DNA of 64,000 bases from Olivibacter domesticus (GTDB lineage Bacteria > Bacteroidota > Bacteroidia > Sphingobacteriales > Sphingobacteriaceae): positions 1,769,662 through 1,833,661 of the forward strand of contig NZ_FOAF01000001.1 of NCBI RefSeq assembly GCF_900109575.1. The letters run 5' to 3'. Under the pieces are notes generated by a model that was not told the origin of the DNA, made no database searches, and saw only the letters and a list, made by a program, of their open reading frames with translations. The position numbers were made by a program, and so were the translations under genes. This document shows, in pieces, positions 1 through 64,000 of the stretch (the first letter of the stretch is position 1; each line of letters starts with the position of its first letter).

Positions 1-355
1 GAAGTAAATACGCCTATACGTTTGATTGAATTCTCCACTGTAATATTTATATAGGTTTCCTTGATTTATCCAAGTACGAATATAGGGTGTATTTCTTACA
101 CTATTGCTATTTATTTGTATTTTTTTTATTTTTTTCCCAAGGTGGATTCTATCCCTCGCGAAAACAACAATATAAAACTAAATAAACAAGATATCAAAGA
201 AGTTTTGCTTTTATCCTTTTCTTCCCTAATTTTGGATACAATAGCTTAAAGTAACATAAAAATGTTTAAGATCAAAACATAGTGATGCAATATTTTGTTA
301 GCTTTAGCATAATTGGAAACTGATTTAAATAGTAAAAACCTTAAAAAATAAAACT
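1..355. other. Leading stretch without a supported gene
   Basis: About 355 bases at the window edge with no convincing gene. A 62-codon open frame at 61-249 is Ile/Phe/Tyr-rich, begins with TTG and resembles no family I know; it may be the tail of something upstream or chance. No tRNA or repeat was seen. The promoter of the following Nudix-type regulator should lie here, but I could not find a clean TAnnTTTG box. Confidence 0.5.
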
Positions 356-1054
356 TTGCAATCTAATTTACCACATTTACAATCTATATTTACGGCCGAC
401 TGTGTGATATTTGGTTTTAGTGAAGGAGAACTAAAAGTTCTACTTATTGAAAGGAACGAATATCCATTTAAAGAATGGTGGGGCTTACCTGGTTTTTTTG
501 TAGAACATAACGAAACTATAGATGATGCTGTAAAGCGTATACTTCTTGAACACACTGGTTTGAAAGGCATCTATATGGAGCAGCTTTATACTTTTGGGGA
601 TCTTCAACGACATCCGCAGGGCCGTATAATTACTGTTGCTTATTATGCTATGTTAAGACTAGAAGCGATTGGCAATAACCTTAAGCCATCAACCGATTAT
701 GTGAGAAAGGCACAATGGCATCCATTAAACCACCTACCTGATTTAGCATTCGACCATAAGAACATCATCGAGAAGAGTATCGAAAAAATTAGAAGGAAGG
801 TGAGCCACAGCCCAATTGCCTTTGAATTATTACCTGAAAAGTTTACCTTAACACAGCTTCAGCAATTGTATGAGGCCATTTGGGATAAGAAACTCGACAA
901 GCGTAATTTTAGGAAAAAGATGCTTAAATACAATATATTAAAGGAGTTGGATGAAAAGCAAAAAGGAGTTTCATATAGAGCGGCTAAACTCTACAAGTTT
1001 GATAAACGTAAATACAATAAGATCTTTAAAAACGAGTTAAATTTCTCAAAATAA
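356..1054 (+). CDS. Nudix-fold transcriptional regulator (NrtR/AraR-like)
   Basis: 232 aa. An N-terminal Nudix-like domain (about residues 10-140) is followed by a C-terminal winged-helix region (about 150-225, QLQQLYEAIW...NFRKKMLKYNIL). The Nudix box at residues 46-69 is degenerate: the conserved Gly is Phe47, and the REUxEE core reads RILLEH, so two catalytic glutamates are lost. In this family that pattern marks a sensor domain rather than a hydrolase; Bacteroidota relatives regulate sugar or NAD genes. The start is a TTG: an in-frame TAA lies at 326-328 and no ATG occurs between it and the conserved N-terminus. It is convergent with the sugar kinase and ends in a strong bidirectional terminator. 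The ligand and targets are unknown. Confidence 0.85.
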   Translation: MQSNLPHLQSIFTADCVIFGFSEGELKVLLIERNEYPFKEWWGLPGFFVEHNETIDDAVKRILLEHTGLKGIYMEQLYTFGDLQRHPQGRIITVAYYAMLRLEAIGNNLKPSTDYVRKAQWHPLNHLPDLAFDHKNIIEKSIEKIRRKVSHSPIAFELLPEKFTLTQLQQLYEAIWDKKLDKRNFRKKMLKYNILKELDEKQKGVSYRAAKLYKFDKRKYNKIFKNELNFSK

Positions 1055-1095
1055 AAAAGGGGCTGTATCATAAATAGTTGATACAGCCCCTTTTT
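1054..1095. terminator. Bidirectional intrinsic terminator
   Basis: A perfect 17-bp stem (5' arm 1054-1070, 3' arm 1079-1095) with an 8-nt loop. It has a GC-rich core GGGGCTGTATCA, an A-run on one side and a T-run on the other. It touches the stop codon of the Nudix regulator and can terminate that gene and the convergent kinase. Confidence 0.93.
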
Positions 1096-1109
1096 ATTCA
1101 AAACGGAAA

Positions 1110-1964
1110 TTACACGTCAATTCGTTCTTGATGAAATTTAACTAAATCATCAATAGGTGAACGCACTATCCGTCCAAATTCCATATGGAATTCATGTGCT
1201 ACTTCTTCCAAGACATTTCTAAAGTTATAAGCTACTGAGCCTATACAATTAAAAGAATATTTTTGATACTCTGGATAATGAACAACTAAATTTTTAAAGA
1301 AATCTTCAAACGACGTTTTTACTATTCCACGAGAATACTCCATATTGATCATAATATCATAAACAAATTTACTAAAACTTGCACAAAATCTATTTGCCAA
1401 TGGTTTTGTATAAACAGCATCCATTACATCATCTGGAGTTAATTTAAAGGTATCCCAAAAAACTTCTCTTACATCGCTTGGCATATAACCACGCACATAA
1501 TCGGTAAGTAGTTTTTTCCCTATATAACATCCACTACCTTCATCTCCTAAAATATATGCTGCAGAATCAATATTCTGAACAATATCTTTCCCGTCATATA
1601 TACAGGTGTTGGTGCCCGTGCCTAGTATTGCAGCAAAACCAGCCTTATCTTTCAATAAAGCCCTAGCAGCCGCTAATAAATCATGTCCGACAAAAACCTC
1701 CGATTCTTTAAAGACTTGTTTGATAGCCATTGCTACTATGGCTGCCTTTTCATCGTTGTGAACTCCTGCACCATAATAATTTACTTCTTTTACTTCACTG
1801 AAAGGTAAGTCCTTCGGCAGACCTTTTTTTAGGGAACTTACGATGTAATCACTTGAAACAAAATAAGGATTGTATCCCTCAGTGTTAAAATAGATTTTTT
1901 TACCGGAGTCATTAATCAGGCACCAATTAGTTTTGGTCGAACCGCCATCTGCAATAATGATCAT
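1110..1964 (-). CDS. BadF/BadG-family kinase, probable N-acetylglucosamine kinase
   Basis: 284 aa, actin-like ATPase fold of the BadF/BadG/BcrA/BcrD and GlcNAc-kinase family. The phosphate-1 loop is at the N-terminus (IIIADGGSTKTNW). The second motif, AAILGTGTNTCIYDG, lies near residues 110-125, followed by the family signature ILGDEGSGCYIG. The length fits the short bacterial GlcNAc kinases of Bacteroidota, which phosphorylate amino sugars or glucose in the cytoplasm. It stands alone, convergent with the Nudix regulator and divergent from riboflavin synthase. The exact sugar cannot be read from sequence. Confidence 0.85.
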   Translation of the reverse strand: MIIIADGGSTKTNWCLINDSGKKIYFNTEGYNPYFVSSDYIVSSLKKGLPKDLPFSEVKEVNYYGAGVHNDEKAAIVAMAIKQVFKESEVFVGHDLLAAARALLKDKAGFAAILGTGTNTCIYDGKDIVQNIDSAAYILGDEGSGCYIGKKLLTDYVRGYMPSDVREVFWDTFKLTPDDVMDAVYTKPLANRFCASFSKFVYDIMINMEYSRGIVKTSFEDFFKNLVVHYPEYQKYSFNCIGSVAYNFRNVLEEVAHEFHMEFGRIVRSPIDDLVKFHQERIDV

Positions 1965-2300
1965 GTTATTGGTTTTAGTTAAATATTGATTTATATCTCT
2001 TTCATTAAAATTCTTGTGTCATTACATAATTCAAAATAGTAATGCTGAAAATTGTGGCACAAAATACATGTTTCGATATATTAATACAAATAAATAAAGA
2101 AAAATAAGTGAATTATTTTTTTGTACTGATTGATAAATCAGTCTAAAAACCATTATATTAAACATAATAAGACGGTTTTTATTGATTTAAAAAAGATACT
2201 TTCTATAGTGTACTTTTTACAATTAGTATTCATGATTTTAAAGAAATCATTTCTTTAGTTCCGAAGGTAAACGTACCTTTGTAATTAAAAACGTAAAACA
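1965..2300. other. Divergent intergenic region
   Basis: 336 bp between the divergent kinase and riboflavin synthase genes. It is AT-rich. It contains an imperfect inverted repeat at 2135-2188 (AAATCA and AAAAACC pairing with GGTTTTT and TGATTT) and a TAnnTTTG -7 box for the riboflavin synthase gene at 2274-2281. There is no FMN-riboswitch consensus. Confidence 0.6.
2274..2281 (+). promoter_or_regulatory. -7 box of the riboflavin synthase promoter
   Basis: TACCTTTG matches the Bacteroidota -7 consensus TAnnTTTG and lies 19 bp before the ATG. The -33 element is weak (TTTAGTT near 2254), so the assignment rests on the -7 box and its position. Confidence 0.55.
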
Positions 2301-2891
2301 ATGTTTACAGGCATCATAGAGACTATAGGTAAGGTCAAAAATATAGAAAAAGAAAATTCTAATCTTCATTTTACAATTGAGTCATCTATATCTGATTCGC
2401 TAAAAGTAGATCAAAGCGTATCTCATAACGGCGTATGTTTGACAGTAACTGCTTCTGCCGATGGTGAACATACGGTTACAGCCATTCAGGAAACTCTTAC
2501 AAAAACCAACCTTGACACAATACAGATTGGTAATGTATTAAATCTTGAAAGATGTACTTTAGTTGGAAGCAGATTGGATGGACATATTGTACAAGGTCAT
2601 GTAGATCAAATAGCCACTTGCACTTCAATTAAAGATGTTAATGGAAGTTGGTTATTCACGTTTCAATATGATTCAAATTTGGGAAACGTCACTGTTGAAA
2701 AAGGATCAATCGCAGTAAACGGAATAAGTCTGACAGTTGTTGACTCAGGAATTAATACTTTTTCGGTTGCCATCATCCCTTACACCTATGAAAATACTTC
2801 CATGCGTACCGTTAAAGTAGGCGATAATGTGAATTTAGAGTTTGACATAATTGGCAAATATGTTGCTAGGTTGCTGTCAACAACAAATTAA
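2301..2891 (+). CDS. ribE: Riboflavin synthase, alpha chain
   Basis: 196 aa, the usual length. It converts two 6,7-dimethyl-8-ribityllumazine molecules to riboflavin in the cytoplasm. The start MFTGIIETIGKV is diagnostic. Two tandem lumazine-binding repeats are visible, each with an SVxxNGVCLTV-like motif (SHNGVCLTVTA near residue 42 and IAVNGISLTVVD near 140), and SRLDGHIVQGHVD begins the second. It is monocistronic and tail-to-tail with the TPR gene, with a 3-bp gap. No other rib gene is in the window. Confidence 0.97.
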   Translation: MFTGIIETIGKVKNIEKENSNLHFTIESSISDSLKVDQSVSHNGVCLTVTASADGEHTVTAIQETLTKTNLDTIQIGNVLNLERCTLVGSRLDGHIVQGHVDQIATCTSIKDVNGSWLFTFQYDSNLGNVTVEKGSIAVNGISLTVVDSGINTFSVAIIPYTYENTSMRTVKVGDNVNLEFDIIGKYVARLLSTTN

Positions 2892-2894
2892 TCA

Positions 2895-4061
2895 TTACAA
2901 TTTGTTACCTAGCTCTAACATTCGCTGTTTCACAAACTTAATGTACAGTTTATTTTCCTGTCCTTTTGGATTTTCTCGTAGATAACGCTGATAATATTTT
3001 TTGGCGGTTTTTACTTGCTTGAGTTTATAGTCATATAGCAGCCCCAGGCTGTAGAATGTGATGGGTAAAACCTTGAATTGTAAGCTATTTCTATAGTCAC
3101 GAGAAGCGTAGTGGTATTGCCCCGCCTTTTCATGTAATGTAGCTTTTTCAAAATAATAATTTGCCACATTGGGGGAAATAGCTGCTTCAAGTGTCTTTTC
3201 AAAATAATTAAGAGCCTGCTTTGTTAATTGAAGCTTAGCATTGCTCATGGCCATATAATATAATTGGGCTTCTTTTAACTCGCCCCTACTTTCTAATGTA
3301 TTTAGTAAATCTTTACATTTAACATAATTCTTATCAAAATAGTAGGATGGTGCAAGTAGATTTAAAACCATGTCGGAACTATCTCCGGCTTCTAGCAAAA
3401 TTTCTCCCAATTCAATGGTACTCTTAAACTTCTGTAAGCCATACAGTGCCTGCGCTTTCGCCTTGAGTAATAATATATTTTTAGGATCATTGATTAAAGC
3501 AATTGATAAGATAGAATCGGCGCTGCTATATTGCTTTAATGACAAATTAAGCACCGCTAAGTCATAAGCAATATCTATATTTTTAGGGTTTATTCGATTG
3601 GCACTCGATAGATAGTTATGAGATACTTCTAGCTCTCCATTTGTTTGTGCAATAGCTGAAAGTGCTCGATAGCTTGAAAGATGTGCACTGTCTAATGCAA
3701 GTATTTGTAAGTAATATCCCTTGGCTTCCCTATAATCACCTCGTTGAAAATTGATACTAGCCAAATTTGACAAAACGCCAATGGATCTTCTATCTTTTTC
3801 TAACCATTTCTTGTAATATTTCTCAGCTTCGACGTAGTTACTCGCCATCTTATTGCTGAAAGCCAGCCCTTCTAATATTTTGATGTCAGCCGTGTCCTGA
3901 TTATAAAATTTTGCTAGATAGTCCGCTGCATCTCCAAATTTTTGTGATTGATAAAGCACTATTAGGTGTTTTTCATTAGGCTTTTGATCTTGACAGTAGC
4001 TTGTCGTTATAGATAACAGACAAAACACCTTAGCTATTAATAACAGTTTATATCTTATCAT
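2895..4061 (-). CDS. Secreted TPR-repeat protein
   Basis: 388 aa. A signal peptide (MIRYKLLLIAKVFCLLSITTSYCQ) is followed by tetratricopeptide repeats across most of the chain (for example NLASINFQRGDYREAKGYYLQILALD and LAVLNLSLKQYSSADSILSIAL). It is probably a periplasmic or outer-membrane-associated scaffold. No catalytic domain is visible, so a specific role cannot be given. It is transcribed alone from a well-formed Bacteroidota promoter just upstream. Confidence 0.85.
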   Translation of the reverse strand: MIRYKLLLIAKVFCLLSITTSYCQDQKPNEKHLIVLYQSQKFGDAADYLAKFYNQDTADIKILEGLAFSNKMASNYVEAEKYYKKWLEKDRRSIGVLSNLASINFQRGDYREAKGYYLQILALDSAHLSSYRALSAIAQTNGELEVSHNYLSSANRINPKNIDIAYDLAVLNLSLKQYSSADSILSIALINDPKNILLLKAKAQALYGLQKFKSTIELGEILLEAGDSSDMVLNLLAPSYYFDKNYVKCKDLLNTLESRGELKEAQLYYMAMSNAKLQLTKQALNYFEKTLEAAISPNVANYYFEKATLHEKAGQYHYASRDYRNSLQFKVLPITFYSLGLLYDYKLKQVKTAKKYYQRYLRENPKGQENKLYIKFVKQRMLELGNKL

Positions 4062-4095
4062 ATTCCTTTACTTCAATAAAATCTACATAACACAT

Positions 4096-4125
4096 CAAAT
4101 ATAACTAAAAAAACATCCACTACAA
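4096..4125 (-). promoter_or_regulatory. Bacteroidota-type promoter of the TPR gene
   Basis: Read on the minus strand: TTG (4125-4123), 19-bp spacer, TATATTTG (4103-4096). This fits TTG-N17..23-TAnnTTTG. The predicted transcript start is close to 4089, about 28 nt before the ATG at 4061. Confidence 0.7.
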
Positions 4126-4203
4126 CTAATTTATTAGTTAATATTAAAAAAACTAAGCTTTAATTGATTATATTAGCATATAGACATATATCACTAATAT
4201 TAT

Positions 4204-4219
4204 TGGATAAAATAATCCA
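4204..4219 (+). promoter_or_regulatory. Inverted-repeat operator shared with the 7651 site
   Basis: TGGATAAAATAATCCA is a 5-bp inverted repeat (TGGAT/ATCCA) with a 6-bp spacer. Including the next four bases, 17 of 20 positions match the sequence at 7651-7670 upstream of the alcohol dehydrogenase gene. Its first base lies exactly 60 bp before the -7-like TACTTTG at 4264-4270, the same spacing as at the other site. It is probably the binding site of the AraC regulator encoded between the two sites; no binding data exist. Confidence 0.6.
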
Positions 4220-4263
4220 TAAATTCAGCAATTTATTCATTTTAAAAAGCCATTAGCAACACG

Positions 4264-4270
4264 TACTTTG
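4264..4270 (+). promoter_or_regulatory. -7-like element of the dioxygenase/GH13 operon
   Basis: TACTTTG resembles TAnnTTTG with one spacer base missing and lies 19 bp before the ATG at 4290. A poor -7 and no clear -33 fit a promoter that needs an activator; the inverted repeat at 4204 is the candidate activator site. Confidence 0.45.
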
Positions 4271-4289
4271 CTATCTAACTTAACAGATT

Positions 4290-5114
4290 ATGAACGAAAT
4301 CCATCAATACATTCCAAATCTTGATGATATAAGAACAGTATCGCAGGAACAAGTAGACGAATTCCAAAAGAACGGCCATACGATTACACTCGGGCTTTTA
4401 TCAACAGATGAAGCAGTAGCATACCAAAAGATTATTAGCGGGGCTGCAGATAAGTTTAACCAAGAGAAACGTAAGTTAAATGAGAGAGATACTTACGGAA
4501 AGGCATTTTTACAAATCATGAACTTATGGCGTGTAAATGAGCAGGTAAAACGTTTCGTATTAGCTAAGCGCTTTGCCAGCATTGCTGCTGCTTTGCTACA
4601 AGTAGAAAATGTACGGTTGTATCATGATCAAGCATTGTTCAAAGAGCCAGGGGGCGGGCCAACTCCTTGGCATCAAGACCAGAATTATTGGCCGCTTGAC
4701 ACAGAAAAGACGGTGACTATGTGGATGCCGCTAGTGGACATCCCGAACCCGGATATGGGAATGCTTACTTTCGCTTCTGGATCACATCTTAAAGGCAATG
4801 TTTTTGATTTTGTTATTTCTGATGAATCAGATGACGCATTTGATCAGTATGTAAGGGATCATCGTCTTCCTATTGTACGACCATCAGCAATGAAGGCAGG
4901 CGACGCCACATGGCATACCGGATACACCATTCATAATGCACCCGGCAATAATTATAATGCCATGCGTGAAGTCATGACCGTAATTTATTTTGCTGATGGC
5001 GCTAAAATTTCTGCGCCTAAACATAAGTATCAAGAGAATGACTTAAAGCAATGGCTTGGAAGCAAGGAGCCCGGAAGTTTGGCTGATTCTGATTTGAACC
5101 CGTTATTGCTTTAA
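4290..5114 (+). CDS. Phytanoyl-CoA dioxygenase family Fe(II)/2-oxoglutarate oxygenase
   Basis: 274 aa, full length for PhyH-like oxygenases. The HxD iron ligands are H128 and D130 (PTPWHQDQNYW); the distal His is probably H215 in TGYTIHNAPGN, and R226 is the likely 2-oxoglutarate carboxylate ligand. The family hydroxylates diverse small molecules with O2 and 2-oxoglutarate and can O- or N-demethylate through a hemiacetal. No signal peptide is visible, so it is cytoplasmic. It is followed after 23 bp by a secreted GH13 gene, almost certainly in one operon, so the substrate is probably derived from a glycoside. The actual substrate is unknown. Confidence 0.88.
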   Translation: MNEIHQYIPNLDDIRTVSQEQVDEFQKNGHTITLGLLSTDEAVAYQKIISGAADKFNQEKRKLNERDTYGKAFLQIMNLWRVNEQVKRFVLAKRFASIAAALLQVENVRLYHDQALFKEPGGGPTPWHQDQNYWPLDTEKTVTMWMPLVDIPNPDMGMLTFASGSHLKGNVFDFVISDESDDAFDQYVRDHRLPIVRPSAMKAGDATWHTGYTIHNAPGNNYNAMREVMTVIYFADGAKISAPKHKYQENDLKQWLGSKEPGSLADSDLNPLLL

Positions 5115-5137
5115 TAAATGATTTAATTTATCAATTA

Positions 5138-6736
5138 ATGAAAAAAATTGCAGCTACCCTTCTTTGGCTTTTTTTGTTATCAGTTTTAACGAATACCAAA
5201 AGCCACGCGCAGCAAAAAGAGGTAAAAGATGAGGTAATTTATCATGTATTTCAACGTAGCTTCTATGATAGTAATGGAGATTCGCATGGTGATTTAAATG
5301 GCTTAAAAGAGAAGCTAAACTATCTACAGAACTTAGGTGTTACTTCTATACTAATGACTCCTCTTTACGAATCTGTTTATTATCATAATTATTATGCAAT
5401 TGATTTTAAAAAAATAGATCCGAAATATGGTACCCTTGCGGATTATCTAAATTTAGTAAAAGAAGTTCACAAACGGGGAATGAAAATTTACATGGATATG
5501 GAGACCCAATATGTTACCGAGGATCATTTATGGTGGCGTGATTCTTTTGGTAATCCGGGCTCTGCATATAGTAACTATATCCTCTATGACGATTCAGCTC
5601 AACTTAAACCCTCATCTATTGTTTTCAACCTAACGGAACTACTTGGTTACGATGGTACTACGAGGAAAATAACTACAGTAAACCTCAACAATAAAGAAGT
5701 ACAGAATTATAACTTACAGTTATTTAAATATTGGCTAGATCCGAATGGAGATGGCAACTTCGACGATGGTGTCGATGGGTTCAGGCTTGATCATATGATG
5801 GATGATTTAGACAATAAAGGTATTTTAATAAACTTGTTCAAAACCTTCTGGGTTCCACTATTAACGAATCTTAAGTCGGTTAACCCACATATTAAATTTA
5901 TGGCTGAACAAGCAGATTGGCTCTCCTATGGAATCGACTACCTTAAACAAGGTGGTGTGGATGCTGTTTTTGCGTTTAGAATACAACAGGCTGTTCGCAC
6001 ATTGGATAAGAAAAAAATCGAAGCTTTCGCTGATACTACATTTAGTAATACACCAAAAGGCAAGGAACAAATTATGTTTATAGAAAACCATGATATTCCT
6101 CGGTTTGCAACTGTTGTTAAGGAAAATCCCGGAAAGCTGCGCGTTGGCGCTGCGATTAATTTGCTCATTGGTGGTATACCCTCTATTTACTATGGTCAAG
6201 AAATAGGTATGTTAGGGAATGCTCAATTTGGAAAATATGGTAAAATAATTACAGATGCAAATGAAATACCTTCTCGTGAGGCTTTCGAATGGTATAAGGA
6301 GATTAACGGACGGGGCATGGCCTTCTGGTATAAAGGGACAGGACCGTGGTGGGACGAATCAAATGTAAAACCAAACGATGGTATTTCCTTTGAAGAGCAA
6401 GAACAAGACAAACGTTCGTTATGGAATTTTTATAAATCTTTATTAGTTCTTAGAAAGAGAAATCACGCTTTGATAAATGGCGACTATATGAGCTTTCCAA
6501 ATTCAAATAGTCAAGTAATATCCTTTATACGTGCTTCGGAAGATGGCCATGCGCTGGTAGTAGTAAATCTATCTGATCAAGCGCAGCATGTTCGCTTGAA
6601 CTTTTCGTCTGTCAATAAACAGTTAGTTGTTAATCAACTGGAAAACTTGTTTGGTGGAATGAAAGGCAATAGCGTTAATGAAAATGAAATAACACTGCAA
6701 TTAAAGAACTATGACGTACAGGTATTTAAATTCTAA
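5138..6736 (+). CDS. Secreted alpha-amylase-family (GH13) hydrolase, atypical
   Basis: 532 aa. A signal peptide (about residues 1-24, cut after SHA) precedes a GH13 barrel. The catalytic triad is visible: nucleophile D218 (GFRLDHM), acid/base E257 (FMAEQAD) and D319 (FIENHD). A short beta-sandwich C domain ends the chain. Conserved region I, normally DxxxNH, reads DMETQY at 120-125, so the subsite -1 His is missing, and region II lacks the usual Lys-His. This suggests a changed specificity. It is cotranscribed behind the PhyH-like oxygenase. Its stop overlaps that of the convergent araC gene. It is distinct from the canonical neopullulanase at 15630-17471. Confidence 0.87.
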   Translation: MKKIAATLLWLFLLSVLTNTKSHAQQKEVKDEVIYHVFQRSFYDSNGDSHGDLNGLKEKLNYLQNLGVTSILMTPLYESVYYHNYYAIDFKKIDPKYGTLADYLNLVKEVHKRGMKIYMDMETQYVTEDHLWWRDSFGNPGSAYSNYILYDDSAQLKPSSIVFNLTELLGYDGTTRKITTVNLNNKEVQNYNLQLFKYWLDPNGDGNFDDGVDGFRLDHMMDDLDNKGILINLFKTFWVPLLTNLKSVNPHIKFMAEQADWLSYGIDYLKQGGVDAVFAFRIQQAVRTLDKKKIEAFADTTFSNTPKGKEQIMFIENHDIPRFATVVKENPGKLRVGAAINLLIGGIPSIYYGQEIGMLGNAQFGKYGKIITDANEIPSREAFEWYKEINGRGMAFWYKGTGPWWDESNVKPNDGISFEEQEQDKRSLWNFYKSLLVLRKRNHALINGDYMSFPNSNSQVISFIRASEDGHALVVVNLSDQAQHVRLNFSSVNKQLVVNQLENLFGGMKGNSVNENEITLQLKNYDVQVFKF

Positions 6737-7608
6737 GATGCATGATTTATTTGTTCAACAAATTTAGTTCTATAATTCAGCGGGCTTATATGCATACGGT
6801 GTTTAAATTGCCTATAAAAATGAGACACATCGCTAAATCCGCTTTCGAATGCAATTTCAGAAATCGCTTTATCTGTCTGAATTAATTGATTAGTCGCATA
6901 ATTTAAACGGTAATTTATTACTGTTTCTATGAACGTTTTTCTCGTTGTTTTTTTGAAATACTTACAAAATGCATTGGGGGTCATATGCGCTATGGAAGAG
7001 GCCTCCTGCAGAGACAGCTGCTTTCTGAAGTTTTCAACTATATACGCCATTACTTGGTTGATTCTATGCTGATCATTACTGGCGACACGGTTAATAGAAT
7101 CGCTCGAAGCTAGTATCGTGAAGTCCTGCATAGATGACAATTGCTCCAATATTTCTAAAAAGGTTATAATTCCTTTCAAGCCGTTTGTTGTTTTAAGCTT
7201 AAATAAATGTTTTTTTATCACATTGTTTAATCTGCCATGGAAACTTATTCCATGAGACGCTTTCATCAATAATCTTTTTATTTCCGATAATTCGGCTTTT
7301 TCCATAAAATCCGCGCTTATCGAATTCATGGTAAACTGTAGGACTGTAGCTCTTGCCGCTTCGTTTTCTGTCACATAAGTATCTAATTTCCAACAATGAG
7401 GTAAATTTGGACCTAACAACACCAGATCACCTTTTTTAAAATCAGACATATGGCTCCCCACATAGCGCTTTCCAATACCGGCGGTTATATATGTTAATTC
7501 ATATTCTGGATGGTAATGATAAGGTGCATCAAACGCTTCTTTACCGAATTCCCGTAATAAGAAGGTGCCATTACTTTGCTGCAATACTTCTACTGAGGCC
7601 TTTAACAT
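6733..7608 (-). CDS. AraC-family regulator with N-terminal cupin
   Basis: 291 aa. The N-terminal cupin-like sensor (about residues 20-80) contains the HYHPEYELTYI and GDLVLLGPNLPHCW motifs. The C-terminal double helix-turn-helix spans about residues 190-285, with the signature IAFESGFSDVSHFYRQFKHRMHISPLNYR. It lies between the oxygenase/GH13 arm and the divergent alcohol dehydrogenase/esterase/transporter arm. Near-identical inverted repeats precede both arms, so it is very probably their local activator, responding to a sugar-like ligand. One of these repeats covers the -33 region of its own promoter, which suggests autoregulation. Confidence 0.92.
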   Translation of the reverse strand: MLKASVEVLQQSNGTFLLREFGKEAFDAPYHYHPEYELTYITAGIGKRYVGSHMSDFKKGDLVLLGPNLPHCWKLDTYVTENEAARATVLQFTMNSISADFMEKAELSEIKRLLMKASHGISFHGRLNNVIKKHLFKLKTTNGLKGIITFLEILEQLSSMQDFTILASSDSINRVASNDQHRINQVMAYIVENFRKQLSLQEASSIAHMTPNAFCKYFKKTTRKTFIETVINYRLNYATNQLIQTDKAISEIAFESGFSDVSHFYRQFKHRMHISPLNYRTKFVEQINHAS

Positions 7609-7630
7609 AATTGGTTTTTTAGTTCACATT

Positions 7631-7638
7631 CAAAGATA
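7631..7638 (-). promoter_or_regulatory. -7 box of the araC-type gene
   Basis: TATCTTTG on the minus strand matches TAnnTTTG exactly and lies 22 bp before the ATG at 7608. No good -33 TTG is present. The inverted repeat at 7651-7666 occupies that position. Confidence 0.6.
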
Positions 7639-7650
7639 AAACATCTCCAA

Positions 7651-7666
7651 TGGATAAAAAAGTCCA
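7651..7666 (+). promoter_or_regulatory. Inverted-repeat operator shared with the 4204 site
   Basis: TGGATAAAAAAGTCCA (TGGA/TCCA arms), followed by TTAA, agrees with the 4204 site at 17 of 20 positions. The distance to the forward -7-like element TAATTTG (7711-7717) is 60 bp, identical to the first site. It sits in the araC/alcohol dehydrogenase divergent region and could control both directions. Confidence 0.6.
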
Positions 7667-7710
7667 TTAACAAATTAATTTTAACCACCTTGGTATGAAA
7701 ACAATTGGCG

Positions 7711-7717
7711 TAATTTG
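7711..7717 (+). promoter_or_regulatory. -7-like element of the alcohol dehydrogenase operon
   Basis: TAATTTG is a one-base-short version of TAnnTTTG, like TACTTTG at 4264. It implies a leader of about 110 nt before the alcohol dehydrogenase ATG. The leader holds an 18-codon open frame and a short hairpin (CAGGT/ACCTG at 7765-7778). Confidence 0.4.
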
Positions 7718-7741
7718 AGCGTAACGAGACCAATATATCTT

Positions 7742-7798
7742 ATGAAGAAGACAAGCAACTTAAGCAGGTTGTTACCTGATTCTTTTATCACCGACTAA
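7742..7798 (+). CDS. Possible 18-aa leader peptide
   Basis: An ATG-initiated micro-ORF in the alcohol dehydrogenase leader reads MKKTSNLSRLLPDSFITD and ends in TAA, 35 bp before the dehydrogenase start. It begins about 18 nt after the predicted transcript start. I do not recognise it. It could be a regulatory upstream ORF, a small peptide product or chance. The only support is position and an intact frame. Confidence 0.25.
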   Translation: MKKTSNLSRLLPDSFITD

Positions 7799-7833
7799 AG
7801 CACGTCTATGTTAATTTAAACTATCTAATAAAT

Positions 7834-8952
7834 ATGTCGATTTACAGTAAGGCCGCCATTACAAATGGACAAGGTACCTTCTCAATAGAAACCATAGAAA
7901 TAGGTGATCCTGCACCGGATGAAATAATTGTCCGTATGAAAGCAGCTGGAGTATGTCACACAGATTTCGATTCTTTAAATTGGGGAACTCCCTTGGTGCT
8001 AGGCCATGAGGGGGCAGGTATTGTTGAAAAAGTGGGACAGGCTATCAATAACTTTTCTATTGGCGACAAGGTAATACTTAATTGGGCCATCCCATGCGGT
8101 CATTGTTATCAATGTGCCGAAGGAAATTTACATATATGTGAGAACCATTCACCTGTTTGCGGACCACCAGGTTTCCAGTCGTCTGGCCATGCTTTACCTT
8201 TCAATACGCTATGGCAAAATAAACCAATAGCGAGATCCTTCCACTTAGGCACTTTGTCTGAATATGTCATCGTAAAGGAGGCAGCTGTTGTAAAAAACGA
8301 CTCTATAAATATGTCATTTGCTGCAGCAAGTATAATAGGCTGTGGGATTATGACCGGCTACGGTTCTGTTGTAAATGCCGCTAAGGTCAAACCAGCCTCT
8401 TCTGTTGTGGTATTAGGTACAGGAGGTGTAGGCCTGAGCGTCGTTCAAAGCGCTAAAATAGCAGGGGCTGCGATGATTATTGCAATAGATGTAAATGAAA
8501 ACAGGTTGAATTTGGCTAAAAGGTTCGGCGCGACACATACTCTCTTAACGAATAAGGATGATAAGGGGCTCCTCAAAGCTGCTCTTGAAGTTAAGAAGAT
8601 GACCGGCAACAGGGGTGCCGACTATGCCTTTGAATGCACAGCTGTCCCTGAACTTGGGGCGGCCCCATTGGCGATGGTGCGCAATGCAGGCACTGCTGTA
8701 CAAGTAAGCGGGATTGAGCAATCCATTACTTTTGATATGAATCTATTTGAATGGGATAAAATTTATATTAATCCGCTTTATGGGAAATGCAAACCTCATA
8801 TTGATTTCCCAAAGATTATGCAACTCTATGATTCGGGACAATTACTATTGGAAGAATTAATCTCTCGAACTTATTCGATAGAAAACTTATCGCAAGCATT
8901 TAAGGATATGCTAACAGGAAAAAATGCCAAAGGTGTAATTATTTTCAATTAA
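7834..8952 (+). CDS. Zinc-dependent medium-chain alcohol dehydrogenase
   Basis: 372 aa, class III-like medium-chain dehydrogenase. Catalytic zinc ligands are visible in GVCHTDFDS (Cys), LGHEGAG (His-Glu) and IIGCGIMTGYG (Cys). The structural zinc site is CGHCYQCAEGNLHIC. The Rossmann motif is VVLGTGGVGLSVVQ with a downstream acidic IAIDVNENR, which points to NAD(H). Class III relatives include thiol-dependent formaldehyde dehydrogenases. It leads an operon with an esterase (4-bp gap) and an MFS carrier (9-bp gap). The true alcohol or aldehyde substrate is not evident from sequence. Confidence 0.9.
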   Translation: MSIYSKAAITNGQGTFSIETIEIGDPAPDEIIVRMKAAGVCHTDFDSLNWGTPLVLGHEGAGIVEKVGQAINNFSIGDKVILNWAIPCGHCYQCAEGNLHICENHSPVCGPPGFQSSGHALPFNTLWQNKPIARSFHLGTLSEYVIVKEAAVVKNDSINMSFAAASIIGCGIMTGYGSVVNAAKVKPASSVVVLGTGGVGLSVVQSAKIAGAAMIIAIDVNENRLNLAKRFGATHTLLTNKDDKGLLKAALEVKKMTGNRGADYAFECTAVPELGAAPLAMVRNAGTAVQVSGIEQSITFDMNLFEWDKIYINPLYGKCKPHIDFPKIMQLYDSGQLLLEELISRTYSIENLSQAFKDMLTGKNAKGVIIFN

Positions 8953-8956
8953 ATAT

Positions 8957-9757
8957 ATGTCGTCTTTCAGAACAATTGAAATATCTAACCCATTGTTTGA
9001 ACAAGCAAACCTTCGTTTTGTAACGGTTAAATCGTCCAATTTAAAGGGTAGAGGGGATATCTCTGTATTTATACCGCCGAAAACAGAGCAATCTGAAAAT
9101 TTACCGCTTGTATTACTTCTTCATGGTGTGTATGGCAGTGCTTGGAGTTGGCCTCTCGGAGCTGGCGTTCACTTGCAAGCGCTAAAGATGATTCAAGAAA
9201 GTCTATTACCCAATATGATAATAGCCATGCCATCCGATGGCTTATGGGGAGACGGATCGGCTTTCTTATCACACCATAAAAGAAATTTTGAGCGATGGAT
9301 TGTTGATGATGTTCCCAAGGTACTCACCGAGGTCATACCACAGGTAAGTGATATTTCTCCGCTTTTCATTGGTGGATTATCTATGGGCGGGTACGGAGCG
9401 CTGCGCTTAGCCTGTTTATATCCCAACCGCTTTAAAGGTGTATCTGCACATTCTTCGATAACAGCATTTGAGCAAATGCGATTATTTGTAGAAGAAGATC
9501 TTAAAAAGTTCAATGTTACCGCCGCGCAATATCCAAATATTATTGATGCCATGGTCCTTAATAAGGATAAACTTCCCCCCATTCGGTTTGACTGCGGAAA
9601 AGCAGATTTACTTATTGCTGATAACAGAGAATTACACAATCGGATGCTTCAATATAATATCCATCACCAATATTTTGAATATCCAGGAGGACACGAATGG
9701 CCATACTGGACGCAGCATATCGAAAAATCGTTGCTTTTTTTTGCCGCGCTCTTATAG
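8957..9757 (+). CDS. Alpha/beta-hydrolase, putative esterase family
   Basis: 266 aa, esterase D / enterochelin-esterase-like fold. The oxyanion region is LLLHGVYGSAWSW, the nucleophile elbow is GGLSMGGYGAL (Ser), and the C-terminal catalytic His is in YPGGHEWPYW. The likely Asp lies in FDCGKADLL. The family includes S-formylglutathione hydrolases and carbohydrate esterases. The alcohol dehydrogenase-esterase pairing resembles thiol-dependent formaldehyde oxidation operons, but sugar ester hydrolysis is equally possible. No signal peptide is visible. It is the middle gene of a tight three-gene operon. Confidence 0.85.
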   Translation: MSSFRTIEISNPLFEQANLRFVTVKSSNLKGRGDISVFIPPKTEQSENLPLVLLLHGVYGSAWSWPLGAGVHLQALKMIQESLLPNMIIAMPSDGLWGDGSAFLSHHKRNFERWIVDDVPKVLTEVIPQVSDISPLFIGGLSMGGYGALRLACLYPNRFKGVSAHSSITAFEQMRLFVEEDLKKFNVTAAQYPNIIDAMVLNKDKLPPIRFDCGKADLLIADNRELHNRMLQYNIHHQYFEYPGGHEWPYWTQHIEKSLLFFAALL

Positions 9758-9766
9758 TAGAAAATT

Positions 9767-11134
9767 ATGTTCATGAGATCTTATAAAAAAACGAAACCAA
9801 ACCTTTCTTTGCTCCAATTATGGAATATGAGCTTTGGCTTTTTTGGAATACAGTTTGGTTTTGCGTTACAAACCGGAAATGCCTCTCGCATTTTACAAAC
9901 TTTTGGCGCTAATATAGAGCATCTTTCATTGTTCTGGCTCGCAGCGCCTTTGGGGGGAATGCTCATACAGCCGCTAATAGGATACTATAGTGATCGCACA
10001 TGGACACGTTTAGGCAGGAGGCGACCGTATTTTCTTGTTGGAGCATTATTCGCATCTTTGGCAATTGTATTAATGCCCAATGCATCATTGTTTGTTCAAT
10101 TCTTCCCTCCTCTTCTCATTGGCGCAGGGTTACTTCTTATGATGGATATTTCTATAAATGTGGCGATGGAACCTTTCCGTGCGTTGGTGGCTGACAACCT
10201 CCCCTCTTCTCAACATACAATTGGATTCTCCATTCAAACGTTTCTTATCGGTTTGGGAGCAGTGTTAGGCTCATTTCTACCCTATATACTGGCCGAATAT
10301 TTTGATGTTGCTAAAACAGCTGCGATTGGAACCGTGCCTGATAATGTCATTTATTCTTTTTATGTAGGTGCCTTTCTTTTGCTTTCAACTATATTGTGGA
10401 CAATTTGTACAACGAAGGAATATACTCCAAACGAGCGGGAACAATTCGTAGAAGGTGGCAAACTTCCAAAACATGAAAGTGTTTTAAGAATATTATCAGA
10501 TTTTATACATATGCCAAAGGCTATGTTCCAGTTAGGTGTAGTACAATTTTTTTCGTGGTTTGCACTTTTCTCCATGTGGGTTTTCGCTACTCCCGCGATC
10601 GCAGAACATATATACAATTTGCCTGCTAATGATACTTCATCAGAAACATATGCTAATGCTGGAAATTGGGTTGGTATTCTTTTTGGTGTCTATAATGGAA
10701 TAGCTGCTTGTTATGCACTCGTTATACCTAAAATAGCACAGCTAACCAGTAGAAAAATAGCACATGCTATATCTTTATGTGCAGGCGGTATAGGCTTAGT
10801 TTCTATATTTTTTATACAAAGCCCAATAGTACTTATATATTCTATGATTGGGGTTGGAATCGCATGGGGTAGCATTTTAGCAACCCCTTATGCTATTTTA
10901 GCAAGTTTACTTCCTGCGAATAAAATAGGCGTATACATGGGAATATTCAATTTCTTCATTACCCTGCCGCAGCTCATTAATGGCTTTTTAGGAGGGTATA
11001 TACTAAAATCATTATTTAACGGAAAGGCCATTTATGCCATCGTCATGGCTGGGATCCTATTCTTTATAAGTGCCATTTCGGTTTTTTTTGTAAATGACGA
11101 GCAGCAGAATCATAAATCAGCTAATGTAAAATAA
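9767..11134 (+). CDS. MFS sugar transporter, SLC45/maltose-type
   Basis: 455 aa with about 12 membrane segments. The MFS loop signature appears as GYYSDRTWTRLGRRRPYFL after TM2, with conserved FALQTGNASRILQTFGA near the N-terminus. Bacteroidota relatives of this SLC45-like group sit in maltose loci. It is clearly paralogous to the convergent transporter at 11139-12470 but belongs to the AraC-linked operon, so it probably carries a different glycoside. Two possible ATG starts lie two codons apart (9767 or 9773). Confidence 0.9.
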   Translation: MFMRSYKKTKPNLSLLQLWNMSFGFFGIQFGFALQTGNASRILQTFGANIEHLSLFWLAAPLGGMLIQPLIGYYSDRTWTRLGRRRPYFLVGALFASLAIVLMPNASLFVQFFPPLLIGAGLLLMMDISINVAMEPFRALVADNLPSSQHTIGFSIQTFLIGLGAVLGSFLPYILAEYFDVAKTAAIGTVPDNVIYSFYVGAFLLLSTILWTICTTKEYTPNEREQFVEGGKLPKHESVLRILSDFIHMPKAMFQLGVVQFFSWFALFSMWVFATPAIAEHIYNLPANDTSSETYANAGNWVGILFGVYNGIAACYALVIPKIAQLTSRKIAHAISLCAGGIGLVSIFFIQSPIVLIYSMIGVGIAWGSILATPYAILASLLPANKIGVYMGIFNFFITLPQLINGFLGGYILKSLFNGKAIYAIVMAGILFFISAISVFFVNDEQQNHKSANVK

Positions 11135-11138
11135 GTTG

Positions 11139-12470
11139 TCAGTTGGTTTTAACCTTTAAAACTGCGATCGCGGCAAACAACAAGAAAGCACCAGCTAATA
11201 CAAGAGCGTAAATTGCTTGCCCACCAAAAATATATTTGACCATATAACCGCCAAGCAATCCATTTATAATTTGCGGAAAAGTGATAAAAAAGTTAAAAAT
11301 CCCCATGTAGACCCCCATCTTTCTTGCTGGTAAGCTTGCCGATAGTATAGCATATGGCATCGATAAGATACTCCCCCATGCCATACCTATACCCACCATT
11401 GGCAAAATCAAGAAATAAGCATTCGAAATGAAGAATACAGACATCAACGATACACCACCGCAAACCAAGGAGATAGCATGTGTTTTTTGCTGGCCGTATC
11501 GTTTTGCAAGAACAGGTAAAGCAAGTGCATAAATAGCCGACACCGCATTATATATCCCAAACAATACACCTATCCAATTAGCCGCATCAGCGAAACTTGT
11601 AGAGGAAGAATCTCCCTGTTTTATTCCGTAAATGTGTTCTGCTACTGCAGGAGTGGTAAACACCCACATAGAGAATAAAGCAAACCAAGAAAAAAACTGC
11701 ACTAGCCCAAGCTGCTTCATGGCTTTAGGCATATTTTTAAAATCGGAAATAATTGAGGCCAAACCTTTCAACGCCTTTTCTGAAGTTTCTTTTTCTGAAG
11801 AAAAAGACGACAATTCATCTGGTGAATACTCTCGCGTACGGATCACTGTCCACATGATGGTTAAAATCAGAACCGTTGCTCCTATATAAAATGAAAAGAT
11901 TACATTTTCAGGCACATGACCTTTCTCAGCAATTTTTGAAGCCCCAAGAAATTCAGCTAAAATGTAAGGTAACCAAGATCCTGCAACAGCACCGATACCT
12001 ATTAAAAATGTTTGTATAGAGAAGCCCTTGCTACGCTGACTATTTGGCAGATTATCTGCTACTAAAGCCCGGAAGGGTTCCATTGTTACATTTATGGATG
12101 CATCCATTATCATCAACATGCCTGCACCTATCATAAGAGGTGGTAGAACCGTTGTCAACACCGCAGCGTTAGGCATTAAAACCAGTGCTAAGGAAGTTAA
12201 AATTGCTCCCGTTAGAAAAAAAGGTCGCCGTCGACCCATTTTTGTCCACGTTCGATCACTGTAGTAACCTATAATTGGCTGAACAATCATACCTGTGAGT
12301 GGAGCGGCTAACCAAAACAATGATAGGTGTTCAACGTCAGCACCGAATGTTTGAAGAATACGAGAAGCATTTCCATTTTGTAGCGCGAAACCAATTTGGA
12401 TCCCAAGAAATCCTAGACTCATATTAATAATTTGTACAGTATTTAAAAGAGGTTTTGGTTTATTGGTCAT
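11139..12470 (-). CDS. MFS maltose transporter, SLC45-like
   Basis: 443 aa, about 12 membrane segments, with GYYSDRTWTKMGRRRPFFL after TM2. It is the last gene of the susC-led maltodextrin operon and directly follows the GH65 phosphorylase gene (60-bp gap). This fits inner-membrane import of maltose released in the periplasm for intracellular phosphorolysis. It is tail-to-tail with its paralogue, 4 bp apart. Confidence 0.9.
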   Translation of the reverse strand: MTNKPKPLLNTVQIINMSLGFLGIQIGFALQNGNASRILQTFGADVEHLSLFWLAAPLTGMIVQPIIGYYSDRTWTKMGRRRPFFLTGAILTSLALVLMPNAAVLTTVLPPLMIGAGMLMIMDASINVTMEPFRALVADNLPNSQRSKGFSIQTFLIGIGAVAGSWLPYILAEFLGASKIAEKGHVPENVIFSFYIGATVLILTIMWTVIRTREYSPDELSSFSSEKETSEKALKGLASIISDFKNMPKAMKQLGLVQFFSWFALFSMWVFTTPAVAEHIYGIKQGDSSSTSFADAANWIGVLFGIYNAVSAIYALALPVLAKRYGQQKTHAISLVCGGVSLMSVFFISNAYFLILPMVGIGMAWGSILSMPYAILSASLPARKMGVYMGIFNFFITFPQIINGLLGGYMVKYIFGGQAIYALVLAGAFLLFAAIAVLKVKTN

Positions 12471-12530
12471 AATTGATTTCTCGTCTTAAATTTATGAAGA
12501 TTCTTAATAACGACAACAATTTTAAAGCAC

Positions 12531-14849
12531 TTAGTTTTTACCAATTAAGCTACACTTATACGTTCCTTTTGCTGCCAATTTTATACTTATTCCCTTTAGC
12601 ACAATGTCCAGTTCTTCATTGGAGTTATTGTCAACCAAAACTTCCTCTTTTGTGACTTTAAAGCGAATTATCTTATTCCTAAATCGGATGTTAAATGCGT
12701 ATGATATCCATTTTTCTGGAATGAAGGGACTAAAGTGGAGTTTTCCATCACGAACGCGCATACCCGCAAAACCTTCTACAACGGTCATCCAACTTCCAGC
12801 CATAGAAGTAATATGCAAGCCATCTTCTGTGTCGTTGTTATAATCATCAAGGTCCAGTCTCGCTGTTCTAAGATAAAATTCATATGCCCGCTTTTCATCT
12901 CCAAGCCTAGCGGCGAGAATAGCATGTACACAAGGTGATAAAGAGCTTTCATGAACCGTACGCGCTTCATAGAAGTCATAATTTTTACGAATAACATCCT
13001 CACTATAGTTCTCCTCAAAAAAATAAATCCCTTGCAATACATCTGCCTGTTTGATAAAACATGATCGGAGTATGCGGTCCCAACTCCATTTTTGATTCAG
13101 CGGTCGTTCAGAGGCCGGTAGGTTTTTTACCAAGATTTGTTCCTTGTCCATATAACCATCCTGCTGTAAGAATATTCCATGCTCTTTATCCTCAGGAAAG
13201 TACATATTCTGTATAATATGGTTCCATTTCCCGGTTTCTTCTAAATTAAAGTTCAATTTAATACTAATGTCGCTATACCGATTAGCATTGGATTGTTGAA
13301 CTAGACCTATAGTGTCTATTGTATATTGCATACACCAAACGGCCATCGTATTAGTGTACCAATTATTATTAACGTTATTTTCGTATTCGTTTGGACCTGT
13401 TACCCCTAAAATAACATATTGATTTTTTGCGTCACTCCAACTTACCCGTTGCGACCAAAACCTCGCAATTCCTATCAATACCTCTAATCCGTATTGTTCC
13501 AGATAGTTATTATCTCCCGTGTATCTAACATAATTGAAAATAGCATAAGCTATCGCGCCATTACGATGGAGCTCTTCAAAAGTAATTTCCCATTCATTAT
13601 GGCATTCTGTTCCGTTTATAGTAACCATCGGATATAAAGCTGCGCCATTTGAAAAGCCTAACGCCTGCGCATTTTCATATGCTTTTTCAAGATGCTTGTA
13701 TCGATAGATCAAAAGGTTTCTGGCCACTTGCTGATCGGCAGTAGCCAAATAAAAAGGTAAACAATAGGCTTCCGTATCCCAATAAGTAACTCCACCATAT
13801 TTCTCTCCGGTAAAACCCTTAGGCCCGATATTTAGTCGTGCGTCTTCGCCCGTGTACGTTTGGTACAATTGAAAAATATTAAATCGAATAGCTTGTTGGG
13901 CGGCTACATCACCTTCAATAAGGATATCACTTTCCTTCCATTTATTTGCCCAGGCCTCGGACTGTTCATATTTAAGATGTTTGAATCCTTTTTTAAAGAC
14001 ACTTTCTAGTATTTTTATTGCATTGCTTTCAAGAAGTTCTTTTGGATGATTTTCCGATGAAAGATTAGCGGCATATTTGTAAATAACTAAAGATTGCCCC
14101 TTCTCAAGTTTCACATTACTTTCTTTACTTATGAACTTCTCCCTTTCTATTAGTTGCTCATTTAATTCTGCTTGTTGTTCATCTATATAAATCTCATATT
14201 GCATGGCAGTAGTCACCCAAAAAGCGGTTCTTTTTGTTTCAAGTGTTAATACAGCTCCGCTTTTAATATCTTTTTTTGCAACTTCTTTCCAAAACCTCTC
14301 GTCATAATTAGCATCTTCATTTCTTACATCCCCGTCGATATAGACACCTAGTTTAACGACTATATTATTATTTAAGGGCCTAATTTCATATCGTAAAGCA
14401 CCAACCTCATCATCAACAATGCTGCAAAATCGAGTGGCATTTACCTGTATCAACGCACCAGAATCAAATTCGGCCGTAAATGAACGCTTTAAATACCCTT
14501 CTTGCATATTTAAGACACGCCGAAATTCACTTACTTTTACAACATTTAAGTCGAGTAATTCTCCGTTAACTTCAATGTTCAATCCTATCCAGTTTGCGGC
14601 ATTAATTACCTTGTCCGAAAATTCAGGGTAACCATTTTTCCACCATCCCACACGCGTTTTATCAGGATGATATATACCGGCAACATATGATCCCTGCAAC
14701 ATATCACCTGTGTATTTCTCTTCAAAATTGGCACGTTGCCCCATTCTACCGTTACCAATACTAAAAATACTTTCTGAGATTTTGCTTAACGATGGATCGA
14801 AGCCTTCTTCGATTATATTCCATTCATCCTTAACAATATAGTCTTTCAT
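12531..14849 (-). CDS. Glycoside hydrolase family 65 phosphorylase, probable maltose phosphorylase
   Basis: 772 aa, full length for GH65. It would cleave maltose with phosphate to glucose and beta-glucose-1-phosphate. An N-terminal beta-sandwich (to about residue 280) precedes the (alpha/alpha)6 barrel. Conserved blocks include YGGVTYWDTEAYCLPFY, CHNEWEITFEELHRNGAIAYA and GVTGPNEYENN, in which E488 is the likely general acid; HESSLSPCVHAILAA comes later. The gene is cytoplasmic (no signal) and sits between pgmB and the maltose carrier, which supports maltose over trehalose or kojibiose as substrate. Confidence 0.92.
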   Translation of the reverse strand: MKDYIVKDEWNIIEEGFDPSLSKISESIFSIGNGRMGQRANFEEKYTGDMLQGSYVAGIYHPDKTRVGWWKNGYPEFSDKVINAANWIGLNIEVNGELLDLNVVKVSEFRRVLNMQEGYLKRSFTAEFDSGALIQVNATRFCSIVDDEVGALRYEIRPLNNNIVVKLGVYIDGDVRNEDANYDERFWKEVAKKDIKSGAVLTLETKRTAFWVTTAMQYEIYIDEQQAELNEQLIEREKFISKESNVKLEKGQSLVIYKYAANLSSENHPKELLESNAIKILESVFKKGFKHLKYEQSEAWANKWKESDILIEGDVAAQQAIRFNIFQLYQTYTGEDARLNIGPKGFTGEKYGGVTYWDTEAYCLPFYLATADQQVARNLLIYRYKHLEKAYENAQALGFSNGAALYPMVTINGTECHNEWEITFEELHRNGAIAYAIFNYVRYTGDNNYLEQYGLEVLIGIARFWSQRVSWSDAKNQYVILGVTGPNEYENNVNNNWYTNTMAVWCMQYTIDTIGLVQQSNANRYSDISIKLNFNLEETGKWNHIIQNMYFPEDKEHGIFLQQDGYMDKEQILVKNLPASERPLNQKWSWDRILRSCFIKQADVLQGIYFFEENYSEDVIRKNYDFYEARTVHESSLSPCVHAILAARLGDEKRAYEFYLRTARLDLDDYNNDTEDGLHITSMAGSWMTVVEGFAGMRVRDGKLHFSPFIPEKWISYAFNIRFRNKIIRFKVTKEEVLVDNNSNEELDIVLKGISIKLAAKGTYKCSLIGKN

Positions 14850-14906
14850 TCTTGTAGTTCGTTGCTCGTTTCTTACTATTTATTTGTTACGCTGTGCTTT
14901 AATTTT

Positions 14907-15581
14907 TTAGTCTTCTAACAATTCATTTAAATTATTGATCAGACAATTGGCTCCAGTCAGGCCTGAATATTTACCTATCCCAATAACATACATTCCAGCT
15001 GCCCGTGCAGCATCTATACCTGCCTGTGCGTCTTCCAGTACAAGGCATTTAGCCGAATCAATGTTTAAAGATTTCGCGCCTTTAAGAAATACTTCAGGAG
15101 CTGGTTTAGAGGCTGTAACCGTATTACCGTCAACTATTACATCAAAAAAGTTAACAATGCCTGTTCTCTCAAGAATAAGGAGTGCGTTCTTGCTCGCCGA
15201 TCCCAGCGCTATCTTGTAATTGTTTTCTTTTAAACAAGTCAGTAATTCTATTGCTCCCGGTAGCGTGTCTCCAGGTTTCATTTTGTTCACTAGATCTAAG
15301 TACCAACTATTTTTTTGATTGGCTAATAGCTCTTGCTCGCGAGCTGTTTTACTAATACCACCCCATGCTAAAATTAATTCAAGTGAGCGAATTCGGCTTA
15401 CTCCCTTTAACTGCTCATTTTGCTTTTCAGTAAAGTCAAAGCCCAGGGAATTAGCTAATTGTTTCCAGGCTTGGAAATGGAATATTGCAGTATCTACAAG
15501 CACTCCATCTAGATCAAAAATTACTCCTTTAACTGTATCAAATACAGGAAATTGTTCTATAAGTAAAATAGGCCTCTTCAT
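14907..15581 (-). CDS. pgmB: Beta-phosphoglucomutase
   Basis: 224 aa, HAD superfamily subclass I with a helical cap. Motif 1 is FDLDGVLVDT (nucleophile D23, acid/base D25), motif 2 is GSASKN, then KPAPEVF and the metal motif LEDAQAGIDAARAAGM. It isomerises beta-glucose-1-phosphate, made by the adjacent GH65 enzyme, to glucose-6-phosphate. The pgmB-GH65 pairing is a classical maltose phosphorylase arrangement. Confidence 0.95.
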   Translation of the reverse strand: MKRPILLIEQFPVFDTVKGVIFDLDGVLVDTAIFHFQAWKQLANSLGFDFTEKQNEQLKGVSRIRSLELILAWGGISKTAREQELLANQKNSWYLDLVNKMKPGDTLPGAIELLTCLKENNYKIALGSASKNALLILERTGIVNFFDVIVDGNTVTASKPAPEVFLKGAKSLNIDSAKCLVLEDAQAGIDAARAAGMYVIGIGKYSGLTGANCLINNLNELLED

Positions 15582-15629
15582 ATAATATTTGTAATTCTGT
15601 CTAAAAAATTTACGCTGTTGTAAAGGGGG

Positions 15630-17471
15630 CTATTGTAGCTCAAGAACAACTGTTGTTTTTGGTTTAAGTGAAAATTCACGTATGTCAGTATACTGTTTAC
15701 CACTAATAATATCCAGCGCTTTCTGGCGACCTTTTAAAATCTCCTGGAAACGTTCTGTTTCCAGTTTAATACTTTTATCTTCGGTATTCATAATCACCAT
15801 AACCGTCTTCTGATCATCATACCTAAAATACACATATATACCACCCTCAGGGACAAATTGCATCATACGGCCTGTTTGTAACACCGCATTGTTCTTTCGA
15901 TAATTGCCTAATCTTTTCATAAAATTGAACATATCGTTTTCTACATCACTCCTACCTTGAGCGGTGAATTTATTTTGCTCATCTGTATCCCATCCACCAG
16001 CAAAATCATCCCGCACTTTTCCATCAGGGTTAGAAAAATTCTTCATTAATATTTCCGCTCCATAGTAAATCTGAGGAATTCCGCGAGTTGTTAACAGCCA
16101 AGCCATCGCAGATTTGTATTTATCAATATCTTCTCCTACCACAGAGAAAAATCTACTCATATCATGATTATCTAAAAACACTACGTTTCTCAAAGGATTT
16201 TGATATACAAAATCAGTCGCTAACGTGGTGTATAATTTATTTACGCCACCTGTCCAATCCATTTTGTTGTTTAGTGCATCACTAATAGCATACTGAAGTT
16301 GAAAATCAGTTACCCCTTGTAGACGTGTATCCAGTTGCTGGTTGATTGTCTTTCCTCCTGTAAAATATGCTTGGTTGGCCACACCATGTACCCAGGTCTC
16401 CCCATAATAGGTAAACGAAGGATATTCATTTATCAAAGCCTTCCCCCATTTAGCCATAAAATCTAAATCATTATAAGGATAGGTGTCAATCCTAAAACCA
16501 TCTACCCCCGCATATTCAATCCACCATATATGGCTTTGTATAATATAATTTTGCACATAGGGATTACTTTCATTCATATCTGGCATAGAAGGAACAAACC
16601 AACCATCCGTCATTTTTTTACGATCACTTGTAGAAGCATAGGGATCATAAATCGTTTGATCTTTATAGGTAGTGTTAGTATACCCCTTCCATTGATGAAC
16701 CCAGTCGGGCATAGGTTTATCTAATATGGTCCAATGATTAAGACCTACGTGATTAGGCACCACATCATGAATAAGTTTCATTTTTCTTTTGTGAAGTTCT
16801 GCACCTAACTTTCGATAGTCTTCATTTCTACCGAAACGAGGATCTATCTGATAGTTCTCGGTGTTGGCATAACCGTGATAGGATGCTTGTTCCATATCGT
16901 TCGTTAATACAGGTGTCATCCATAAAGCCGTCACACCCAGATCATGCAAATAATCAAGTTTATTGATTACTCCTTGCAGATCCCCTCCGTGTCTGTAATA
17001 CATGGAGTCACGGTTCACCCCTCTTTCTCGCATTCCTTCTACTACATCATTCTTTGCATTCCCATTTGCAAAACGGTCGGGCATGAGGAGATAAATAAAA
17101 TCCTGACTATTAACTCCCTGTGCTTTCACTTGATGTTGATCTCTTGATTTTAATTCGTAGCTGTAAGGAGCTAGCTCTTTACCAGCGTTCTCCAATGTAA
17201 TCTGAAATTTACCGGGTTTAGTGCTTGGCTCAATAACAAGATCTAGAAAGAGATAATTTGGATTTTCCACCTTATTAACTTTTACCAATCTTACACCTGG
17301 ATAATTTATTTTCACGTCACTATTGGCAATAGCCTTTCCATAAACAATAAGCTGTAGATTAGGGTTATGCATACCGATCCACCAGTTGATGGGCTCAATA
17401 CGCTTAATTTGAGCATATATATTTGGTAACCAGACTAAACTTAGCAGAAATAAAAGGGTCAACTTCTTCAT
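15630..17471 (-). CDS. susA: Secreted GH13 neopullulanase/cyclomaltodextrinase (SusA-like)
   Basis: 613 aa. The signal peptide (MKKLTLLFLLSLVWLPNIYA) is followed by an N-terminal Ig-like domain (about 25-110) and a GH13 barrel. The four conserved regions are canonical: DVVPNH (236-241), GFRIDTYPY with nucleophile D329, YGETWVH with acid E358, and FLDNHD with D437. It probably hydrolyses maltodextrins or pullulan in the periplasm after SusCD uptake. Fourth gene in the operon, after susE. The symbol follows the Bacteroides thetaiotaomicron analogy. Confidence 0.92.
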   Translation of the reverse strand: MKKLTLLFLLSLVWLPNIYAQIKRIEPINWWIGMHNPNLQLIVYGKAIANSDVKINYPGVRLVKVNKVENPNYLFLDLVIEPSTKPGKFQITLENAGKELAPYSYELKSRDQHQVKAQGVNSQDFIYLLMPDRFANGNAKNDVVEGMRERGVNRDSMYYRHGGDLQGVINKLDYLHDLGVTALWMTPVLTNDMEQASYHGYANTENYQIDPRFGRNEDYRKLGAELHKRKMKLIHDVVPNHVGLNHWTILDKPMPDWVHQWKGYTNTTYKDQTIYDPYASTSDRKKMTDGWFVPSMPDMNESNPYVQNYIIQSHIWWIEYAGVDGFRIDTYPYNDLDFMAKWGKALINEYPSFTYYGETWVHGVANQAYFTGGKTINQQLDTRLQGVTDFQLQYAISDALNNKMDWTGGVNKLYTTLATDFVYQNPLRNVVFLDNHDMSRFFSVVGEDIDKYKSAMAWLLTTRGIPQIYYGAEILMKNFSNPDGKVRDDFAGGWDTDEQNKFTAQGRSDVENDMFNFMKRLGNYRKNNAVLQTGRMMQFVPEGGIYVYFRYDDQKTVMVIMNTEDKSIKLETERFQEILKGRQKALDIISGKQYTDIREFSLKPKTTVVLELQ

Positions 17472-17515
17472 TAGATCTATGATGTGTTAAAATTATAATA
17501 TCACTATTGTGTTAG

Positions 17516-18280
17516 CTAGTTTGCTAGCAGCTCGAACTCAATTGTGTTGTCATTTGTATTAACCGTAATTCTATAATTACCCGCACCAGGCGACTTAAAG
17601 TTTCCGCTAGCATCAAGGCTGATCTTCCCACTTCCGGCATCTCCATAAGAGATGTCCCAAGTTGGTGCGGGGGTAATTTTAAATTCTGAATCGGCTTCAG
17701 GAAAATTGATTTCTCCAATATAAATGCCATTGCTCATTGCAGACTGCAGTCTTAATGCCGTAACTGGATCCCATCCCTGATAAGCGCCTGGAACATACAG
17801 GTAGCTCGCTAATTCATAAGGGCTGGCCGTCAACGTAATCACATTACTGTATAAAGGTGCATTTGGTGCTAAACCAGCATTTAACCGTATATCTACCTTA
17901 CTTGTATCATGGGGCAAGAAACCTAGGTCAAGAAAGGCCTTGTTTAGTTCTTGAACACTTAATGCCAAAGATTTCGATTTTGTCGTTTTTGTTATCATCC
18001 CGGATCTAAAATCATCTCCCGACCTACCTATTTGGATAGTATACGTTAGAATATCTGTACTTACCGAAGGGTCTGACCATTTATAATCAAGTGTATCCCA
18101 GCTAAAGTTTACAGCTTCTTCTTCCGCTTCATCTTTAGTTAGACTTACGGTAGTATTAGATGAGACTAGTACAGGAATATTTTTCGCAGTAATAACTACC
18201 TTCTGTTCATCTTTTTTACATGAGAACAATGTAATTGATATTACACTTATCATGCTTATCATTTTTATAATCGATTTCAT
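17516..18280 (-). CDS. susE: SusE-like outer-membrane lipoprotein
   Basis: 254 aa from the preferred ATG at 18280. A longer frame to 18316 would overlap susD and hide the lipoprotein signal. The signal is MKSIIKMISMISVISITLFSC with a lipobox Cys. A SusE-type N-terminal Ig domain (about 40-140) is followed by one starch-binding-like beta-sandwich containing YLYVPGAYQGWDP, typical of SusE/SusF. It is a surface maltodextrin-binding accessory to the upstream SusC/SusD pair. Confidence 0.88.
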   Translation of the reverse strand: MKSIIKMISMISVISITLFSCKKDEQKVVITAKNIPVLVSSNTTVSLTKDEAEEEAVNFSWDTLDYKWSDPSVSTDILTYTIQIGRSGDDFRSGMITKTTKSKSLALSVQELNKAFLDLGFLPHDTSKVDIRLNAGLAPNAPLYSNVITLTASPYELASYLYVPGAYQGWDPVTALRLQSAMSNGIYIGEINFPEADSEFKITPAPTWDISYGDAGSGKISLDASGNFKSPGAGNYRITVNTNDNTIEFELLAN

Positions 18281-18302
18281 TTTCAAGGTTTTATTGGTTA
18301 AA

Positions 18303-19895
18303 CTAATATCCTGCATTCTGAGTCAAATTTGGATTTGAGATGACATCTAATGCTGGCAATGGAAAAATAGTTTTAAAATTTTGAACCCCAGCTCCCGATT
18401 GAGTTCCGCCCTTAAAAGGCCATACATAATTGGCATCCGTATATTTTCCAAAACGGATTAAATCAGTTCTACGATAAGCTTCCCAATAAAATTCTCGCGC
18501 ACGCTCATCAAGAATAAAATCTAAAGAAAGGTTATTGATATTACCGGATGAGTTACCGTAAGCTCGTTCTCGTATTTTATTTACATATTCTAAGGCTGTT
18601 GTACTACTTCCCCCTTCGCCGCCTCTTAGTACAGCCTCTGCATAAATTAAATAAGCATCAGCTAAACGAAATAAAGGGAAGTCTACAGAGCATTGTGTGC
18701 CGTCATTTGATGGTGCAGGCGCACCATTTACATCTACGTTTCTGAACTTTGTAACGGCCAATCCTTGCGCAAAGGTCGCCACATCATTGATTACCGGGTT
18801 TGTGCCAAAGAACATAGCTCTTTTGTCGGTATTACCGGAGATATCGCTGAATTTACCAGGCAAGGTCGATTTACTTCTATTACCTCCCCAACCACCACCT
18901 GGAATGCCAAAAGAAGCGGGATTCATCTGACCGTTGGTAGAAGAATTAATCAAAAACGTTGTGCCCCCAAAATTTTGCGTTTTAATCGCATCATAATTGA
19001 TACTCAAAATGATCTCATCGCGGTTTTGATCATTATCTGCTAAGAATAGATGCCTATAATTGGATTTTAACATATAGCCAGAGTTGATCACCTTACTGGC
19101 GTATTCAATTGCCTGTGTATATTTACTATTTCCACTTCCTAAATAAACTTCGGCATTTAAATATAATCTCGCTAATAGCATCCATGATGCTGCCTTGTCT
19201 ACCCTACCGTACTCATTTTGCTGAGGGTCAGTTAAACCTCCTTCAATCGCCAATAGCTCTGATTCAATGTAATTGAAAAGGTCTGCCCTGCTTATTTGAC
19301 GCGGTGGTGTTTTACTGATAGGATCTTCTTCTGTAACAAAAGGTGGATTTCCAAAAAGATCCATCAGTACCCAATATTGATAAGCTCTTAAAAACCGTGC
19401 TTCTAAACTATACACCCTTATCGCCTCCGCATCTGCACCTTCGATACCGCGACCTGCTAGTTTGTCATCCATACTTTCACGGATGAAATCATTTGCTACC
19501 GTAATTTGGTAGAGAGAACGGGCATATAGACCTTGAAGCAGCACATTGTTAGAATTCCAGGTCATAAAATTCAATTCAGGTATACCTGGATCTTGCCATG
19601 CACATAGCGCTTCGTCGCTTGCCAATTCCTGGATATTCCAATACAAGCGTAAAAAATCTGAAGTACCCTGATCGATACCGCCAATATCTCCAATTGTAGC
19701 GGAAGTACCACCACCGCCAGTCAGCGCAAAGCTTGAATAAACCTTTGCTAGCGATTGCTTATAACCCTGTGGTGTAGTATAAACTACATCTGCTGTTATA
19801 TCATTGGTTGGTTTTAAATCTAAATCTTTATGGCATGAAGTTAATATTCCTGCTAACAGTGCCATCATTATATATATATTAGATATCCTTTTCAT
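18303..19895 (-). CDS. susD: SusD/RagB-family nutrient-binding lipoprotein
   Basis: 530 aa. Lipobox signal MKRISNIYIMMALLAGILTSC; the mature lipoprotein begins CHKDLDLKPTND. TPR-like helices carry the SusD landmarks ARFLRAYQYWVLMDLFGNPPF and, near the C-terminus, LDFILDERAREFYWEAYRRTDLIRFGKY. It forms the lid on the SusC transporter at the outer membrane and binds maltodextrin. The gap from susC is 19 bp. Confidence 0.96.
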   Translation of the reverse strand: MKRISNIYIMMALLAGILTSCHKDLDLKPTNDITADVVYTTPQGYKQSLAKVYSSFALTGGGGTSATIGDIGGIDQGTSDFLRLYWNIQELASDEALCAWQDPGIPELNFMTWNSNNVLLQGLYARSLYQITVANDFIRESMDDKLAGRGIEGADAEAIRVYSLEARFLRAYQYWVLMDLFGNPPFVTEEDPISKTPPRQISRADLFNYIESELLAIEGGLTDPQQNEYGRVDKAASWMLLARLYLNAEVYLGSGNSKYTQAIEYASKVINSGYMLKSNYRHLFLADNDQNRDEIILSINYDAIKTQNFGGTTFLINSSTNGQMNPASFGIPGGGWGGNRSKSTLPGKFSDISGNTDKRAMFFGTNPVINDVATFAQGLAVTKFRNVDVNGAPAPSNDGTQCSVDFPLFRLADAYLIYAEAVLRGGEGGSSTTALEYVNKIRERAYGNSSGNINNLSLDFILDERAREFYWEAYRRTDLIRFGKYTDANYVWPFKGGTQSGAGVQNFKTIFPLPALDVISNPNLTQNAGY

Positions 19896-19914
19896 AATTA
19901 TTTCTTTGGCCTAA

Positions 19915-22893
19915 TTAAAATCCTACATTTAAACCTAAAACAAATGTTCTTGGCCGAGGATAAAATCTGTTATCTATACCCGTTTGAATTTCTGGGTCTA
20001 TTCCGTGATAGTTGGTAATGGTAAATACATTTTGAACATTGCCTGAAATGGAAAGCTTTGCGGAACTATTGGGTGATAACTTTCCAACATTATAGGTTAA
20101 CCCTAAATTATCCATCCGCAGGAAAGAGGCATTATACAGGTAATAATCACTTAGCGCATTATTAACAGTAAAGTTGCTATTTAGAAAATCAACAGGCGCG
20201 TTATTTACTATACCTACCGGATTTAAAATATTATTTCTATTGGCCATATTTGATGACACATTATCATAAACATAATTACCGATATTGGCTCTCAACACAG
20301 TACTCAAGGTCCACTTTTTGTAATGGAGGCTTGTACTAAAACCCATAATATATTTTGGAAGTGGAGATTTGTTGAGCTGTCTATCAAGATCATTGACAAT
20401 GCCATCGCCGTTAGTATCAGCGTAAACGCCTTCTAATGGCTTACCATTTTCATCATAAACCTGTTTATATAAGCGATAGGTAAACGGGCTATATCCAACA
20501 ACATGCGCCTGTACATTTTGCCCTGTACCACCCTCAATATATCCTACCTGCGTAAAATAGTTGGGGTTATCAACAGCGGTAAGGTTTGTTACCTCATTGT
20601 GATTATAGGTAAAATTAAAGTTTACATCCCAAGAAAAATCTTCTTGTTTTATTGGAATAAGGTTGACATTGAACTCCACACCCCTGTTCTCCATATTGCC
20701 TACGTTCGTTAATAGTAAATTACTAAAATTGGTACCTATAGGAATTGGAATAACACTTAATAAATCCTTCGTTTTCTTGTAGTATACATCTATACTACCA
20801 TTAATACGACCATCTAAAAAACCGTAATCAATACCCCCGTTATAAGTGGTGGTACTTTCCCATCGAATATCTTGATCATAGGCAATAGGTGAATAAGTAG
20901 GATAGAATTGGTTTCCAAATTGATATTGTGCTTCATTTACACTTTGATAGTAATTAGCAAGATAAGAATAATTGGCAATCCCATCTTGTTGCCCTGTAAC
21001 ACCATAGCTTAATCTAAGATTTAAGGAAGATAGCGCTTCTGCTTCGGCAAGAAATTCCTCTTTTTTCATCCTCCAGGTGAAACCAGCAGAAGGAAAGAAT
21101 CCCCACCTGTTATCCGGACTAAAGCGGGAAGAACCATCAGTGCGTGCTGTTCCAGATAGAATGTATTTATCATCCAGCGTATAAATAATTCTTCCATAAT
21201 ATGATATGAGACGGTTTTGTGGTATGTCAAAAGCAAAAGGTGGTGTCGTTAAAACAGACCGATCAGCCCTTAGTGTGGGATAATTATTTGTGGTTGTTTT
21301 GTAGTCGTAATAGCCATAACCAGCGGTTATATCAACATTACTTTTTATATCGTCGAAGGTCTTATTATAATTCAAGAAGAACTCCCCAACCTTATTATTG
21401 ATATCCGTTAGAAATTGTGTAACACGACCTCCAGTAGTGAAATTCATTGCAGCGAATGCCGGAACTTCCGTTCCTCCCTGCCCTCGGGAAATGTCATATC
21501 CCAAATTTAGATTTGCATGCAATTCTGGTAAAAAGTGAAAAGAATAATCCAGTTGTAAATTACCAAAACTACGGTTGACTTTACCATGATCCTTTTTAAG
21601 ATCAATTAAACCGACCGGGTTTCTGGGAGCTAGCGGATGTGGTATAGCACCTTGCATCCACTCGTAATAACCCCCAAATTCATTTTCTTGATTTACAGGT
21701 TTTGTTGGATCAAATTGGAGTGCTGCATAAATAGCATCTTGGTTACCAAAATTTGCCTTCTGTAATGACCCTTTTAGATTTAAATCTACTTTTAAATGAT
21801 TATCAAAAAATTTGGGATTGAGACTAATTGCCGCTGAAGTCCGATTCATATCATCTCTTTTCAGAATGCCTTGCTGGTTTAAATAGCCAAAAGCTACTCG
21901 ATAAGGAAGTGACTTGTAGCTACCGCCAATGCTTAAATTGTTATCGGTAGCAAAAGCAGTACGAAATATTTCTTTTTGCCAGTCTGTGTTAGCATCCCCA
22001 AGCTTCGCTATTAATGAATCCGAACCATTTGCCGTTACATAGTCCCGAAATTGCTGAGGAGATAATACATCGATTGTTCTTCCTACAGTAGCAACTGAAT
22101 TTTGCGTGCTAAAAGTTATGATAGGTTTACCGGTGGCACCCTTTTTTGTTGTAATTAGAATTACACCGTTAGAAGCTCTCGATCCATAAATTGCCGTGGC
22201 ATTTGCGTCCTTTAAAACCGTAAATGTTTCAATATCATTGGGGTTTATCAAACTGAGTGGATTAGATGTACCTGGCAAAATATTGTTCCCACTTCCATCT
22301 TTAAAGGACGATAAAGGGACTCCATCTATTACTATGAGGGGATCGTTACTTGCATTAAGAGAAGCACCAGCTCTAATACGTATAGTACTTCCCGCACCAG
22401 GACGCCCACCCACTGGCGTAATTTGCACACCAGCAGCTTTACCAGAAATAAGTTGATCTGGAGATGTGATTACGCCTTTTTGAAAATCTTTAGATCCTAC
22501 GGTTGTAACAGATCCGGTTAATTCTCCTTTCTTCTGTGTACCGTAACCGATTACTACCACTTCATCTAATCCTTCAGCACTTGGTTGCAAATATATGACG
22601 GCACTTGCTGTACCATTGGAGACTGCTACCGTTTGCTCTTTCGTCTCATACCCTATATAAGAGACGACCAAAGTATAGGTACCGTTGGCTATTGAGCTCA
22701 TTGAAAAACGGCCTTTATCGTCTGTTCCTACGCTTTCGTTTAATTCTTTGATCAAAACAGAAGCAGCGGGCAACGTTTGATTTTTCTCATCGTATACAAT
22801 GCCTTGTATACTGCCTGTTTGAGAAAAAGCGAGGGTAGCGATCATTATTAACAATAATGAGAGCACTACACTTTTCATGTAATTTTTCTTCAT
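19915..22893 (-). CDS. susC: SusC/RagA-family TonB-dependent transporter
   Basis: 992 aa. Signal peptide MKKNYMKSVVLSLLLIMIATLAFS, then a carboxypeptidase-D-like regulatory domain (about 27-110). The SusC signature DEVVVIGYGTQKK follows, then the TonB plug (TGSVTTVGSKDF...ATAIYGSRASNGVILITTKKG) and a 22-strand barrel ending in FVLGLNVGF. It imports maltodextrins with SusD, powered by TonB. It heads the seven-gene sus/mal operon; two LacI-type palindromes lie 160-205 bp upstream of its ATG. Confidence 0.96.
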   Translation of the reverse strand: MKKNYMKSVVLSLLLIMIATLAFSQTGSIQGIVYDEKNQTLPAASVLIKELNESVGTDDKGRFSMSSIANGTYTLVVSYIGYETKEQTVAVSNGTASAVIYLQPSAEGLDEVVVIGYGTQKKGELTGSVTTVGSKDFQKGVITSPDQLISGKAAGVQITPVGGRPGAGSTIRIRAGASLNASNDPLIVIDGVPLSSFKDGSGNNILPGTSNPLSLINPNDIETFTVLKDANATAIYGSRASNGVILITTKKGATGKPIITFSTQNSVATVGRTIDVLSPQQFRDYVTANGSDSLIAKLGDANTDWQKEIFRTAFATDNNLSIGGSYKSLPYRVAFGYLNQQGILKRDDMNRTSAAISLNPKFFDNHLKVDLNLKGSLQKANFGNQDAIYAALQFDPTKPVNQENEFGGYYEWMQGAIPHPLAPRNPVGLIDLKKDHGKVNRSFGNLQLDYSFHFLPELHANLNLGYDISRGQGGTEVPAFAAMNFTTGGRVTQFLTDINNKVGEFFLNYNKTFDDIKSNVDITAGYGYYDYKTTTNNYPTLRADRSVLTTPPFAFDIPQNRLISYYGRIIYTLDDKYILSGTARTDGSSRFSPDNRWGFFPSAGFTWRMKKEEFLAEAEALSSLNLRLSYGVTGQQDGIANYSYLANYYQSVNEAQYQFGNQFYPTYSPIAYDQDIRWESTTTYNGGIDYGFLDGRINGSIDVYYKKTKDLLSVIPIPIGTNFSNLLLTNVGNMENRGVEFNVNLIPIKQEDFSWDVNFNFTYNHNEVTNLTAVDNPNYFTQVGYIEGGTGQNVQAHVVGYSPFTYRLYKQVYDENGKPLEGVYADTNGDGIVNDLDRQLNKSPLPKYIMGFSTSLHYKKWTLSTVLRANIGNYVYDNVSSNMANRNNILNPVGIVNNAPVDFLNSNFTVNNALSDYYLYNASFLRMDNLGLTYNVGKLSPNSSAKLSISGNVQNVFTITNYHGIDPEIQTGIDNRFYPRPRTFVLGLNVGF

Positions 22894-23053
22894 TGTAAAT
22901 TGGTTAGCTGTTTGGTTAGAAATATTAATTGGTTATTTTTTATCTTTCATTGTTTAATCAGTGATTCATAGGTTTCGCGTATTAACAGATTATCTCTCTT
23001 TTCTTCAGAGCTAAGGTTATGAATATAGTTAGTTGTTAAGTCAGCATCGTTAC

Positions 23054-23067
23054 CGGGAACGTTCCCG
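23054..23067. promoter_or_regulatory. LacI-type operator O1 upstream of susC
   Basis: CGGGAACGTTCCCG is a perfect 14-bp palindrome with the central CG typical of LacI/GalR operators. It is one of two copies whose centres are exactly 30 bp apart, between lacI and susC. The regulator encoded next to it (23185-24204) is the obvious candidate ligand-responsive repressor or activator. Confidence 0.85.
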
Positions 23068-23084
23068 AATTATTATTCAGAACT

Positions 23085-23097
23085 GGGAACGTTCCCG
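23085..23097. promoter_or_regulatory. LacI-type operator O2 upstream of susC
   Basis: GGGAACGTTCCCG contains the perfect 12-bp palindrome GGGAACGTTCCC and lies 30 bp centre-to-centre from O1, close to three helical turns. Two dimers could bind the same DNA face. Confidence 0.85.
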
Positions 23098-23139
23098 ATA
23101 ATTGATGTAAAAGTATTTCCTTATGGTGATTTTTCCAAG

Positions 23140-23162
23140 AAAAAAGGTGAAAATATTTCACC
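23140..23162 (-). terminator. Intrinsic terminator of the lacI-type gene
   Basis: On the minus strand, GGTGAAA and TTTCACC form a 7-bp stem with a 3-nt loop (23146-23162), followed by a TTTTTT run. It lies 23 bp after the regulator's stop and separates it from the susC promoter region. Confidence 0.8.
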
Positions 23163-23184
23163 GATCTTAGTGTACTACAAACAC

Positions 23185-24204
23185 TTATCTATTGATAAAA
23201 GTAGTGGATTTCCGAGGTATTATAATTGATGGAAGATAAATTAATTGCTTTTTGGTAATCACCTCTCTTCTGGATAATGCTTCAAAAAGGACTTCCGCGG
23301 CCTTCTCTCCCATTTCGAAAGCTGGTTGTTTAACTGTGCTTAGTGGTGGATTAAGCATATCGGCTATTTCCAGGCAAGAGAAACAAATTAATTTAAAGTC
23401 TTCTGGAATGTTTATGCCTTCATTCTGGCATAACCGCAAACTCGCCATAGCGAGGCGCTCAACCGAGGCAAATGCGCCATCGGGTTTTAATCGGTTCATC
23501 GCATCTTTTAACGTTGCATAAATCTCATCTTTATCATTTGTACATTCGATAACAAACGTTTCATCATAAGGAACACCAGCATCCTTCAATGCATCACGAT
23601 ATCCTTGCATACGTATTTTGCCAATGGAAATTTTCTTGTTAACCACTAGATAAACGATACGTTTACACCCATTTTCTATTAGGTGTCGAGTTGCAGCGTA
23701 GCTGCTATCATAGTCATTTCCAGTTACACACGTTGCATCAACATCTTCATAGCATCGATCAAAAAAAACTAAAGGAACTTTTTTTTCTTTTAACATCGAA
23801 AGGTGTGAGTGTTTCAAGCCTTCTCCTGAGGCTGACATTACAACACCCTCAACACGTCCATTGCATAATGCTCGAACAAAAGCAGCTTCTTGGTTCACAT
23901 CATCTTCTGTTACATAAATAAGTGTATGGTACCCATTGGCGCGAGCCTGCTGCTCAATCCCCTTAATTGCTTGAGAGAAAAAATTGTTACCAAATTCTGG
24001 AATAATAATAGCTATTGTTTTACTTTTTGACTCGCGAAGATTACTCGCATAAATATTGGGAGAATAACCTAATGTTTCTGCCATTTGCAGAATACGCTCT
24101 TTGGTTTGTGGGTTGATATCATTATTGTTCCTAAAGGCTCTTGAAACAGTAGAAGTAGAAAGCCCCAGCGCTGCTGCTAATTTTTTTATATTTACTTGAC
24201 TCAT
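23185..24204 (-). CDS. LacI-family transcriptional regulator of the sus/mal operon
   Basis: 339 aa from the ATG at 24204. The upstream in-frame ATG at 24270 would precede the -7 box at 24223-24230 and add residues before the conserved start. The HTH (VNIKKLAAALGLSTSTVSRAFRNN) is followed by the hinge ETLGYSPNIYASNL and a periplasmic-binding-like sensor domain with C-terminal PPLSTVKQPAFEMGEKAA. It lies directly upstream of two palindromic operators and susC, and so probably controls maltodextrin use. It has its own promoter and terminator. Confidence 0.94.
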   Translation of the reverse strand: MSQVNIKKLAAALGLSTSTVSRAFRNNNDINPQTKERILQMAETLGYSPNIYASNLRESKSKTIAIIIPEFGNNFFSQAIKGIEQQARANGYHTLIYVTEDDVNQEAAFVRALCNGRVEGVVMSASGEGLKHSHLSMLKEKKVPLVFFDRCYEDVDATCVTGNDYDSSYAATRHLIENGCKRIVYLVVNKKISIGKIRMQGYRDALKDAGVPYDETFVIECTNDKDEIYATLKDAMNRLKPDGAFASVERLAMASLRLCQNEGINIPEDFKLICFSCLEIADMLNPPLSTVKQPAFEMGEKAAEVLFEALSRREVITKKQLIYLPSIIIPRKSTTFINR

Positions 24205-24222
24205 ACTTCCGTTATTAATATT

Positions 24223-24230
24223 CAAAGGTA
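24223..24230 (-). promoter_or_regulatory. -7 box of the lacI-type gene
   Basis: TACCTTTG on the minus strand matches TAnnTTTG and lies 18 bp before the ATG at 24204. It supports that ATG rather than the longer frame. No clear -33 was found. Confidence 0.6.
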
Positions 24231-24331
24231 AAGACAAAACAGGATATCCAGAAATTACCCCCGTTTTCACTAATTGCCAAACAAAGCAGTAAAATAATCT
24301 GTTGTATACTAAAATCAGTTGAAAAGATCAT

Positions 24332-24625
24332 ATGGACAAATTAAAGAAGTTTGACTTGATGGAGAAAATTGTCCGTCAGTTAGAAGATTTAAAAAACAGC
24401 CAACAGGCAGTGTTAGAAAAAATAGGTAAAATCGAAGTCGACAACATCGAGTTGGACGACAAAAATTTAGAGAAAGTTTTACCAGAAATTCATCAACGTA
24501 CTGCGGATAATTTTGATGCCATTGGAGGTTTACTAGATGACTTCACTCAAAAAACAGAAAGTTATGGTGATCAGAACAACATTGATAAACTTCGCGAACA
24601 GCAAGAAATCGATAATACTAAGTAA
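24332..24625 (+). CDS. Small coiled-coil protein of unknown function
   Basis: 97 aa, strongly charged and helical, with heptad-like spacing (LMEKIVRQLEDLKNSQQAVLEKIGKI). No signal peptide, membrane segment or known motif is visible. It is the only plus-strand gene between the two SusC/D loci. It ends just before a perfect terminator, which supports real transcription. Function not recognised. Confidence 0.6.
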   Translation: MDKLKKFDLMEKIVRQLEDLKNSQQAVLEKIGKIEVDNIELDDKNLEKVLPEIHQRTADNFDAIGGLLDDFTQKTESYGDQNNIDKLREQQEIDNTK

Positions 24626-24638
24626 TCTAATCCATTAA

Positions 24639-24668
24639 TTCAAGGAGGGTTTAGTTTCCCTCCTTGAA
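24639..24668. terminator. Bidirectional terminator between the coiled-coil gene and susD2
   Basis: A perfect 11-bp stem, TTCAAGGAGGG (24639-24649) with CCCTCCTTGAA (24658-24668), and an 8-nt loop. It lies 13 bp after the coiled-coil gene stop and 8 bp beyond the end of the convergent SusD gene. Confidence 0.88.
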
Positions 24669-24676
24669 ATTAGTTA

Positions 24677-26191
24677 TTAATAACCTGGGTTTTGTGTATA
24701 ATTCGGATTCCCTAACTGATTAAGTGGAATTGGGAACAACAGATTCTTTGGATCTGATGCCGGTTTTTCTTGCCATTCATCTAAGAATTTTCCGAAACGG
24801 ATCAAATCAGTTCTTCTGTGTCCTTCCCAGAAAAACTCTCTTCCCAGTTCATCCAATAATAAATCTTCATTTAACTCTGTAAATGCTGTAGCACTTCTTT
24901 TGGTTCGCACTTGATTAACTAAATTAAGTGCTTCACCAGATTGCCCTAAACGAAGTAAAGCCTCCGCTTTCATAAGCAGTACATCTGAATAGCGATAAAA
25001 AACCCAATCATTGTTCAATAAGCTAGTAGAACCATTTGCATAGTCGATAGGGTATTTAATTACACGTATACCTGCCACTTCCAAATGATTCTGATCTCGT
25101 TCAATAATACTTACCTCAGGCGTAAATGCTAACGGGTTCCCCCTACGGTCTGTCAAATTTTCACCATTTTGGTTCACTTGCTGACCCACTAGAAAACCGA
25201 CACGAACCCCGCTTACACTAGTGACACCAGGGTATTCCCCACCTCTACGGACATCGCTTTCCTCAAATTTGTTATAAAAATCTGATAGCGTACAAAATCC
25301 GTTATTTCCTGAAGGGTTCTGATTATAGTGTAATGTTGCTACCCACATATTGGTCATCCCGGTTGCAGAACTCTCACCTCCAATGTTTTCACCCGTAAAG
25401 ATATTCTCTGTAGTAGATTGCCCGTTATTGGGAGCAAAATTCATAAAATAATTATCGGTCAGAGCATATTTACCGCTGTTAATGATTTCATCTGCCAATC
25501 TTACAACCTCCTGTAGATCTTCATTGGCAAAGGTGGGCGATTGACGATTCAAAAATGCACCTTTATTTAGATGGATTTTCATCAGTAACATCTTAGCAGC
25601 ATCTTGTGAGACTCTATCAACCCGCTCAGTGGGTAAATTATCGCTAACTTCATTCAATTCTGAAATTAAGTAGTCGATTTCTTCTTGCGCTTGTCGCACT
25701 CTAGGATTTTGCGTTACATTTTCTCCAGGGTCACGATAAGGTACCTGTCCCCAACCGTCCAAGATCGAAAACTCGGCAAAAGCTCGGAGGAAACGAGCCT
25801 GAGCTTCCTGAGAAGGTGTTGGACTATATTGTAAAATATCGGTAGCAGCATAACTAACTCCTAGTACATCTTTAAACACGCTGTGAATACGCGTATGATC
25901 TGACTGCCATCGATGTAAATGAAGTGCACGCCAAGCACCATTATCATCCCAATCCCCCCCTCTGGTAGGCACCATGGCTTCATCTGTAGGAAATTCCTGA
26001 AGCGCCCACCAGCCATAGGGTCCGTAATAAGGATTACGCATGGCTACATAGGTTGCATTCAATAACGCAGGTACATCGTCACTTCCTACCCCGCCCGAAC
26101 CAACCTGCCCGTGAAGATCTTCTTCTAATTTAGTACATCCAGTAAATGCACTGACTGCAAATAATAGAATTGCTATATTTTTTAATTTCAT
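24677..26191 (-). CDS. SusD/RagB-family lipoprotein (second pair)
   Basis: 504 aa from the ATG at 26191. The longer frame to 26230 overlaps the SusC stop and hides the lipoprotein signal. The signal MKLKNIAILLFAVSAFTGC has a lipobox Cys. SusD landmarks: QARFLRAFAEFSILDGWGQVPY and LLLDELGREFFWEGHRRTDLIRFGKF. It pairs with the upstream SusC gene (19-bp gap). No glycosidase follows; a terminator closes the unit. The substrate is unknown. Confidence 0.94.
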   Translation of the reverse strand: MKLKNIAILLFAVSAFTGCTKLEEDLHGQVGSGGVGSDDVPALLNATYVAMRNPYYGPYGWWALQEFPTDEAMVPTRGGDWDDNGAWRALHLHRWQSDHTRIHSVFKDVLGVSYAATDILQYSPTPSQEAQARFLRAFAEFSILDGWGQVPYRDPGENVTQNPRVRQAQEEIDYLISELNEVSDNLPTERVDRVSQDAAKMLLMKIHLNKGAFLNRQSPTFANEDLQEVVRLADEIINSGKYALTDNYFMNFAPNNGQSTTENIFTGENIGGESSATGMTNMWVATLHYNQNPSGNNGFCTLSDFYNKFEESDVRRGGEYPGVTSVSGVRVGFLVGQQVNQNGENLTDRRGNPLAFTPEVSIIERDQNHLEVAGIRVIKYPIDYANGSTSLLNNDWVFYRYSDVLLMKAEALLRLGQSGEALNLVNQVRTKRSATAFTELNEDLLLDELGREFFWEGHRRTDLIRFGKFLDEWQEKPASDPKNLLFPIPLNQLGNPNYTQNPGY

Positions 26192-26210
26192 GATATCTTG
26201 ATTTGTTAAG

Positions 26211-29200
26211 TTATAAAGAGAAGTTAACACCTAAATTAAAAGTTCTTGCAGATGGGTATGTGACATTGTCTATGCCCGCAGAAGGTACATTATTTACCGC
26301 TTTACTAACATTAACTTCCGGGTCAAAACCTTTATATTTGGTGATCACAAATAGGTTTTGGCCATTTACAAAAATACCTAAGTTTTTAATGGAGCTACCG
26401 ATATCGCCGACTCTATAACTCAATGTGGCATTGGCTAACTTCAGATAGCTTCCATTTTCTATGTAACGAGACGATGCCGCTATCGGGTTGGCAGGTGATT
26501 CGAGTATACTCGAATTCATTAACTCAGCAGCAATATTTCTAGAACCCAAGTTAGAGATAGGCAATACGGCATTGGCAGTGTTATTATAAATATCTTGTCC
26601 GAGTGCGCCGTTAAGATTGGCGGAAAATGAAAACTTCTTATAATCTACTGCCGTGCTGATGCCCAATAGCACTTTTGGATTTGGATTTCCCACGCGATAA
26701 AACACAAACCCATCATCTGTATATTGTGAAAAACCTTCATTATCTAAACCTAGATACTCTCGTGTAACAAAAGCGAACAGGGGATAATCATTCTGTATAA
26801 CCTCTACCGTAACATCGCTCAGCCCTTGTCCGCTTAAGCTGCCTGTTCTGATAATTTCATTTTCTCCTAAATTGCGTACTTTATTATTAACAAAAGTTGC
26901 ATTCGCTCCTAAATCCCATCGGAAATTATCATTCTCTACGATTACGCCATTTAGATTCAGTTCAATTCCTTTATTGATCACTTCCCCTTGTAAATTTATC
27001 CAAGTAATAGAAGCATCGGGAGATGCAGGGTACTGCGGTGTTTGCGGAAAAAGCAAATCAGTTGTTTTTTTATGAAAGTAATCGACCGATCCGCTAAGGC
27101 GACCACCAAATAATCCAAAATCAGCCCCAACATTTATTTGCTCATCTGATTGCCAACGCAAATCTAAGTTTTCATTGTTATTTATTGGTCTGGTTTGGCC
27201 ACCGCCTCCAAATCCGATTGAGTACCGGCGTTGTGATGAACCCGATGGAAATTCTTGATTACCTGTTTTACCCCACCCGGCGCGTAGCTTCAGTTGATTT
27301 AACCAAGTAACGTCTGTCAAAAAATCTTCATTCTTCATATTCCATGCTCCCGCAAAAGAAGGAAAGGTTCCATAGCGATTATTTTCTCCAAATCGGGTAG
27401 AACCATCAATCCGTACGGTAGCAGTCAATAGATAACGATCTTTAAAATTAAATGTGGCTCTGCCAAAATAAGATTGAAGTTGCGTGGTAGGATCATTAAA
27501 GGAATTCAAATTTCTATTTCCGGGCGCGGTAGCTTGCATCACATCGGTATAATCTACTGGGATATCCCCAAAGCCACGTGCATTCATATCTGTTCCTCTA
27601 TTGATAAAATCCATGTATTCATAACCTATCACAGCATTTAAATTCAGATCTGATGCAATTTCCTTATTAAAGGACAACGTATGGGTCAACTGTTTCGTTA
27701 TTAATTCATTGTTAGCAACACTCGCATAGCCACCTGGGAAATTGTTTGCAGGTTCTGCCTGAATGCTTGGAATATTGATAAAACTGCGAGTGGATGAACG
27801 ACGTTCCCCTTTACTATAATTAACACTCAATAACATACGATACTCCAACCAGTCATTGAATTTATAATAAGGTGATAAGCTCGCTAGTATAGTAGATACG
27901 TTAGAACGGTCATTATAAGCCTCTGACATAGCCAATGGATTAATGATATTGCCACGTTCAATAGCTAAGCTTCCATCTTCGTTGCGAAGCGGTCGGGTTG
28001 GATTCCACGCCAATGCATGTGTTAATAGACTTCCTGTGGCGCCTGCGTCTGTTACAATCGGTGCTATATTTTCATTATTCTGATTGGCCATGAGGCTTAC
28101 ATCCAGACCTAGCTTTTTGCTTTCCAGCATTTTAAAATTACCATTAAAAGCACCGCTATACCGTTTAAAACCGGTTTTTCTAACGATACCTTGTTGATCT
28201 TGATAACCAAAAGAAGCACGGAATTTGTTGTCTTCACCACCGCCGCTCAAAGAAAGACTATGATTCTGATTATAAGCAGTTCTTAAAATAGCATCTACCG
28301 CATCTACATTGCTCCCAAAATCACCTGTAGTAAATCCGTATTTATTTAAGGCATCACGGTATTGGTTGCCATCAAGGATATCAATCTTACGCATGATATT
28401 GCTAATACCAGCAGATGAGTTTACATCTACTTTCAGGGCACCGGATTGACCTCTTTTTGTCGTAATCAACACGACGCCATAAGCCGCTCGTGAACCATAA
28501 ATAGCCGTTGCCGAAGCGTCTTTCAAAATCTCCATAGAGGCAATATCTGCCGGATTAATAAAGCTCAGGGGATTTCCAGCTGGGCTCGTTCCAATACCTC
28601 CGCTCTGATTTGGCCTTGCGGATCTGCCATCCAAAGCAACCCCATCTACTACATAAAGTGGTTGGCCAGAACCCGTTACCGCTGAGTTACCTCTAATTCG
28701 AACGGTAGTTGCTCCGCCTGGCTGTCCGCTATTATTGATCATCTGCACACCCGATACTTTACCTTGTATCAATTGATCTGCAGCAACCAAAGGCCCTTTA
28801 TTAAAATCTTTAGCACCAACAGAAGCTACGGCTCCTGTAAGGTCACTCTTTCTTTGCGTACCATAGCCCACAACAACTACTTCATCTAAGCCTTGTGCAT
28901 CGGGTTGCATCGTAAAAACTACTGAAGTTGATGCACCGGAAACAGTAACTACTTTTTCTTGCTGTACGTACCCAATATAACTGGCAACTAGTGTAAAACG
29001 CCCGTTTGCAAGGCCTGCCACACTAAAGGTTCCGTCTGTATTGGTTCCTACTGATTTTTTTAGCTCTTTAATTTGAATAGATGCACCTGGAAGTGGCTCG
29101 TTCTTTTCGTCGAGCACTTTACCTGTTATATTACTGTTTTGTGCATAAACACATAAAGTGCTCAGCACCAAAATAAAACATAGCAAAGAACTGATAAAAT

Positions 29201-29213
29201 TCTTCTTTTTCAT
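26211..29213 (-). CDS. SusC/RagA-family TonB-dependent transporter (second pair)
   Basis: 1000 aa. Signal peptide ending in CVYAQ, a carboxypeptidase-D-like domain (about 28-110), DEVVVVGYGTQRKSDL, the plug with ATAIYGSRAAYGVVLITTKRG, and a C-terminal barrel ending in FNLGVNFSL. It shares the general layout of susC at 19915 but is clearly divergent. It forms a two-gene transport unit without enzymes. An imperfect copy of the LacI-type palindrome lies 287 bp upstream, so it may share the regulator. The substrate may be another glucan or glycan. Confidence 0.94.
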   Translation of the reverse strand: MKKKNFISSLLCFILVLSTLCVYAQNSNITGKVLDEKNEPLPGASIQIKELKKSVGTNTDGTFSVAGLANGRFTLVASYIGYVQQEKVVTVSGASTSVVFTMQPDAQGLDEVVVVGYGTQRKSDLTGAVASVGAKDFNKGPLVAADQLIQGKVSGVQMINNSGQPGGATTVRIRGNSAVTGSGQPLYVVDGVALDGRSARPNQSGGIGTSPAGNPLSFINPADIASMEILKDASATAIYGSRAAYGVVLITTKRGQSGALKVDVNSSAGISNIMRKIDILDGNQYRDALNKYGFTTGDFGSNVDAVDAILRTAYNQNHSLSLSGGGEDNKFRASFGYQDQQGIVRKTGFKRYSGAFNGNFKMLESKKLGLDVSLMANQNNENIAPIVTDAGATGSLLTHALAWNPTRPLRNEDGSLAIERGNIINPLAMSEAYNDRSNVSTILASLSPYYKFNDWLEYRMLLSVNYSKGERRSSTRSFINIPSIQAEPANNFPGGYASVANNELITKQLTHTLSFNKEIASDLNLNAVIGYEYMDFINRGTDMNARGFGDIPVDYTDVMQATAPGNRNLNSFNDPTTQLQSYFGRATFNFKDRYLLTATVRIDGSTRFGENNRYGTFPSFAGAWNMKNEDFLTDVTWLNQLKLRAGWGKTGNQEFPSGSSQRRYSIGFGGGGQTRPINNNENLDLRWQSDEQINVGADFGLFGGRLSGSVDYFHKKTTDLLFPQTPQYPASPDASITWINLQGEVINKGIELNLNGVIVENDNFRWDLGANATFVNNKVRNLGENEIIRTGSLSGQGLSDVTVEVIQNDYPLFAFVTREYLGLDNEGFSQYTDDGFVFYRVGNPNPKVLLGISTAVDYKKFSFSANLNGALGQDIYNNTANAVLPISNLGSRNIAAELMNSSILESPANPIAASSRYIENGSYLKLANATLSYRVGDIGSSIKNLGIFVNGQNLFVITKYKGFDPEVNVSKAVNNVPSAGIDNVTYPSARTFNLGVNFSL

Positions 29214-29498
29214 TCGACTGGTTTTAATGGTTATTAAATAATTGGATGTTTAATGACATTTTACTGCCATTTTTTAACAGCTGATGAAATTTCAATCATC
29301 TGCTACTCAATTTGAATGTTTTTAGGTTACCTCTTTTAGACTACGACACATAATTACTTCTTTTAATTGGTGAAATTTTGGATTAATTACTTTAAAAAAG
29401 ATTCAACAATGGATAAATTCGATCTATTCGAATAATTTGTATTTCTTTATGCAAATTGCTAAAGTGTTTATACTGGTCTAAGGAAATTTCAAGCTGAC

Positions 29499-29512
29499 TG
29501 AAAACGTTCCCG
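29499..29512. promoter_or_regulatory. Degenerate LacI-type operator upstream of susC2
   Basis: TGAAAACGTTCCCG keeps the AACGTTCCCG half and the central CG of the susC operators, with two changes in the left arm. It is the only other copy I found in the window, 287 bp upstream of the second susC gene. Confidence 0.45.
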
Positions 29513-29730
29513 ATCCTCGCCGTAAAAATAGAGCTATTATTAAAAAATGCAAAAGAAATTTCAAAGTAAGCGATGGCCTGTGAAAAATTTTCACAGATCA
29601 TCTACAAAACTCCATCGCTATTTATCACTTTGGAAAATGTTTACACCCTGTGTTTGAGTTATATATTCAGTGGCCTTCAAGGAAATTTGCGTGCACCCTA
29701 TTGTATTCACTTCTAATAAATTCCTTATTT

Positions 29731-29785
29731 AACAGGGACTTTATAGGGACATCACAGGGATATAATAGGGACATCATAGGGATAA
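29731..29785. repeat. Five 11-bp direct repeats, AGGGA core
   Basis: Five consecutive 11-bp units share (A/T)AGGGA; GGGA begins at 29735, 29746, 29757, 29768 and 29779, exactly 11 bp apart. The flanking bases are AT-rich and alternate (ATAGGGACATC / ACAGGGATATA). The units are too short and have no spacers, so this is not CRISPR. It may be an array of protein-binding sites on one helix face. Confidence 0.85.
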
Positions 29786-29992
29786 ATACCTATAATGTCT
29801 TTGTTATCTCTTATTTAAATATTAATACAGTTATTTTTAAATAAGTAGTTTATAGATGCAAAGTATTAACTTCATTAAGAAGATGTAATACAAATTTACG
29901 TACCGCCTTGCTCACACTTTGCTTTAAACATCTTTTTATGTATATTTATATCGTAACCTATTTATTGCATTTGTTCATCATTATTGCAGACT

Positions 29993-32473
29993 ATGAAACT
30001 AAAGGCTTTCCTCTCTATTTTAGCTTGCATTATATTTACGGTACTTTTTAATATAAAAATTGGGGATATTCCTCCACTTGGAAAATTTCTAAACCCTTTT
30101 AATGGTTTTTGGAAAAATGCTGAGCCTATAAATTCTTTTTCAGAAAACTCCACATTAAAGTTGAAAAACGTACATCAAGATATTACGGTAATGTATGACG
30201 ATCAACACATACCACATGTGTTTGCTAAAGACGCTTACGACTTATACTTCGCACAAGGTTATATCACTGCAAAAGATCGTTTATGGCAAATGGATTTTCA
30301 AACGCGCTATGCCAGCGGCCGATTGGCAGAAGTTGTGGGCGCAAAGGCTATACCGCTCGACAAATATCAAAGAAGAATGGGAATGGTTTTTGGTGCCAAA
30401 AAAATGTTAAAAGAGAGCTTGAAAGATCCAAAAAGCAAACTCATTTTAACAGCTTATGCGGATGGTGTAAATGCCTACATTAATAGCCTCTCTCCTGCTG
30501 ATTATCCACTGGAATTTAAAATTTTGAATTACGCACCAGAACCATGGACTCTCTTAAATTCTGCATTATTGCTTAAGCTAATGTCGGCAACCTTGGCCGG
30601 AGGATCAGACGAGCTTTATATGACCAACATACTCAGTACCTACGGACCTGATTTAACGAATAGGCTATTCCCAAATTATCCGACAAGAGAGGATCCTATT
30701 ATTCCAAAAGGTACTAATTGGGACTTCAATCCGCTACCTGTATCATCTTTCTCTAATAATGAAGTAAAGGAAATATTTGATGCAAAATCTTCTTCTCATC
30801 TATCATTACTGGATCAAAACACACTTCTAACTGGCAAAAAAGAAGAGGGGTTGGGCAGCAATAATTGGGCTATTTCATCTGAAAAAAGCAAAACAGGTAA
30901 GCCTATACTAGCTAATGATCCACATCTTAGTCTTACTTTACCAAGTATTTGGTACCAAATACAGTTAAAAGACAATAAGAGTAACAGTTATGGTGTTTCT
31001 ATTCCCGGCGCTCCGTGCATAATTATTGGCTTTAACCAACATATCTCCTGGGGGGTTACAAATGTAGGTTCTGATGTACTCGATTGGTATCACATCACTT
31101 TCAAAGACAACGACAAAAACTTTTACCTATATAGCGGAGAATGGACAAAAACTAAAAAAATAGTCGAAGAAATAAAAGTAAGGTCAGGAAAAACTATTTA
31201 TGATACGGTCTATTATACACATCACGGCCCTGTCAGTGCTTTAGGAATGTCAGAAAGTTCCAATTTAACTGAAAATATTCCGCAAGATGCCGCTCTTAAA
31301 TGGGTGGCACACTTACCTTCGAATGATCTTCGAACATTTTACGAACTCAATCGGGCAAGCAATTACGATGGCTACAAAAATGCCCTAACATACTTTACAG
31401 CCCCAGCACAGAACTTTGTTTATGCAGATAATCAAAATAATATAGCCATAACACCTAACGGCTACTTCCCCTTAAAATGGCGCGAGCAAGGTAAATTTGT
31501 TTTAGATGGGAGTACTCGTCGAGACGAGTGGCAAGGTCGTATACCGCCAGCGCAAAATCCAACTATTAAAAATCCAAAAAGAGGCTTTGTAAGCTCTGCA
31601 AATCAATCACCTGTTGATGAATCTTATCCCTATTATTTAAATTGGGAGTATGCACCATATGATCGCGGGCATAGAATCAATGAAAGACTTAACGTATTAC
31701 AACATGCGACAATCGATTCATTAAGGCTAATGCAATTAGATAATAAAAGTGTTCTTGCTGATGATTTGATAGACACACTTGTCCTCGCCACCGAGCAATA
31801 TGGCTTACTAAAACCTGATGAAAAGATACTTTTGGAAGTATTAAAAAAATGGAATCACGCTTATGAAGATACGTCAAAGGCAGCAACTATTTTTGACAAT
31901 TGGTACCAGACAATTGAAAAAAATCTTTGGTCACAGCAATTCAATATCGACTCTGCGAAAATGAGATTTCCTAATCGGGATAAAACAGTCAATATTCTCC
32001 TCGACAGTGTAACCATCCCTTGGCTTCACAACAACACTAAAGCTAAGCAAAATTCAAAGATTTCGTTAATTGGAAACTCCTTCCAGATCAGCGTGCAAGA
32101 CTTGAAGAAAAGATATGGATCTTTTGGAAAAGGCTGGGAATGGGGAACTGTTAATAAAAGAAATGTGGTGCATTTAGCCGGTATGAATGGCTTAGGATCT
32201 AAAGAATTTACTATTAATGGGTCAGGTAGAACAATAAATGCCATTAAACAAAAAAGTGGTCCTTCTTGGCGGATGGTTGTTGCCCTAGGAGATATTCCAA
32301 CTGCATATGGTATATTACCGGGCGGGGCATCTGGTAATCCGGGCAGCAAGTTCTATGACAATCAATTACAAAATTGGGTAGATGGAACACTAAAAAAATT
32401 ATTGTTTATGATTGAAGAAAATACCGAAAACCCACAAATAAAAAGCAAACTTACTTTAACAAAGAAGCGATGA
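29993..32473 (+). CDS. Penicillin acylase family (Ntn hydrolase)
   Basis: 826 aa from the ATG at 29993; a TTG three codons upstream is less likely. The N-terminal hydrophobic segment is a signal or anchor (FLSILACIIFTVLFNI). The alpha chain is followed by a spacer and the autoprocessing site GLGSNNWAIS, in which Ser becomes the beta-chain N-terminal nucleophile; ILANDPHLSLTLPSIWYQI follows. The family includes penicillin G acylases, cephalosporin acylases and acyl-homoserine lactone acylases, so antibiotic or signal degradation or peptide salvage are possible. Probably periplasmic. It stands before a small membrane protein gene. Confidence 0.92.
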   Translation: MKLKAFLSILACIIFTVLFNIKIGDIPPLGKFLNPFNGFWKNAEPINSFSENSTLKLKNVHQDITVMYDDQHIPHVFAKDAYDLYFAQGYITAKDRLWQMDFQTRYASGRLAEVVGAKAIPLDKYQRRMGMVFGAKKMLKESLKDPKSKLILTAYADGVNAYINSLSPADYPLEFKILNYAPEPWTLLNSALLLKLMSATLAGGSDELYMTNILSTYGPDLTNRLFPNYPTREDPIIPKGTNWDFNPLPVSSFSNNEVKEIFDAKSSSHLSLLDQNTLLTGKKEEGLGSNNWAISSEKSKTGKPILANDPHLSLTLPSIWYQIQLKDNKSNSYGVSIPGAPCIIIGFNQHISWGVTNVGSDVLDWYHITFKDNDKNFYLYSGEWTKTKKIVEEIKVRSGKTIYDTVYYTHHGPVSALGMSESSNLTENIPQDAALKWVAHLPSNDLRTFYELNRASNYDGYKNALTYFTAPAQNFVYADNQNNIAITPNGYFPLKWREQGKFVLDGSTRRDEWQGRIPPAQNPTIKNPKRGFVSSANQSPVDESYPYYLNWEYAPYDRGHRINERLNVLQHATIDSLRLMQLDNKSVLADDLIDTLVLATEQYGLLKPDEKILLEVLKKWNHAYEDTSKAATIFDNWYQTIEKNLWSQQFNIDSAKMRFPNRDKTVNILLDSVTIPWLHNNTKAKQNSKISLIGNSFQISVQDLKKRYGSFGKGWEWGTVNKRNVVHLAGMNGLGSKEFTINGSGRTINAIKQKSGPSWRMVVALGDIPTAYGILPGGASGNPGSKFYDNQLQNWVDGTLKKLLFMIEENTENPQIKSKLTLTKKR

Positions 32474-32570
32474 ATCGTTAAATGTTTCACCTGATAAAAA
32501 ATCCATCAGGCGGGCGCAATAGTACCATGAATATATAGTTAAAGAATAAACACAAAACAAATTTATACGG

Positions 32571-32915
32571 ATGAAAATGTTTATCACCTTATTTGTTGCT
32601 AGCTTAATTGCTCAATTACTATTACCTTGGTGGATAATTCTACCTATCACCCTGTTCATATCCTATTTTTTCAATAAAAGTCCTTGGTTTTCATTTATAA
32701 TTAGTTTTATTGCCATATATCTTATGTGGCTATTGTTTAGTACTTACCAGAGTTCGATGAACGATCATATATTGGGCAATCGCATCGGTGTTCTTTTCGG
32801 ATTATCTCCGAACTTTGGCGGCTGGTTTTTAATGGCTTTAATTAGTGGCATTCCGGGTGGAATAGTCGCTGGTTTTGGGGGATTAGCAGGACAATATATT
32901 CGAAAAGCTTTTTAA
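32571..32915 (+). CDS. Small integral membrane protein
   Basis: 114 aa with three to four hydrophobic segments (about residues 3-32, 38-60 and 80-110) and glycine-rich ends (GIPGGIVAGFGGLAGQYI). Similar short membrane proteins occur in Bacteroidota, but I cannot name a function. Same strand as the acylase (97-bp gap, with a weak CCTGAT/ATCAGG hairpin at 32490-32510) and the LuxE-like gene. Confidence 0.75.
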   Translation: MKMFITLFVASLIAQLLLPWWIILPITLFISYFFNKSPWFSFIISFIAIYLMWLLFSTYQSSMNDHILGNRIGVLFGLSPNFGGWFLMALISGIPGGIVAGFGGLAGQYIRKAF

Positions 32916-32925
32916 GGATTATAAT

Positions 32926-32933
32926 TATCTTTG
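32926..32933 (+). promoter_or_regulatory. -7 box of the LuxE-like gene
   Basis: TATCTTTG matches TAnnTTTG exactly and lies 12 bp before the ATG at 32946, implying a very short leader. It supports the ATG over the upstream TTG codons at 32931 and 32937, which fall at or before the transcript start. No clear -33. Confidence 0.5.
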
Positions 32934-32945
32934 CTGTTGAATATC

Positions 32946-33932
32946 ATGTCAAACATTAACAAAGAAGAAATTTTCAACCTTAGTTCATTTGATCAGTTTG
33001 AACATTTGGCGCTTAGTGTATTTCGCAAACAGGCCATTGAAAACCCTGTTTTCAATAACTACCTATCCAATTTGGGTTGTAAACCATCGCTTGTAAAAAA
33101 AATCGATGAAATTCCGTTTCTACCGATTGAACTTTTTAAAACACAAAAAGTATTACTAAATGATTTAAAAAGCGAAATAATCTTTACAAGTTCTGGGACT
33201 ACCGGGATGCAGCAGAGCAAGCACTATGTAAGTGATATAACTTATTATGAAAGAAGTTATCGACAGGCTTTTAATTTCTTTTATGGTAATATACAGGAAA
33301 TGGCCCTTGTTGCCCTGTTACCCTCCTATCTTGAGCGAGACGGTTCTTCGCTTATTTATATGGTTGATGACCTCATTAAACAAGCGAATCCTTCTTACAG
33401 TGGTTATTTCTTACATAACCACCATGACTTATGGCAACGTTTAAATGAACTCCATTTAAATGGTATTCCTACAATTCTTATTGGAGTAACTTATGCATTG
33501 CTAGATTTTGTGGAGAAGTATCCGATACAATTTCCTGATTTAATTGTTATGGAAACAGGAGGAATGAAAGGCAAAAGAAGGGAAATGGTAAGAGAAGAAC
33601 TGCATAAAATATTATGCAATGGTTTTGGTGTTGAAAACGTTCATTCAGAATATGGCATGACAGAACTATTATCTCAGGCCTATTCAAAGGGGAAAGGAAT
33701 ATTTTTTTGCCCACCGTGGATGAAGATTTTAGTTAGAGATATAAATGATCCGTTCGCCATACTTCCAACGAACCGGAACGGTGGAATCAACGTTATTGAT
33801 CTTGCTAACATCAATTCATGCTCATTCATTGCTACACAAGATTTGGGAATGATAAATGACGATGGCAGTTTTACAATAATAGGCAGGTTCGATCAAAGCG
33901 ACATAAGAGGTTGTAATCTATTAGTCCAGTAA
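32946..33932 (+). CDS. LuxE-like acyl-protein synthetase family
   Basis: 328 aa from the ATG at 32946. It belongs to the adenylate-forming LuxE / phenylacetate-CoA ligase-like group: the phosphate-binding loop IIFTSSGTTGMQQSKHYV (about residues 80-97), the METGGMKGKRREM motif and the adenylation motif VHSEYGMTELLSQAY. It activates a carboxylate with ATP, perhaps transferring an acyl group to a protein thiol. No LuxC or LuxD partner is nearby. The C-terminal codons (RGCNLLVQ) form one arm of a perfect 20-bp hairpin. Confidence 0.85.
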   Translation: MSNINKEEIFNLSSFDQFEHLALSVFRKQAIENPVFNNYLSNLGCKPSLVKKIDEIPFLPIELFKTQKVLLNDLKSEIIFTSSGTTGMQQSKHYVSDITYYERSYRQAFNFFYGNIQEMALVALLPSYLERDGSSLIYMVDDLIKQANPSYSGYFLHNHHDLWQRLNELHLNGIPTILIGVTYALLDFVEKYPIQFPDLIVMETGGMKGKRREMVREELHKILCNGFGVENVHSEYGMTELLSQAYSKGKGIFFCPPWMKILVRDINDPFAILPTNRNGGINVIDLANINSCSFIATQDLGMINDDGSFTIIGRFDQSDIRGCNLLVQ

Positions 33933-33949
33933 TAGATTACAACCTCTTA
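33904..33949. terminator. Perfect 20-bp hairpin over the LuxE-like stop codon
   Basis: The arms 33904-33923 and 33930-33949 are exact reverse complements with a 6-nt loop (GTCCAG). The 5' arm is coding sequence, the stop codon lies at 33930-33932, and the 3' arm looks like an inverted copy of the gene end. There is no long T-run. It probably works as a terminator for this gene and the convergent bshB1. Confidence 0.8.
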
Positions 33950-33969
33950 CATACAATTACGAGACTATT

Positions 33970-34692
33970 TTATCGTAGATCAAATAAGTTATTTACACCC
34001 AATAATCTTTTACAAGTAAAGCCTTCTGCATAGGTAGCACCAATATATTTGCCATACTCGCGTGCTCTTGCCTCGATAATTTCTATAAATGCAGGATTAG
34101 AGATATACGTCTGAGGTTCATTTTCCTTATATTCTTCATTAAAAAATTGCGATTTAAAAGCCCGTATACTTTCTATTTTTCTTTCCCAGACATCGCTCAC
34201 GTCCACTACAATATCAGGTTTAATATAATAATCCTGGATGAGTTGTAGTAAAAGCCTCGGTCGATGTATTTCCTGTTCAGCACCCTCTACTTCTGTCGGA
34301 ATTTTTCGAAGCCCTGCTAGAAAACAAGCATCATTTATTAAATCACCAGCCCTTCCATGATCGGGGTGTCTATCAAAAAGAGCATTACCTATCACTATTT
34401 CCGGCTTATATTTACGTATCGCTTTTATTACCTCAAGCTGCTCGTATTCTTCATTTTTAAAAAAGCCGTCTCTCAGTCCCAGATTTTCACGTACTGCCAA
34501 ACCTAAAATGGCAGCTGCGTGAGCGGCCTCCTCAGCCCGGCCTTCCGCTGTTCCGCGAGTTCCAAGTTCACCTCTTGTGAGGTCAACAACGCCTACCCTT
34601 TTACCTAATGCTACATGCTTTAAAATAGTTCCGGAGCACCCTAATTCGGCATCATCCGGATGAACTGTAATTACTAATATATCTAATTTCAC
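33970..34692 (-). CDS. bshB1: Bacillithiol biosynthesis deacetylase BshB1
   Basis: 240 aa, PIG-L/LmbE zinc deacetylase. It removes acetyl from GlcNAc-malate to give GlcN-malate, the second step of bacillithiol synthesis. Zinc motif HPDD at residues 11-14 and HPDH at 109-112, with the BshB1-type stretch LTRGELGTRGTAEGRAEEA. It is the last gene of a minus-strand unit after DUF4294 and a glutathione-peroxidase-like gene (49-bp gap), a redox grouping. Confidence 0.94.
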   Translation of the reverse strand: MKLDILVITVHPDDAELGCSGTILKHVALGKRVGVVDLTRGELGTRGTAEGRAEEAAHAAAILGLAVRENLGLRDGFFKNEEYEQLEVIKAIRKYKPEIVIGNALFDRHPDHGRAGDLINDACFLAGLRKIPTEVEGAEQEIHRPRLLLQLIQDYYIKPDIVVDVSDVWERKIESIRAFKSQFFNEEYKENEPQTYISNPAFIEIIEARAREYGKYIGATYAEGFTCKRLLGVNNLFDLR

Positions 34693-34741
34693 AAAAATTT
34701 ATTTTAAAAGCGTTCTTGTTACCAATTCATTTTGTCGGAAT

Positions 34742-35227
34742 TTACAATAAGGCCTCAATTTTTCTTACTAACCTACCAGCTAACGGCTTGGTAAAGCTAT
34801 AAAAATAATCTACCACAACACCCTCTCTGTTGATTAGGTATTTATGGAAGTTCCAAAAGGGTTTGCTGTTGGTTTTTCCATTAAGCCACTTATCTCCAAG
34901 AAATTTATAAAGCGGATGCGCATTCTGCCCTTTAACTTTTATCCTATCATAAACGGTAAAACTTAATTTTTGATCTATAGAGCAATACGTTTCCAATGCT
35001 TTCCCACTTAGCTGCTCTTGTTGACCAAAATCATTCGAGGGAAAGGCAAGTACTTCAAAACCACGATGATTAAATTGCTTATATAGCACTTCTAATTCTT
35101 TATATTGCGGCGTAAACCCACATGCACTCGCAGTATTAACAATTAATAATACTTTATTTTCGTATATATTAAAATCGACCACAGAACCATCAGGTTTCAT
35201 GGCACAAAACTGATAAATCTTATTCAT
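34742..35227 (-). CDS. Glutathione-peroxidase-family thiol peroxidase
   Basis: 161 aa. The peroxidatic residue is Cys36 (NTASACGFT; Cys, not selenocysteine). Cys82 (ETYCSIDQ) aligns with the resolving Cys of thioredoxin-dependent GPx enzymes; the FPCNQF motif reads FPSNDFGQQE, and WNFHKYLI supplies Trp/Asn. It reduces hydroperoxides in the cytoplasm, probably with thioredoxin or possibly bacillithiol, since bacteria of this type lack glutathione. Its ATG follows the DUF4294 stop directly (TAA-ATG) and bshB1 follows. Confidence 0.92.
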   Translation of the reverse strand: MNKIYQFCAMKPDGSVVDFNIYENKVLLIVNTASACGFTPQYKELEVLYKQFNHRGFEVLAFPSNDFGQQEQLSGKALETYCSIDQKLSFTVYDRIKVKGQNAHPLYKFLGDKWLNGKTNSKPFWNFHKYLINREGVVVDYFYSFTKPLAGRLVRKIEALL

Positions 35228-35866
35228 TTAATAAAAATACCGATTAGCGTTTGCGTGATTTCTGATAATATATTCTATTTCACGCTCCTGATCAGGATCA
35301 TAGGTGTTTTTTAAATTATGTCCAAAAATTTTAGCTACCGATTGATAGAAGAAGGCCGAAACCCCACCCCTTAAGTCGCGCACTAATTCATAGCTCGAAT
35401 TTCCAGTTTGCCTATCTATTAGTTTTATTAATATTTCACCTTGGGAAATAGACATTTTTTTAATCTCACGATTGAACATTGTTTTTATCTCCTTCTCACA
35501 TGTCTTTATTAAACGTTTTTGTTCCTTTTTACCACTTGTTACTGCCAACTCACGTTGTAATCTGTCATATCTATCTTCTGCAAATTTGGCATATGGAAGC
35601 ACTTTTAAAACGTTGTATTTTAATCTATTATAGCGGGCTCTATCTGCCGGCGTTCTAAAAACTCTTGTATCCGTAATAACCACTTCCCTTAACAATATCC
35701 ATGGAATCCGTTCGCCATTTATCAGCGTAGTGGGAAGCATAATTGGCGTGGTATTTGCTGTACTGGCTATAGTATTAGTTAAACTATCTCTATTGACCTG
35801 CTGTGCTAAGCTCACCTGTCCAAAAAAAAGCAGTAAATTTATCAACATTAAATATAAAATTTTCAT
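35228..35866 (-). CDS. DUF4294 family protein
   Basis: 212 aa with a signal peptide (MKILYLMLINLLLFFGQVSLA). The DUF4294 core starts around residue 50 (ERIPWILLREVVITDTRVF, then RARYNRLKYNVLKVLPYAKFA) and is highly basic and helical. It is a Bacteroidota-specific exported protein of unknown function. It is the first gene of the operon with gpx and bshB1, touching gpx without a gap. Confidence 0.88.
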   Translation of the reverse strand: MKILYLMLINLLLFFGQVSLAQQVNRDSLTNTIASTANTTPIMLPTTLINGERIPWILLREVVITDTRVFRTPADRARYNRLKYNVLKVLPYAKFAEDRYDRLQRELAVTSGKKEQKRLIKTCEKEIKTMFNREIKKMSISQGEILIKLIDRQTGNSSYELVRDLRGGVSAFFYQSVAKIFGHNLKNTYDPDQEREIEYIIRNHANANRYFY

Positions 35867-35958
35867 AGATTTAGCTCTTACAAAATCACCAATAAAGTTA
35901 AGTAAAAAGTATTTACCTAACGAATTTTTTATTAAACCTTTTAAGAGTTTTACGATCT

Positions 35959-35966
35959 CAAAGGTA
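35959..35966 (-). promoter_or_regulatory. -7 box of the DUF4294-gpx-bshB1 operon
   Basis: TACCTTTG on the minus strand matches TAnnTTTG, about 92 bp before the DUF4294 ATG, in the divergent region with the RSH gene. The -33 is not clear. Confidence 0.45.
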
Positions 35967-36007
35967 AGGAATTAAAACAAAAAGCATATAGATATACATT
36001 TACAAAC

Positions 36008-38221
36008 ATGAAGGAATTAGTGATAGATCTTGAAGCTGAGAAGAAGGAAATTCTAAAACGCTATCGTGCTTTATTAAGGGCCTGTAAACCGACTTTACAA
36101 AAAGGTGATAAGCAGATGATTCGTCGTGCCTTTGATATGGCATTAGAGAACCACAAAGATATGAGGCGGAAATCTGGCGAACCTTATATCTACCACCCCA
36201 TTGCCGTGGCCCAAATTGCGGCTGAAGAAATTGGGCTGGGCACTACGTCCATTGTTTGTGCACTTCTCCATGATGTAGTAGAAGATACGGAAGTTTCTTT
36301 GGAAGAAATCGAACAAAAATTCGGAAAAAAGGTTGCCAAAATTATCGATGGACTAACTAAAATAGCCGGTATTTTTGACCCTAACAGTTCGATCCAAGCT
36401 GAAAACTTTCGAAAAATGCTGCTTACCCTTGCTGATGACGTACGTGTTATATTAATAAAATTAGCAGATAGGTTGCATAATATGCGTACCATGGAATTCA
36501 TGGCTCGGGATAAACAATTAAAAATAGCATCCGAAACAAGCTATCTTTATGCTCCCTTAGCACATCGATTAGGTCTATATGCCATAAAATCAGAATTGGA
36601 AGATCTTTCCATGAAATTTACGGATCCTGATACATACAAGTTTATTGCCCGAAAGCTAAATGAAAAAAAGGCCGAGCGTGAACGTTATATTAAGGAATTT
36701 ATAGGTCCGATACAAGACATTCTAACAGAGCAAGGCATCAATGCAAGCGTCTTTGGCCGACCGAAATCGATACATTCTATTTGGAATAAAATGCGAAAAA
36801 AATCTATTCCCTTTGAAGAAGTATACGATCTCTTTGCAATTCGCGTAATAATTGACACCACTCCCGATATGGAAAAGGCTGAATGCTGGAAAGCTTATTC
36901 TATTGTGACGGATTTATATCGCCCAAATCCAGATAGATTAAGAGATTGGATATCTTCTCCCAAAGCAAATGGGTATGAATCTTTGCATACAACTGTCATG
37001 GGGGCTAAGGGTCAATGGGTAGAAGTGCAAATTCGTACGAAACGGATGAATGAGATAGCCGAGAAAGGATTTGCTGCTCATTGGAAGTACAAAGAATCGA
37101 ACTCTGACAGCGGGTTAGACCAATGGATTCAAAAGGTGAGAGATATTTTGAGTAATCCTGAATCGAATGCATTAGATTTTGTGGATGATTTTAAGATGAA
37201 TCTATTTTCTGATGAAATTTTCATATTTACTCCTAAAGGAGCCCTCATTCAACTTCCTTTAGATGCTACGGCATTAGACTTTGCTTTCGAAATACATTCT
37301 GACCTTGGTGCAAGTTGTATAGGCGCAAAAGTAAACCATAAGCTGGTACCCTTATCGCATAAGCTTGCTAATGGAGATCAGGTGGAAATTATAACTTCTA
37401 ATAAACAAACACCTAAAGAGGATTGGCTTAATTTTGTTGTAACGGCGAAAGCGAAGTCGAAAATTAAATCTGCCTTAAAAGAAGAAAAACGAAGGATAGC
37501 AGAAGATGGAAAAGAAATACTTGAACGAAAACTCAAATCAATTAAAATCACTTACAATACCGATAATCTAAATAAACTCAGTACTTTTTTAAAGTTGCCA
37601 TCCACTCAGGATCTTTTTTATAAAGTTGCCAAGAGCGAGATAGACCTCAAACAACTGAAGGAATTTGCAACCGCTGAAAGGTCTGTAGATACATCCAGTG
37701 GACCTAGTACACGCATTGATAGCCATGTTGATGGGTTAGTAAAAAAGATTGAAAAAAAGGACAAGGAAACTGTGTTGATTGGTGATGATTTTCAAAAGTT
37801 GGATTATACCCTATCTGCATGTTGCAATCCTATACCGGGAGATGACGTATTCGGTTTTGTAACAGTGAACGATGGGATAAAAATACACCGCACCAATTGT
37901 CCAAATGCCTCTAAATTGATGGCTAATTATGGCTACAGAATTGTGAAAGCTAAATGGACTTCTCAACAAGAACTTGCTTTTCTAACAGGTTTGCGTATTG
38001 TTGGAATAGATGATGTAGGTTTAGTTAATAGAATCACCACCGTCATATCGCAGGATTTTAAAATAAACATTCGGTCAATAACCATCAGCAGTAATCAAGG
38101 TATTTTTGAAGGATCTATTATGGTTTATGTTAATAATACGGAACATTTGGATAGTTTGATAAAAAAATTAAAACAGATAAAAGGCATAACAGGAATTACA
38201 AGATTTGATTCCGAACAATAA
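36008..38221 (+). CDS. Bifunctional RSH (p)ppGpp synthetase/hydrolase
   Basis: 737 aa, standard for long RSH proteins. The HD hydrolase domain keeps H63 (YIYHPIAVA), HD 88-89 and ED 92-93, so it should be active. The synthetase domain holds YDLFAIRVIIDT and the ANGYESLHTTV stretch. TGS (FIFTPKGALIQLPLDATALDFAFEIH), a zinc-finger-like region (LSACCNPIPGDDVFGF) and a C-terminal ACT domain follow. It makes and degrades the stringent-response alarmone. It is monocistronic, divergent from the DUF4294 operon. Confidence 0.96.
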   Translation: MKELVIDLEAEKKEILKRYRALLRACKPTLQKGDKQMIRRAFDMALENHKDMRRKSGEPYIYHPIAVAQIAAEEIGLGTTSIVCALLHDVVEDTEVSLEEIEQKFGKKVAKIIDGLTKIAGIFDPNSSIQAENFRKMLLTLADDVRVILIKLADRLHNMRTMEFMARDKQLKIASETSYLYAPLAHRLGLYAIKSELEDLSMKFTDPDTYKFIARKLNEKKAERERYIKEFIGPIQDILTEQGINASVFGRPKSIHSIWNKMRKKSIPFEEVYDLFAIRVIIDTTPDMEKAECWKAYSIVTDLYRPNPDRLRDWISSPKANGYESLHTTVMGAKGQWVEVQIRTKRMNEIAEKGFAAHWKYKESNSDSGLDQWIQKVRDILSNPESNALDFVDDFKMNLFSDEIFIFTPKGALIQLPLDATALDFAFEIHSDLGASCIGAKVNHKLVPLSHKLANGDQVEIITSNKQTPKEDWLNFVVTAKAKSKIKSALKEEKRRIAEDGKEILERKLKSIKITYNTDNLNKLSTFLKLPSTQDLFYKVAKSEIDLKQLKEFATAERSVDTSSGPSTRIDSHVDGLVKKIEKKDKETVLIGDDFQKLDYTLSACCNPIPGDDVFGFVTVNDGIKIHRTNCPNASKLMANYGYRIVKAKWTSQQELAFLTGLRIVGIDDVGLVNRITTVISQDFKINIRSITISSNQGIFEGSIMVYVNNTEHLDSLIKKLKQIKGITGITRFDSEQ

Positions 38222-38305
38222 ATTTGAATCAGGTTATCTTGCAAATAAAATTATTCAATGATTACTGAATACTGACAATAGCAATACACATGCCTAGTTA
38301 ATTCA

Positions 38306-38336
38306 TTGCATATCCAAACAAATTTATTTAGCTTTG
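38306..38336 (+). promoter_or_regulatory. Bacteroidota-type promoter of the Fur-family gene
   Basis: TTG (38306-38308), a 20-bp spacer and TAGCTTTG (38329-38336) fit TTG-N17..23-TAnnTTTG. The ATG at 38356 is 19 bp after the -7 box. Confidence 0.72.
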
Positions 38337-38355
38337 TACATAATTAAGGATTATC

Positions 38356-38859
38356 ATGTCTACAACAGAAACAACAAGTATGGTTAGGAAAATTTTCGAG
38401 GCTTACCTCGAGAATAAAAGCCTACGCAAGACCCCAGAGCGCTTTGCCATCTTGGAAGAAATATATTCAAGAAATGATCACTTTGATGTGGAGTCATTGT
38501 ATATCCACATGAAAAACAAAAAATACAGGGTGAGTAGAGCTACTGTCTATAATACATTAGAGCTGCTAGTATCTTGTGATTTAGTTACGAAGCATCAATT
38601 TGGCAAAAACATGGCCCAATTTGAAAAGTCTTATGGCTATAAACAACATGATCATATTATCTGTATTGAATGTGGTAAGGTTGTAGAATTTTGCGATCCC
38701 CGTATCCATCAAATTCAAAGCATGATGGGTGAATTACTAAAATTTGACATTAAACATCATTCGCTCAATTTGTATGGTGTTTGCAGCGATTGTAATAATG
38801 ACTGCCCTTCAAAAGTAAATCAGGAAACTGGCCGAAATAAAGTGGTAGTTCCTGCCTAA
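38356..38859 (+). CDS. Fur-family metal-dependent regulator
   Basis: 167 aa. The winged-helix DNA-binding domain (about 15-90) includes RKTPERFAILEEIYSRNDHFDVESLY and VSRATVYNTLELLV. The dimerisation/metal domain contains HDHIICIECGKVVEFCD, with a second CxxC in GVCSDCNNDC, giving a structural zinc Cys4 site. It may sense iron, peroxide or zinc; the subtype cannot be fixed. A hairpin with a Fur-box-like half lies just downstream. Confidence 0.93.
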   Translation: MSTTETTSMVRKIFEAYLENKSLRKTPERFAILEEIYSRNDHFDVESLYIHMKNKKYRVSRATVYNTLELLVSCDLVTKHQFGKNMAQFEKSYGYKQHDHIICIECGKVVEFCDPRIHQIQSMMGELLKFDIKHHSLNLYGVCSDCNNDCPSKVNQETGRNKVVVPA

Positions 38860-38890
38860 AATGTATTATAAAGAAAAGACATATATCTCG

Positions 38891-38935
38891 GCCTGATGAT
38901 TTATCATTTTTATAAGATAATGATAACTATCAGGC
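38891..38935. terminator. Hairpin between the Fur-family gene and purA
   Basis: Outer arms GCCTGAT (38891-38897) and ATCAGGC (38929-38935), inner arms TTATCATT (38901-38908) and AATGATAA (38919-38926). It is a likely terminator of the Fur-family gene, although a clear U-run is missing. The inner right arm GATAATGATAAC also resembles half of a Fur box. Confidence 0.6.
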
Positions 38936-38992
38936 AATCTAATTTTAAATCTCCATTATTACAGTTTAATTAAACTACATACAACAAATATT

Positions 38993-40267
38993 ATGAAAGT
39001 TGACGTGCTTTTGGGCCTGCAATGGGGCGACGAAGGTAAGGGTAAAATTGTGGATGTTTTAACGCCACAATATGATTTGATTGCCCGTTTTCAGGGAGGG
39101 CCCAACGCAGGCCATACCTTAGAATTTGATGGTCAGAAATATGTTTTGAATACTATTCCTTCTGGCATTTTTAATAAAAAAACATTAAACCTTATAGGTA
39201 ACGGTGTTGTTATAGATCCGATCATTCTCAAAAGAGAACTCGACAACCTAAAGAAAAATGGATTTGATCCAGTTGCCGAAGGAAAGCTTGTAATAGCGCG
39301 TAGGGCCCATCTTATTTTACCTACACATCAACTACTAGACGCTGCATCTGAAACTAATATGGGAACAGGTAAAATAGGTTCAACCTTAAAAGGAATTGGA
39401 CCTACCTATATGGATAAAACTGGAAGAAACGGTATCCGTGTAGGAGATACTACTTTACCTGACTTTAAGGAACGTTACCAAAAGCTTGTTGATAAGCATA
39501 AAAATATCTTATCACACTATGGAGAAATTCCTGACTACAGTGAACGTGAACAGGCGTTTTTTGAAGCAATTGATTATTTAAAAACAATTCCGCATGTTGA
39601 TAGCGATCAATTAGTTAATAACTATTTAAAAGAAGGCAAAAGTGTACTTGCCGAAGGTGCCCAAGGAACGCTACTCGATATTGACTTTGGCTCTTACCCC
39701 TTTGTTACATCGTCAAACACTACTACTGCTGGCGCTTGTACTGGACTTGGGGTTGCTCCTAAAAATATTGGAGAAGTAATTGGTATTTTCAAGGCATATT
39801 GCACCAGAGTTGGAGGTGGCCCTTTCCCGACAGAATTAGAAAACGAAGTCGGTGAGAAATTGAGACAAATTGGTCACGAATTTGGTGCCACTACTGGTCG
39901 ATCTAGACGTACCGGATGGATTGACCTTCCTGCATTGCGTTATGCTATTCAGCTAAACGGGGTTACCGAGTTGATCATGACAAAGGCTGATGTATTAAGT
40001 GGGTTCGAAGAAATAAATGTATGTACACATTACATTTATAATGGAGAAAAAATTGACTATATGCCTTATGATATTATTTCATTAAAACCAGAACCAGTAT
40101 TTGAGACCGTTAAAGGATGGAATGAAGACATTACAGGCATTACTTCAGAAGAACAAATCCCTTTCGCTCTTAAGGATTATATCGTGTATTTAGAGACGCA
40201 TTTGGGTGTAAAGATTAAATATTTATCTGTTGGACCCGACAGGACACAAACACTTCTCTTAAAGTAA
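38993..40267 (+). CDS. purA: Adenylosuccinate synthetase
   Basis: 424 aa, full length. It joins IMP and aspartate with GTP to adenylosuccinate, the first committed step to AMP. N-terminal GTP loop GLQWGDEGKGKIVD, GPNAGHTL, GIGPTYMDKTGRNGIRV, ATTGRSRRTGWID and the C-terminal SVGPDRTQT are all present. It is followed after 3 bp by pabB, so probably cotranscribed. Confidence 0.98.
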   Translation: MKVDVLLGLQWGDEGKGKIVDVLTPQYDLIARFQGGPNAGHTLEFDGQKYVLNTIPSGIFNKKTLNLIGNGVVIDPIILKRELDNLKKNGFDPVAEGKLVIARRAHLILPTHQLLDAASETNMGTGKIGSTLKGIGPTYMDKTGRNGIRVGDTTLPDFKERYQKLVDKHKNILSHYGEIPDYSEREQAFFEAIDYLKTIPHVDSDQLVNNYLKEGKSVLAEGAQGTLLDIDFGSYPFVTSSNTTTAGACTGLGVAPKNIGEVIGIFKAYCTRVGGGPFPTELENEVGEKLRQIGHEFGATTGRSRRTGWIDLPALRYAIQLNGVTELIMTKADVLSGFEEINVCTHYIYNGEKIDYMPYDIISLKPEPVFETVKGWNEDITGITSEEQIPFALKDYIVYLETHLGVKIKYLSVGPDRTQTLLLK

Positions 40268-40270
40268 ACA

Positions 40271-41572
40271 ATGGCAACAAGTAGTCACCATGTTGACAAT
40301 ATTAAATTATTTACAAAGCAAGCCCTTCAATGGGCTTCTTTCTTTAATAGCGCTTGCTGTTTTCATAGTCAGGGGTATAAAAAGGATCCTTATAGTAAAT
40401 TCGATGTATTAATTGCTGCAGGTGTTAAAGAAGAATTAATAAACAATGGAAGCGACACCACTTTCTCAAAGCTTGAAACGTTCTTGGAAGAGCACTCCGA
40501 TGAGTGGATTCCTGGGTTCCTCTCTTACGATTTAAAAAACGAGGTAGAAGATCTTTCTACTTCAAAGCCAAATCTACAGGGGACTCCTCTCTCCTATTTT
40601 TTCATACCAAAACACCTTATATTAATTAAGGGGAACAAAATTGAGATAAAAAGCGAGGCCCCAACACAATTGTTCAAAGAAATTATCTCGACAATATTTA
40701 TTGATGGCAAATTGGAATTTAATGGCGAGATTAAAACTGAGATGAATAACGAAACATATACAAGTGTTTTCAATAAATTAATAAAACATATTCATCAAGG
40801 TGATATTTATGAAATAAATCTTTGCTTAGAATTTTATGCAGAAAAGGCAAAACTTGATCCTTTACAGGCATTCTGGCAACTTAGCATGATCTCTCCCACG
40901 CCTTTTTCCTGTTATTTCAAACAAGGGGATCACTTCGTAATTTCTGCCTCACCTGAAAGGTTTTTAGCCAAAAGAGGTGATTTATTAATATCGCAACCTA
41001 TAAAAGGTACGGCACCCCGTGGAAAAACACCTCTAGAAGACGCTCTTTTAATTCGTGATCTCCAGCTAAATAAAAAGGAGGTCAGTGAAAATATAATGAT
41101 TGTTGACTTAGTACGTAATGATTTAACCAAAAGTGCAGCACCAGCAACGGTAGAAGTAAAAGAACTTATGGGGGCCTATTCATTTAAGCAAGTGCACCAG
41201 CTTATTTCCACTATCAGCTGCCGAGAGCGAGATGGACTAGCGCTAACTCAAACTATAAAAAACACCTTTCCTGCTGGATCAATGACTGGCGCGCCAAAAA
41301 TCAGCGCCATGAAATTAATCGATAATTATGAATTTACTAGAAGGGGCCTTTATGCAGGATCTATAGGCTATTTTGCAGCAGATGGAGATTACGACTTCAA
41401 TGTGGTTATTCGATCGCTATGTTACAATGCTAAAAGCAAGAGATTATCTTTTCTCGTTGGAAGTGCTATAACTGCTGAGGCTAATGCTTCTCAAGAATAT
41501 CAAGAATGCCTATGGAAAGCGCAAGCAGTTTTAGATCTGTTAAAACCTGATTATAAAAATAAAAATGCATAA
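40271..41572 (+). CDS. pabB: Aminodeoxychorismate synthase component I
   Basis: 433 aa, chorismate-binding family. The PIKGTAPRG motif carries the active-site Lys typical of PabB rather than the PIAGT of TrpE. IMIVDLVRNDL, TFPAGSMTGAPK and the C-terminal VGSAITAEANASQEYQE complete the enzyme. It converts chorismate and glutamine-derived ammonia to 4-amino-4-deoxychorismate for folate. Its stop lies in a terminator-like hairpin. It is in an apparent operon with purA. Confidence 0.93.
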   Translation: MATSSHHVDNIKLFTKQALQWASFFNSACCFHSQGYKKDPYSKFDVLIAAGVKEELINNGSDTTFSKLETFLEEHSDEWIPGFLSYDLKNEVEDLSTSKPNLQGTPLSYFFIPKHLILIKGNKIEIKSEAPTQLFKEIISTIFIDGKLEFNGEIKTEMNNETYTSVFNKLIKHIHQGDIYEINLCLEFYAEKAKLDPLQAFWQLSMISPTPFSCYFKQGDHFVISASPERFLAKRGDLLISQPIKGTAPRGKTPLEDALLIRDLQLNKKEVSENIMIVDLVRNDLTKSAAPATVEVKELMGAYSFKQVHQLISTISCRERDGLALTQTIKNTFPAGSMTGAPKISAMKLIDNYEFTRRGLYAGSIGYFAADGDYDFNVVIRSLCYNAKSKRLSFLVGSAITAEANASQEYQECLWKAQAVLDLLKPDYKNKNA

Positions 41573-41597
41573 TTGAAGGCATCCAACTATGCATTTT
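41562..41597. terminator. Terminator-like hairpin at the pabB stop
   Basis: AAAATGCATA (41562-41571) pairs with TATGCATTTT (41588-41597) across a 16-nt loop. It overlaps the pabB stop codon and lies 23 bp from the convergent M48 protease gene. AT-rich but symmetrical, it could serve both. Confidence 0.55.
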
Positions 41598-41619
41598 CTA
41601 TAGAATAGGCTAATATAAT

Positions 41620-42423
41620 TTATTTATAATGCCTCATAGCCTCTGGTATTAGCTTTTGTATATTAGCAATACGTGTTTGATCACTAGGGTGTGTACTTAA
41701 AAATTCGGGTGGTTTACTACCCCCAGCTTTAGAAGCCATTCGTTGCCAAAAACCAACAGCTTCTTTTGGGTTGTAACCAGCCATAGCCATAAATGTTAGG
41801 CCCATTCTATCAGCTTCGCTTTCCTGATTTCTCGAATACTTCAATAAGGCAACCTGACTACCTATTCCATAAAGCTGATTAATAGCAAGCTGTGTCAATT
41901 GCGAATTCTTCGAAGTAGCCATTCCAACACCTGCACCAACTCCTTGTGCTAACATGGTATTAGATGCTCTCTCTGAAGAATGGCGAGCTATAGCGTGGGC
42001 TATTTCATGCCCCATAACAGTAGCTAAACCAGCTTCATTCTGTGTAACCGGTAATATCCCTGTGTAAACAGCGACTTTTCCTCCTGGCATACACCATGCA
42101 TTGACCTGCTGCTCATCAATAAGGTTAAATTCCCAACTAAACTGATATTGATTAGCATATCCATTCTGTTTAAGATAAGCCTCCACAGCTCTGGCAATCT
42201 TATTACCTACATTTTGGACCATCTGCGCATTGGCAGTGCCTTTTACTACTTTTGTTTTTGGACTTTTAAGCAAATCCCTATAGGCTAATGTTGCCTGCTG
42301 TTGCATTACCTTGTCATCAACCAAACTTAATTGCTTTCTACCTGTCAACGGAACCGTTGAGCAAGATGCGGCAAATAATAGTATAAGTAGCGAACCAATT
42401 ACTTTAGTTTTATTCCGACTCAT
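41620..42423 (-). CDS. M48-family metalloprotease lipoprotein (LoiP/YcaL-like)
   Basis: 267 aa. Lipoprotein signal with lipobox Cys21 (LLFAASC). The zinc-protease motif HEIAHAIARH carries H139, E140 and H143; a downstream NQESEADRMG provides the third ligand Glu. It is a compact periplasmic or outer-membrane Oma1/LoiP-type quality-control protease. Convergent with pabB and downstream of plsY on the minus strand, possibly cotranscribed. Confidence 0.92.
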   Translation of the reverse strand: MSRNKTKVIGSLLILLFAASCSTVPLTGRKQLSLVDDKVMQQQATLAYRDLLKSPKTKVVKGTANAQMVQNVGNKIARAVEAYLKQNGYANQYQFSWEFNLIDEQQVNAWCMPGGKVAVYTGILPVTQNEAGLATVMGHEIAHAIARHSSERASNTMLAQGVGAGVGMATSKNSQLTQLAINQLYGIGSQVALLKYSRNQESEADRMGLTFMAMAGYNPKEAVGFWQRMASKAGGSKPPEFLSTHPSDQTRIANIQKLIPEAMRHYK

Positions 42424-42477
42424 AATTATTGTAGAAATTTAGTGATTTAGTTACAGCAATTGCTGTGCCGATATAGA

Positions 42478-43125
42478 TTATGTATTTGATTTTTTAAAGA
42501 GATTTATTTTTGATTCTTTGCCTTTTAACAACCTTTCTATATTCTTCTGATGCGTAACCAATATCAACACACAAATACACATGCCATATAAAAGAAGAGA
42601 TTTATAAGGTGTATGAAAAACAAATACTATGCTGAATGGAAAAGTAAAACCAGCCAGAATAGACCCTAAAGAAACATAACGGGTAAGCATCAATACACTT
42701 ATAAACATGCCTACACACAATAAAGCCGCTTGTAAATGAACGGCTAATACCATCCCAAATAACGTAGCTACTCCCTTTCCACCTCTAAACCCGGCAAATA
42801 GCGGAAATAAATGTCCCATAACCGCGATGACACCTAGGGCAAGTTGATAGTTTATAAACAATACAGAGCTAGTAGGTCCGGTAACAGAAACACCAATAAA
42901 ATAAGCAAGATTTGTGGCGGTCCAACCTTTTAAAATATCAATGATCATCACAGCAACACCTGCTTTCCCGCCCAAAACCCTGAACGTATTGGTTGCGCCA
43001 GCATTTCCACTCCCATATTCTCTAACATCCACACCATAAAAAGATTGACCTAACCATACAGCAGTGGGTATGGATCCAAATAAATAGGCAACCAAAAGTG
43101 CAATAATTGCATTAATTGATGTCAT
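42478..43125 (-). CDS. plsY: Acyl-phosphate:glycerol-3-phosphate acyltransferase
   Basis: 215 aa from the ATG at 43125, since family members start MxxINAIIALLVAYLFGSIPTA; an upstream ATG at 43152 adds nine residues. It is an integral membrane enzyme with about five to six segments. The PlsY motifs are GSIPTAVWLGQ, REYGSGNAGATNTFRVLG, and GHLFPLFAGFRGGKGVAT. It makes lysophosphatidate from acyl-phosphate and glycerol-3-phosphate. It follows nadC after 51 bp. Confidence 0.95.
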   Translation of the reverse strand: MTSINAIIALLVAYLFGSIPTAVWLGQSFYGVDVREYGSGNAGATNTFRVLGGKAGVAVMIIDILKGWTATNLAYFIGVSVTGPTSSVLFINYQLALGVIAVMGHLFPLFAGFRGGKGVATLFGMVLAVHLQAALLCVGMFISVLMLTRYVSLGSILAGFTFPFSIVFVFHTPYKSLLLYGMCICVLILVTHQKNIERLLKGKESKINLFKKSNT

Positions 43126-43176
43126 TGGGTACAATGATACTAAAAAGAGCAATCTTATTAGTAAAAAATATTAACT

Positions 43177-44037
43177 TTAATTAACAATCTGAGCTTTCAA
43201 ACTCATATCTAGGCTTTTAACAGAATGTGTTAATGCCCCCATCGAAATATAATCAACGCCACAATCGGCAAATTGTTTAGCATTTGAAGGAACAATGCCA
43301 CCAGAGGCTTCTGAAACAAACTTGCCATCTATTAATTTTACGGCCTCAACAAGATCTTTAAAACCAAAATTATCTAATAAAATTCTATCTACGCTGCCAT
43401 ACACTAGAACCTCTTTTAACTCCTTTATATTTCTTACCTCAATTTCGATTTCAATAGGTTTTTGAAGAGATTTTTTATATTCGCCGGCGGCTTCAAGGGC
43501 CTGTTTGATACCTCCAGCATAATCAACATGATTATCTTTAATAAGTATCATATCATATAAACCGAATCGATGATTTACCCCCCCGCCTATCCTTACCGCT
43601 TCTTTTTCAAGAAATCGTATTCCAGGTGTAGTCTTCCTTGTATCGAGAATCTTGGTCTTTGTATTTTTTAGTATTTGAACTAGGCCATGAGTTGTTGTAG
43701 CAATACCGCTCATTCGTTGCATAACATTTAGCACCAATCGTTCTGCCATCAGAATGGCATGTATATCTCCAGTTACCTTTAACGCAACATCGCCAACTTT
43801 AACTTCGGCCCCGTCATGTATAAAAACCTCAATAGCTAATAAAGGGTTAACTACATTAAATATTTCTAATGCCACGGCAACTCCCGCTAAAATTCCATCT
43901 TCTTTAATTATAAGTTGGGCCTGCCCCTGTTTTCCTGCAGGAATAGTCGCTAGTGATGTATGATCGCCATCGCCCACATCTTCTTGCAATGCTTGGCTTA
44001 TGAAAGTGCGTAATTGTTGTTTGTTAATGTTACTCAT
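43177..44037 (-). CDS. nadC: Nicotinate-nucleotide pyrophosphorylase (quinolinate phosphoribosyltransferase)
   Basis: 286 aa. It converts quinolinate and PRPP to nicotinate mononucleotide in NAD synthesis. Visible motifs are ALQEDVGDGDHTS at the N-terminus, ERLVLNVMQRMSGIAT, ILDTRKTTPGIRFLEKEAVRIGGGVNHR and EIEVRNIKE. It follows the DUF4783 gene and precedes plsY on the same strand. Confidence 0.97.
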   Translation of the reverse strand: MSNINKQQLRTFISQALQEDVGDGDHTSLATIPAGKQGQAQLIIKEDGILAGVAVALEIFNVVNPLLAIEVFIHDGAEVKVGDVALKVTGDIHAILMAERLVLNVMQRMSGIATTTHGLVQILKNTKTKILDTRKTTPGIRFLEKEAVRIGGGVNHRFGLYDMILIKDNHVDYAGGIKQALEAAGEYKKSLQKPIEIEIEVRNIKELKEVLVYGSVDRILLDNFGFKDLVEAVKLIDGKFVSEASGGIVPSNAKQFADCGVDYISMGALTHSVKSLDMSLKAQIVN

Positions 44038-44135
44038 ACTTTAATTGGTTTCAAACCTAGTAAAAATTTCGAGATTTATAAATTAACAAGAATAATATAT
44101 ATTTATCTAACTTATTTTCAGGTGGTATTAAATGC

Positions 44136-44531
44136 TTACTTTATTTTATCAATTCTAATATCTGTGATCAAAAACTTTGAATTGAAATTCTTGAGAGAGA
44201 GAGATACTCTAAATTTCTGCGTAGAAGAGAATATTTCCAGAACCGCATAACGGTTATTAGCATTTGTATCCATTCTGTGAATTATCTTAGCCCCTCTGCA
44301 ATTATTCTTATCGAAAAAATTTCTTAAAAGTATTTCGGTTTGGTTCTTAGAATAAGTGTTATTATCTTCCAGAATAGATAAACTTACCGTACTCGAAAAA
44401 TAATCAGAAAGTTCTTTACTATTACCAGTAGCAAAATAATGACTAATGTTATCGATAATATCATCTGCTCTAAGAGCAGCCTGAAGATTCAAATGCGTTA
44501 ATAAAATTAAAAATAAGTATACATTTTTCAT
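44136..44531 (-). CDS. DUF4783 family secreted protein
   Basis: 131 aa from the ATG at 44531; the upstream ATG at 44558 adds nine residues before the signal peptide MKNVYLFLILLTHLNLQA. The remainder is a small NTF2-like fold pattern (DDIIDNISHYFATGNSKELSDYFSSTVSL). The family is Bacteroidota-restricted and often next to nadC, as here. Function unknown. Confidence 0.82.
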   Translation of the reverse strand: MKNVYLFLILLTHLNLQAALRADDIIDNISHYFATGNSKELSDYFSSTVSLSILEDNNTYSKNQTEILLRNFFDKNNCRGAKIIHRMDTNANNRYAVLEIFSSTQKFRVSLSLKNFNSKFLITDIRIDKIK

Positions 44532-44759
44532 TATCCCTTCCAATGGCAACACTATCAAATCAGCTAAAAATTTTCATCATGTATAATATATAGCACAAAA
44601 TCTAAACATCGCTTTAATGCCACTAAAAGCATGCCATTTTGTCTATATAAATACACATAAAAGGTACATTTTTCAATATTTAAAAAAAAATAAGGATAGG
44701 ATCATTTTTTGTATTAGGTTTGTCATTAGTAGTAATATAACATTTAAAATACGTTAAAA

Positions 44760-46280
44760 ATGAAGAAAGCAATGCTCATCATTCTTGATGGCTTAGGATA
44801 CGGTAAGGATGACAATTCTAATGCAGTGAAAGCTGCGAAGACTCCCTTTTTAGATTACATGCTAAACAATTACCCTCATTCAAAATTAGAAGCTTCTGGC
44901 GAAGCAGTAGGATTGCCTGCTGGCCAGATGGGTAACTCAGAAGTTGGTCATATGAATCTAGGTGCAGGTCGTATTGTATACCAGGAATTAGGTCGTATAC
45001 ACAAAGCTGTTGCTGATGGGGAGTTAAATCAAAATTCAATTCTTCAGCAAGCTTTTGATTATGCGAAACAAGCACATAAAAATGTACATTTCATTGGCCT
45101 AGTTTCCGACGGTGGGGTACATGCGCATACAAAGCACTTACGTGGTTTATGTGAAGCAGCAAAAAATGCAGGATTACAAAATATCTTTGTTCATGCCTTC
45201 TTAGATGGTAGAGATACAGACCCTCATTCCGGACTAAATTATATATCAGATTTAGAGACATTTTTATCAAGCAGCACAACAGGAGAACTCGCATCAGCAA
45301 TTGGACGTTATTATGCTATGGACAGAGATAATCGATGGGAACGCGTGAAAGAAGCGTATGATTTGTTAGTTCATGGCCATGGCAAGGAAGTTAAGAGCAT
45401 TAAACAAGCAATAGAACAATCGTACGAAGCAGGTGTCACCGACGAATTTATAAAGCCTATTGTAAAAGTTAAAAGCGATGGTACACCAGTAGCTACAATC
45501 GAAGAAGGAGATGTTGTGATATGCTTTAATTTCCGTACTGATCGCGGTAGAGAAATAACACTTGCTCTTACGCAAAAGGCGTTTCCTGAATATAACATGA
45601 AACCCCTAAATCTTCATTATGTCACCATGACAACTTACGATGAAACGTTTAAAAATGTAGATGTTGTTTTCCAAAAAGACGATGTTACGGAGACTATTGG
45701 AGAGATACTTGAAAAAAATGGAAAAACACAAGTACGTATTGCCGAAACTGAAAAATATCCACATGTTACCTTTTTCTTCTCTGGAGGACGTGAAAAAGAA
45801 TTTGTAGGAGAGTCTAGAATATTAATTCCATCGCCAAAAGTTGCTACTTATGACCTTAAGCCGGAAATGAGTGCTCAAGGTATTGCAGATGCAATTTGTG
45901 CCGATATGGAAACAAATCATCCGGATTTTGTATGCTTAAATTTTGCTAACCCTGATATGGTTGGGCATACTGGAGTATTTAGTGCTGTTGTTAAAGCTGT
46001 TGAAACGGTAGATGCCTGTACAAAGCAAGTTGTCGAAAAAGGTATACAAGAAGGCTATTCGTTTATTATTATAGCAGATCATGGTAATTCAGAGTTTATG
46101 CTAAATGAAGATGGTTCGCCAAACACTGCGCACACTACCAATTTAGTTCCCTGTATTTTGATCGATAAAGACTTTAAGCATATAAAAGATGGTAAACTAG
46201 GTGATATTGCACCTACCATCCTTACTTTACTTAATATTTCAATTCCACAAAAAATGACTGGGGAAGTCCTTGTTTCTTAA
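44760..46280 (+). CDS. gpmI: 2,3-bisphosphoglycerate-independent phosphoglycerate mutase
   Basis: 506 aa. Two-metal alkaline-phosphatase-like enzyme of glycolysis. It begins ILDGLGYG (metal Asp). The catalytic Ser is in QMGNSEVGHMNLGAGR, the insert domain has HAFLDGRDTDPHSG, and metal ligands follow in NFANPDMVGHTG and IIADHGNSE. The length and motifs are normal. It is monocistronic with a hairpin terminator. Confidence 0.97.
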   Translation: MKKAMLIILDGLGYGKDDNSNAVKAAKTPFLDYMLNNYPHSKLEASGEAVGLPAGQMGNSEVGHMNLGAGRIVYQELGRIHKAVADGELNQNSILQQAFDYAKQAHKNVHFIGLVSDGGVHAHTKHLRGLCEAAKNAGLQNIFVHAFLDGRDTDPHSGLNYISDLETFLSSSTTGELASAIGRYYAMDRDNRWERVKEAYDLLVHGHGKEVKSIKQAIEQSYEAGVTDEFIKPIVKVKSDGTPVATIEEGDVVICFNFRTDRGREITLALTQKAFPEYNMKPLNLHYVTMTTYDETFKNVDVVFQKDDVTETIGEILEKNGKTQVRIAETEKYPHVTFFFSGGREKEFVGESRILIPSPKVATYDLKPEMSAQGIADAICADMETNHPDFVCLNFANPDMVGHTGVFSAVVKAVETVDACTKQVVEKGIQEGYSFIIIADHGNSEFMLNEDGSPNTAHTTNLVPCILIDKDFKHIKDGKLGDIAPTILTLLNISIPQKMTGEVLVS

Positions 46281-46306
46281 AACAAACAATTTGAATTGAT
46301 CATATA

Positions 46307-46351
46307 GAAAGCTATTGTAAGCGCGCGATATTCACGACTTACAATAGTTTC
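46307..46351 (+). terminator. Terminator of gpmI
   Basis: CTATTGTAAG (46312-46321) pairs with CTTACAATAG (46338-46347). The flanking GAAA and TTTC extend the stem with one bulged base, and a T-rich tail follows. It lies about 30 bp after the gpmI stop. Confidence 0.65.
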
Positions 46352-46368
46352 TTTAGTTTTATGCCATA

Positions 46369-46908
46369 ATGAAAAAAATTTCGGGAATACTTCTAATTCT
46401 ATCAATATTGGGATCCTGTACTCCTCAACCGGAAAATAAACTTCGGTCGCATAAGATACCATATTTCGATATTGCTGAATATTTTTCAAAGGAAGCTAAA
46501 CGATTACAAACAAAAAAGCCGCTAATTAAAAAAATGGTTAGTAAAAACAGGGAGTCTGAGGAAAAGAAAACACGAATTGAAAACTGGAAAAGCGAGTTTG
46601 AACTTTTTATTTCTTCCGACATTAATAAACCTGATTGGCTAGCTAGCTATACAATAGATTCTTCTGCGCAAAAAATATCATACTTGGCCAAGGAAGCGAA
46701 ACTACGTACGAAAGCTATTCAAGTTTACAAAAATAAAAATGGTCATATTGAAAAAATATCAATTGAAAATTCAGATAAAAACTGGTTGTATAGTTCCTCA
46801 GAAAAATTAGTTTATTATACTGACTCTCTCTATAAAATCGAGAAAACCCAATCAATTCGTTTAATTGGTATCAACAAATACACCGTTGAAGGTTTCATAG
46901 AAAAGTAA
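46369..46908 (+). CDS. Hypothetical lipoprotein
   Basis: 179 aa. A lipoprotein signal (MKKISGILLILSILGSC) is followed by a Lys/Glu-rich charged region and a short C-terminal domain (IQVYKNKNGHIEKISIENSDKNWLYSSSEKLVYYTD). It is not a family I can name. It stands between gpmI and a convergent TPR gene and ends in a symmetrical terminator. Confidence 0.75.
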   Translation: MKKISGILLILSILGSCTPQPENKLRSHKIPYFDIAEYFSKEAKRLQTKKPLIKKMVSKNRESEEKKTRIENWKSEFELFISSDINKPDWLASYTIDSSAQKISYLAKEAKLRTKAIQVYKNKNGHIEKISIENSDKNWLYSSSEKLVYYTDSLYKIEKTQSIRLIGINKYTVEGFIEK

Positions 46909-46951
46909 AGCATCTTGCAAATCCGTATAATTTTACAAGCATTAATAAAAA

Positions 46952-46978
46952 AACCTGTGGAAAATATTTCCACAGGTT
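46952..46978. terminator. Bidirectional terminator
   Basis: AACCTGTGGAAA (46952-46963) and TTTCCACAGGTT (46967-46978) form a perfect 12-bp stem with a 3-nt loop, preceded by an A-run. It separates the lipoprotein gene from the convergent TPR gene. Confidence 0.88.
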
Positions 46979-47000
46979 AAATAAAAATCTATCAGCAAGA

Positions 47001-47645
47001 CTATTTTGACAAGTTTGTTTTATAAATCTTTACTTTCTTAATTTCTTTTGCTAAATCTTCTCTTTTGCTATTCGAGTTTAGTACATGTTGTAAATCATCA
47101 ATGCTTTTCTGATAAGCTTCTTCAGCCGACGACTTATCATAAACCGCAGTTGAATTAGTGCCTTGCAAAATGCCGAGATCCCTGTATGCCATTCCTCTGC
47201 TTTGGTAATATGACAAATCATCAGGATTTAAACGAATTGCGTTACTGAAATCATCAATACTTCCTTGTAGCATTTTACCACGCTCGGCCTCACTCAATTT
47301 ATTATCAGACTGCACTGCAAGTGTGTTGCGAGCTTTACCTCTCCAATAATAAGCAGAAAAATTGTTAGGACTTTGACTTAATAGTTTAGTAAACGATGTA
47401 ATTGCTTTATTGTAGTTAGCACATCTGATATGAGAATAACCTAACATGTAAGTTACCAAAGTATCAGGACTCTTAACTTTTTCCAGCGCATTAACTGCAG
47501 CTTTAAAGTCTCCGTCCATAATAGCTTTATTACCTAAGCGAACGTAAGGGTTACTAGATGACGATTGTGACTGTGCAGAAGCCGCATTGACAGAAAAAAC
47601 GAAAACTCCCAATAACACCCAGTGTTTAACTTTACCAAAATTCAT
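47001..47645 (-). CDS. Secreted TPR-repeat protein
   Basis: 214 aa from the ATG at 47645; a further in-frame ATG at 47669 is possible. Signal peptide MNFGKVKHWVLLGVFVFSVNAASA, then TPR motifs (NKAITSFTKLLSQSPNNFSAYYWRGKA, SIDDFSNAIRLNPDDLSYYQSRGMAYRDLG). Periplasmic scaffold of unknown partner. It is divergent from lon. Confidence 0.82.
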   Translation of the reverse strand: MNFGKVKHWVLLGVFVFSVNAASAQSQSSSSNPYVRLGNKAIMDGDFKAAVNALEKVKSPDTLVTYMLGYSHIRCANYNKAITSFTKLLSQSPNNFSAYYWRGKARNTLAVQSDNKLSEAERGKMLQGSIDDFSNAIRLNPDDLSYYQSRGMAYRDLGILQGTNSTAVYDKSSAEEAYQKSIDDLQHVLNSNSKREDLAKEIKKVKIYKTNLSK

Positions 47646-47669
47646 AAATTGATTGCTTCTAATGTTCAT

Positions 47670-48041
47670 TAATTAAGTTCTTTTTCAAGTATATTAGATT
47701 GTACATGAGTTAAAATGTTACCAATCGTGTTTTAAAGATAGCAATCTAGTTGCCATTCCGCCACAAAACTAAACTAAAAATTGTGTATTTTATTGTGTAA
47801 GTATCAATATTATTCATTTACAGCACTTTAAAATTCATCCTCGAAATATAAGCTTATCTAAATGCCGTTAATAATGTGACCTGTAAATATGACATTAGTT
47901 AAAAAAAAGGCTGCAATTTAGCGTTTGGCATGGGCATTGTAACATTAACTATTCGATTATTAAAATAAGAGTTCCAGGGAATAGTCTGCCAAATTGGCCA
48001 TTTGTTCCATACACTAAACAAATAACACATAAACATACCCC
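47670..48041. other. Divergent region upstream of lon
   Basis: 372 bp between a TPR gene and lon, AT-rich with no gene. A TATCTTTA -7-like box for the TPR gene sits near 47734 on the minus strand. The lon leader contains the palindrome GCCAAATTGGC (47988-47998) inside wider GGAA/TTCC pairing. No sigma-32 or CIRCE element was found. Confidence 0.5.
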
Positions 48042-50498
48042 ATGAGTAAGTTTGATCTTTTTGATTTCAACCATGCATTACCAATCATAAATGAGGATAC
48101 GGAATTTTTTCCACTGTTTACGCAACAAGACGAGGATGATATGACTAGTGAAGAACTGCCGGAAGTATTGTCAATATTACCATTGAGGAATACAGTCTTA
48201 TTCCCCGGAGTTGTAATTCCTATTACTGTTGGCCGTGATAAGTCAATTAAACTAATTAAAGAGGCTTATAAAGGTGACAGAACCATCGGTGTTGTATCTC
48301 AAAAAGATATGTCAATTGAAGATCCGGCATTTAATCAGTTGCACACTGTAGGTACCGTCGCCATGATCATAAAAATGCTTCAAATGCCAGATGGAAATAC
48401 AACGGTTATTATCCAGGGCAAACAGCGTTTTAGATTAAAAGAAGAAGTTCAATCAGACCCATATATAAAAGCGAGTATTGAGCGTTTTGTAGAACAAAAG
48501 ATAAAAAAGGAGAAAGAATTCAACGCATTAATATCTTCCATAAAAGAACTTGCCCTGCAAATCATCAATATATCCCCAAATATACCAAGTGAAACAGGCA
48601 TAGCGATTAAGAATATAGAAAGTCCATCATTTTTAATAAATTTCATTTCATCCAACATGAATGCCGATTTGACATTTAAGCAGGATCTTTTGGAGATGAA
48701 AGATATTAAACAAAGAGCTAACAGGGTATTAGAGCAATTAACTGCAGAGCTTCAACTATTAGAGTTAAAGAATCAGATACAGAATAAAGTCCGTGTTGAT
48801 TTGGACAAGCAACAACGGGATTATTTTTTGAATCAACAACTTAAAACCATACAAGAAGAACTTGGAGGTTCAACGCCCGATCTGGAAATTGAAGAATTAA
48901 GAAAAAAATCGTTACAAAAGAAATGGGGCAAAGATATTGCATTCCATTTCAAAAAAGAATTAGATAAATTAAGTAGAATCAATCCTGCTGCTGCAGACTA
49001 CTCCGTTCAATTAAATTATCTCGAACTTCTCATTGATCTTCCGTGGAATGAATTTAGTAAAGACAACTTTGATTTAAAGCGTGCCGAAAAAGTACTTGAT
49101 AAAGATCATTATGGCTTGGAGAAAGTTAAAAGAAGAATAATTGAATACCTAGCTGTATTAAAGCTTAAACGAGATATGAAAGCACCTATTCTCTGCTTAG
49201 TTGGCCCTCCAGGGGTAGGTAAAACATCATTAGGAAAATCTATTGCAAAAGCATTAAACAGAAAATACGTTCGCATGGCTTTGGGTGGTGTAAGAGATGA
49301 AGCAGAAATAAGAGGACACAGAAAAACCTATATTGGAGCTATGCCGGGAAGAGTTGTCCAATCTATAAAAAAAGCGGGAACGTCCAATCCGGTATTTGTT
49401 TTGGATGAAATAGATAAAGTAGGAAATGATTTTAGAGGTGATCCTTCTTCTGCCTTATTGGAGGTATTGGATCCAGAACAAAATAGTGCCTTCTACGACC
49501 ACTATGTAGAAATGGATTATGACTTATCAAATGTCATGTTTATTGCAACAGCTAATTCGCTAAGCACTATCCAACCTGCTTTATTAGATAGAATGGAAAT
49601 AATTGAAGTGAATGGATACACTATTGAAGAGAAAATAGAGATCGCGAAGAAGCATCTATTACCTAAACAACGAGAACAACATGGATTAAGTGCTAAAGAT
49701 ATTACACTTAAGAGTAATATCATTGAGAAAGTAATTGATGAATACACGCGTGAATCTGGTGTACGTGGCCTTGAGAAAAGAATCGGTGCCCTTGTTAGAG
49801 GAGCTGCTACACATATTGTAATGGAGCACCCCATAGGTCCGGCTATTAGCCAGAAAGAAGTTCTTGATATATTAGGTGCTCCAGTTTACGATAAAGACTC
49901 TTATGAAACCAATGACGTAGCTGGCGTGGTAACGGGATTGGCTTGGACGCAAGTTGGAGGAGATATATTATTTATCGAATCGAGCTTAAGTCCAGGGAAA
50001 GGAAAACTAACGCTTACCGGAAATTTAGGTGAAGTTATGAAAGAATCTGCAGGCATCGCAATGGCGTACCTCAGGGCACACGCGGCAGATTTTAATATAG
50101 ATTTTGAGCTCTTTGAGAAATGGGATGTTCATATCCATGTGCCAGCCGGCGCAACACCTAAAGATGGGCCATCTGCTGGCATCACCATGTTGACAGCGCT
50201 AGCGTCTTCTTTTACACAAAGAAAAGTAAGAGCAAATTTAGCCATGACAGGTGAGATAACACTGCGGGGCAAAGTACTGCCTGTGGGGGGTATCAAAGAA
50301 AAAATATTGGCTGCAAAGAGAGCTAATATAAAAGATATTATCCTTTGTAAATCTAATAAGAAGGATATTATGGAAATAAAAGAAGATTATATAAAAGACT
50401 TAACCTTCCATTACGTAAATGAAATGAGCGAAGTGATCGATATCGCATTACTTGGTGAGAAGGTAAAAAAACCATTGGATCTTTCGATCAAGAAATAA
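48042..50498 (+). CDS. lon: ATP-dependent protease Lon
   Basis: 818 aa. The N-terminal substrate-recognition domain ([23 protein letters not shown]) is followed by the coiled-coil linker. The AAA+ domain has Walker [14 protein letters not shown] and Walker [11 protein letters not shown]. The C-terminal peptidase carries the Ser in KDGPSAGIT and the Lys in [15 protein letters not shown]. It degrades misfolded and regulatory proteins in the cytoplasm. The length is normal for Bacteroidota. It ends in a strong terminator shared with gdhA. Confidence 0.98.
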
Positions 50499-50501
50499 AA
50501 A

Positions 50502-50527
50502 AATGCCGCGAAATGCGGCATTTTTTT
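50502..50527. terminator. Bidirectional terminator between lon and gdhA
   Basis: AATGCCGC (50502-50509) pairs with GCGGCATT (50515-50522) around a 5-nt loop, with an A-run before and a 7-T run after. It starts just after the lon stop and faces the convergent dehydrogenase. Confidence 0.93.
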
Positions 50528-50539
50528 ATTGCATACATT

Positions 50540-51973
50540 TTAAGGCCAGATGCCCATATTTAAATAAGAAGTGGCAATTTTATCAATAGAACTTACAAAT
50601 GCCGCTGTTCGTAATGTATCGATTTTATTATTGGCATTTTTTATTCGCCTTATTTCATGATATGACCGAATCATTGTATCTTCCAAACCTGAATTAACCA
50701 ATTCAAGCTCGGTTGCTCCTTTCACAATAACGCCTCTTTGTTCCGAAGTTAAGGTAACTCCAGTGACCGCCTCCACCATATTAACAATATTACGGTTAGC
50801 TGTTTCCTCGTAGCGTTTGTCCATACGACCAAACGCAACATGGGATAAATTTTTAAGCCACTCGAAGTAAGATACCGTAACACCTCCGGCATTACAATAC
50901 ATATCTGGAATTATAATCCCGCCCCTCTTCGCAAAAATCTCCTCTGCCTTTGGCGTTGTTGGACCATTAGCTCCCTCTGCTATAATTTTTGCTTTTATTC
51001 GGCTAATATTATCTTCTGTTATTTGATTTTCTAAGGCCGCAGGCACCAGAATATCACATTCTTGCTCTAGACCTATTGCAGGAATAGCAAATTCTTGCTT
51101 AGCCTTTTTATAACCCAAAATTGTTCCATTATTTCTTCTGTGCTCAAGAATGGCATCTACATCTAAGCCATCTTCATTGTAAAGTGCACCGTCATACTCA
51201 CAAACGCCAACAATTATAGCACCATATTCTTGTAAAACTTTTGCGGTATTGTAACCAACATTACCTAAACCCTGTATAATGATCCGTTTTCCTGCTACTC
51301 CAGGGGTTAATCCTAAAGATTTCATATCTTCGGCTACCTCAACACATTCTCTAACCGCTATTGCCACACCTCTACCTGTTGCTGCTTTACGTCCATCGAT
51401 TCCACTTAGTGAAAGTGGTTTTCCGGTAACACTGCCTAATGCATCTAATTGACCAGGATTCATTGTCAAATAGGTATCTGCAATCCAGCTCATTTCGCGC
51501 TCTCCTGTCCCATAATCGGGTGCAGGAACATCAATTGCAGGACCTATAAAGTTCTTCTTAACTAATTCAACTGTATATCTGCGTGTTATGGTTTCTAATT
51601 CCGCTACAGAATAATCACGCGGATTTATGCAGATTCCGCCTTTTGCTCCACCAAAAGGAACATTTACAATCGCACATTTATAGGTCATTAACGCCGCTAA
51701 AGCCATCACCTCATCTTCATTGACCATATCGCTATAACGAATACCTCCTTTTGTAGGAGATTTATGATGGGAATGTTCTACACGCCAAGCGTCTATAACT
51801 TCCAATTTTCCATTAGCCCTCTGAATTGGGAAACGAAAACGGTAAACACTGTTACAAGCCTTAATTTGATCCAACAAGCCTCTATCATGATTCGTAAATT
51901 GCGCTGCATGATCGAAGAATTGACAAACATCATTAAAGAAACTAAACTCTCCCTGTGACTTATTTGTAGCCAT
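50540..51973 (-). CDS. Glutamate dehydrogenase (Glu/Leu/Phe/Val family)
   Basis: 477 aa. It interconverts glutamate and 2-oxoglutarate plus ammonia. The substrate site is KSPTKGGIRYSD and LMTYKCAIVNVPFGGAKGGI with the catalytic Lys; the Rossmann motif is IIQGLGNVGYNTAKVL, and DVPAPDYGTGEREMSWI is characteristic. The length resembles the longer Bacteroidota enzymes. It lies downstream of ccmD on the same strand. The cofactor (NAD or NADP) cannot be assigned safely. Confidence 0.93.
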   Translation of the reverse strand: MATNKSQGEFSFFNDVCQFFDHAAQFTNHDRGLLDQIKACNSVYRFRFPIQRANGKLEVIDAWRVEHSHHKSPTKGGIRYSDMVNEDEVMALAALMTYKCAIVNVPFGGAKGGICINPRDYSVAELETITRRYTVELVKKNFIGPAIDVPAPDYGTGEREMSWIADTYLTMNPGQLDALGSVTGKPLSLSGIDGRKAATGRGVAIAVRECVEVAEDMKSLGLTPGVAGKRIIIQGLGNVGYNTAKVLQEYGAIIVGVCEYDGALYNEDGLDVDAILEHRRNNGTILGYKKAKQEFAIPAIGLEQECDILVPAALENQITEDNISRIKAKIIAEGANGPTTPKAEEIFAKRGGIIIPDMYCNAGGVTVSYFEWLKNLSHVAFGRMDKRYEETANRNIVNMVEAVTGVTLTSEQRGVIVKGATELELVNSGLEDTMIRSYHEIRRIKNANNKIDTLRTAAFVSSIDKIATSYLNMGIWP

Positions 51974-52033
51974 AATGTAATTAATTAGATAATTGGTTCT
52001 ACTGTTTGTATAGCTTTATTTGCTATACCTGAC

Positions 52034-52255
52034 CTACATTCTTTTTTCTTTTTTTTCTAGTCGGCTAATTTTGCGGTCAATCGTAAAGAGATATGCAATA
52101 AATCCTAAAAAGATCACGCAAACTACCGCCACCACTACATAAATCTTTCCCGAACTTCTCAATACATCAGCCATTTCAACATCACCCGACGCCTGTGCAA
52201 AACTATGAAAAAAGGATGTCAACCCTAGTAAAAACAAAAGAATTAGCTTCTTCAT
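52034..52255 (-). CDS. ccmD: CcmD-family small membrane protein
   Basis: 73 aa. A signal-like first hydrophobic stretch (MKKLILLFLLGLTSFFHSFAQA) is followed by one transmembrane helix (IYVVVAVVCVIFLGFIAYLFTIDRKISRLEKKEKR) with a basic tail. The size, topology and location beside ccmC and ccmB identify a CcmD-like subunit of the heme export/handling complex. Confidence 0.85.
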   Translation of the reverse strand: MKKLILLFLLGLTSFFHSFAQASGDVEMADVLRSSGKIYVVVAVVCVIFLGFIAYLFTIDRKISRLEKKEKRM

Positions 52256-52413
52256 ACCTTTTATTACAAATTATTATTTTATTTTAAACAAAATTCTCAA
52301 AATCATACATTTCATATACTTATCGTCAGCTTTTAACAAACCTTAACAAAAGTTAAAAAGGTAAAATTTAAGCGGTTAATTCAAAATTCAACGAGTTTTC
52401 TTCTTATAAAACA

Positions 52414-53079
52414 TTATATTAAAGTATCCTCATCTCTTTCCAGGAGTCGATAGCGATAACGAAGCGTCATAATCCATATCCCAATCAGCATCCAACCAAT
52501 AATTGCCGGATAGAATACCGCCCTCATTAGGCCATCCATGTCCAAATTACTGAAGGCAGGATTTCCGCCATTTCCCGGATGTAGAGAATCTGTAAGGCGT
52601 GGTAAAATAAATAAAAGTACTACCATGACAGGAAAGGCAAAAATATTATAAATGGCTGATATTTTCGCGCGCTTCTGCTCCTCATCTAAAGCATTTCTTA
52701 ATACGAGGTAAGCTAAATACATAAGCGTAGCAATAGCACTTCCGTTAAGCTTGGGGTCATTCGGCCAAGGTTCTCCCCAAGTGACATTTGCCCATAACAT
52801 CCCTGTAATGAGTCCAAATGCACAAAAAATAATTCCTACATTTACGCTTTCTACTGCTAAAAGATCATGTCTCATATTGCCGGACGACAGGTATTTTATA
52901 CTGTAAACTACTGATACTAAATACAGTAAAATCATTGCAAACCACATCGGAATATGAAAATAGGTGTTTCGGATAGTTTCATGGAGTATTGGTAGTTCAG
53001 GTACGGGCAATAAAAAACCGGCTATTACCGAATATAATACAATAAAAGCTCCTAAAATTTTCCACCAATAAGACTTCAT
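52414..53079 (-). CDS. ccmC: Cytochrome c biogenesis protein CcmC/CcsA-type
   Basis: 221 aa, about six membrane helices. The tryptophan-rich heme-handling motif appears as WANVTWGEPWPNDPKLNGS, a Bacteroidota variant of the WWD motif. Flanking His residues (for example HIPMWFAM) are the likely heme ligands. It presents heme at the membrane for cytochrome c maturation. It lies directly after ccmB (23-bp gap) and before ccmD. Confidence 0.92.
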   Translation of the reverse strand: MKSYWWKILGAFIVLYSVIAGFLLPVPELPILHETIRNTYFHIPMWFAMILLYLVSVVYSIKYLSSGNMRHDLLAVESVNVGIIFCAFGLITGMLWANVTWGEPWPNDPKLNGSAIATLMYLAYLVLRNALDEEQKRAKISAIYNIFAFPVMVVLLFILPRLTDSLHPGNGGNPAFSNLDMDGLMRAVFYPAIIGWMLIGIWIMTLRYRYRLLERDEDTLI

Positions 53080-53102
53080 TATGCTATGCTATTTGATTGT
53101 TC

Positions 53103-53762
53103 TTAATCCCGCCAAATGTAAGGAAATAACAATAAAGAAACAGTAATTACAATCAAGTTTATTGCTAAAAGGACTGTTATTTCATTGTAACTAATGCTTC
53201 TATCTAGTCCATCCATCGCATTCTTTGACAACTTAATCAGTACAATTAGTAAAGGTATGATCACAGGAAAACTGAGAATCGCCATCAGCGTGCCATTGTT
53301 TCCGGCTTTAGCGCTGATACCAGAAACCATTGTAAGCACCGTAGCAAAACTTAAATTGCCCAGCATTACCGTAATAAAATATAAAGTTGGATCTCCTAGT
53401 TTATTTTTGAAGATAGTGCTATATACAAAAAATGCCACTGCAGAAAGCAATAGCATCAATAATACATTGTAAATAATTTTAGATAGTATCACTGCTTTGG
53501 CACTTACTAACGAATAGTAATACAATTGTCTACCTCTACTTTCCTGAACAAAACTTTTTGTAATAGCATTAATCGCAGCAAAAAGCATAATGATCCAAAA
53601 GAGCGCATTCCAGATGATGGGATGAACTGACTTAAAAGCTTGATAACAAACAAATACAGTGGAAATCACATACAGCAAAATGCCATTTAGCGCATACTTA
53701 GAACGCCATTCTAAGGTAATTTCTTTTTGTACTAATAGTGATACCTGCTTTAGTAAGTTCAT
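53103..53762 (-). CDS. ccmB: Heme exporter subunit CcmB
   Basis: 219 aa, six membrane helices, CcmB fold with the N-terminal LVQKEITLEWRSKYALNGILLY and the FVQESRGRQLYYYSLVSAKAVILSKIIYN stretch. It is the membrane part of the CcmAB transporter. CcmA is not in the window. First gene of the ccmB-ccmC-ccmD row; a minus-strand TACCTTTG box (53775-53768) lies 5 bp before the ATG, which implies a nearly leaderless mRNA. Confidence 0.92.
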   Translation of the reverse strand: MNLLKQVSLLVQKEITLEWRSKYALNGILLYVISTVFVCYQAFKSVHPIIWNALFWIIMLFAAINAITKSFVQESRGRQLYYYSLVSAKAVILSKIIYNVLLMLLLSAVAFFVYSTIFKNKLGDPTLYFITVMLGNLSFATVLTMVSGISAKAGNNGTLMAILSFPVIIPLLIVLIKLSKNAMDGLDRSISYNEITVLLAINLIVITVSLLLFPYIWRD

Positions 53763-53852
53763 TTTGACAAAGGTACAAAATAGATAAGTTTTTATAAGCC
53801 GTTTATAAAACTATATGTAAACTTAAACACTTATCTCTTTATAGCCTTTTAA

Positions 53853-54251
53853 CTATACTTCATCTATCTTTCCTTTCGCTCCCTTGGCAGCACCTTCTGC
53901 ATATTTTAAGCCTTTCTTAGTAAGTTTTTTTGCCTCTTCTTTATATTGTTTCGCTTTATCCATAGCTTCATGACTAGCATCGTCAGCCAAATTCATTACC
54001 CTATGATATTCTTCTTTAGCACGGTTTGCAAGATGCGAAGCTTTTTGTAATCCATCCTCTGCCTGTGCCTTTAATGTTTTGCTAAGGCCATTAACACCAT
54101 CTACTGCTTTATTTAGTGTTTTCCGACCTTCTTTTGTTCCAAGTAGATAATATGCAGCTGCACCTATTGCTAAACCTGCTAATGCAAAAGCAACAAACTT
54201 TGTTGTTTTGCTGTCTGTGTTGTTTATTTTCTTTTCTTCTTTTGTGTTCAT
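53853..54251 (-). CDS. YtxH-like small membrane protein
   Basis: 132 aa. One N-terminal transmembrane helix (KFVAFALAGLAIGAAAYYLLGTKEGRKTL) of YtxH type precedes a Lys/Ala/Glu-rich amphipathic helical tail with LEA-like repeats (GLQKASHLANRAKEEYHRV, AMDKAKQYKEEAKKL). Members are often general stress or envelope proteins. Monocistronic. No specific role can be given. Confidence 0.8.
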   Translation of the reverse strand: MNTKEEKKINNTDSKTTKFVAFALAGLAIGAAAYYLLGTKEGRKTLNKAVDGVNGLSKTLKAQAEDGLQKASHLANRAKEEYHRVMNLADDASHEAMDKAKQYKEEAKKLTKKGLKYAEGAAKGAKGKIDEV

Positions 54252-54290
54252 ATTTCGATAACAACCAGATAAAAAAAAAGTTTGTTTTGA

Positions 54291-55427
54291 CTAAAGGGCA
54301 TCTATCGTTTTTATTGGGATGTCTTGTTTTACCTCTGATGTAGAAAGTGCTTTTTCTTTTTTATAATTATACCCATCCGCCCCTAAATTCCACAACATCG
54401 GGCTTAGAAATAAAATAGCTGCGCGATATCCCTGTAGTGTAGCTCCTAAATTACCCGTATCCTTTGAATTTTTTGCTTCATTCTCTATTTCAAAGGGACC
54501 TTTAAATCCTTTTTCCCTTAATTTATCAACAAAAGCACGCCAGTCCATATGATCTGTTCCCCCAAAACCTGGTAGCATTGCCTCGTAGTGGTGTCTATCC
54601 CAATCATTAGCTGGTTGACTAACTGTGGCTTTCTTCGCTAGCGATTCTTCCACTTTTTGCATAGGGTACATTCCTCCCCACTCTACTCGACCTTTTGTTT
54701 TCAAATTTCTTGTTGTTTTTACATGGATTCTGTGAATACGATTAATGTCACTATTTTCTATAACTTCCACGGGGTCAGTATTTTGCCAAATATCATGAGA
54801 TGGATCATAAATTTCACCATGCGCAGTACTAGGTATTAACGCATACATAAGCTTTCTTGCTGCCAAAACGGCAGATAAATTATTAAATGTAGAAGTATAT
54901 GAAGCAGATCGCCAACCTTCCATAGGACAATTCTCATATAAAACAGTTACACCTAAGCTCTCTGCATAACGGATAATAGGATCAAATACTTTCTTATATT
55001 CATCCAAATTCTTCTGAAAACCATTCTCGGTTGATCCAAGTTCGTGGTTATAACCGACAAATGTTCCCACTTTAACGTTATTTGCATCCCCTCCTAATAA
55101 GTGTGCAATACGTATTAATTTTAATAGATGATTTTGATTTTTAAGGCGCTGTTCAGGATCTCCACCTATCATATTTTCAAAGGCACCTAATGAAAGTTGA
55201 AGTTCTGCCTCATTAAATTGTTCGATCAACTTTTTCGCATCGTCAAGAGAAAAGTTATCGTATGGTAGATGTGTCGCAGTATGGTCTTGCCTCGTTCCAT
55301 CTTTCCGAAACACACAAAGATCTATGCCCTGCGCGCCAACCGTTTTCGCTTTATCTATTAATGCAGGCAGCGCCAGCTTATCAAAAGCTGAACTCATCAT
55401 CCAAATGGGATTATTTAAGTTATTCAT
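54291..55427 (-). CDS. Sugar phosphate isomerase/epimerase-like TIM barrel
   Basis: 378 aa, xylose-isomerase-like TIM barrel (AP endonuclease family 2 fold). The metal ligands are probably Glu in VLYENCPMEG, Asp/His in EIYDPSHD, His in HRIHVKTT and Glu in FEIENE. No signal peptide is visible, so it acts in the cytoplasm. Such enzymes isomerise or epimerise sugars and inositols; the substrate is unknown. It lies alone between the YtxH gene and ispE. Confidence 0.82.
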   Translation of the reverse strand: MNNLNNPIWMMSSAFDKLALPALIDKAKTVGAQGIDLCVFRKDGTRQDHTATHLPYDNFSLDDAKKLIEQFNEAELQLSLGAFENMIGGDPEQRLKNQNHLLKLIRIAHLLGGDANNVKVGTFVGYNHELGSTENGFQKNLDEYKKVFDPIIRYAESLGVTVLYENCPMEGWRSASYTSTFNNLSAVLAARKLMYALIPSTAHGEIYDPSHDIWQNTDPVEVIENSDINRIHRIHVKTTRNLKTKGRVEWGGMYPMQKVEESLAKKATVSQPANDWDRHHYEAMLPGFGGTDHMDWRAFVDKLREKGFKGPFEIENEAKNSKDTGNLGATLQGYRAAILFLSPMLWNLGADGYNYKKEKALSTSEVKQDIPIKTIDAL

Positions 55428-55507
55428 TATTTTTAGTTTTTAAGATTACTAGATATAAGTACAAGATATTTGAAGATCAATAGGAAAATTCGTCTATTCA
55501 ATTTTCA

Positions 55508-56320
55508 TCAAGCGTTGCCTTTCATCCAATAGACAACATTTTGTATGTCAACGCCTATTAAGTCTACTTTTTTACTAAAAATACCATAAACGGTAGATCC
55601 TGACCCGCTCATTGAGGCGTAAAGAGCCCCACTATCATATAAAGCTGACTTTATGCCCCTAATTTCAGGATAGCGGTTGAAAACACCTGTTTCAAAATCG
55701 TTAAAAATATGGTCTTTCCACATCTCTACAGGTAATTTAATCTTTTCTTGAAGACTTTTGGTACCAGCCGATGGTCGAATACTACCATAAGCTTCTCCAG
55801 TTGACACGTGAACAGGAGGCTTTATCAGCACTAAATGGTAAGCAGCCAAATCAACTTTGACAGGAGAAAATACGTCACCAATGCCTGAAGCAAAAACAGG
55901 TTTATTCTTAATGAAGAAACTACAATCTGCACCGAGAGCGCGAGCATAAGTCTCCATTGTTTCATCGTCTAAATTTAGTTCAAAAAATTGCGATAGAAGC
56001 TTAATAAGAAAAGCAGCGTCTGCAGATCCCCCTCCCAAACCAGCACCTATTGGAATTTGTTTATGAAGATAGATATGAACTGGTGGTAAATCATAATCTT
56101 TAGCCAATGCTTTATAAGCACGAATGCAGAGATTATCCTGATTATCATTAGGTATACCTATACCGGACACTTCCAGTTTCAACGTCTCTGAAGAAACCAC
56201 TTCTAATATATCATAGATTTTAACTGGGTAAAAAACGGTTTCTAGATTATGATAGCCATCAGGTCTTCTATTTAATATTTGTAACCCTATGTTTATTTTG
56301 GCATTGGCAAAAGTAATCAT
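55508..56320 (-). CDS. ispE: 4-diphosphocytidyl-2-C-methyl-D-erythritol kinase
   Basis: 270 aa, GHMP kinase of the MEP isoprenoid pathway. It starts FANAKINIGLQILNRRPDGYHNLETVF; the ATP motif is PIGAGLGGGSADAAFLI, and the third motif is SMSGSGSTVYGIF. Standard length. It is on the minus strand, 80 bp before the isomerase gene. Confidence 0.96.
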   Translation of the reverse strand: MITFANAKINIGLQILNRRPDGYHNLETVFYPVKIYDILEVVSSETLKLEVSGIGIPNDNQDNLCIRAYKALAKDYDLPPVHIYLHKQIPIGAGLGGGSADAAFLIKLLSQFFELNLDDETMETYARALGADCSFFIKNKPVFASGIGDVFSPVKVDLAAYHLVLIKPPVHVSTGEAYGSIRPSAGTKSLQEKIKLPVEMWKDHIFNDFETGVFNRYPEIRGIKSALYDSGALYASMSGSGSTVYGIFSKKVDLIGVDIQNVVYWMKGNA

Positions 56321-56368
56321 GCCACAGAATTAACAATAAATTTAATGTTATGCAAATCTGTGTAATAA

Positions 56369-57313
56369 CTAATTCACTCGATCACCTCTTTTAAGGGTAA
56401 TGTATCCCTTAAAATTTTGCCAACTGCCGTTTTCCATTTTTATTCTCAACACATAATAATAGGTAGCTTCATTAAGGTTTTGCCCATTCCAGTCGTTACG
56501 ATAATTCTTCTCTCGGTACAATTCAGCGCCCCACCTATTAAAAATAAAAAGTTCATTTTCAGGAAAAAGCTCTAATGCAACAATCTCGAAAAAATCATTT
56601 ATACCATCTCCATTAGGTGTAAATATATTAGGAATACGCAATGCTACAACATCGGTAACTGTTGACGCTGTGTTGTTGCTTAAATTTGGATCAACGAGTG
56701 CTGTCTCAACCTCTGCATAGTTTTCTGCTTTTCCCTTTTCAACAGCATTGGTTCTTATCCTTAGCTCTTCACTTCTTCCAGCTGGTAAATCTCCAGGCAG
56801 CCAAGTCACCGTATGACTAGATGGTAAATAAGATGCTGTTCCAGCATAAGGCCCCAAGATTTCTTTAAATTCAAGTGAGCTAGGTAAAATATCACGCACA
56901 GTTATTCCACTTGCAACATTTTCGCTATTATTTACAATAACTAATTGATAATCGATGGAAGAACCTAAAAGAACCATGGATTTAGAGGCCGATTTTGTAA
57001 TTTTCATATCAACCTTTTTTTCTATCTCATTTGGATCGATAATAATTTCCACTGGATCTGAAATATCCGATTCACAATCACCATTTAAGGCCATGACAGT
57101 GTAAATACCGGCTTCCCCCGCAACAATTTTCTCATTATGACTTCCATTAATTGGCTCCCCATTTTTAAACCAAAGAAAGCTTAATGCCCCTTCTGCGTGC
57201 GCATGGAGCGTTACCGACCCACCTTGCACAATGTGCTTAGTAGGTCGGTTTTGCCCCGAGCTGTTAAAGGCAAGGCCGATTAAAAAACAGAATATGAGAA
57301 GTACCCTTATCAT
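56369..57313 (-). CDS. Secreted Ig/DUF11 protein with type IX (type B) sorting domain
   Basis: 314 aa. Signal peptide ending NSSGQ, an Ig-like module (about 28-92), a DUF11-like domain (about 100-220, KSMVLLGSSIDYQLVIVNNSENVASGITVRDILP), and a gliding-motility-associated C-terminal domain (IPNIFTPNGDGINDFFEI...NRWGAELY...YYYVLRI). That CTD directs export by the type IX system and surface attachment. It is the last of three tandem secreted genes and the only one with a sorting domain. Confidence 0.9.
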   Translation of the reverse strand: MIRVLLIFCFLIGLAFNSSGQNRPTKHIVQGGSVTLHAHAEGALSFLWFKNGEPINGSHNEKIVAGEAGIYTVMALNGDCESDISDPVEIIIDPNEIEKKVDMKITKSASKSMVLLGSSIDYQLVIVNNSENVASGITVRDILPSSLEFKEILGPYAGTASYLPSSHTVTWLPGDLPAGRSEELRIRTNAVEKGKAENYAEVETALVDPNLSNNTASTVTDVVALRIPNIFTPNGDGINDFFEIVALELFPENELFIFNRWGAELYREKNYRNDWNGQNLNEATYYYVLRIKMENGSWQNFKGYITLKRGDRVN

Positions 57314-57323
57314 TTATAACATT

Positions 57324-58004
57324 TTACAGCGCTTCGCCTGTTACACCAGAGATTGTAATAGTAGGTTTAGCGGGCTTAGCAGTAACGGTAATGGCTTTAT
57401 CAACAATAGCAGAACAATATCTTAAACCGTCTACCAAATAACCCGCTTTAAGGCGATAGGTGGTTTCGGTCCCTGGAGTCACGGTTTCTGAGGGTTTATA
57501 TGTTATGGAGGTTGCCCCGCTAATAGCCGTTTCAACTCCAGCATTCACAGTATACCACTGATAAGCAAAGGAGGTATAGGCATCTGTTGAAGTGGTGCTA
57601 CCAGTGAATTCCTGACTTGATACATCTTCAATACAATAACTTGTTGGCGCTGTAAAATCTACCGCTAAGGCAGCAAATTTGTACACAGGCACTTCTTGCA
57701 TTTCAGATTCGCAGGCGCCAGCATCTGTCCCCTTACTTATAATGTAATAATAGCCAGAGTTAAGATCTGCCGCCGAAATAATATTGCCATTTAGCACAAT
57801 ACCATCCGTTGGGGTATCGGTCGATGTTGTGCTGTACCGTACTATCCAGTCGGTACCAACAGGTGGTGTTCCCAAATCAAGCGTTGAGCCATCGCAAAAT
57901 AACTTCACATCGGGAGTTGTTGGCGTTACCTGAGCATAAGCACTTAGGCTGCATACCGCCATCAGCATTAAACTTGTGTAGAGACTTTTCATTGTAGTTT
58001 TCAT
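57324..58004 (-). CDS. Secreted Ig-like domain protein
   Basis: 226 aa; the true start may be four codons in (57992), giving signal peptide MKSLYTSLMLMAVCSLSAYA. Ig-like beta modules follow (FAYQWYTVNAGVETAISGATSITYKP). It ends just after a Pro-rich linker (TAKPAKPTITISGVTGEAL) that in larger adhesins leads into another Ig repeat. No sorting domain. It lies 10 bp before the CTD-bearing gene and 32 bp after the 540-aa gene, so surely one operon. Confidence 0.8.
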   Translation of the reverse strand: MKTTMKSLYTSLMLMAVCSLSAYAQVTPTTPDVKLFCDGSTLDLGTPPVGTDWIVRYSTTSTDTPTDGIVLNGNIISAADLNSGYYYIISKGTDAGACESEMQEVPVYKFAALAVDFTAPTSYCIEDVSSQEFTGSTTSTDAYTSFAYQWYTVNAGVETAISGATSITYKPSETVTPGTETTYRLKAGYLVDGLRYCSAIVDKAITVTAKPAKPTITISGVTGEAL

Positions 58005-58036
58005 AACATATTGTTTTTAGTGTAAATAGTGTTTGA

Positions 58037-59659
58037 TTAATATTGAGAATTCGTTGTAATGTTTAAATTAGGTGTGCTAGGTTTTGCGTGAACAATGACA
58101 GAAAAAGGCACCATAGCACTTTCACAGCCAGTTGTTACGTTTTTAACTCGTAAAGTCCCTGTATAGGTTCCAGCGGTCGCATTAACTGGAATGCTTAACG
58201 TGATATTATCTAGCGGTAATATTGCATCAGTCACATTGTTGAAACCTGTGGAAGAACCATTCCAGATGATACTATATTGTGATGGATCATTCGTAGTATT
58301 TGTATAGGGTAATAAAGTGCTTGCTTCGCCGCTACATATATCCAATGAATTGGATAATGTAATTGTAGGTAAAGGATTCGCTATCACTGCTATTTTTACC
58401 CGTTCGGATTCAGCCGGACATCCGCTGCTCCATGCCGCTGCAACGTAAAAAAAAGCAGTATCTCCAACTGAAGCAGTAATTGGAGGAGTTGTATATTGAT
58501 TACCTTCTAATAAAAGAGAACCATCATTGACTTGATTATACCAGCGTAATATGCTTTCAGAGCTTGTAGGAGTAGCCGTTAGCAATGCCGTGCTTCCGTA
58601 ACATACTACTTCAGCTAAAGGATAAACCTTTGGTACATTTGGTTTTGCTGGGGTTCGTTGAATTTCATGAATTCTAAAATCGCTTAACAAACTTACTCCT
58701 GTAGCCATGCCTACTTCTATTCTATCAAAGGCAGCATTTCCAGGAACATAAGACACGGTATATCGTTGCCCCGAACGTAGGAGTCCTAGCAAATCTAAAG
58801 AGAGTAAACTACCTATGGTTCCTGAGTTGACCAACGTATTCCCATTATATAAGTTTATATTAACATTGTTAAATAAACTCAATTGTAGCAAAGACGGCGG
58901 AAGTGAAAATGTAACTGTTGCAGCGTCACCTGCATTGGAAACGTTAGAAAAATACGCAGTCTGGCTAATAGTGTACCCTATACCTAATATGCCTCCATTT
59001 AGAGAAGAATATGTATTTAAATTATTATCGACAGCATTTAGCGGATTAGTTACTCCCCCACCCAGTGAAATGCCCGTTCCTCCGGAAGACGTACCTAATA
59101 CCTCTGCACATGCTCTATTTGTTGGTTCATAGAATGCATAATAGATATCGGCAGTACTGGTTCCAAGCAATGCCGGAGGTGATAACGTGATCCTAACAGC
59201 ATTAAAGCTGCTACTGCCTGTAACTGCCAAATAGGTTATTCCATCTACCGAGGTAAAAAAAACTGACTGCGATGCTACCAAAGTCCCAACGGTATTAGCA
59301 TTACTTCCAGCGTAAGTCTGTGCCGTTATACCTCCTCCCAGCAAAGAACTCGCCACATTTATTTTTACAAAAACGGTAGAATTTGCCAAAAAAGTTCTAG
59401 TGGAAAAAGTTAACTGCTGCCATGAACCACCAGATACTACTAATGCAGTACTAGCAGTTAATCTTGTGTAATCTGAAAGATTATTTATAGCTACAGAATA
59501 GGTTGGATTAGTGACACTTGCACCTGTCCCGGTAGTTCCACTTTGCTGTGTATCTGCATAAACCCGCTGCCCATACCCCTCCTCCTTCACTCCAAATAGG
59601 AAAAGCAAGCATAAAGCAATAGCTCTAAAAATAGATATAATACGAACGGTTAAGTACAT
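58037..59659 (-). CDS. Large secreted Ig-like surface protein
   Basis: 540 aa. A signal peptide (MYLTVRIISIFRAIALCLLFLFG...YGQ) is followed by a beta-rich, Ser/Thr/Gly-rich N-terminal half with two related jelly-roll-like blocks, then Ig-like modules (AEVVCYGSTALLTATPTSSESILRWYNQ; SLDICSGEASTLLPYTNTT). It ends in HAKPSTPNLNITTNSQY, the same linker-plus-strand pattern as the next protein. First gene of the three-gene surface cluster. No catalytic motif was seen. Confidence 0.78.
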   Translation of the reverse strand: MYLTVRIISIFRAIALCLLFLFGVKEEGYGQRVYADTQQSGTTGTGASVTNPTYSVAINNLSDYTRLTASTALVVSGGSWQQLTFSTRTFLANSTVFVKINVASSLLGGGITAQTYAGSNANTVGTLVASQSVFFTSVDGITYLAVTGSSSFNAVRITLSPPALLGTSTADIYYAFYEPTNRACAEVLGTSSGGTGISLGGGVTNPLNAVDNNLNTYSSLNGGILGIGYTISQTAYFSNVSNAGDAATVTFSLPPSLLQLSLFNNVNINLYNGNTLVNSGTIGSLLSLDLLGLLRSGQRYTVSYVPGNAAFDRIEVGMATGVSLLSDFRIHEIQRTPAKPNVPKVYPLAEVVCYGSTALLTATPTSSESILRWYNQVNDGSLLLEGNQYTTPPITASVGDTAFFYVAAAWSSGCPAESERVKIAVIANPLPTITLSNSLDICSGEASTLLPYTNTTNDPSQYSIIWNGSSTGFNNVTDAILPLDNITLSIPVNATAGTYTGTLRVKNVTTGCESAMVPFSVIVHAKPSTPNLNITTNSQY

Positions 59660-59949
59660 GTATGCTATAGGCGATTAAGTTTAAATCCAGTAAAAAATGA
59701 GGTCAAATAAGTTTAGATACGGAATACAGATCTTTGTCTCTAGTATGTGGCAAATGACGGGAAAAGACTTATTATTCGTATCGTTCAGTTTGTGCAGGAT
59801 TTGTAGAAAAGTAGACTTGTTAAGTAGTTTAACAATTGGACAGTTAAAGAATTTTCCTGCTAGCGCGACTCAACGATTCCACTATTCAAGTGCTCCACTT
59901 TCAACAAAAAATCCCTATCTTTACCTCCCATAACATTTATTAAAAAACT
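59660..59949. other. Divergent region before thyA
   Basis: 290 bp between the surface-protein operon and thyA. A 78-codon open frame at 59697-59933 shows no family features and covers the thyA -7-like box TATCTTTA (59916-59923), so I do not call it a gene. Confidence 0.55.
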
Positions 59950-60771
59950 ATGCAGCAATACCTTGATTTGATGCGTCATGTATATGAGAACGGTGTAGAA
60001 AAACATGATCGTACGGGAACCGGAACGAAAAGCGTATTTGGTCATCAGATGCGTTTTAATTTACAGGATGGTTTTCCATTAGTCACAACGAAAAAACTGC
60101 ATCTACGATCTATTATTCATGAACTTATTTGGTTTTTAAAAGGTGAAACAAATATATCCTATCTCAAAGAGAATAACGTAAGAATTTGGGACGAATGGGC
60201 AGACGAAAACGGCAACTTAGGGCCTGTTTATGGTTCGCAATGGAGATCATGGCCAGCTCCTGATGGCGGGCATATTGATCAGATTACACAAGTAATTCAT
60301 CAACTAAAAAACAACCCTGATTCTCGCAGAATTATTGTATCTGCATGGAATGTTGCAGAAATCAATAAAATGGCTTTACCTCCCTGCCATGCATTCTTTC
60401 AGTTTTATGTCGCTCCACCAAACGCACAAAAGGGGCAAACAAAACCACAGTTATCTTGTCAGCTCTACCAACGGAGTGCAGATATATTTTTGGGCGTACC
60501 TTTTAATATAGCATCATATGCTTTATTAACCATGATGGTGGCGCAAGTTTGCGACATGCAGGCGGCAGATTTTATTCATACACTTGGTGATGCACATTTA
60601 TATAGCAATCACTTAGAACAAACAGCGCTCCAATTAACTAGACAGCCGAAAACATTACCAACCTTGAAGATCAATCCGGAGGTAACAGATATCTTCGATT
60701 TTAAATTTGAGGATTTTACATTGCAAAATTATGACCCACATCCCCATATTAAGGCGGAAGTAGCGGTTTAA
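59950..60771 (+). CDS. thyA: Thymidylate synthase
   Basis: 273 aa. It methylates dUMP to dTMP with methylenetetrahydrofolate. The catalytic Cys146 is in [61 protein letters not shown] and [12 protein letters not shown] are all present. A short insert near 155-167 ([11 protein letters not shown]) explains the length above the usual 264 aa. It is followed after 12 bp by folA in a classic pair. Confidence 0.98.
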
Positions 60772-60783
60772 CCATCATAAACC

Positions 60784-61281
60784 ATGACAATATCCATTAT
60801 AGTAGCGGCGGCTAAAGACAATGCGATAGGAAAAGACAATCAACTCTTATGGCATATGCCTGCAGATCTTAAATACTTTAGGAAAACCACCTCAGGACAT
60901 ACTGTTATCATGGGAAGAAAGACATTTGAATCGGTGGGCAAAGCACTCCCAAAACGTCGGAATATTGTAATAACCCATCAGGCGAATTATGAAGCAGAAA
61001 ATATAGAAGTGGTTTCTTCATTAGCAGAAGCATTTGCTTTATGTAAAGAGGATGAGGGCGAGATATTTATAGTAGGAGGAGCACAGATTTACGAACAATC
61101 CATGCCTCAAACCGATAAAATATACCTCACAAGGATTAATCAGGAATTTGATGGGGCTGACACCTATTTTCCAGAGATTAAAGATGAAGAATGGCAGCTA
61201 GAAGATGTAGCGCATCACGAGAGTGACAACGATAACCCCTACGATTATAGTTTCTATGTGTACTCGAAAATCGTTAAATAA
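60784..61281 (+). CDS. folA: Dihydrofolate reductase
   Basis: 165 aa. It regenerates tetrahydrofolate using NADPH. The motifs are IVAAAKDNAIGKDNQLLWHMPADLKYF (with the active-site acid), TVIMGRKTFESVGKALPKRRNIVIT and IFIVGGAQIYEQ. Linked to thyA, which produces its substrate dihydrofolate. Confidence 0.98.
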   Translation: MTISIIVAAAKDNAIGKDNQLLWHMPADLKYFRKTTSGHTVIMGRKTFESVGKALPKRRNIVITHQANYEAENIEVVSSLAEAFALCKEDEGEIFIVGGAQIYEQSMPQTDKIYLTRINQEFDGADTYFPEIKDEEWQLEDVAHHESDNDNPYDYSFYVYSKIVK

Positions 61282-61320
61282 AGTTCAATTTTATTAAGGT
61301 ATAAACCTAAAGATAAGTCG

Positions 61321-61437
61321 ATAAAATGAGTAGTCCTAATGTTTGTTCCACGTAGGACTTGGTGTATTACCGATCAGCGTTTGACAATTATATCTTACTA
61401 TCCAGGTCTTACTACTCATTCTTTATATCCAAGATGC
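61321..61437. ncRNA. Structured intergenic element (possible RNA or long terminator)
   Basis: AATGAGTAGT (61325-61334) and ACTACTCATT (61411-61420) are exact reverse complements 76 nt apart, extendable by ATAAA/TTTAT with a bulge. Inside, AGTCCTA (61332-61338) pairs with TAGGACT (61353-61359). It lies downstream of folA and upstream of the secDF promoter, so it is not part of the secDF leader. It could be a small RNA, a folA 3' element or a MITE-like insert. I do not recognise a known RNA family. Confidence 0.35.
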
Positions 61438-61470
61438 TCTCTCATAAACAATTTTCTTACAATAAAGCTC

Positions 61471-61498
61471 TTGTTTATTTAAAATTTTCATAGCTTTG
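61471..61498 (+). promoter_or_regulatory. Bacteroidota-type promoter of secDF
   Basis: TTG (61471-61473), a 17-bp spacer and TAGCTTTG (61491-61498) are a full match to TTG-N17..23-TAnnTTTG. The predicted start near 61505 gives a leader of about 53 nt before the ATG at 61558. Confidence 0.8.
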
Positions 61499-61557
61499 CC
61501 GTTCTTAATAAAAATGAAGATAACAATTATTACTATCAATAACAACACTAAACAAAG

Positions 61558-64000
61558 ATGCAAGGTAAAGGCCTAATTAACTTTTTCGTAATACTGATAT
61601 CGATTGCGTGCCTGTATTCACTTTCATTTACTTTTGTAACCCGTAAGGTAGAAAGCGACGCAGTTGCTTATGCAAAAGGTGACCCCGCTAAAGAACGGGC
61701 TTATCTAGATTCTATGGCCACTGTAGACGTATATAATCTAGGATTTGCCAAATTCTCCTATCAATACTGCAAAGAACGCGAATTAGCGTTGGGTCTAGAT
61801 TTGAAGGGCGGGATGAATGTAACGATGGAAATCTCGTTAAAAGAATTAATCAGCAATCTAGCTGACAATACAAAAGACGAAAATTTCAATAAAGCGTTGG
61901 ATAACGCTGAAGCGCGTGGTAAAGATAGCCAGAAAGATTTTGTTAGCCTATTTGGAGAAGAGTTTAAGAAACTTAACCCGAATGGAAAACTTGCCACTTT
62001 TTTTGCTAATAAGGATAATGCTGTAAATAATATTAATTCTAACTCCAGTGATGCAGATATTTTAAACTTTTTGCAAAAAGAATCTGGAAGTGCTATTGAT
62101 CGCTCATTTAATATTTTACGCACACGTATCGATAAGTTTGGTGTAACTTCTCCAAACATTCAGAGGCAGCAAGGCACCAACCGCATATTAATAGAACTTC
62201 CAGGCGTAAGTGATGAGCAGCGTGTGAGAAAACTGCTGCAAGGATCTGCTAAATTGGAGTTCTGGGAAACCTACGATAATACGGAGATTTTCCCATTATT
62301 GGAAAACATTAACCGCACGTTAGCGTCAACATTAAAGAAGAACGACGCAAAATCTGACACTGCAACAAGTGACAGTACATCTAAAGATTCTACTCAAGCA
62401 GGTCGTTTGGCTTCTCTTGGTGGCACTGCTAATAAAGCTAAAACGGATTCCTTAAAAGGAGACAGTAGCTCATTAGCACTTCAGCAAGCTAAAAATCAGA
62501 ATCCATTATTTGCCGTATTAAGTCCTAATGTGGGTCAAGGAGCTCAAGGTCAGCAAGTATTGGGCCAAGGTCCAGTTGTAGGATATGTTCTTCAAAAAGA
62601 TACTGCTTTAATTAACTCCTATTTTAGCAGCGCTGAAATTAAATCAATTATACCTGGCAATGTAAAGCTTCTTTGGAGTGTAAAACCTGTTTCAAAAGAA
62701 ACCAAAATGTTTCAGCTATTTGCAGTGAAACCTACAGGTCTGGACGCTGGACCCGTTTTAACAGGTAATGTTATTTCCGATGCAAGAGCTGATGTTGATC
62801 AACGCACCAACAATCCTCAAGTAGAGATGGTGATGAACAGTGAAGGCGCGAGAGAGTGGAGAAAAATAAGCGCTGCCGCCGCCGCTGCTAATCCAAAAAA
62901 GGCTATTGCCATTGTACTTGATAACACCGTTTATTCAGCTCCCACTGTGCAAGATGAGATTGCTAATGGTATCTCTTCTATAACCGGTAATTTCACATTT
63001 GAAGACACACAAGATTTAGCAAATGTGCTAAAAGCCGGACGTTTGCCAGCACCTGCAAAAATTGTAGAGGAAGCGATTGTTGGACCTACTCTTGGTCAAG
63101 CAGCGATAGATGCCGGTATCAATTCGTCCGTTATCGGTCTAGTAGTGGTACTTGTATTCATGATTTTCTATTATAACCGCGCAGGTTTGGTAGCTAATAT
63201 CGCTGTAGTATTTAACGTATTTTTCATTATGGGTATACTTGCGTCACTAGGAGCCGTACTTACGCTTCCCGGAATTGCGGGTATCGTATTAACGATGGGT
63301 ACTGCGGTCGATGCCAATGTACTTATTTACGAACGTATCCGTGAAGAATTAGCGATGGGCAAAGGGATTAGGCAGGCTATTTCTGATGGCTATAAACATG
63401 CTCTACCTTCCATTTTAGACTCGCAGATTACAACCTTCCTAGTAGGTATTATTTTATATCTATTTGGTACCGGCCCTATCTTAGGTTTTGCAACCACCTT
63501 GATGATTGGTATTATAACATCCTTATTCACAGCCATATTTATCACACGCATCATTTTCGAATGGATGATTAAAAAGGACATGAAGATTACGGTATCTTAT
63601 CCTTGGAGTGATCATACCATGAAAAATGCAAATTTTGGTTTTTTCACAAATCGCAAGAAATTCTACGGATTATCCGTTGCTTTAATGCTTATAAGTGTAA
63701 TATCTATATTCACCAAAGGATTTAGCTTGGGTGTTGATTTTTCAGGTGGGCGCACTTACACTGTCAAATATGAAAAAGCGGTAAATTTAGAAGATGTAAG
63801 AGAAAATCTAAATGGAGCTTTCGGTATTACAAGTGAGGTTAAAACATTTGGAACGGAAAATCAACTTCGTATAACAACTCCTTTCCTAATTGACCAAACG
63901 GACGATGCTGCGGATAAACAAGTACTAGATAAGTTAAACGAAGGCTTATCAAAAATTCAAGGCAATTCTTATCAGATTGTAAGCTCTCAAAAGGTTGGCC
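61558..64000 (+). CDS. secDF: Protein translocase subunit SecDF (fused), cut by the window edge
   Basis: The first 814 codons are visible and the gene continues past the window. It starts MQGKGLINFFVILISIACLYSL (TM1). The SecD motif LGLDLKGGMNV starts at residue 78, followed by the large periplasmic domain with a Ser/Thr/Asp-rich insert. The SecD membrane block contains GTAVDANVLIYERIREEL. After TM6, FGFFTNRKKFYGLS begins the SecF half, with LGVDFSGGRTYTV. It uses the proton motive force to help Sec export. The SecD-SecF fusion is normal in Bacteroidota. It has its own good promoter. Confidence 0.96.
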   Translation, partial: MQGKGLINFFVILISIACLYSLSFTFVTRKVESDAVAYAKGDPAKERAYLDSMATVDVYNLGFAKFSYQYCKERELALGLDLKGGMNVTMEISLKELISNLADNTKDENFNKALDNAEARGKDSQKDFVSLFGEEFKKLNPNGKLATFFANKDNAVNNINSNSSDADILNFLQKESGSAIDRSFNILRTRIDKFGVTSPNIQRQQGTNRILIELPGVSDEQRVRKLLQGSAKLEFWETYDNTEIFPLLENINRTLASTLKKNDAKSDTATSDSTSKDSTQAGRLASLGGTANKAKTDSLKGDSSSLALQQAKNQNPLFAVLSPNVGQGAQGQQVLGQGPVVGYVLQKDTALINSYFSSAEIKSIIPGNVKLLWSVKPVSKETKMFQLFAVKPTGLDAGPVLTGNVISDARADVDQRTNNPQVEMVMNSEGAREWRKISAAAAAANPKKAIAIVLDNTVYSAPTVQDEIANGISSITGNFTFEDTQDLANVLKAGRLPAPAKIVEEAIVGPTLGQAAIDAGINSSVIGLVVVLVFMIFYYNRAGLVANIAVVFNVFFIMGILASLGAVLTLPGIAGIVLTMGTAVDANVLIYERIREELAMGKGIRQAISDGYKHALPSILDSQITTFLVGIILYLFGTGPILGFATTLMIGIITSLFTAIFITRIIFEWMIKKDMKITVSYPWSDHTMKNANFGFFTNRKKFYGLSVALMLISVISIFTKGFSLGVDFSGGRTYTVKYEKAVNLEDVRENLNGAFGITSEVKTFGTENQLRITTPFLIDQTDDAADKQVLDKLNEGLSKIQGNSYQIVSSQKVG

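Follow-up and report, generated by a model that had tools for sequence, protein, structure and literature searches.

Paired tandem-repeat sites conserved with an AraC-family regulator are predicted to control two operons in Olivibacter domesticus

Two closely similar stretches of Olivibacter domesticus DNA are very probably operators of one AraC-family regulator, each built as a tandem repeat with a 21-bp period, through which the regulator would activate two operons and probably limit expression of its own gene. The stretches lie at 4204-4223 (TGGATAAAATAATCCATAAA) and 7651-7670 (TGGATAAAAAAGTCCATTAA) of the window, by which we mean the whole 64,000-nucleotide stretch that was analysed. These sites mark a conserved AraC regulon, seen in the site itself, its spacing, its repeat form and its co-occurrence with AraC. 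The genes concerned and the candidate operator and promoter parts are as follows, in window coordinates.

4205..4222, + strand: candidate distal half-site (I1-like) of the dioxygenase arm, GGATAAAATAATCCATAA, in conserved columns
4226..4243, + strand: candidate proximal half-site (I2-like) of the dioxygenase arm, CAGCAATTTATTCATTTT, 21 bp downstream and on the -33 region
4264..4270, + strand: -7-like element TACTTTG of the dioxygenase operon
4290..5114, + strand: PhyH-family dioxygenase gene (PhyH), first gene of arm 1
5138..6736, + strand: gene for a GH13 alpha-amylase/alpha-glucosidase-like enzyme, arm 1
6733..7608, - strand: AraC-family regulator gene (cupin N-terminal domain, AraC-type HTH C-terminal domain)
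7631..7638, - strand: candidate araC -7 element TATCTTTG
7652..7669, + strand: candidate distal half-site before ADH, GGATAAAAAAGTCCATTA, which also overlies the presumed -33 region of araC
7673..7690, + strand: candidate proximal half-site of the ADH arm, weaker, AATTAATTTTAACCACCT
7711..7717, + strand: -7-like element TAATTTG of the ADH operon
7834..8952, + strand: zinc alcohol dehydrogenase (ADH) gene, first gene of arm 2
8957..9757, + strand: alpha/beta-hydrolase esterase gene, arm 2
9767..11134, + strand: gene for an MFS transporter (GPH/sucrose-symporter-like), arm 2

Short gaps and a common strand suggest that each arm is an operon. Between the two sites the AraC gene is the sole regulator among the genes found, as had been claimed from the sequence; the window also holds a LacI-type protein gene, at 23185-24270. 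Pfam models for the C-terminal HTH (PF12833, E 6.4e-20; PF00165, E 1.1e-9) and for the N-terminal cupin/AraC_binding sensor domain (PF07883 and PF02311) all score above cut-off, and by both domains the AraC gene product is assigned to the AraC/XylS family of one-component regulators. It fails as an orthologue of the E. coli arabinose regulator AraC, to which it is just distantly related (49.8 bits against a cut-off of 208 for PRK10572, NCBIfam). By sequence, the nearest solved relatives of PhyH are SnoK, SnoN, MysH and EvdO2; those of the GH13 enzyme are alpha-amylases, alpha-glucosidases and trehalose synthases, and those of the esterase are feruloyl and other esterases. The two operons together probably serve to import an alpha-glucoside-like compound and process it oxidatively.

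The likeness from which the analysis set out is real: the two 20-mers are identical at 17 of 20 positions, and TACTTTG at 4264 and TAATTTG at 7711 each begin 60 bp from the start of their site. Over 70 columns the sites share 35 identical positions, with 18 of 50 beyond the first 20 columns. Could this be a chance likeness of AT-rich intergenic DNA? The core of the motif, the 16-mer TGGATAAAAWARTCCA (the hyphens with which it was earlier written stand for no base), occurs without mismatch only at the two window sites in the 6.78-Mb genome, with one mismatch four times and with two 34 times, and at up to three mismatches it is not enriched there (639 matches against 693 for a reversed control). 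This absence of enrichment, which favours chance, means that the short motif is not evidence by itself; position and conservation are. As to position, the window holds 64 copies of TANTTTG on both strands, and the 20-mers lying 60 bp upstream of them include only one pair with at least 14 matches. Forty order-1 resampled windows (mean 87 TANTTTG) fall short of the observed pair, with best pairs of 12-15 matches, and the motif is conserved in 54 of 58 loci that had no part in training the model described below, so that chance is extremely unlikely. Three other searches were set aside. An 18-base reading of the core, in which the hyphens had wrongly been counted as bases, gave no matches; the skeleton RATAANATNNNCCA was too loose (24 matches in the window at up to one mismatch against 21.3 expected), as was a skeleton of two half-sites, which had 15 matches in the genome against 9 for the reversed control.

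Conservation was followed in the Sphingobacteriaceae, the family to which Mucilaginibacter also belongs. A search of 251 family genomes with the AraC protein gave matches of at least 241 bits in 32 genomes, against 209 bits in the next best; 33 AraC loci were extracted, with up to 8 kb of DNA on either side. PhyH is present in 31 of these 33 loci, and the 31 orthologous PhyH promoters plus that of the window made up a set of 32. Each row was anchored at its best match to the motif, between -79 and -101 relative to the PhyH start codon. The conserved columns read GGATAAAATAATCCATAA, with CCA near column 25, and continue with TCATTTTTT at column 33 and onwards and TTACTTTG at column 59 and onwards; columns 0-18 lean towards the motif because the rows were anchored on it, and columns 24-41 and 59-66 played no part in the anchoring. 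Within the anchored part, 31 or more of the 32 promoters share the same base at columns 2, 5, 6, 8, 9 and 13-15. The distance from site start to -7 box, with the window included, is 60 bp in 22 promoters and 61 bp in six, and no -7 box was found in the other four of the 32. The check proposed in the earlier note, whether motif and spacing recur before orthologous operons, thus finds both kept, with 60-61 bp in 28 of 32.

A sequence-only model, R1, was built from 26 of the 31 orthologous promoters, with the window excluded and five rows dropped (L086, L087, L088 and L093 as poor matches, L084 as a near copy of L083). On the window it gives 37.6 bits at site 1 and 20.2 bits at site 2, and the next match there reaches 9.3 bits. 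In a scan of the species' own genome, in which 150 of 8584 first-look candidates were scored, the window sites rank first and second. The third match, C3:160189 at 19.4 bits, falls within an AsnC-type gene and is taken as chance; site 2 stands barely above it.

A wider set of 80 named loci, gathered with the AraC alignment, comes mostly from Mucilaginibacter and also from Pedobacter, Parapedobacter, Albibacterium, Sphingobacterium, Chitinophaga, Dyadobacter and others. Within the stretch retrieved, 77 of the 80 have PhyH, and an R1 match (E<=1) stands just before it in 73 of those 77. Once 19 loci whose match is identical to a training row are removed, the figure is 54 of 58, and 47 of these reach at least 20 bits, among loci that are mostly from related Mucilaginibacter. 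The weakest matches in the named loci are those of Dyadobacter (9.7-13.5 bits), and R1 matches before PhyH are absent at L152, L180, L186 and L190; in L152 and L180 similar stretches are visible by eye. In 68 of the 77 loci araC lies next to PhyH in divergent orientation, and in these the -7 spacing is 60 bp in 47, 61 bp in five and another value in four, with no TTTG found for the -7 box in 12 of the 68.

The motif also keeps company with the regulator across genomes. R1 matches at E<=1e-4 occur in 29 of the 32 family genomes with an AraC match of at least 241 bits (G111, G044 and G001 have none at this threshold) and in 2 of the 219 others, G143 and G122. On its positive side this count is largely circular, because R1 was trained on 26 promoters drawn from these 251 genomes; with that overlap, and with 20 candidates scored per genome under stricter filters, the scan shows specificity more than sensitivity. 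Among the 34 genomes with PhyH at E<=1e-70, the strong AraC match is missing in three (G143, G011 and G027). G143 has the motif, on a contig that stops 255 bp upstream of PhyH; in G011 and G027, where PhyH has upstream DNA and other flanking genes and no AraC nearby, no R1 matches were found. These cases bear on whether the motif belongs instead to another regulator, for instance the LacI-type protein encoded at 23185-24270, or is a general promoter feature. Several regulators are common in sugar loci, and -7 boxes are widespread in the phylum. Nevertheless, such an origin is very unlikely: the motif accompanies AraC through differing neighbourhoods, it is absent where PhyH occurs without AraC (two of two cases with upstream DNA), and one genome with AraC and no PhyH match carries it ahead of a SusC-like gene.

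What form the operator takes is a separate question. The earlier note described an inverted repeat, and both window copies do read TGGAY-N6-RTCCA, as expected of a symmetric dimer, be it LacI-like or an AraC pair in inverted orientation; inverted half-sites are reported for E. coli RhaR in the available text of PMC3870299. This description did not survive the comparison of promoters. The complete 5+5 dyad is present in just 3 of the 32, the column pair 0-15 is complementary in nine and the pair 5-10 in none, and complementary pairs average 4.2 of 8 in primary arms and 3.3 of 8 in secondary arms. Conservation is moreover asymmetric: it continues across the TAA of columns 16-18 and reaches another element at +21, so that a true inverted repeat is quite unlikely. 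The palindromic look of the distal half-site arises because its left box, GGAT, happens to complement the right box, ATCC.

Direct repetition describes the columns better. When column profiles are compared with themselves at lags of 8-44, lag 21 comes out top in the primary arms (z 2.6, 32 arms) and again in the secondary arms (z 3.4, 19 arms). Identity within single sequences likewise puts lag 21 first in secondary arms (8.16 of 18); in primary arms lag 12 is best (7.41 of 18) and lag 21 second (7.06), so that a one-turn repeat at lags 11-12 exists as well, as would be expected if each half-site consisted of two boxes one helical turn apart. The secondary-arm skeleton is RATAA-n-AT-n3-CCA followed, 21 bp on, by TAA-n-TT-n3-CATT, in columns that lean towards R1 because the set was mostly chosen by model matches. 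Of 23 aligned secondary arms, the lag analysis left out L143 and L124 minus strand, which are copies or near copies, the weak L178, and L061. In our reading the operator is of the araI type, a tandem direct repeat with a 21-bp period whose proximal copy lies on the -33 region.

Known AraC-family systems provide the closest parallels. For E. coli araBAD (araI1-I2) the comparison used the stretches of the araC-araB intergenic region that we take to be those named I1, I2, -35 and -10. In the I1 stretch TCCATAA occupies columns 12-18, in the same register as in the window, and in the I2 stretch ACC falls in columns 33-35, as it does at window site 2; TACTGT of pBAD begins at column 59 and the window -7 box at column 60. 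The features of araI1-I2 found in these loci are direct half-sites about 21 bp apart, a proximal half-site on the -33 region and a fixed distance to the -7 box, and the araC gene of E. coli, like that of the window, is divergent from a neighbouring target. The window differs from araBAD in having a -7 rather than a -10 sigma element, and other target genes. Induced AraC is described as occupying I1 and I2 as adjacent operators (PMC4486848, available passages). In Bacteroides, the accessible passages give direct repeats with a 21-bp periodicity for predicted operators of the AraC-type regulator RhaR (PMC3870299), and direct repeats averaging 21 bp for AraC-type hybrid two-component systems (PMC3878776). 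Both resemble the window in the period of 21 bp and in the direct repeat, and their genes differ; the hybrid systems, moreover, are sensor-kinase fusions, whereas the window regulator is a one-component cupin-AraC protein. E. coli RhaS and RhaR are AraC-family activators of carbohydrate genes too, with 17-bp half-sites, and the RhaR half-sites are inverted with a 17-bp spacer, unlike the direct repeat of the window (PMC3870299, same passages).

Compared with the Bacteroidetes sigma-A consensus TAnnTTTG, the -7-like elements TACTTTG and TAATTTG lack one base; orthologues have TTACTTTG, TAACTTTG or TAAATTTG. The -7 box TAnnTTTG is described as spanning -12 to -5 in the available part of PMC9723704, and that of PMC7366714 describes a -33 TTTG motif in B. 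fragilis that was not found in F. johnsoniae. Given a -7 box that ends at -5, transcription would start near 4275 and 7722 on the + strand. This would place the distal half-sites at roughly -70 to -53 and their proximal partners at roughly -49 to -32, where an activator would reach the -33 region.

Binding by AraC, activation and autorepression, together with substrate and ligand, are matters that we infer. In each operator the distal half-site (consensus GGATAAAATAATCCATAA) would be the strong one, and the weaker proximal half-site would lie 21 bp closer to the promoter. A head-to-tail AraC dimer would set its proximal subunit against sigma-A RNA polymerase and so activate both PhyH-GH13 and ADH-esterase-MFS. 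Shared activation of the two operons by AraC, as the earlier note proposed, is likely.

The regulator's own gene calls for a different reading. From the candidate element TATCTTTG at 7638-7631, araC would start near 7626, and the distal half-site of site 2 would lie at about -26 to -43 of that start, over the araC -33 region, which suggests autorepression. The 68 divergent loci agree in geometry, with 38-39 bases between site start and araC start codon in 63 of them (42 in the window); a perfect TAnnTTTG for araC is present in seven. The autoregulation that had been proposed is consistent with a site position that overlaps the presumed araC core promoter, but the same overlap argues for repression of araC and not for its activation. 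Repression of araC by its own product is therefore plausible. One could extend this reading and suppose that AraC mainly represses both operons as well as itself, as a site that should cover the araC core promoter might suggest. At both operons, however, the site lies upstream of and on the -33 region and leaves the -7 box free, as activator sites do at pBAD, and general repression is quite unlikely.

No description of an AraC-PhyH regulon appeared among the papers listed by the literature searches, judged by titles. The operator layout is already known; what is new is the gene set predicted to lie under such a switch, comprising a dioxygenase, a GH13 enzyme, an alcohol dehydrogenase, an esterase and a sugar transporter, with SusC/D in one relative. 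An unstudied Bacteroidetes regulator thereby gains a predicted operator and a testable mode of action. The ruler given by half-sites 21 bp apart and 60 bp to the -7 box could be used to find other AraC targets in the phylum. A broader idea, which we put forward tentatively and hold to be somewhat doubtful, is that AraC activators keep a similar distance from half-site to promoter box in Bacteroidetes (60) and E. coli (59) despite the change from -10 to -7. If true, the contact between AraC dimer and RNA polymerase would be set by the polymerase and common across phyla, and the operators and start sites of many uncharacterised Bacteroidetes AraC regulators would be predictable from one geometry.

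Relatives extend the regulon beyond the window. The two-arm regulon of the earlier note stands as far as it means a shared site before two operons beside one AraC gene, but relatives have more than two arms. Secondary-arm R1 matches lie before GH13 in 11 named loci and before the esterase in four. Before ADH such a match is found in L114 and in the window, and by eye in L061, from a relative of the same genus. Two Pedobacter loci carry R1 matches on the ADH side of araC (33.0 bits in L167, 18.9 bits in L172). In G140, the genome with AraC and no PhyH match, a 33-bit R1 match stands about 110 bp before the gene for the SusC-like TonB-dependent receptor, and a SusD-family gene comes next.

A second AraC gene, a paralogue with 45% identity, is present in one family genome (G052; locus L090, 7986-10160). 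This paralogue has its own predicted site, scoring 21 bits under the operator model and lying immediately 5′ of a divergent GH5-like gene, which at the sequence level suggests that operator type tracks regulator subfamily. Two of the loci taken for comparison carry a PhyH orthologue without AraC, among other genes:

L226, 7302-8117: PhyH orthologue
L227, 7334-9273: PhyH orthologue

The operator was not found at the PhyH orthologue of either of these two loci, which serve as natural negative controls for the operator and offer a lead to the role of the dioxygenase.

The AraC cluster of the window is adjoined by a further locus, parts of which are retained next to the cluster in several relatives:

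11139-24270, minus strand: locus with MFS, GH65, SusC/SusD-like and LacI-type genes

The model scan of the window gave no strong operator site 5′ of the SusC-like gene of this locus. Elsewhere in the same genome, a weak match to the model (16.5-16.8 bits) occurs at G000:C10:2025053-2025116 (L235, 5054-5117). A SusC-like gene for a TonB-dependent receptor follows, its longest ORF beginning ∼40 bp 3′ of the match, which, judged from sequence, is possibly a further arm of the regulon.

The ADH transcript of the window has a predicted leader of ∼112 nt (7722-7834), and the distance from site to ADH start is 183 bp, whereas it is 109 bp in the same-genus relative (L061). At a Mucilaginibacter locus (L068, 2800-4963), two genes adjoin the PhyH/AraC pair, one encoding an FGE-sulfatase/DinB_2 protein and the other a histidine-specific methyltransferase; together they resemble the EgtB/EgtD pair of ergothioneine synthesis, and ORFs of similar appearance occur in L063 and L072.
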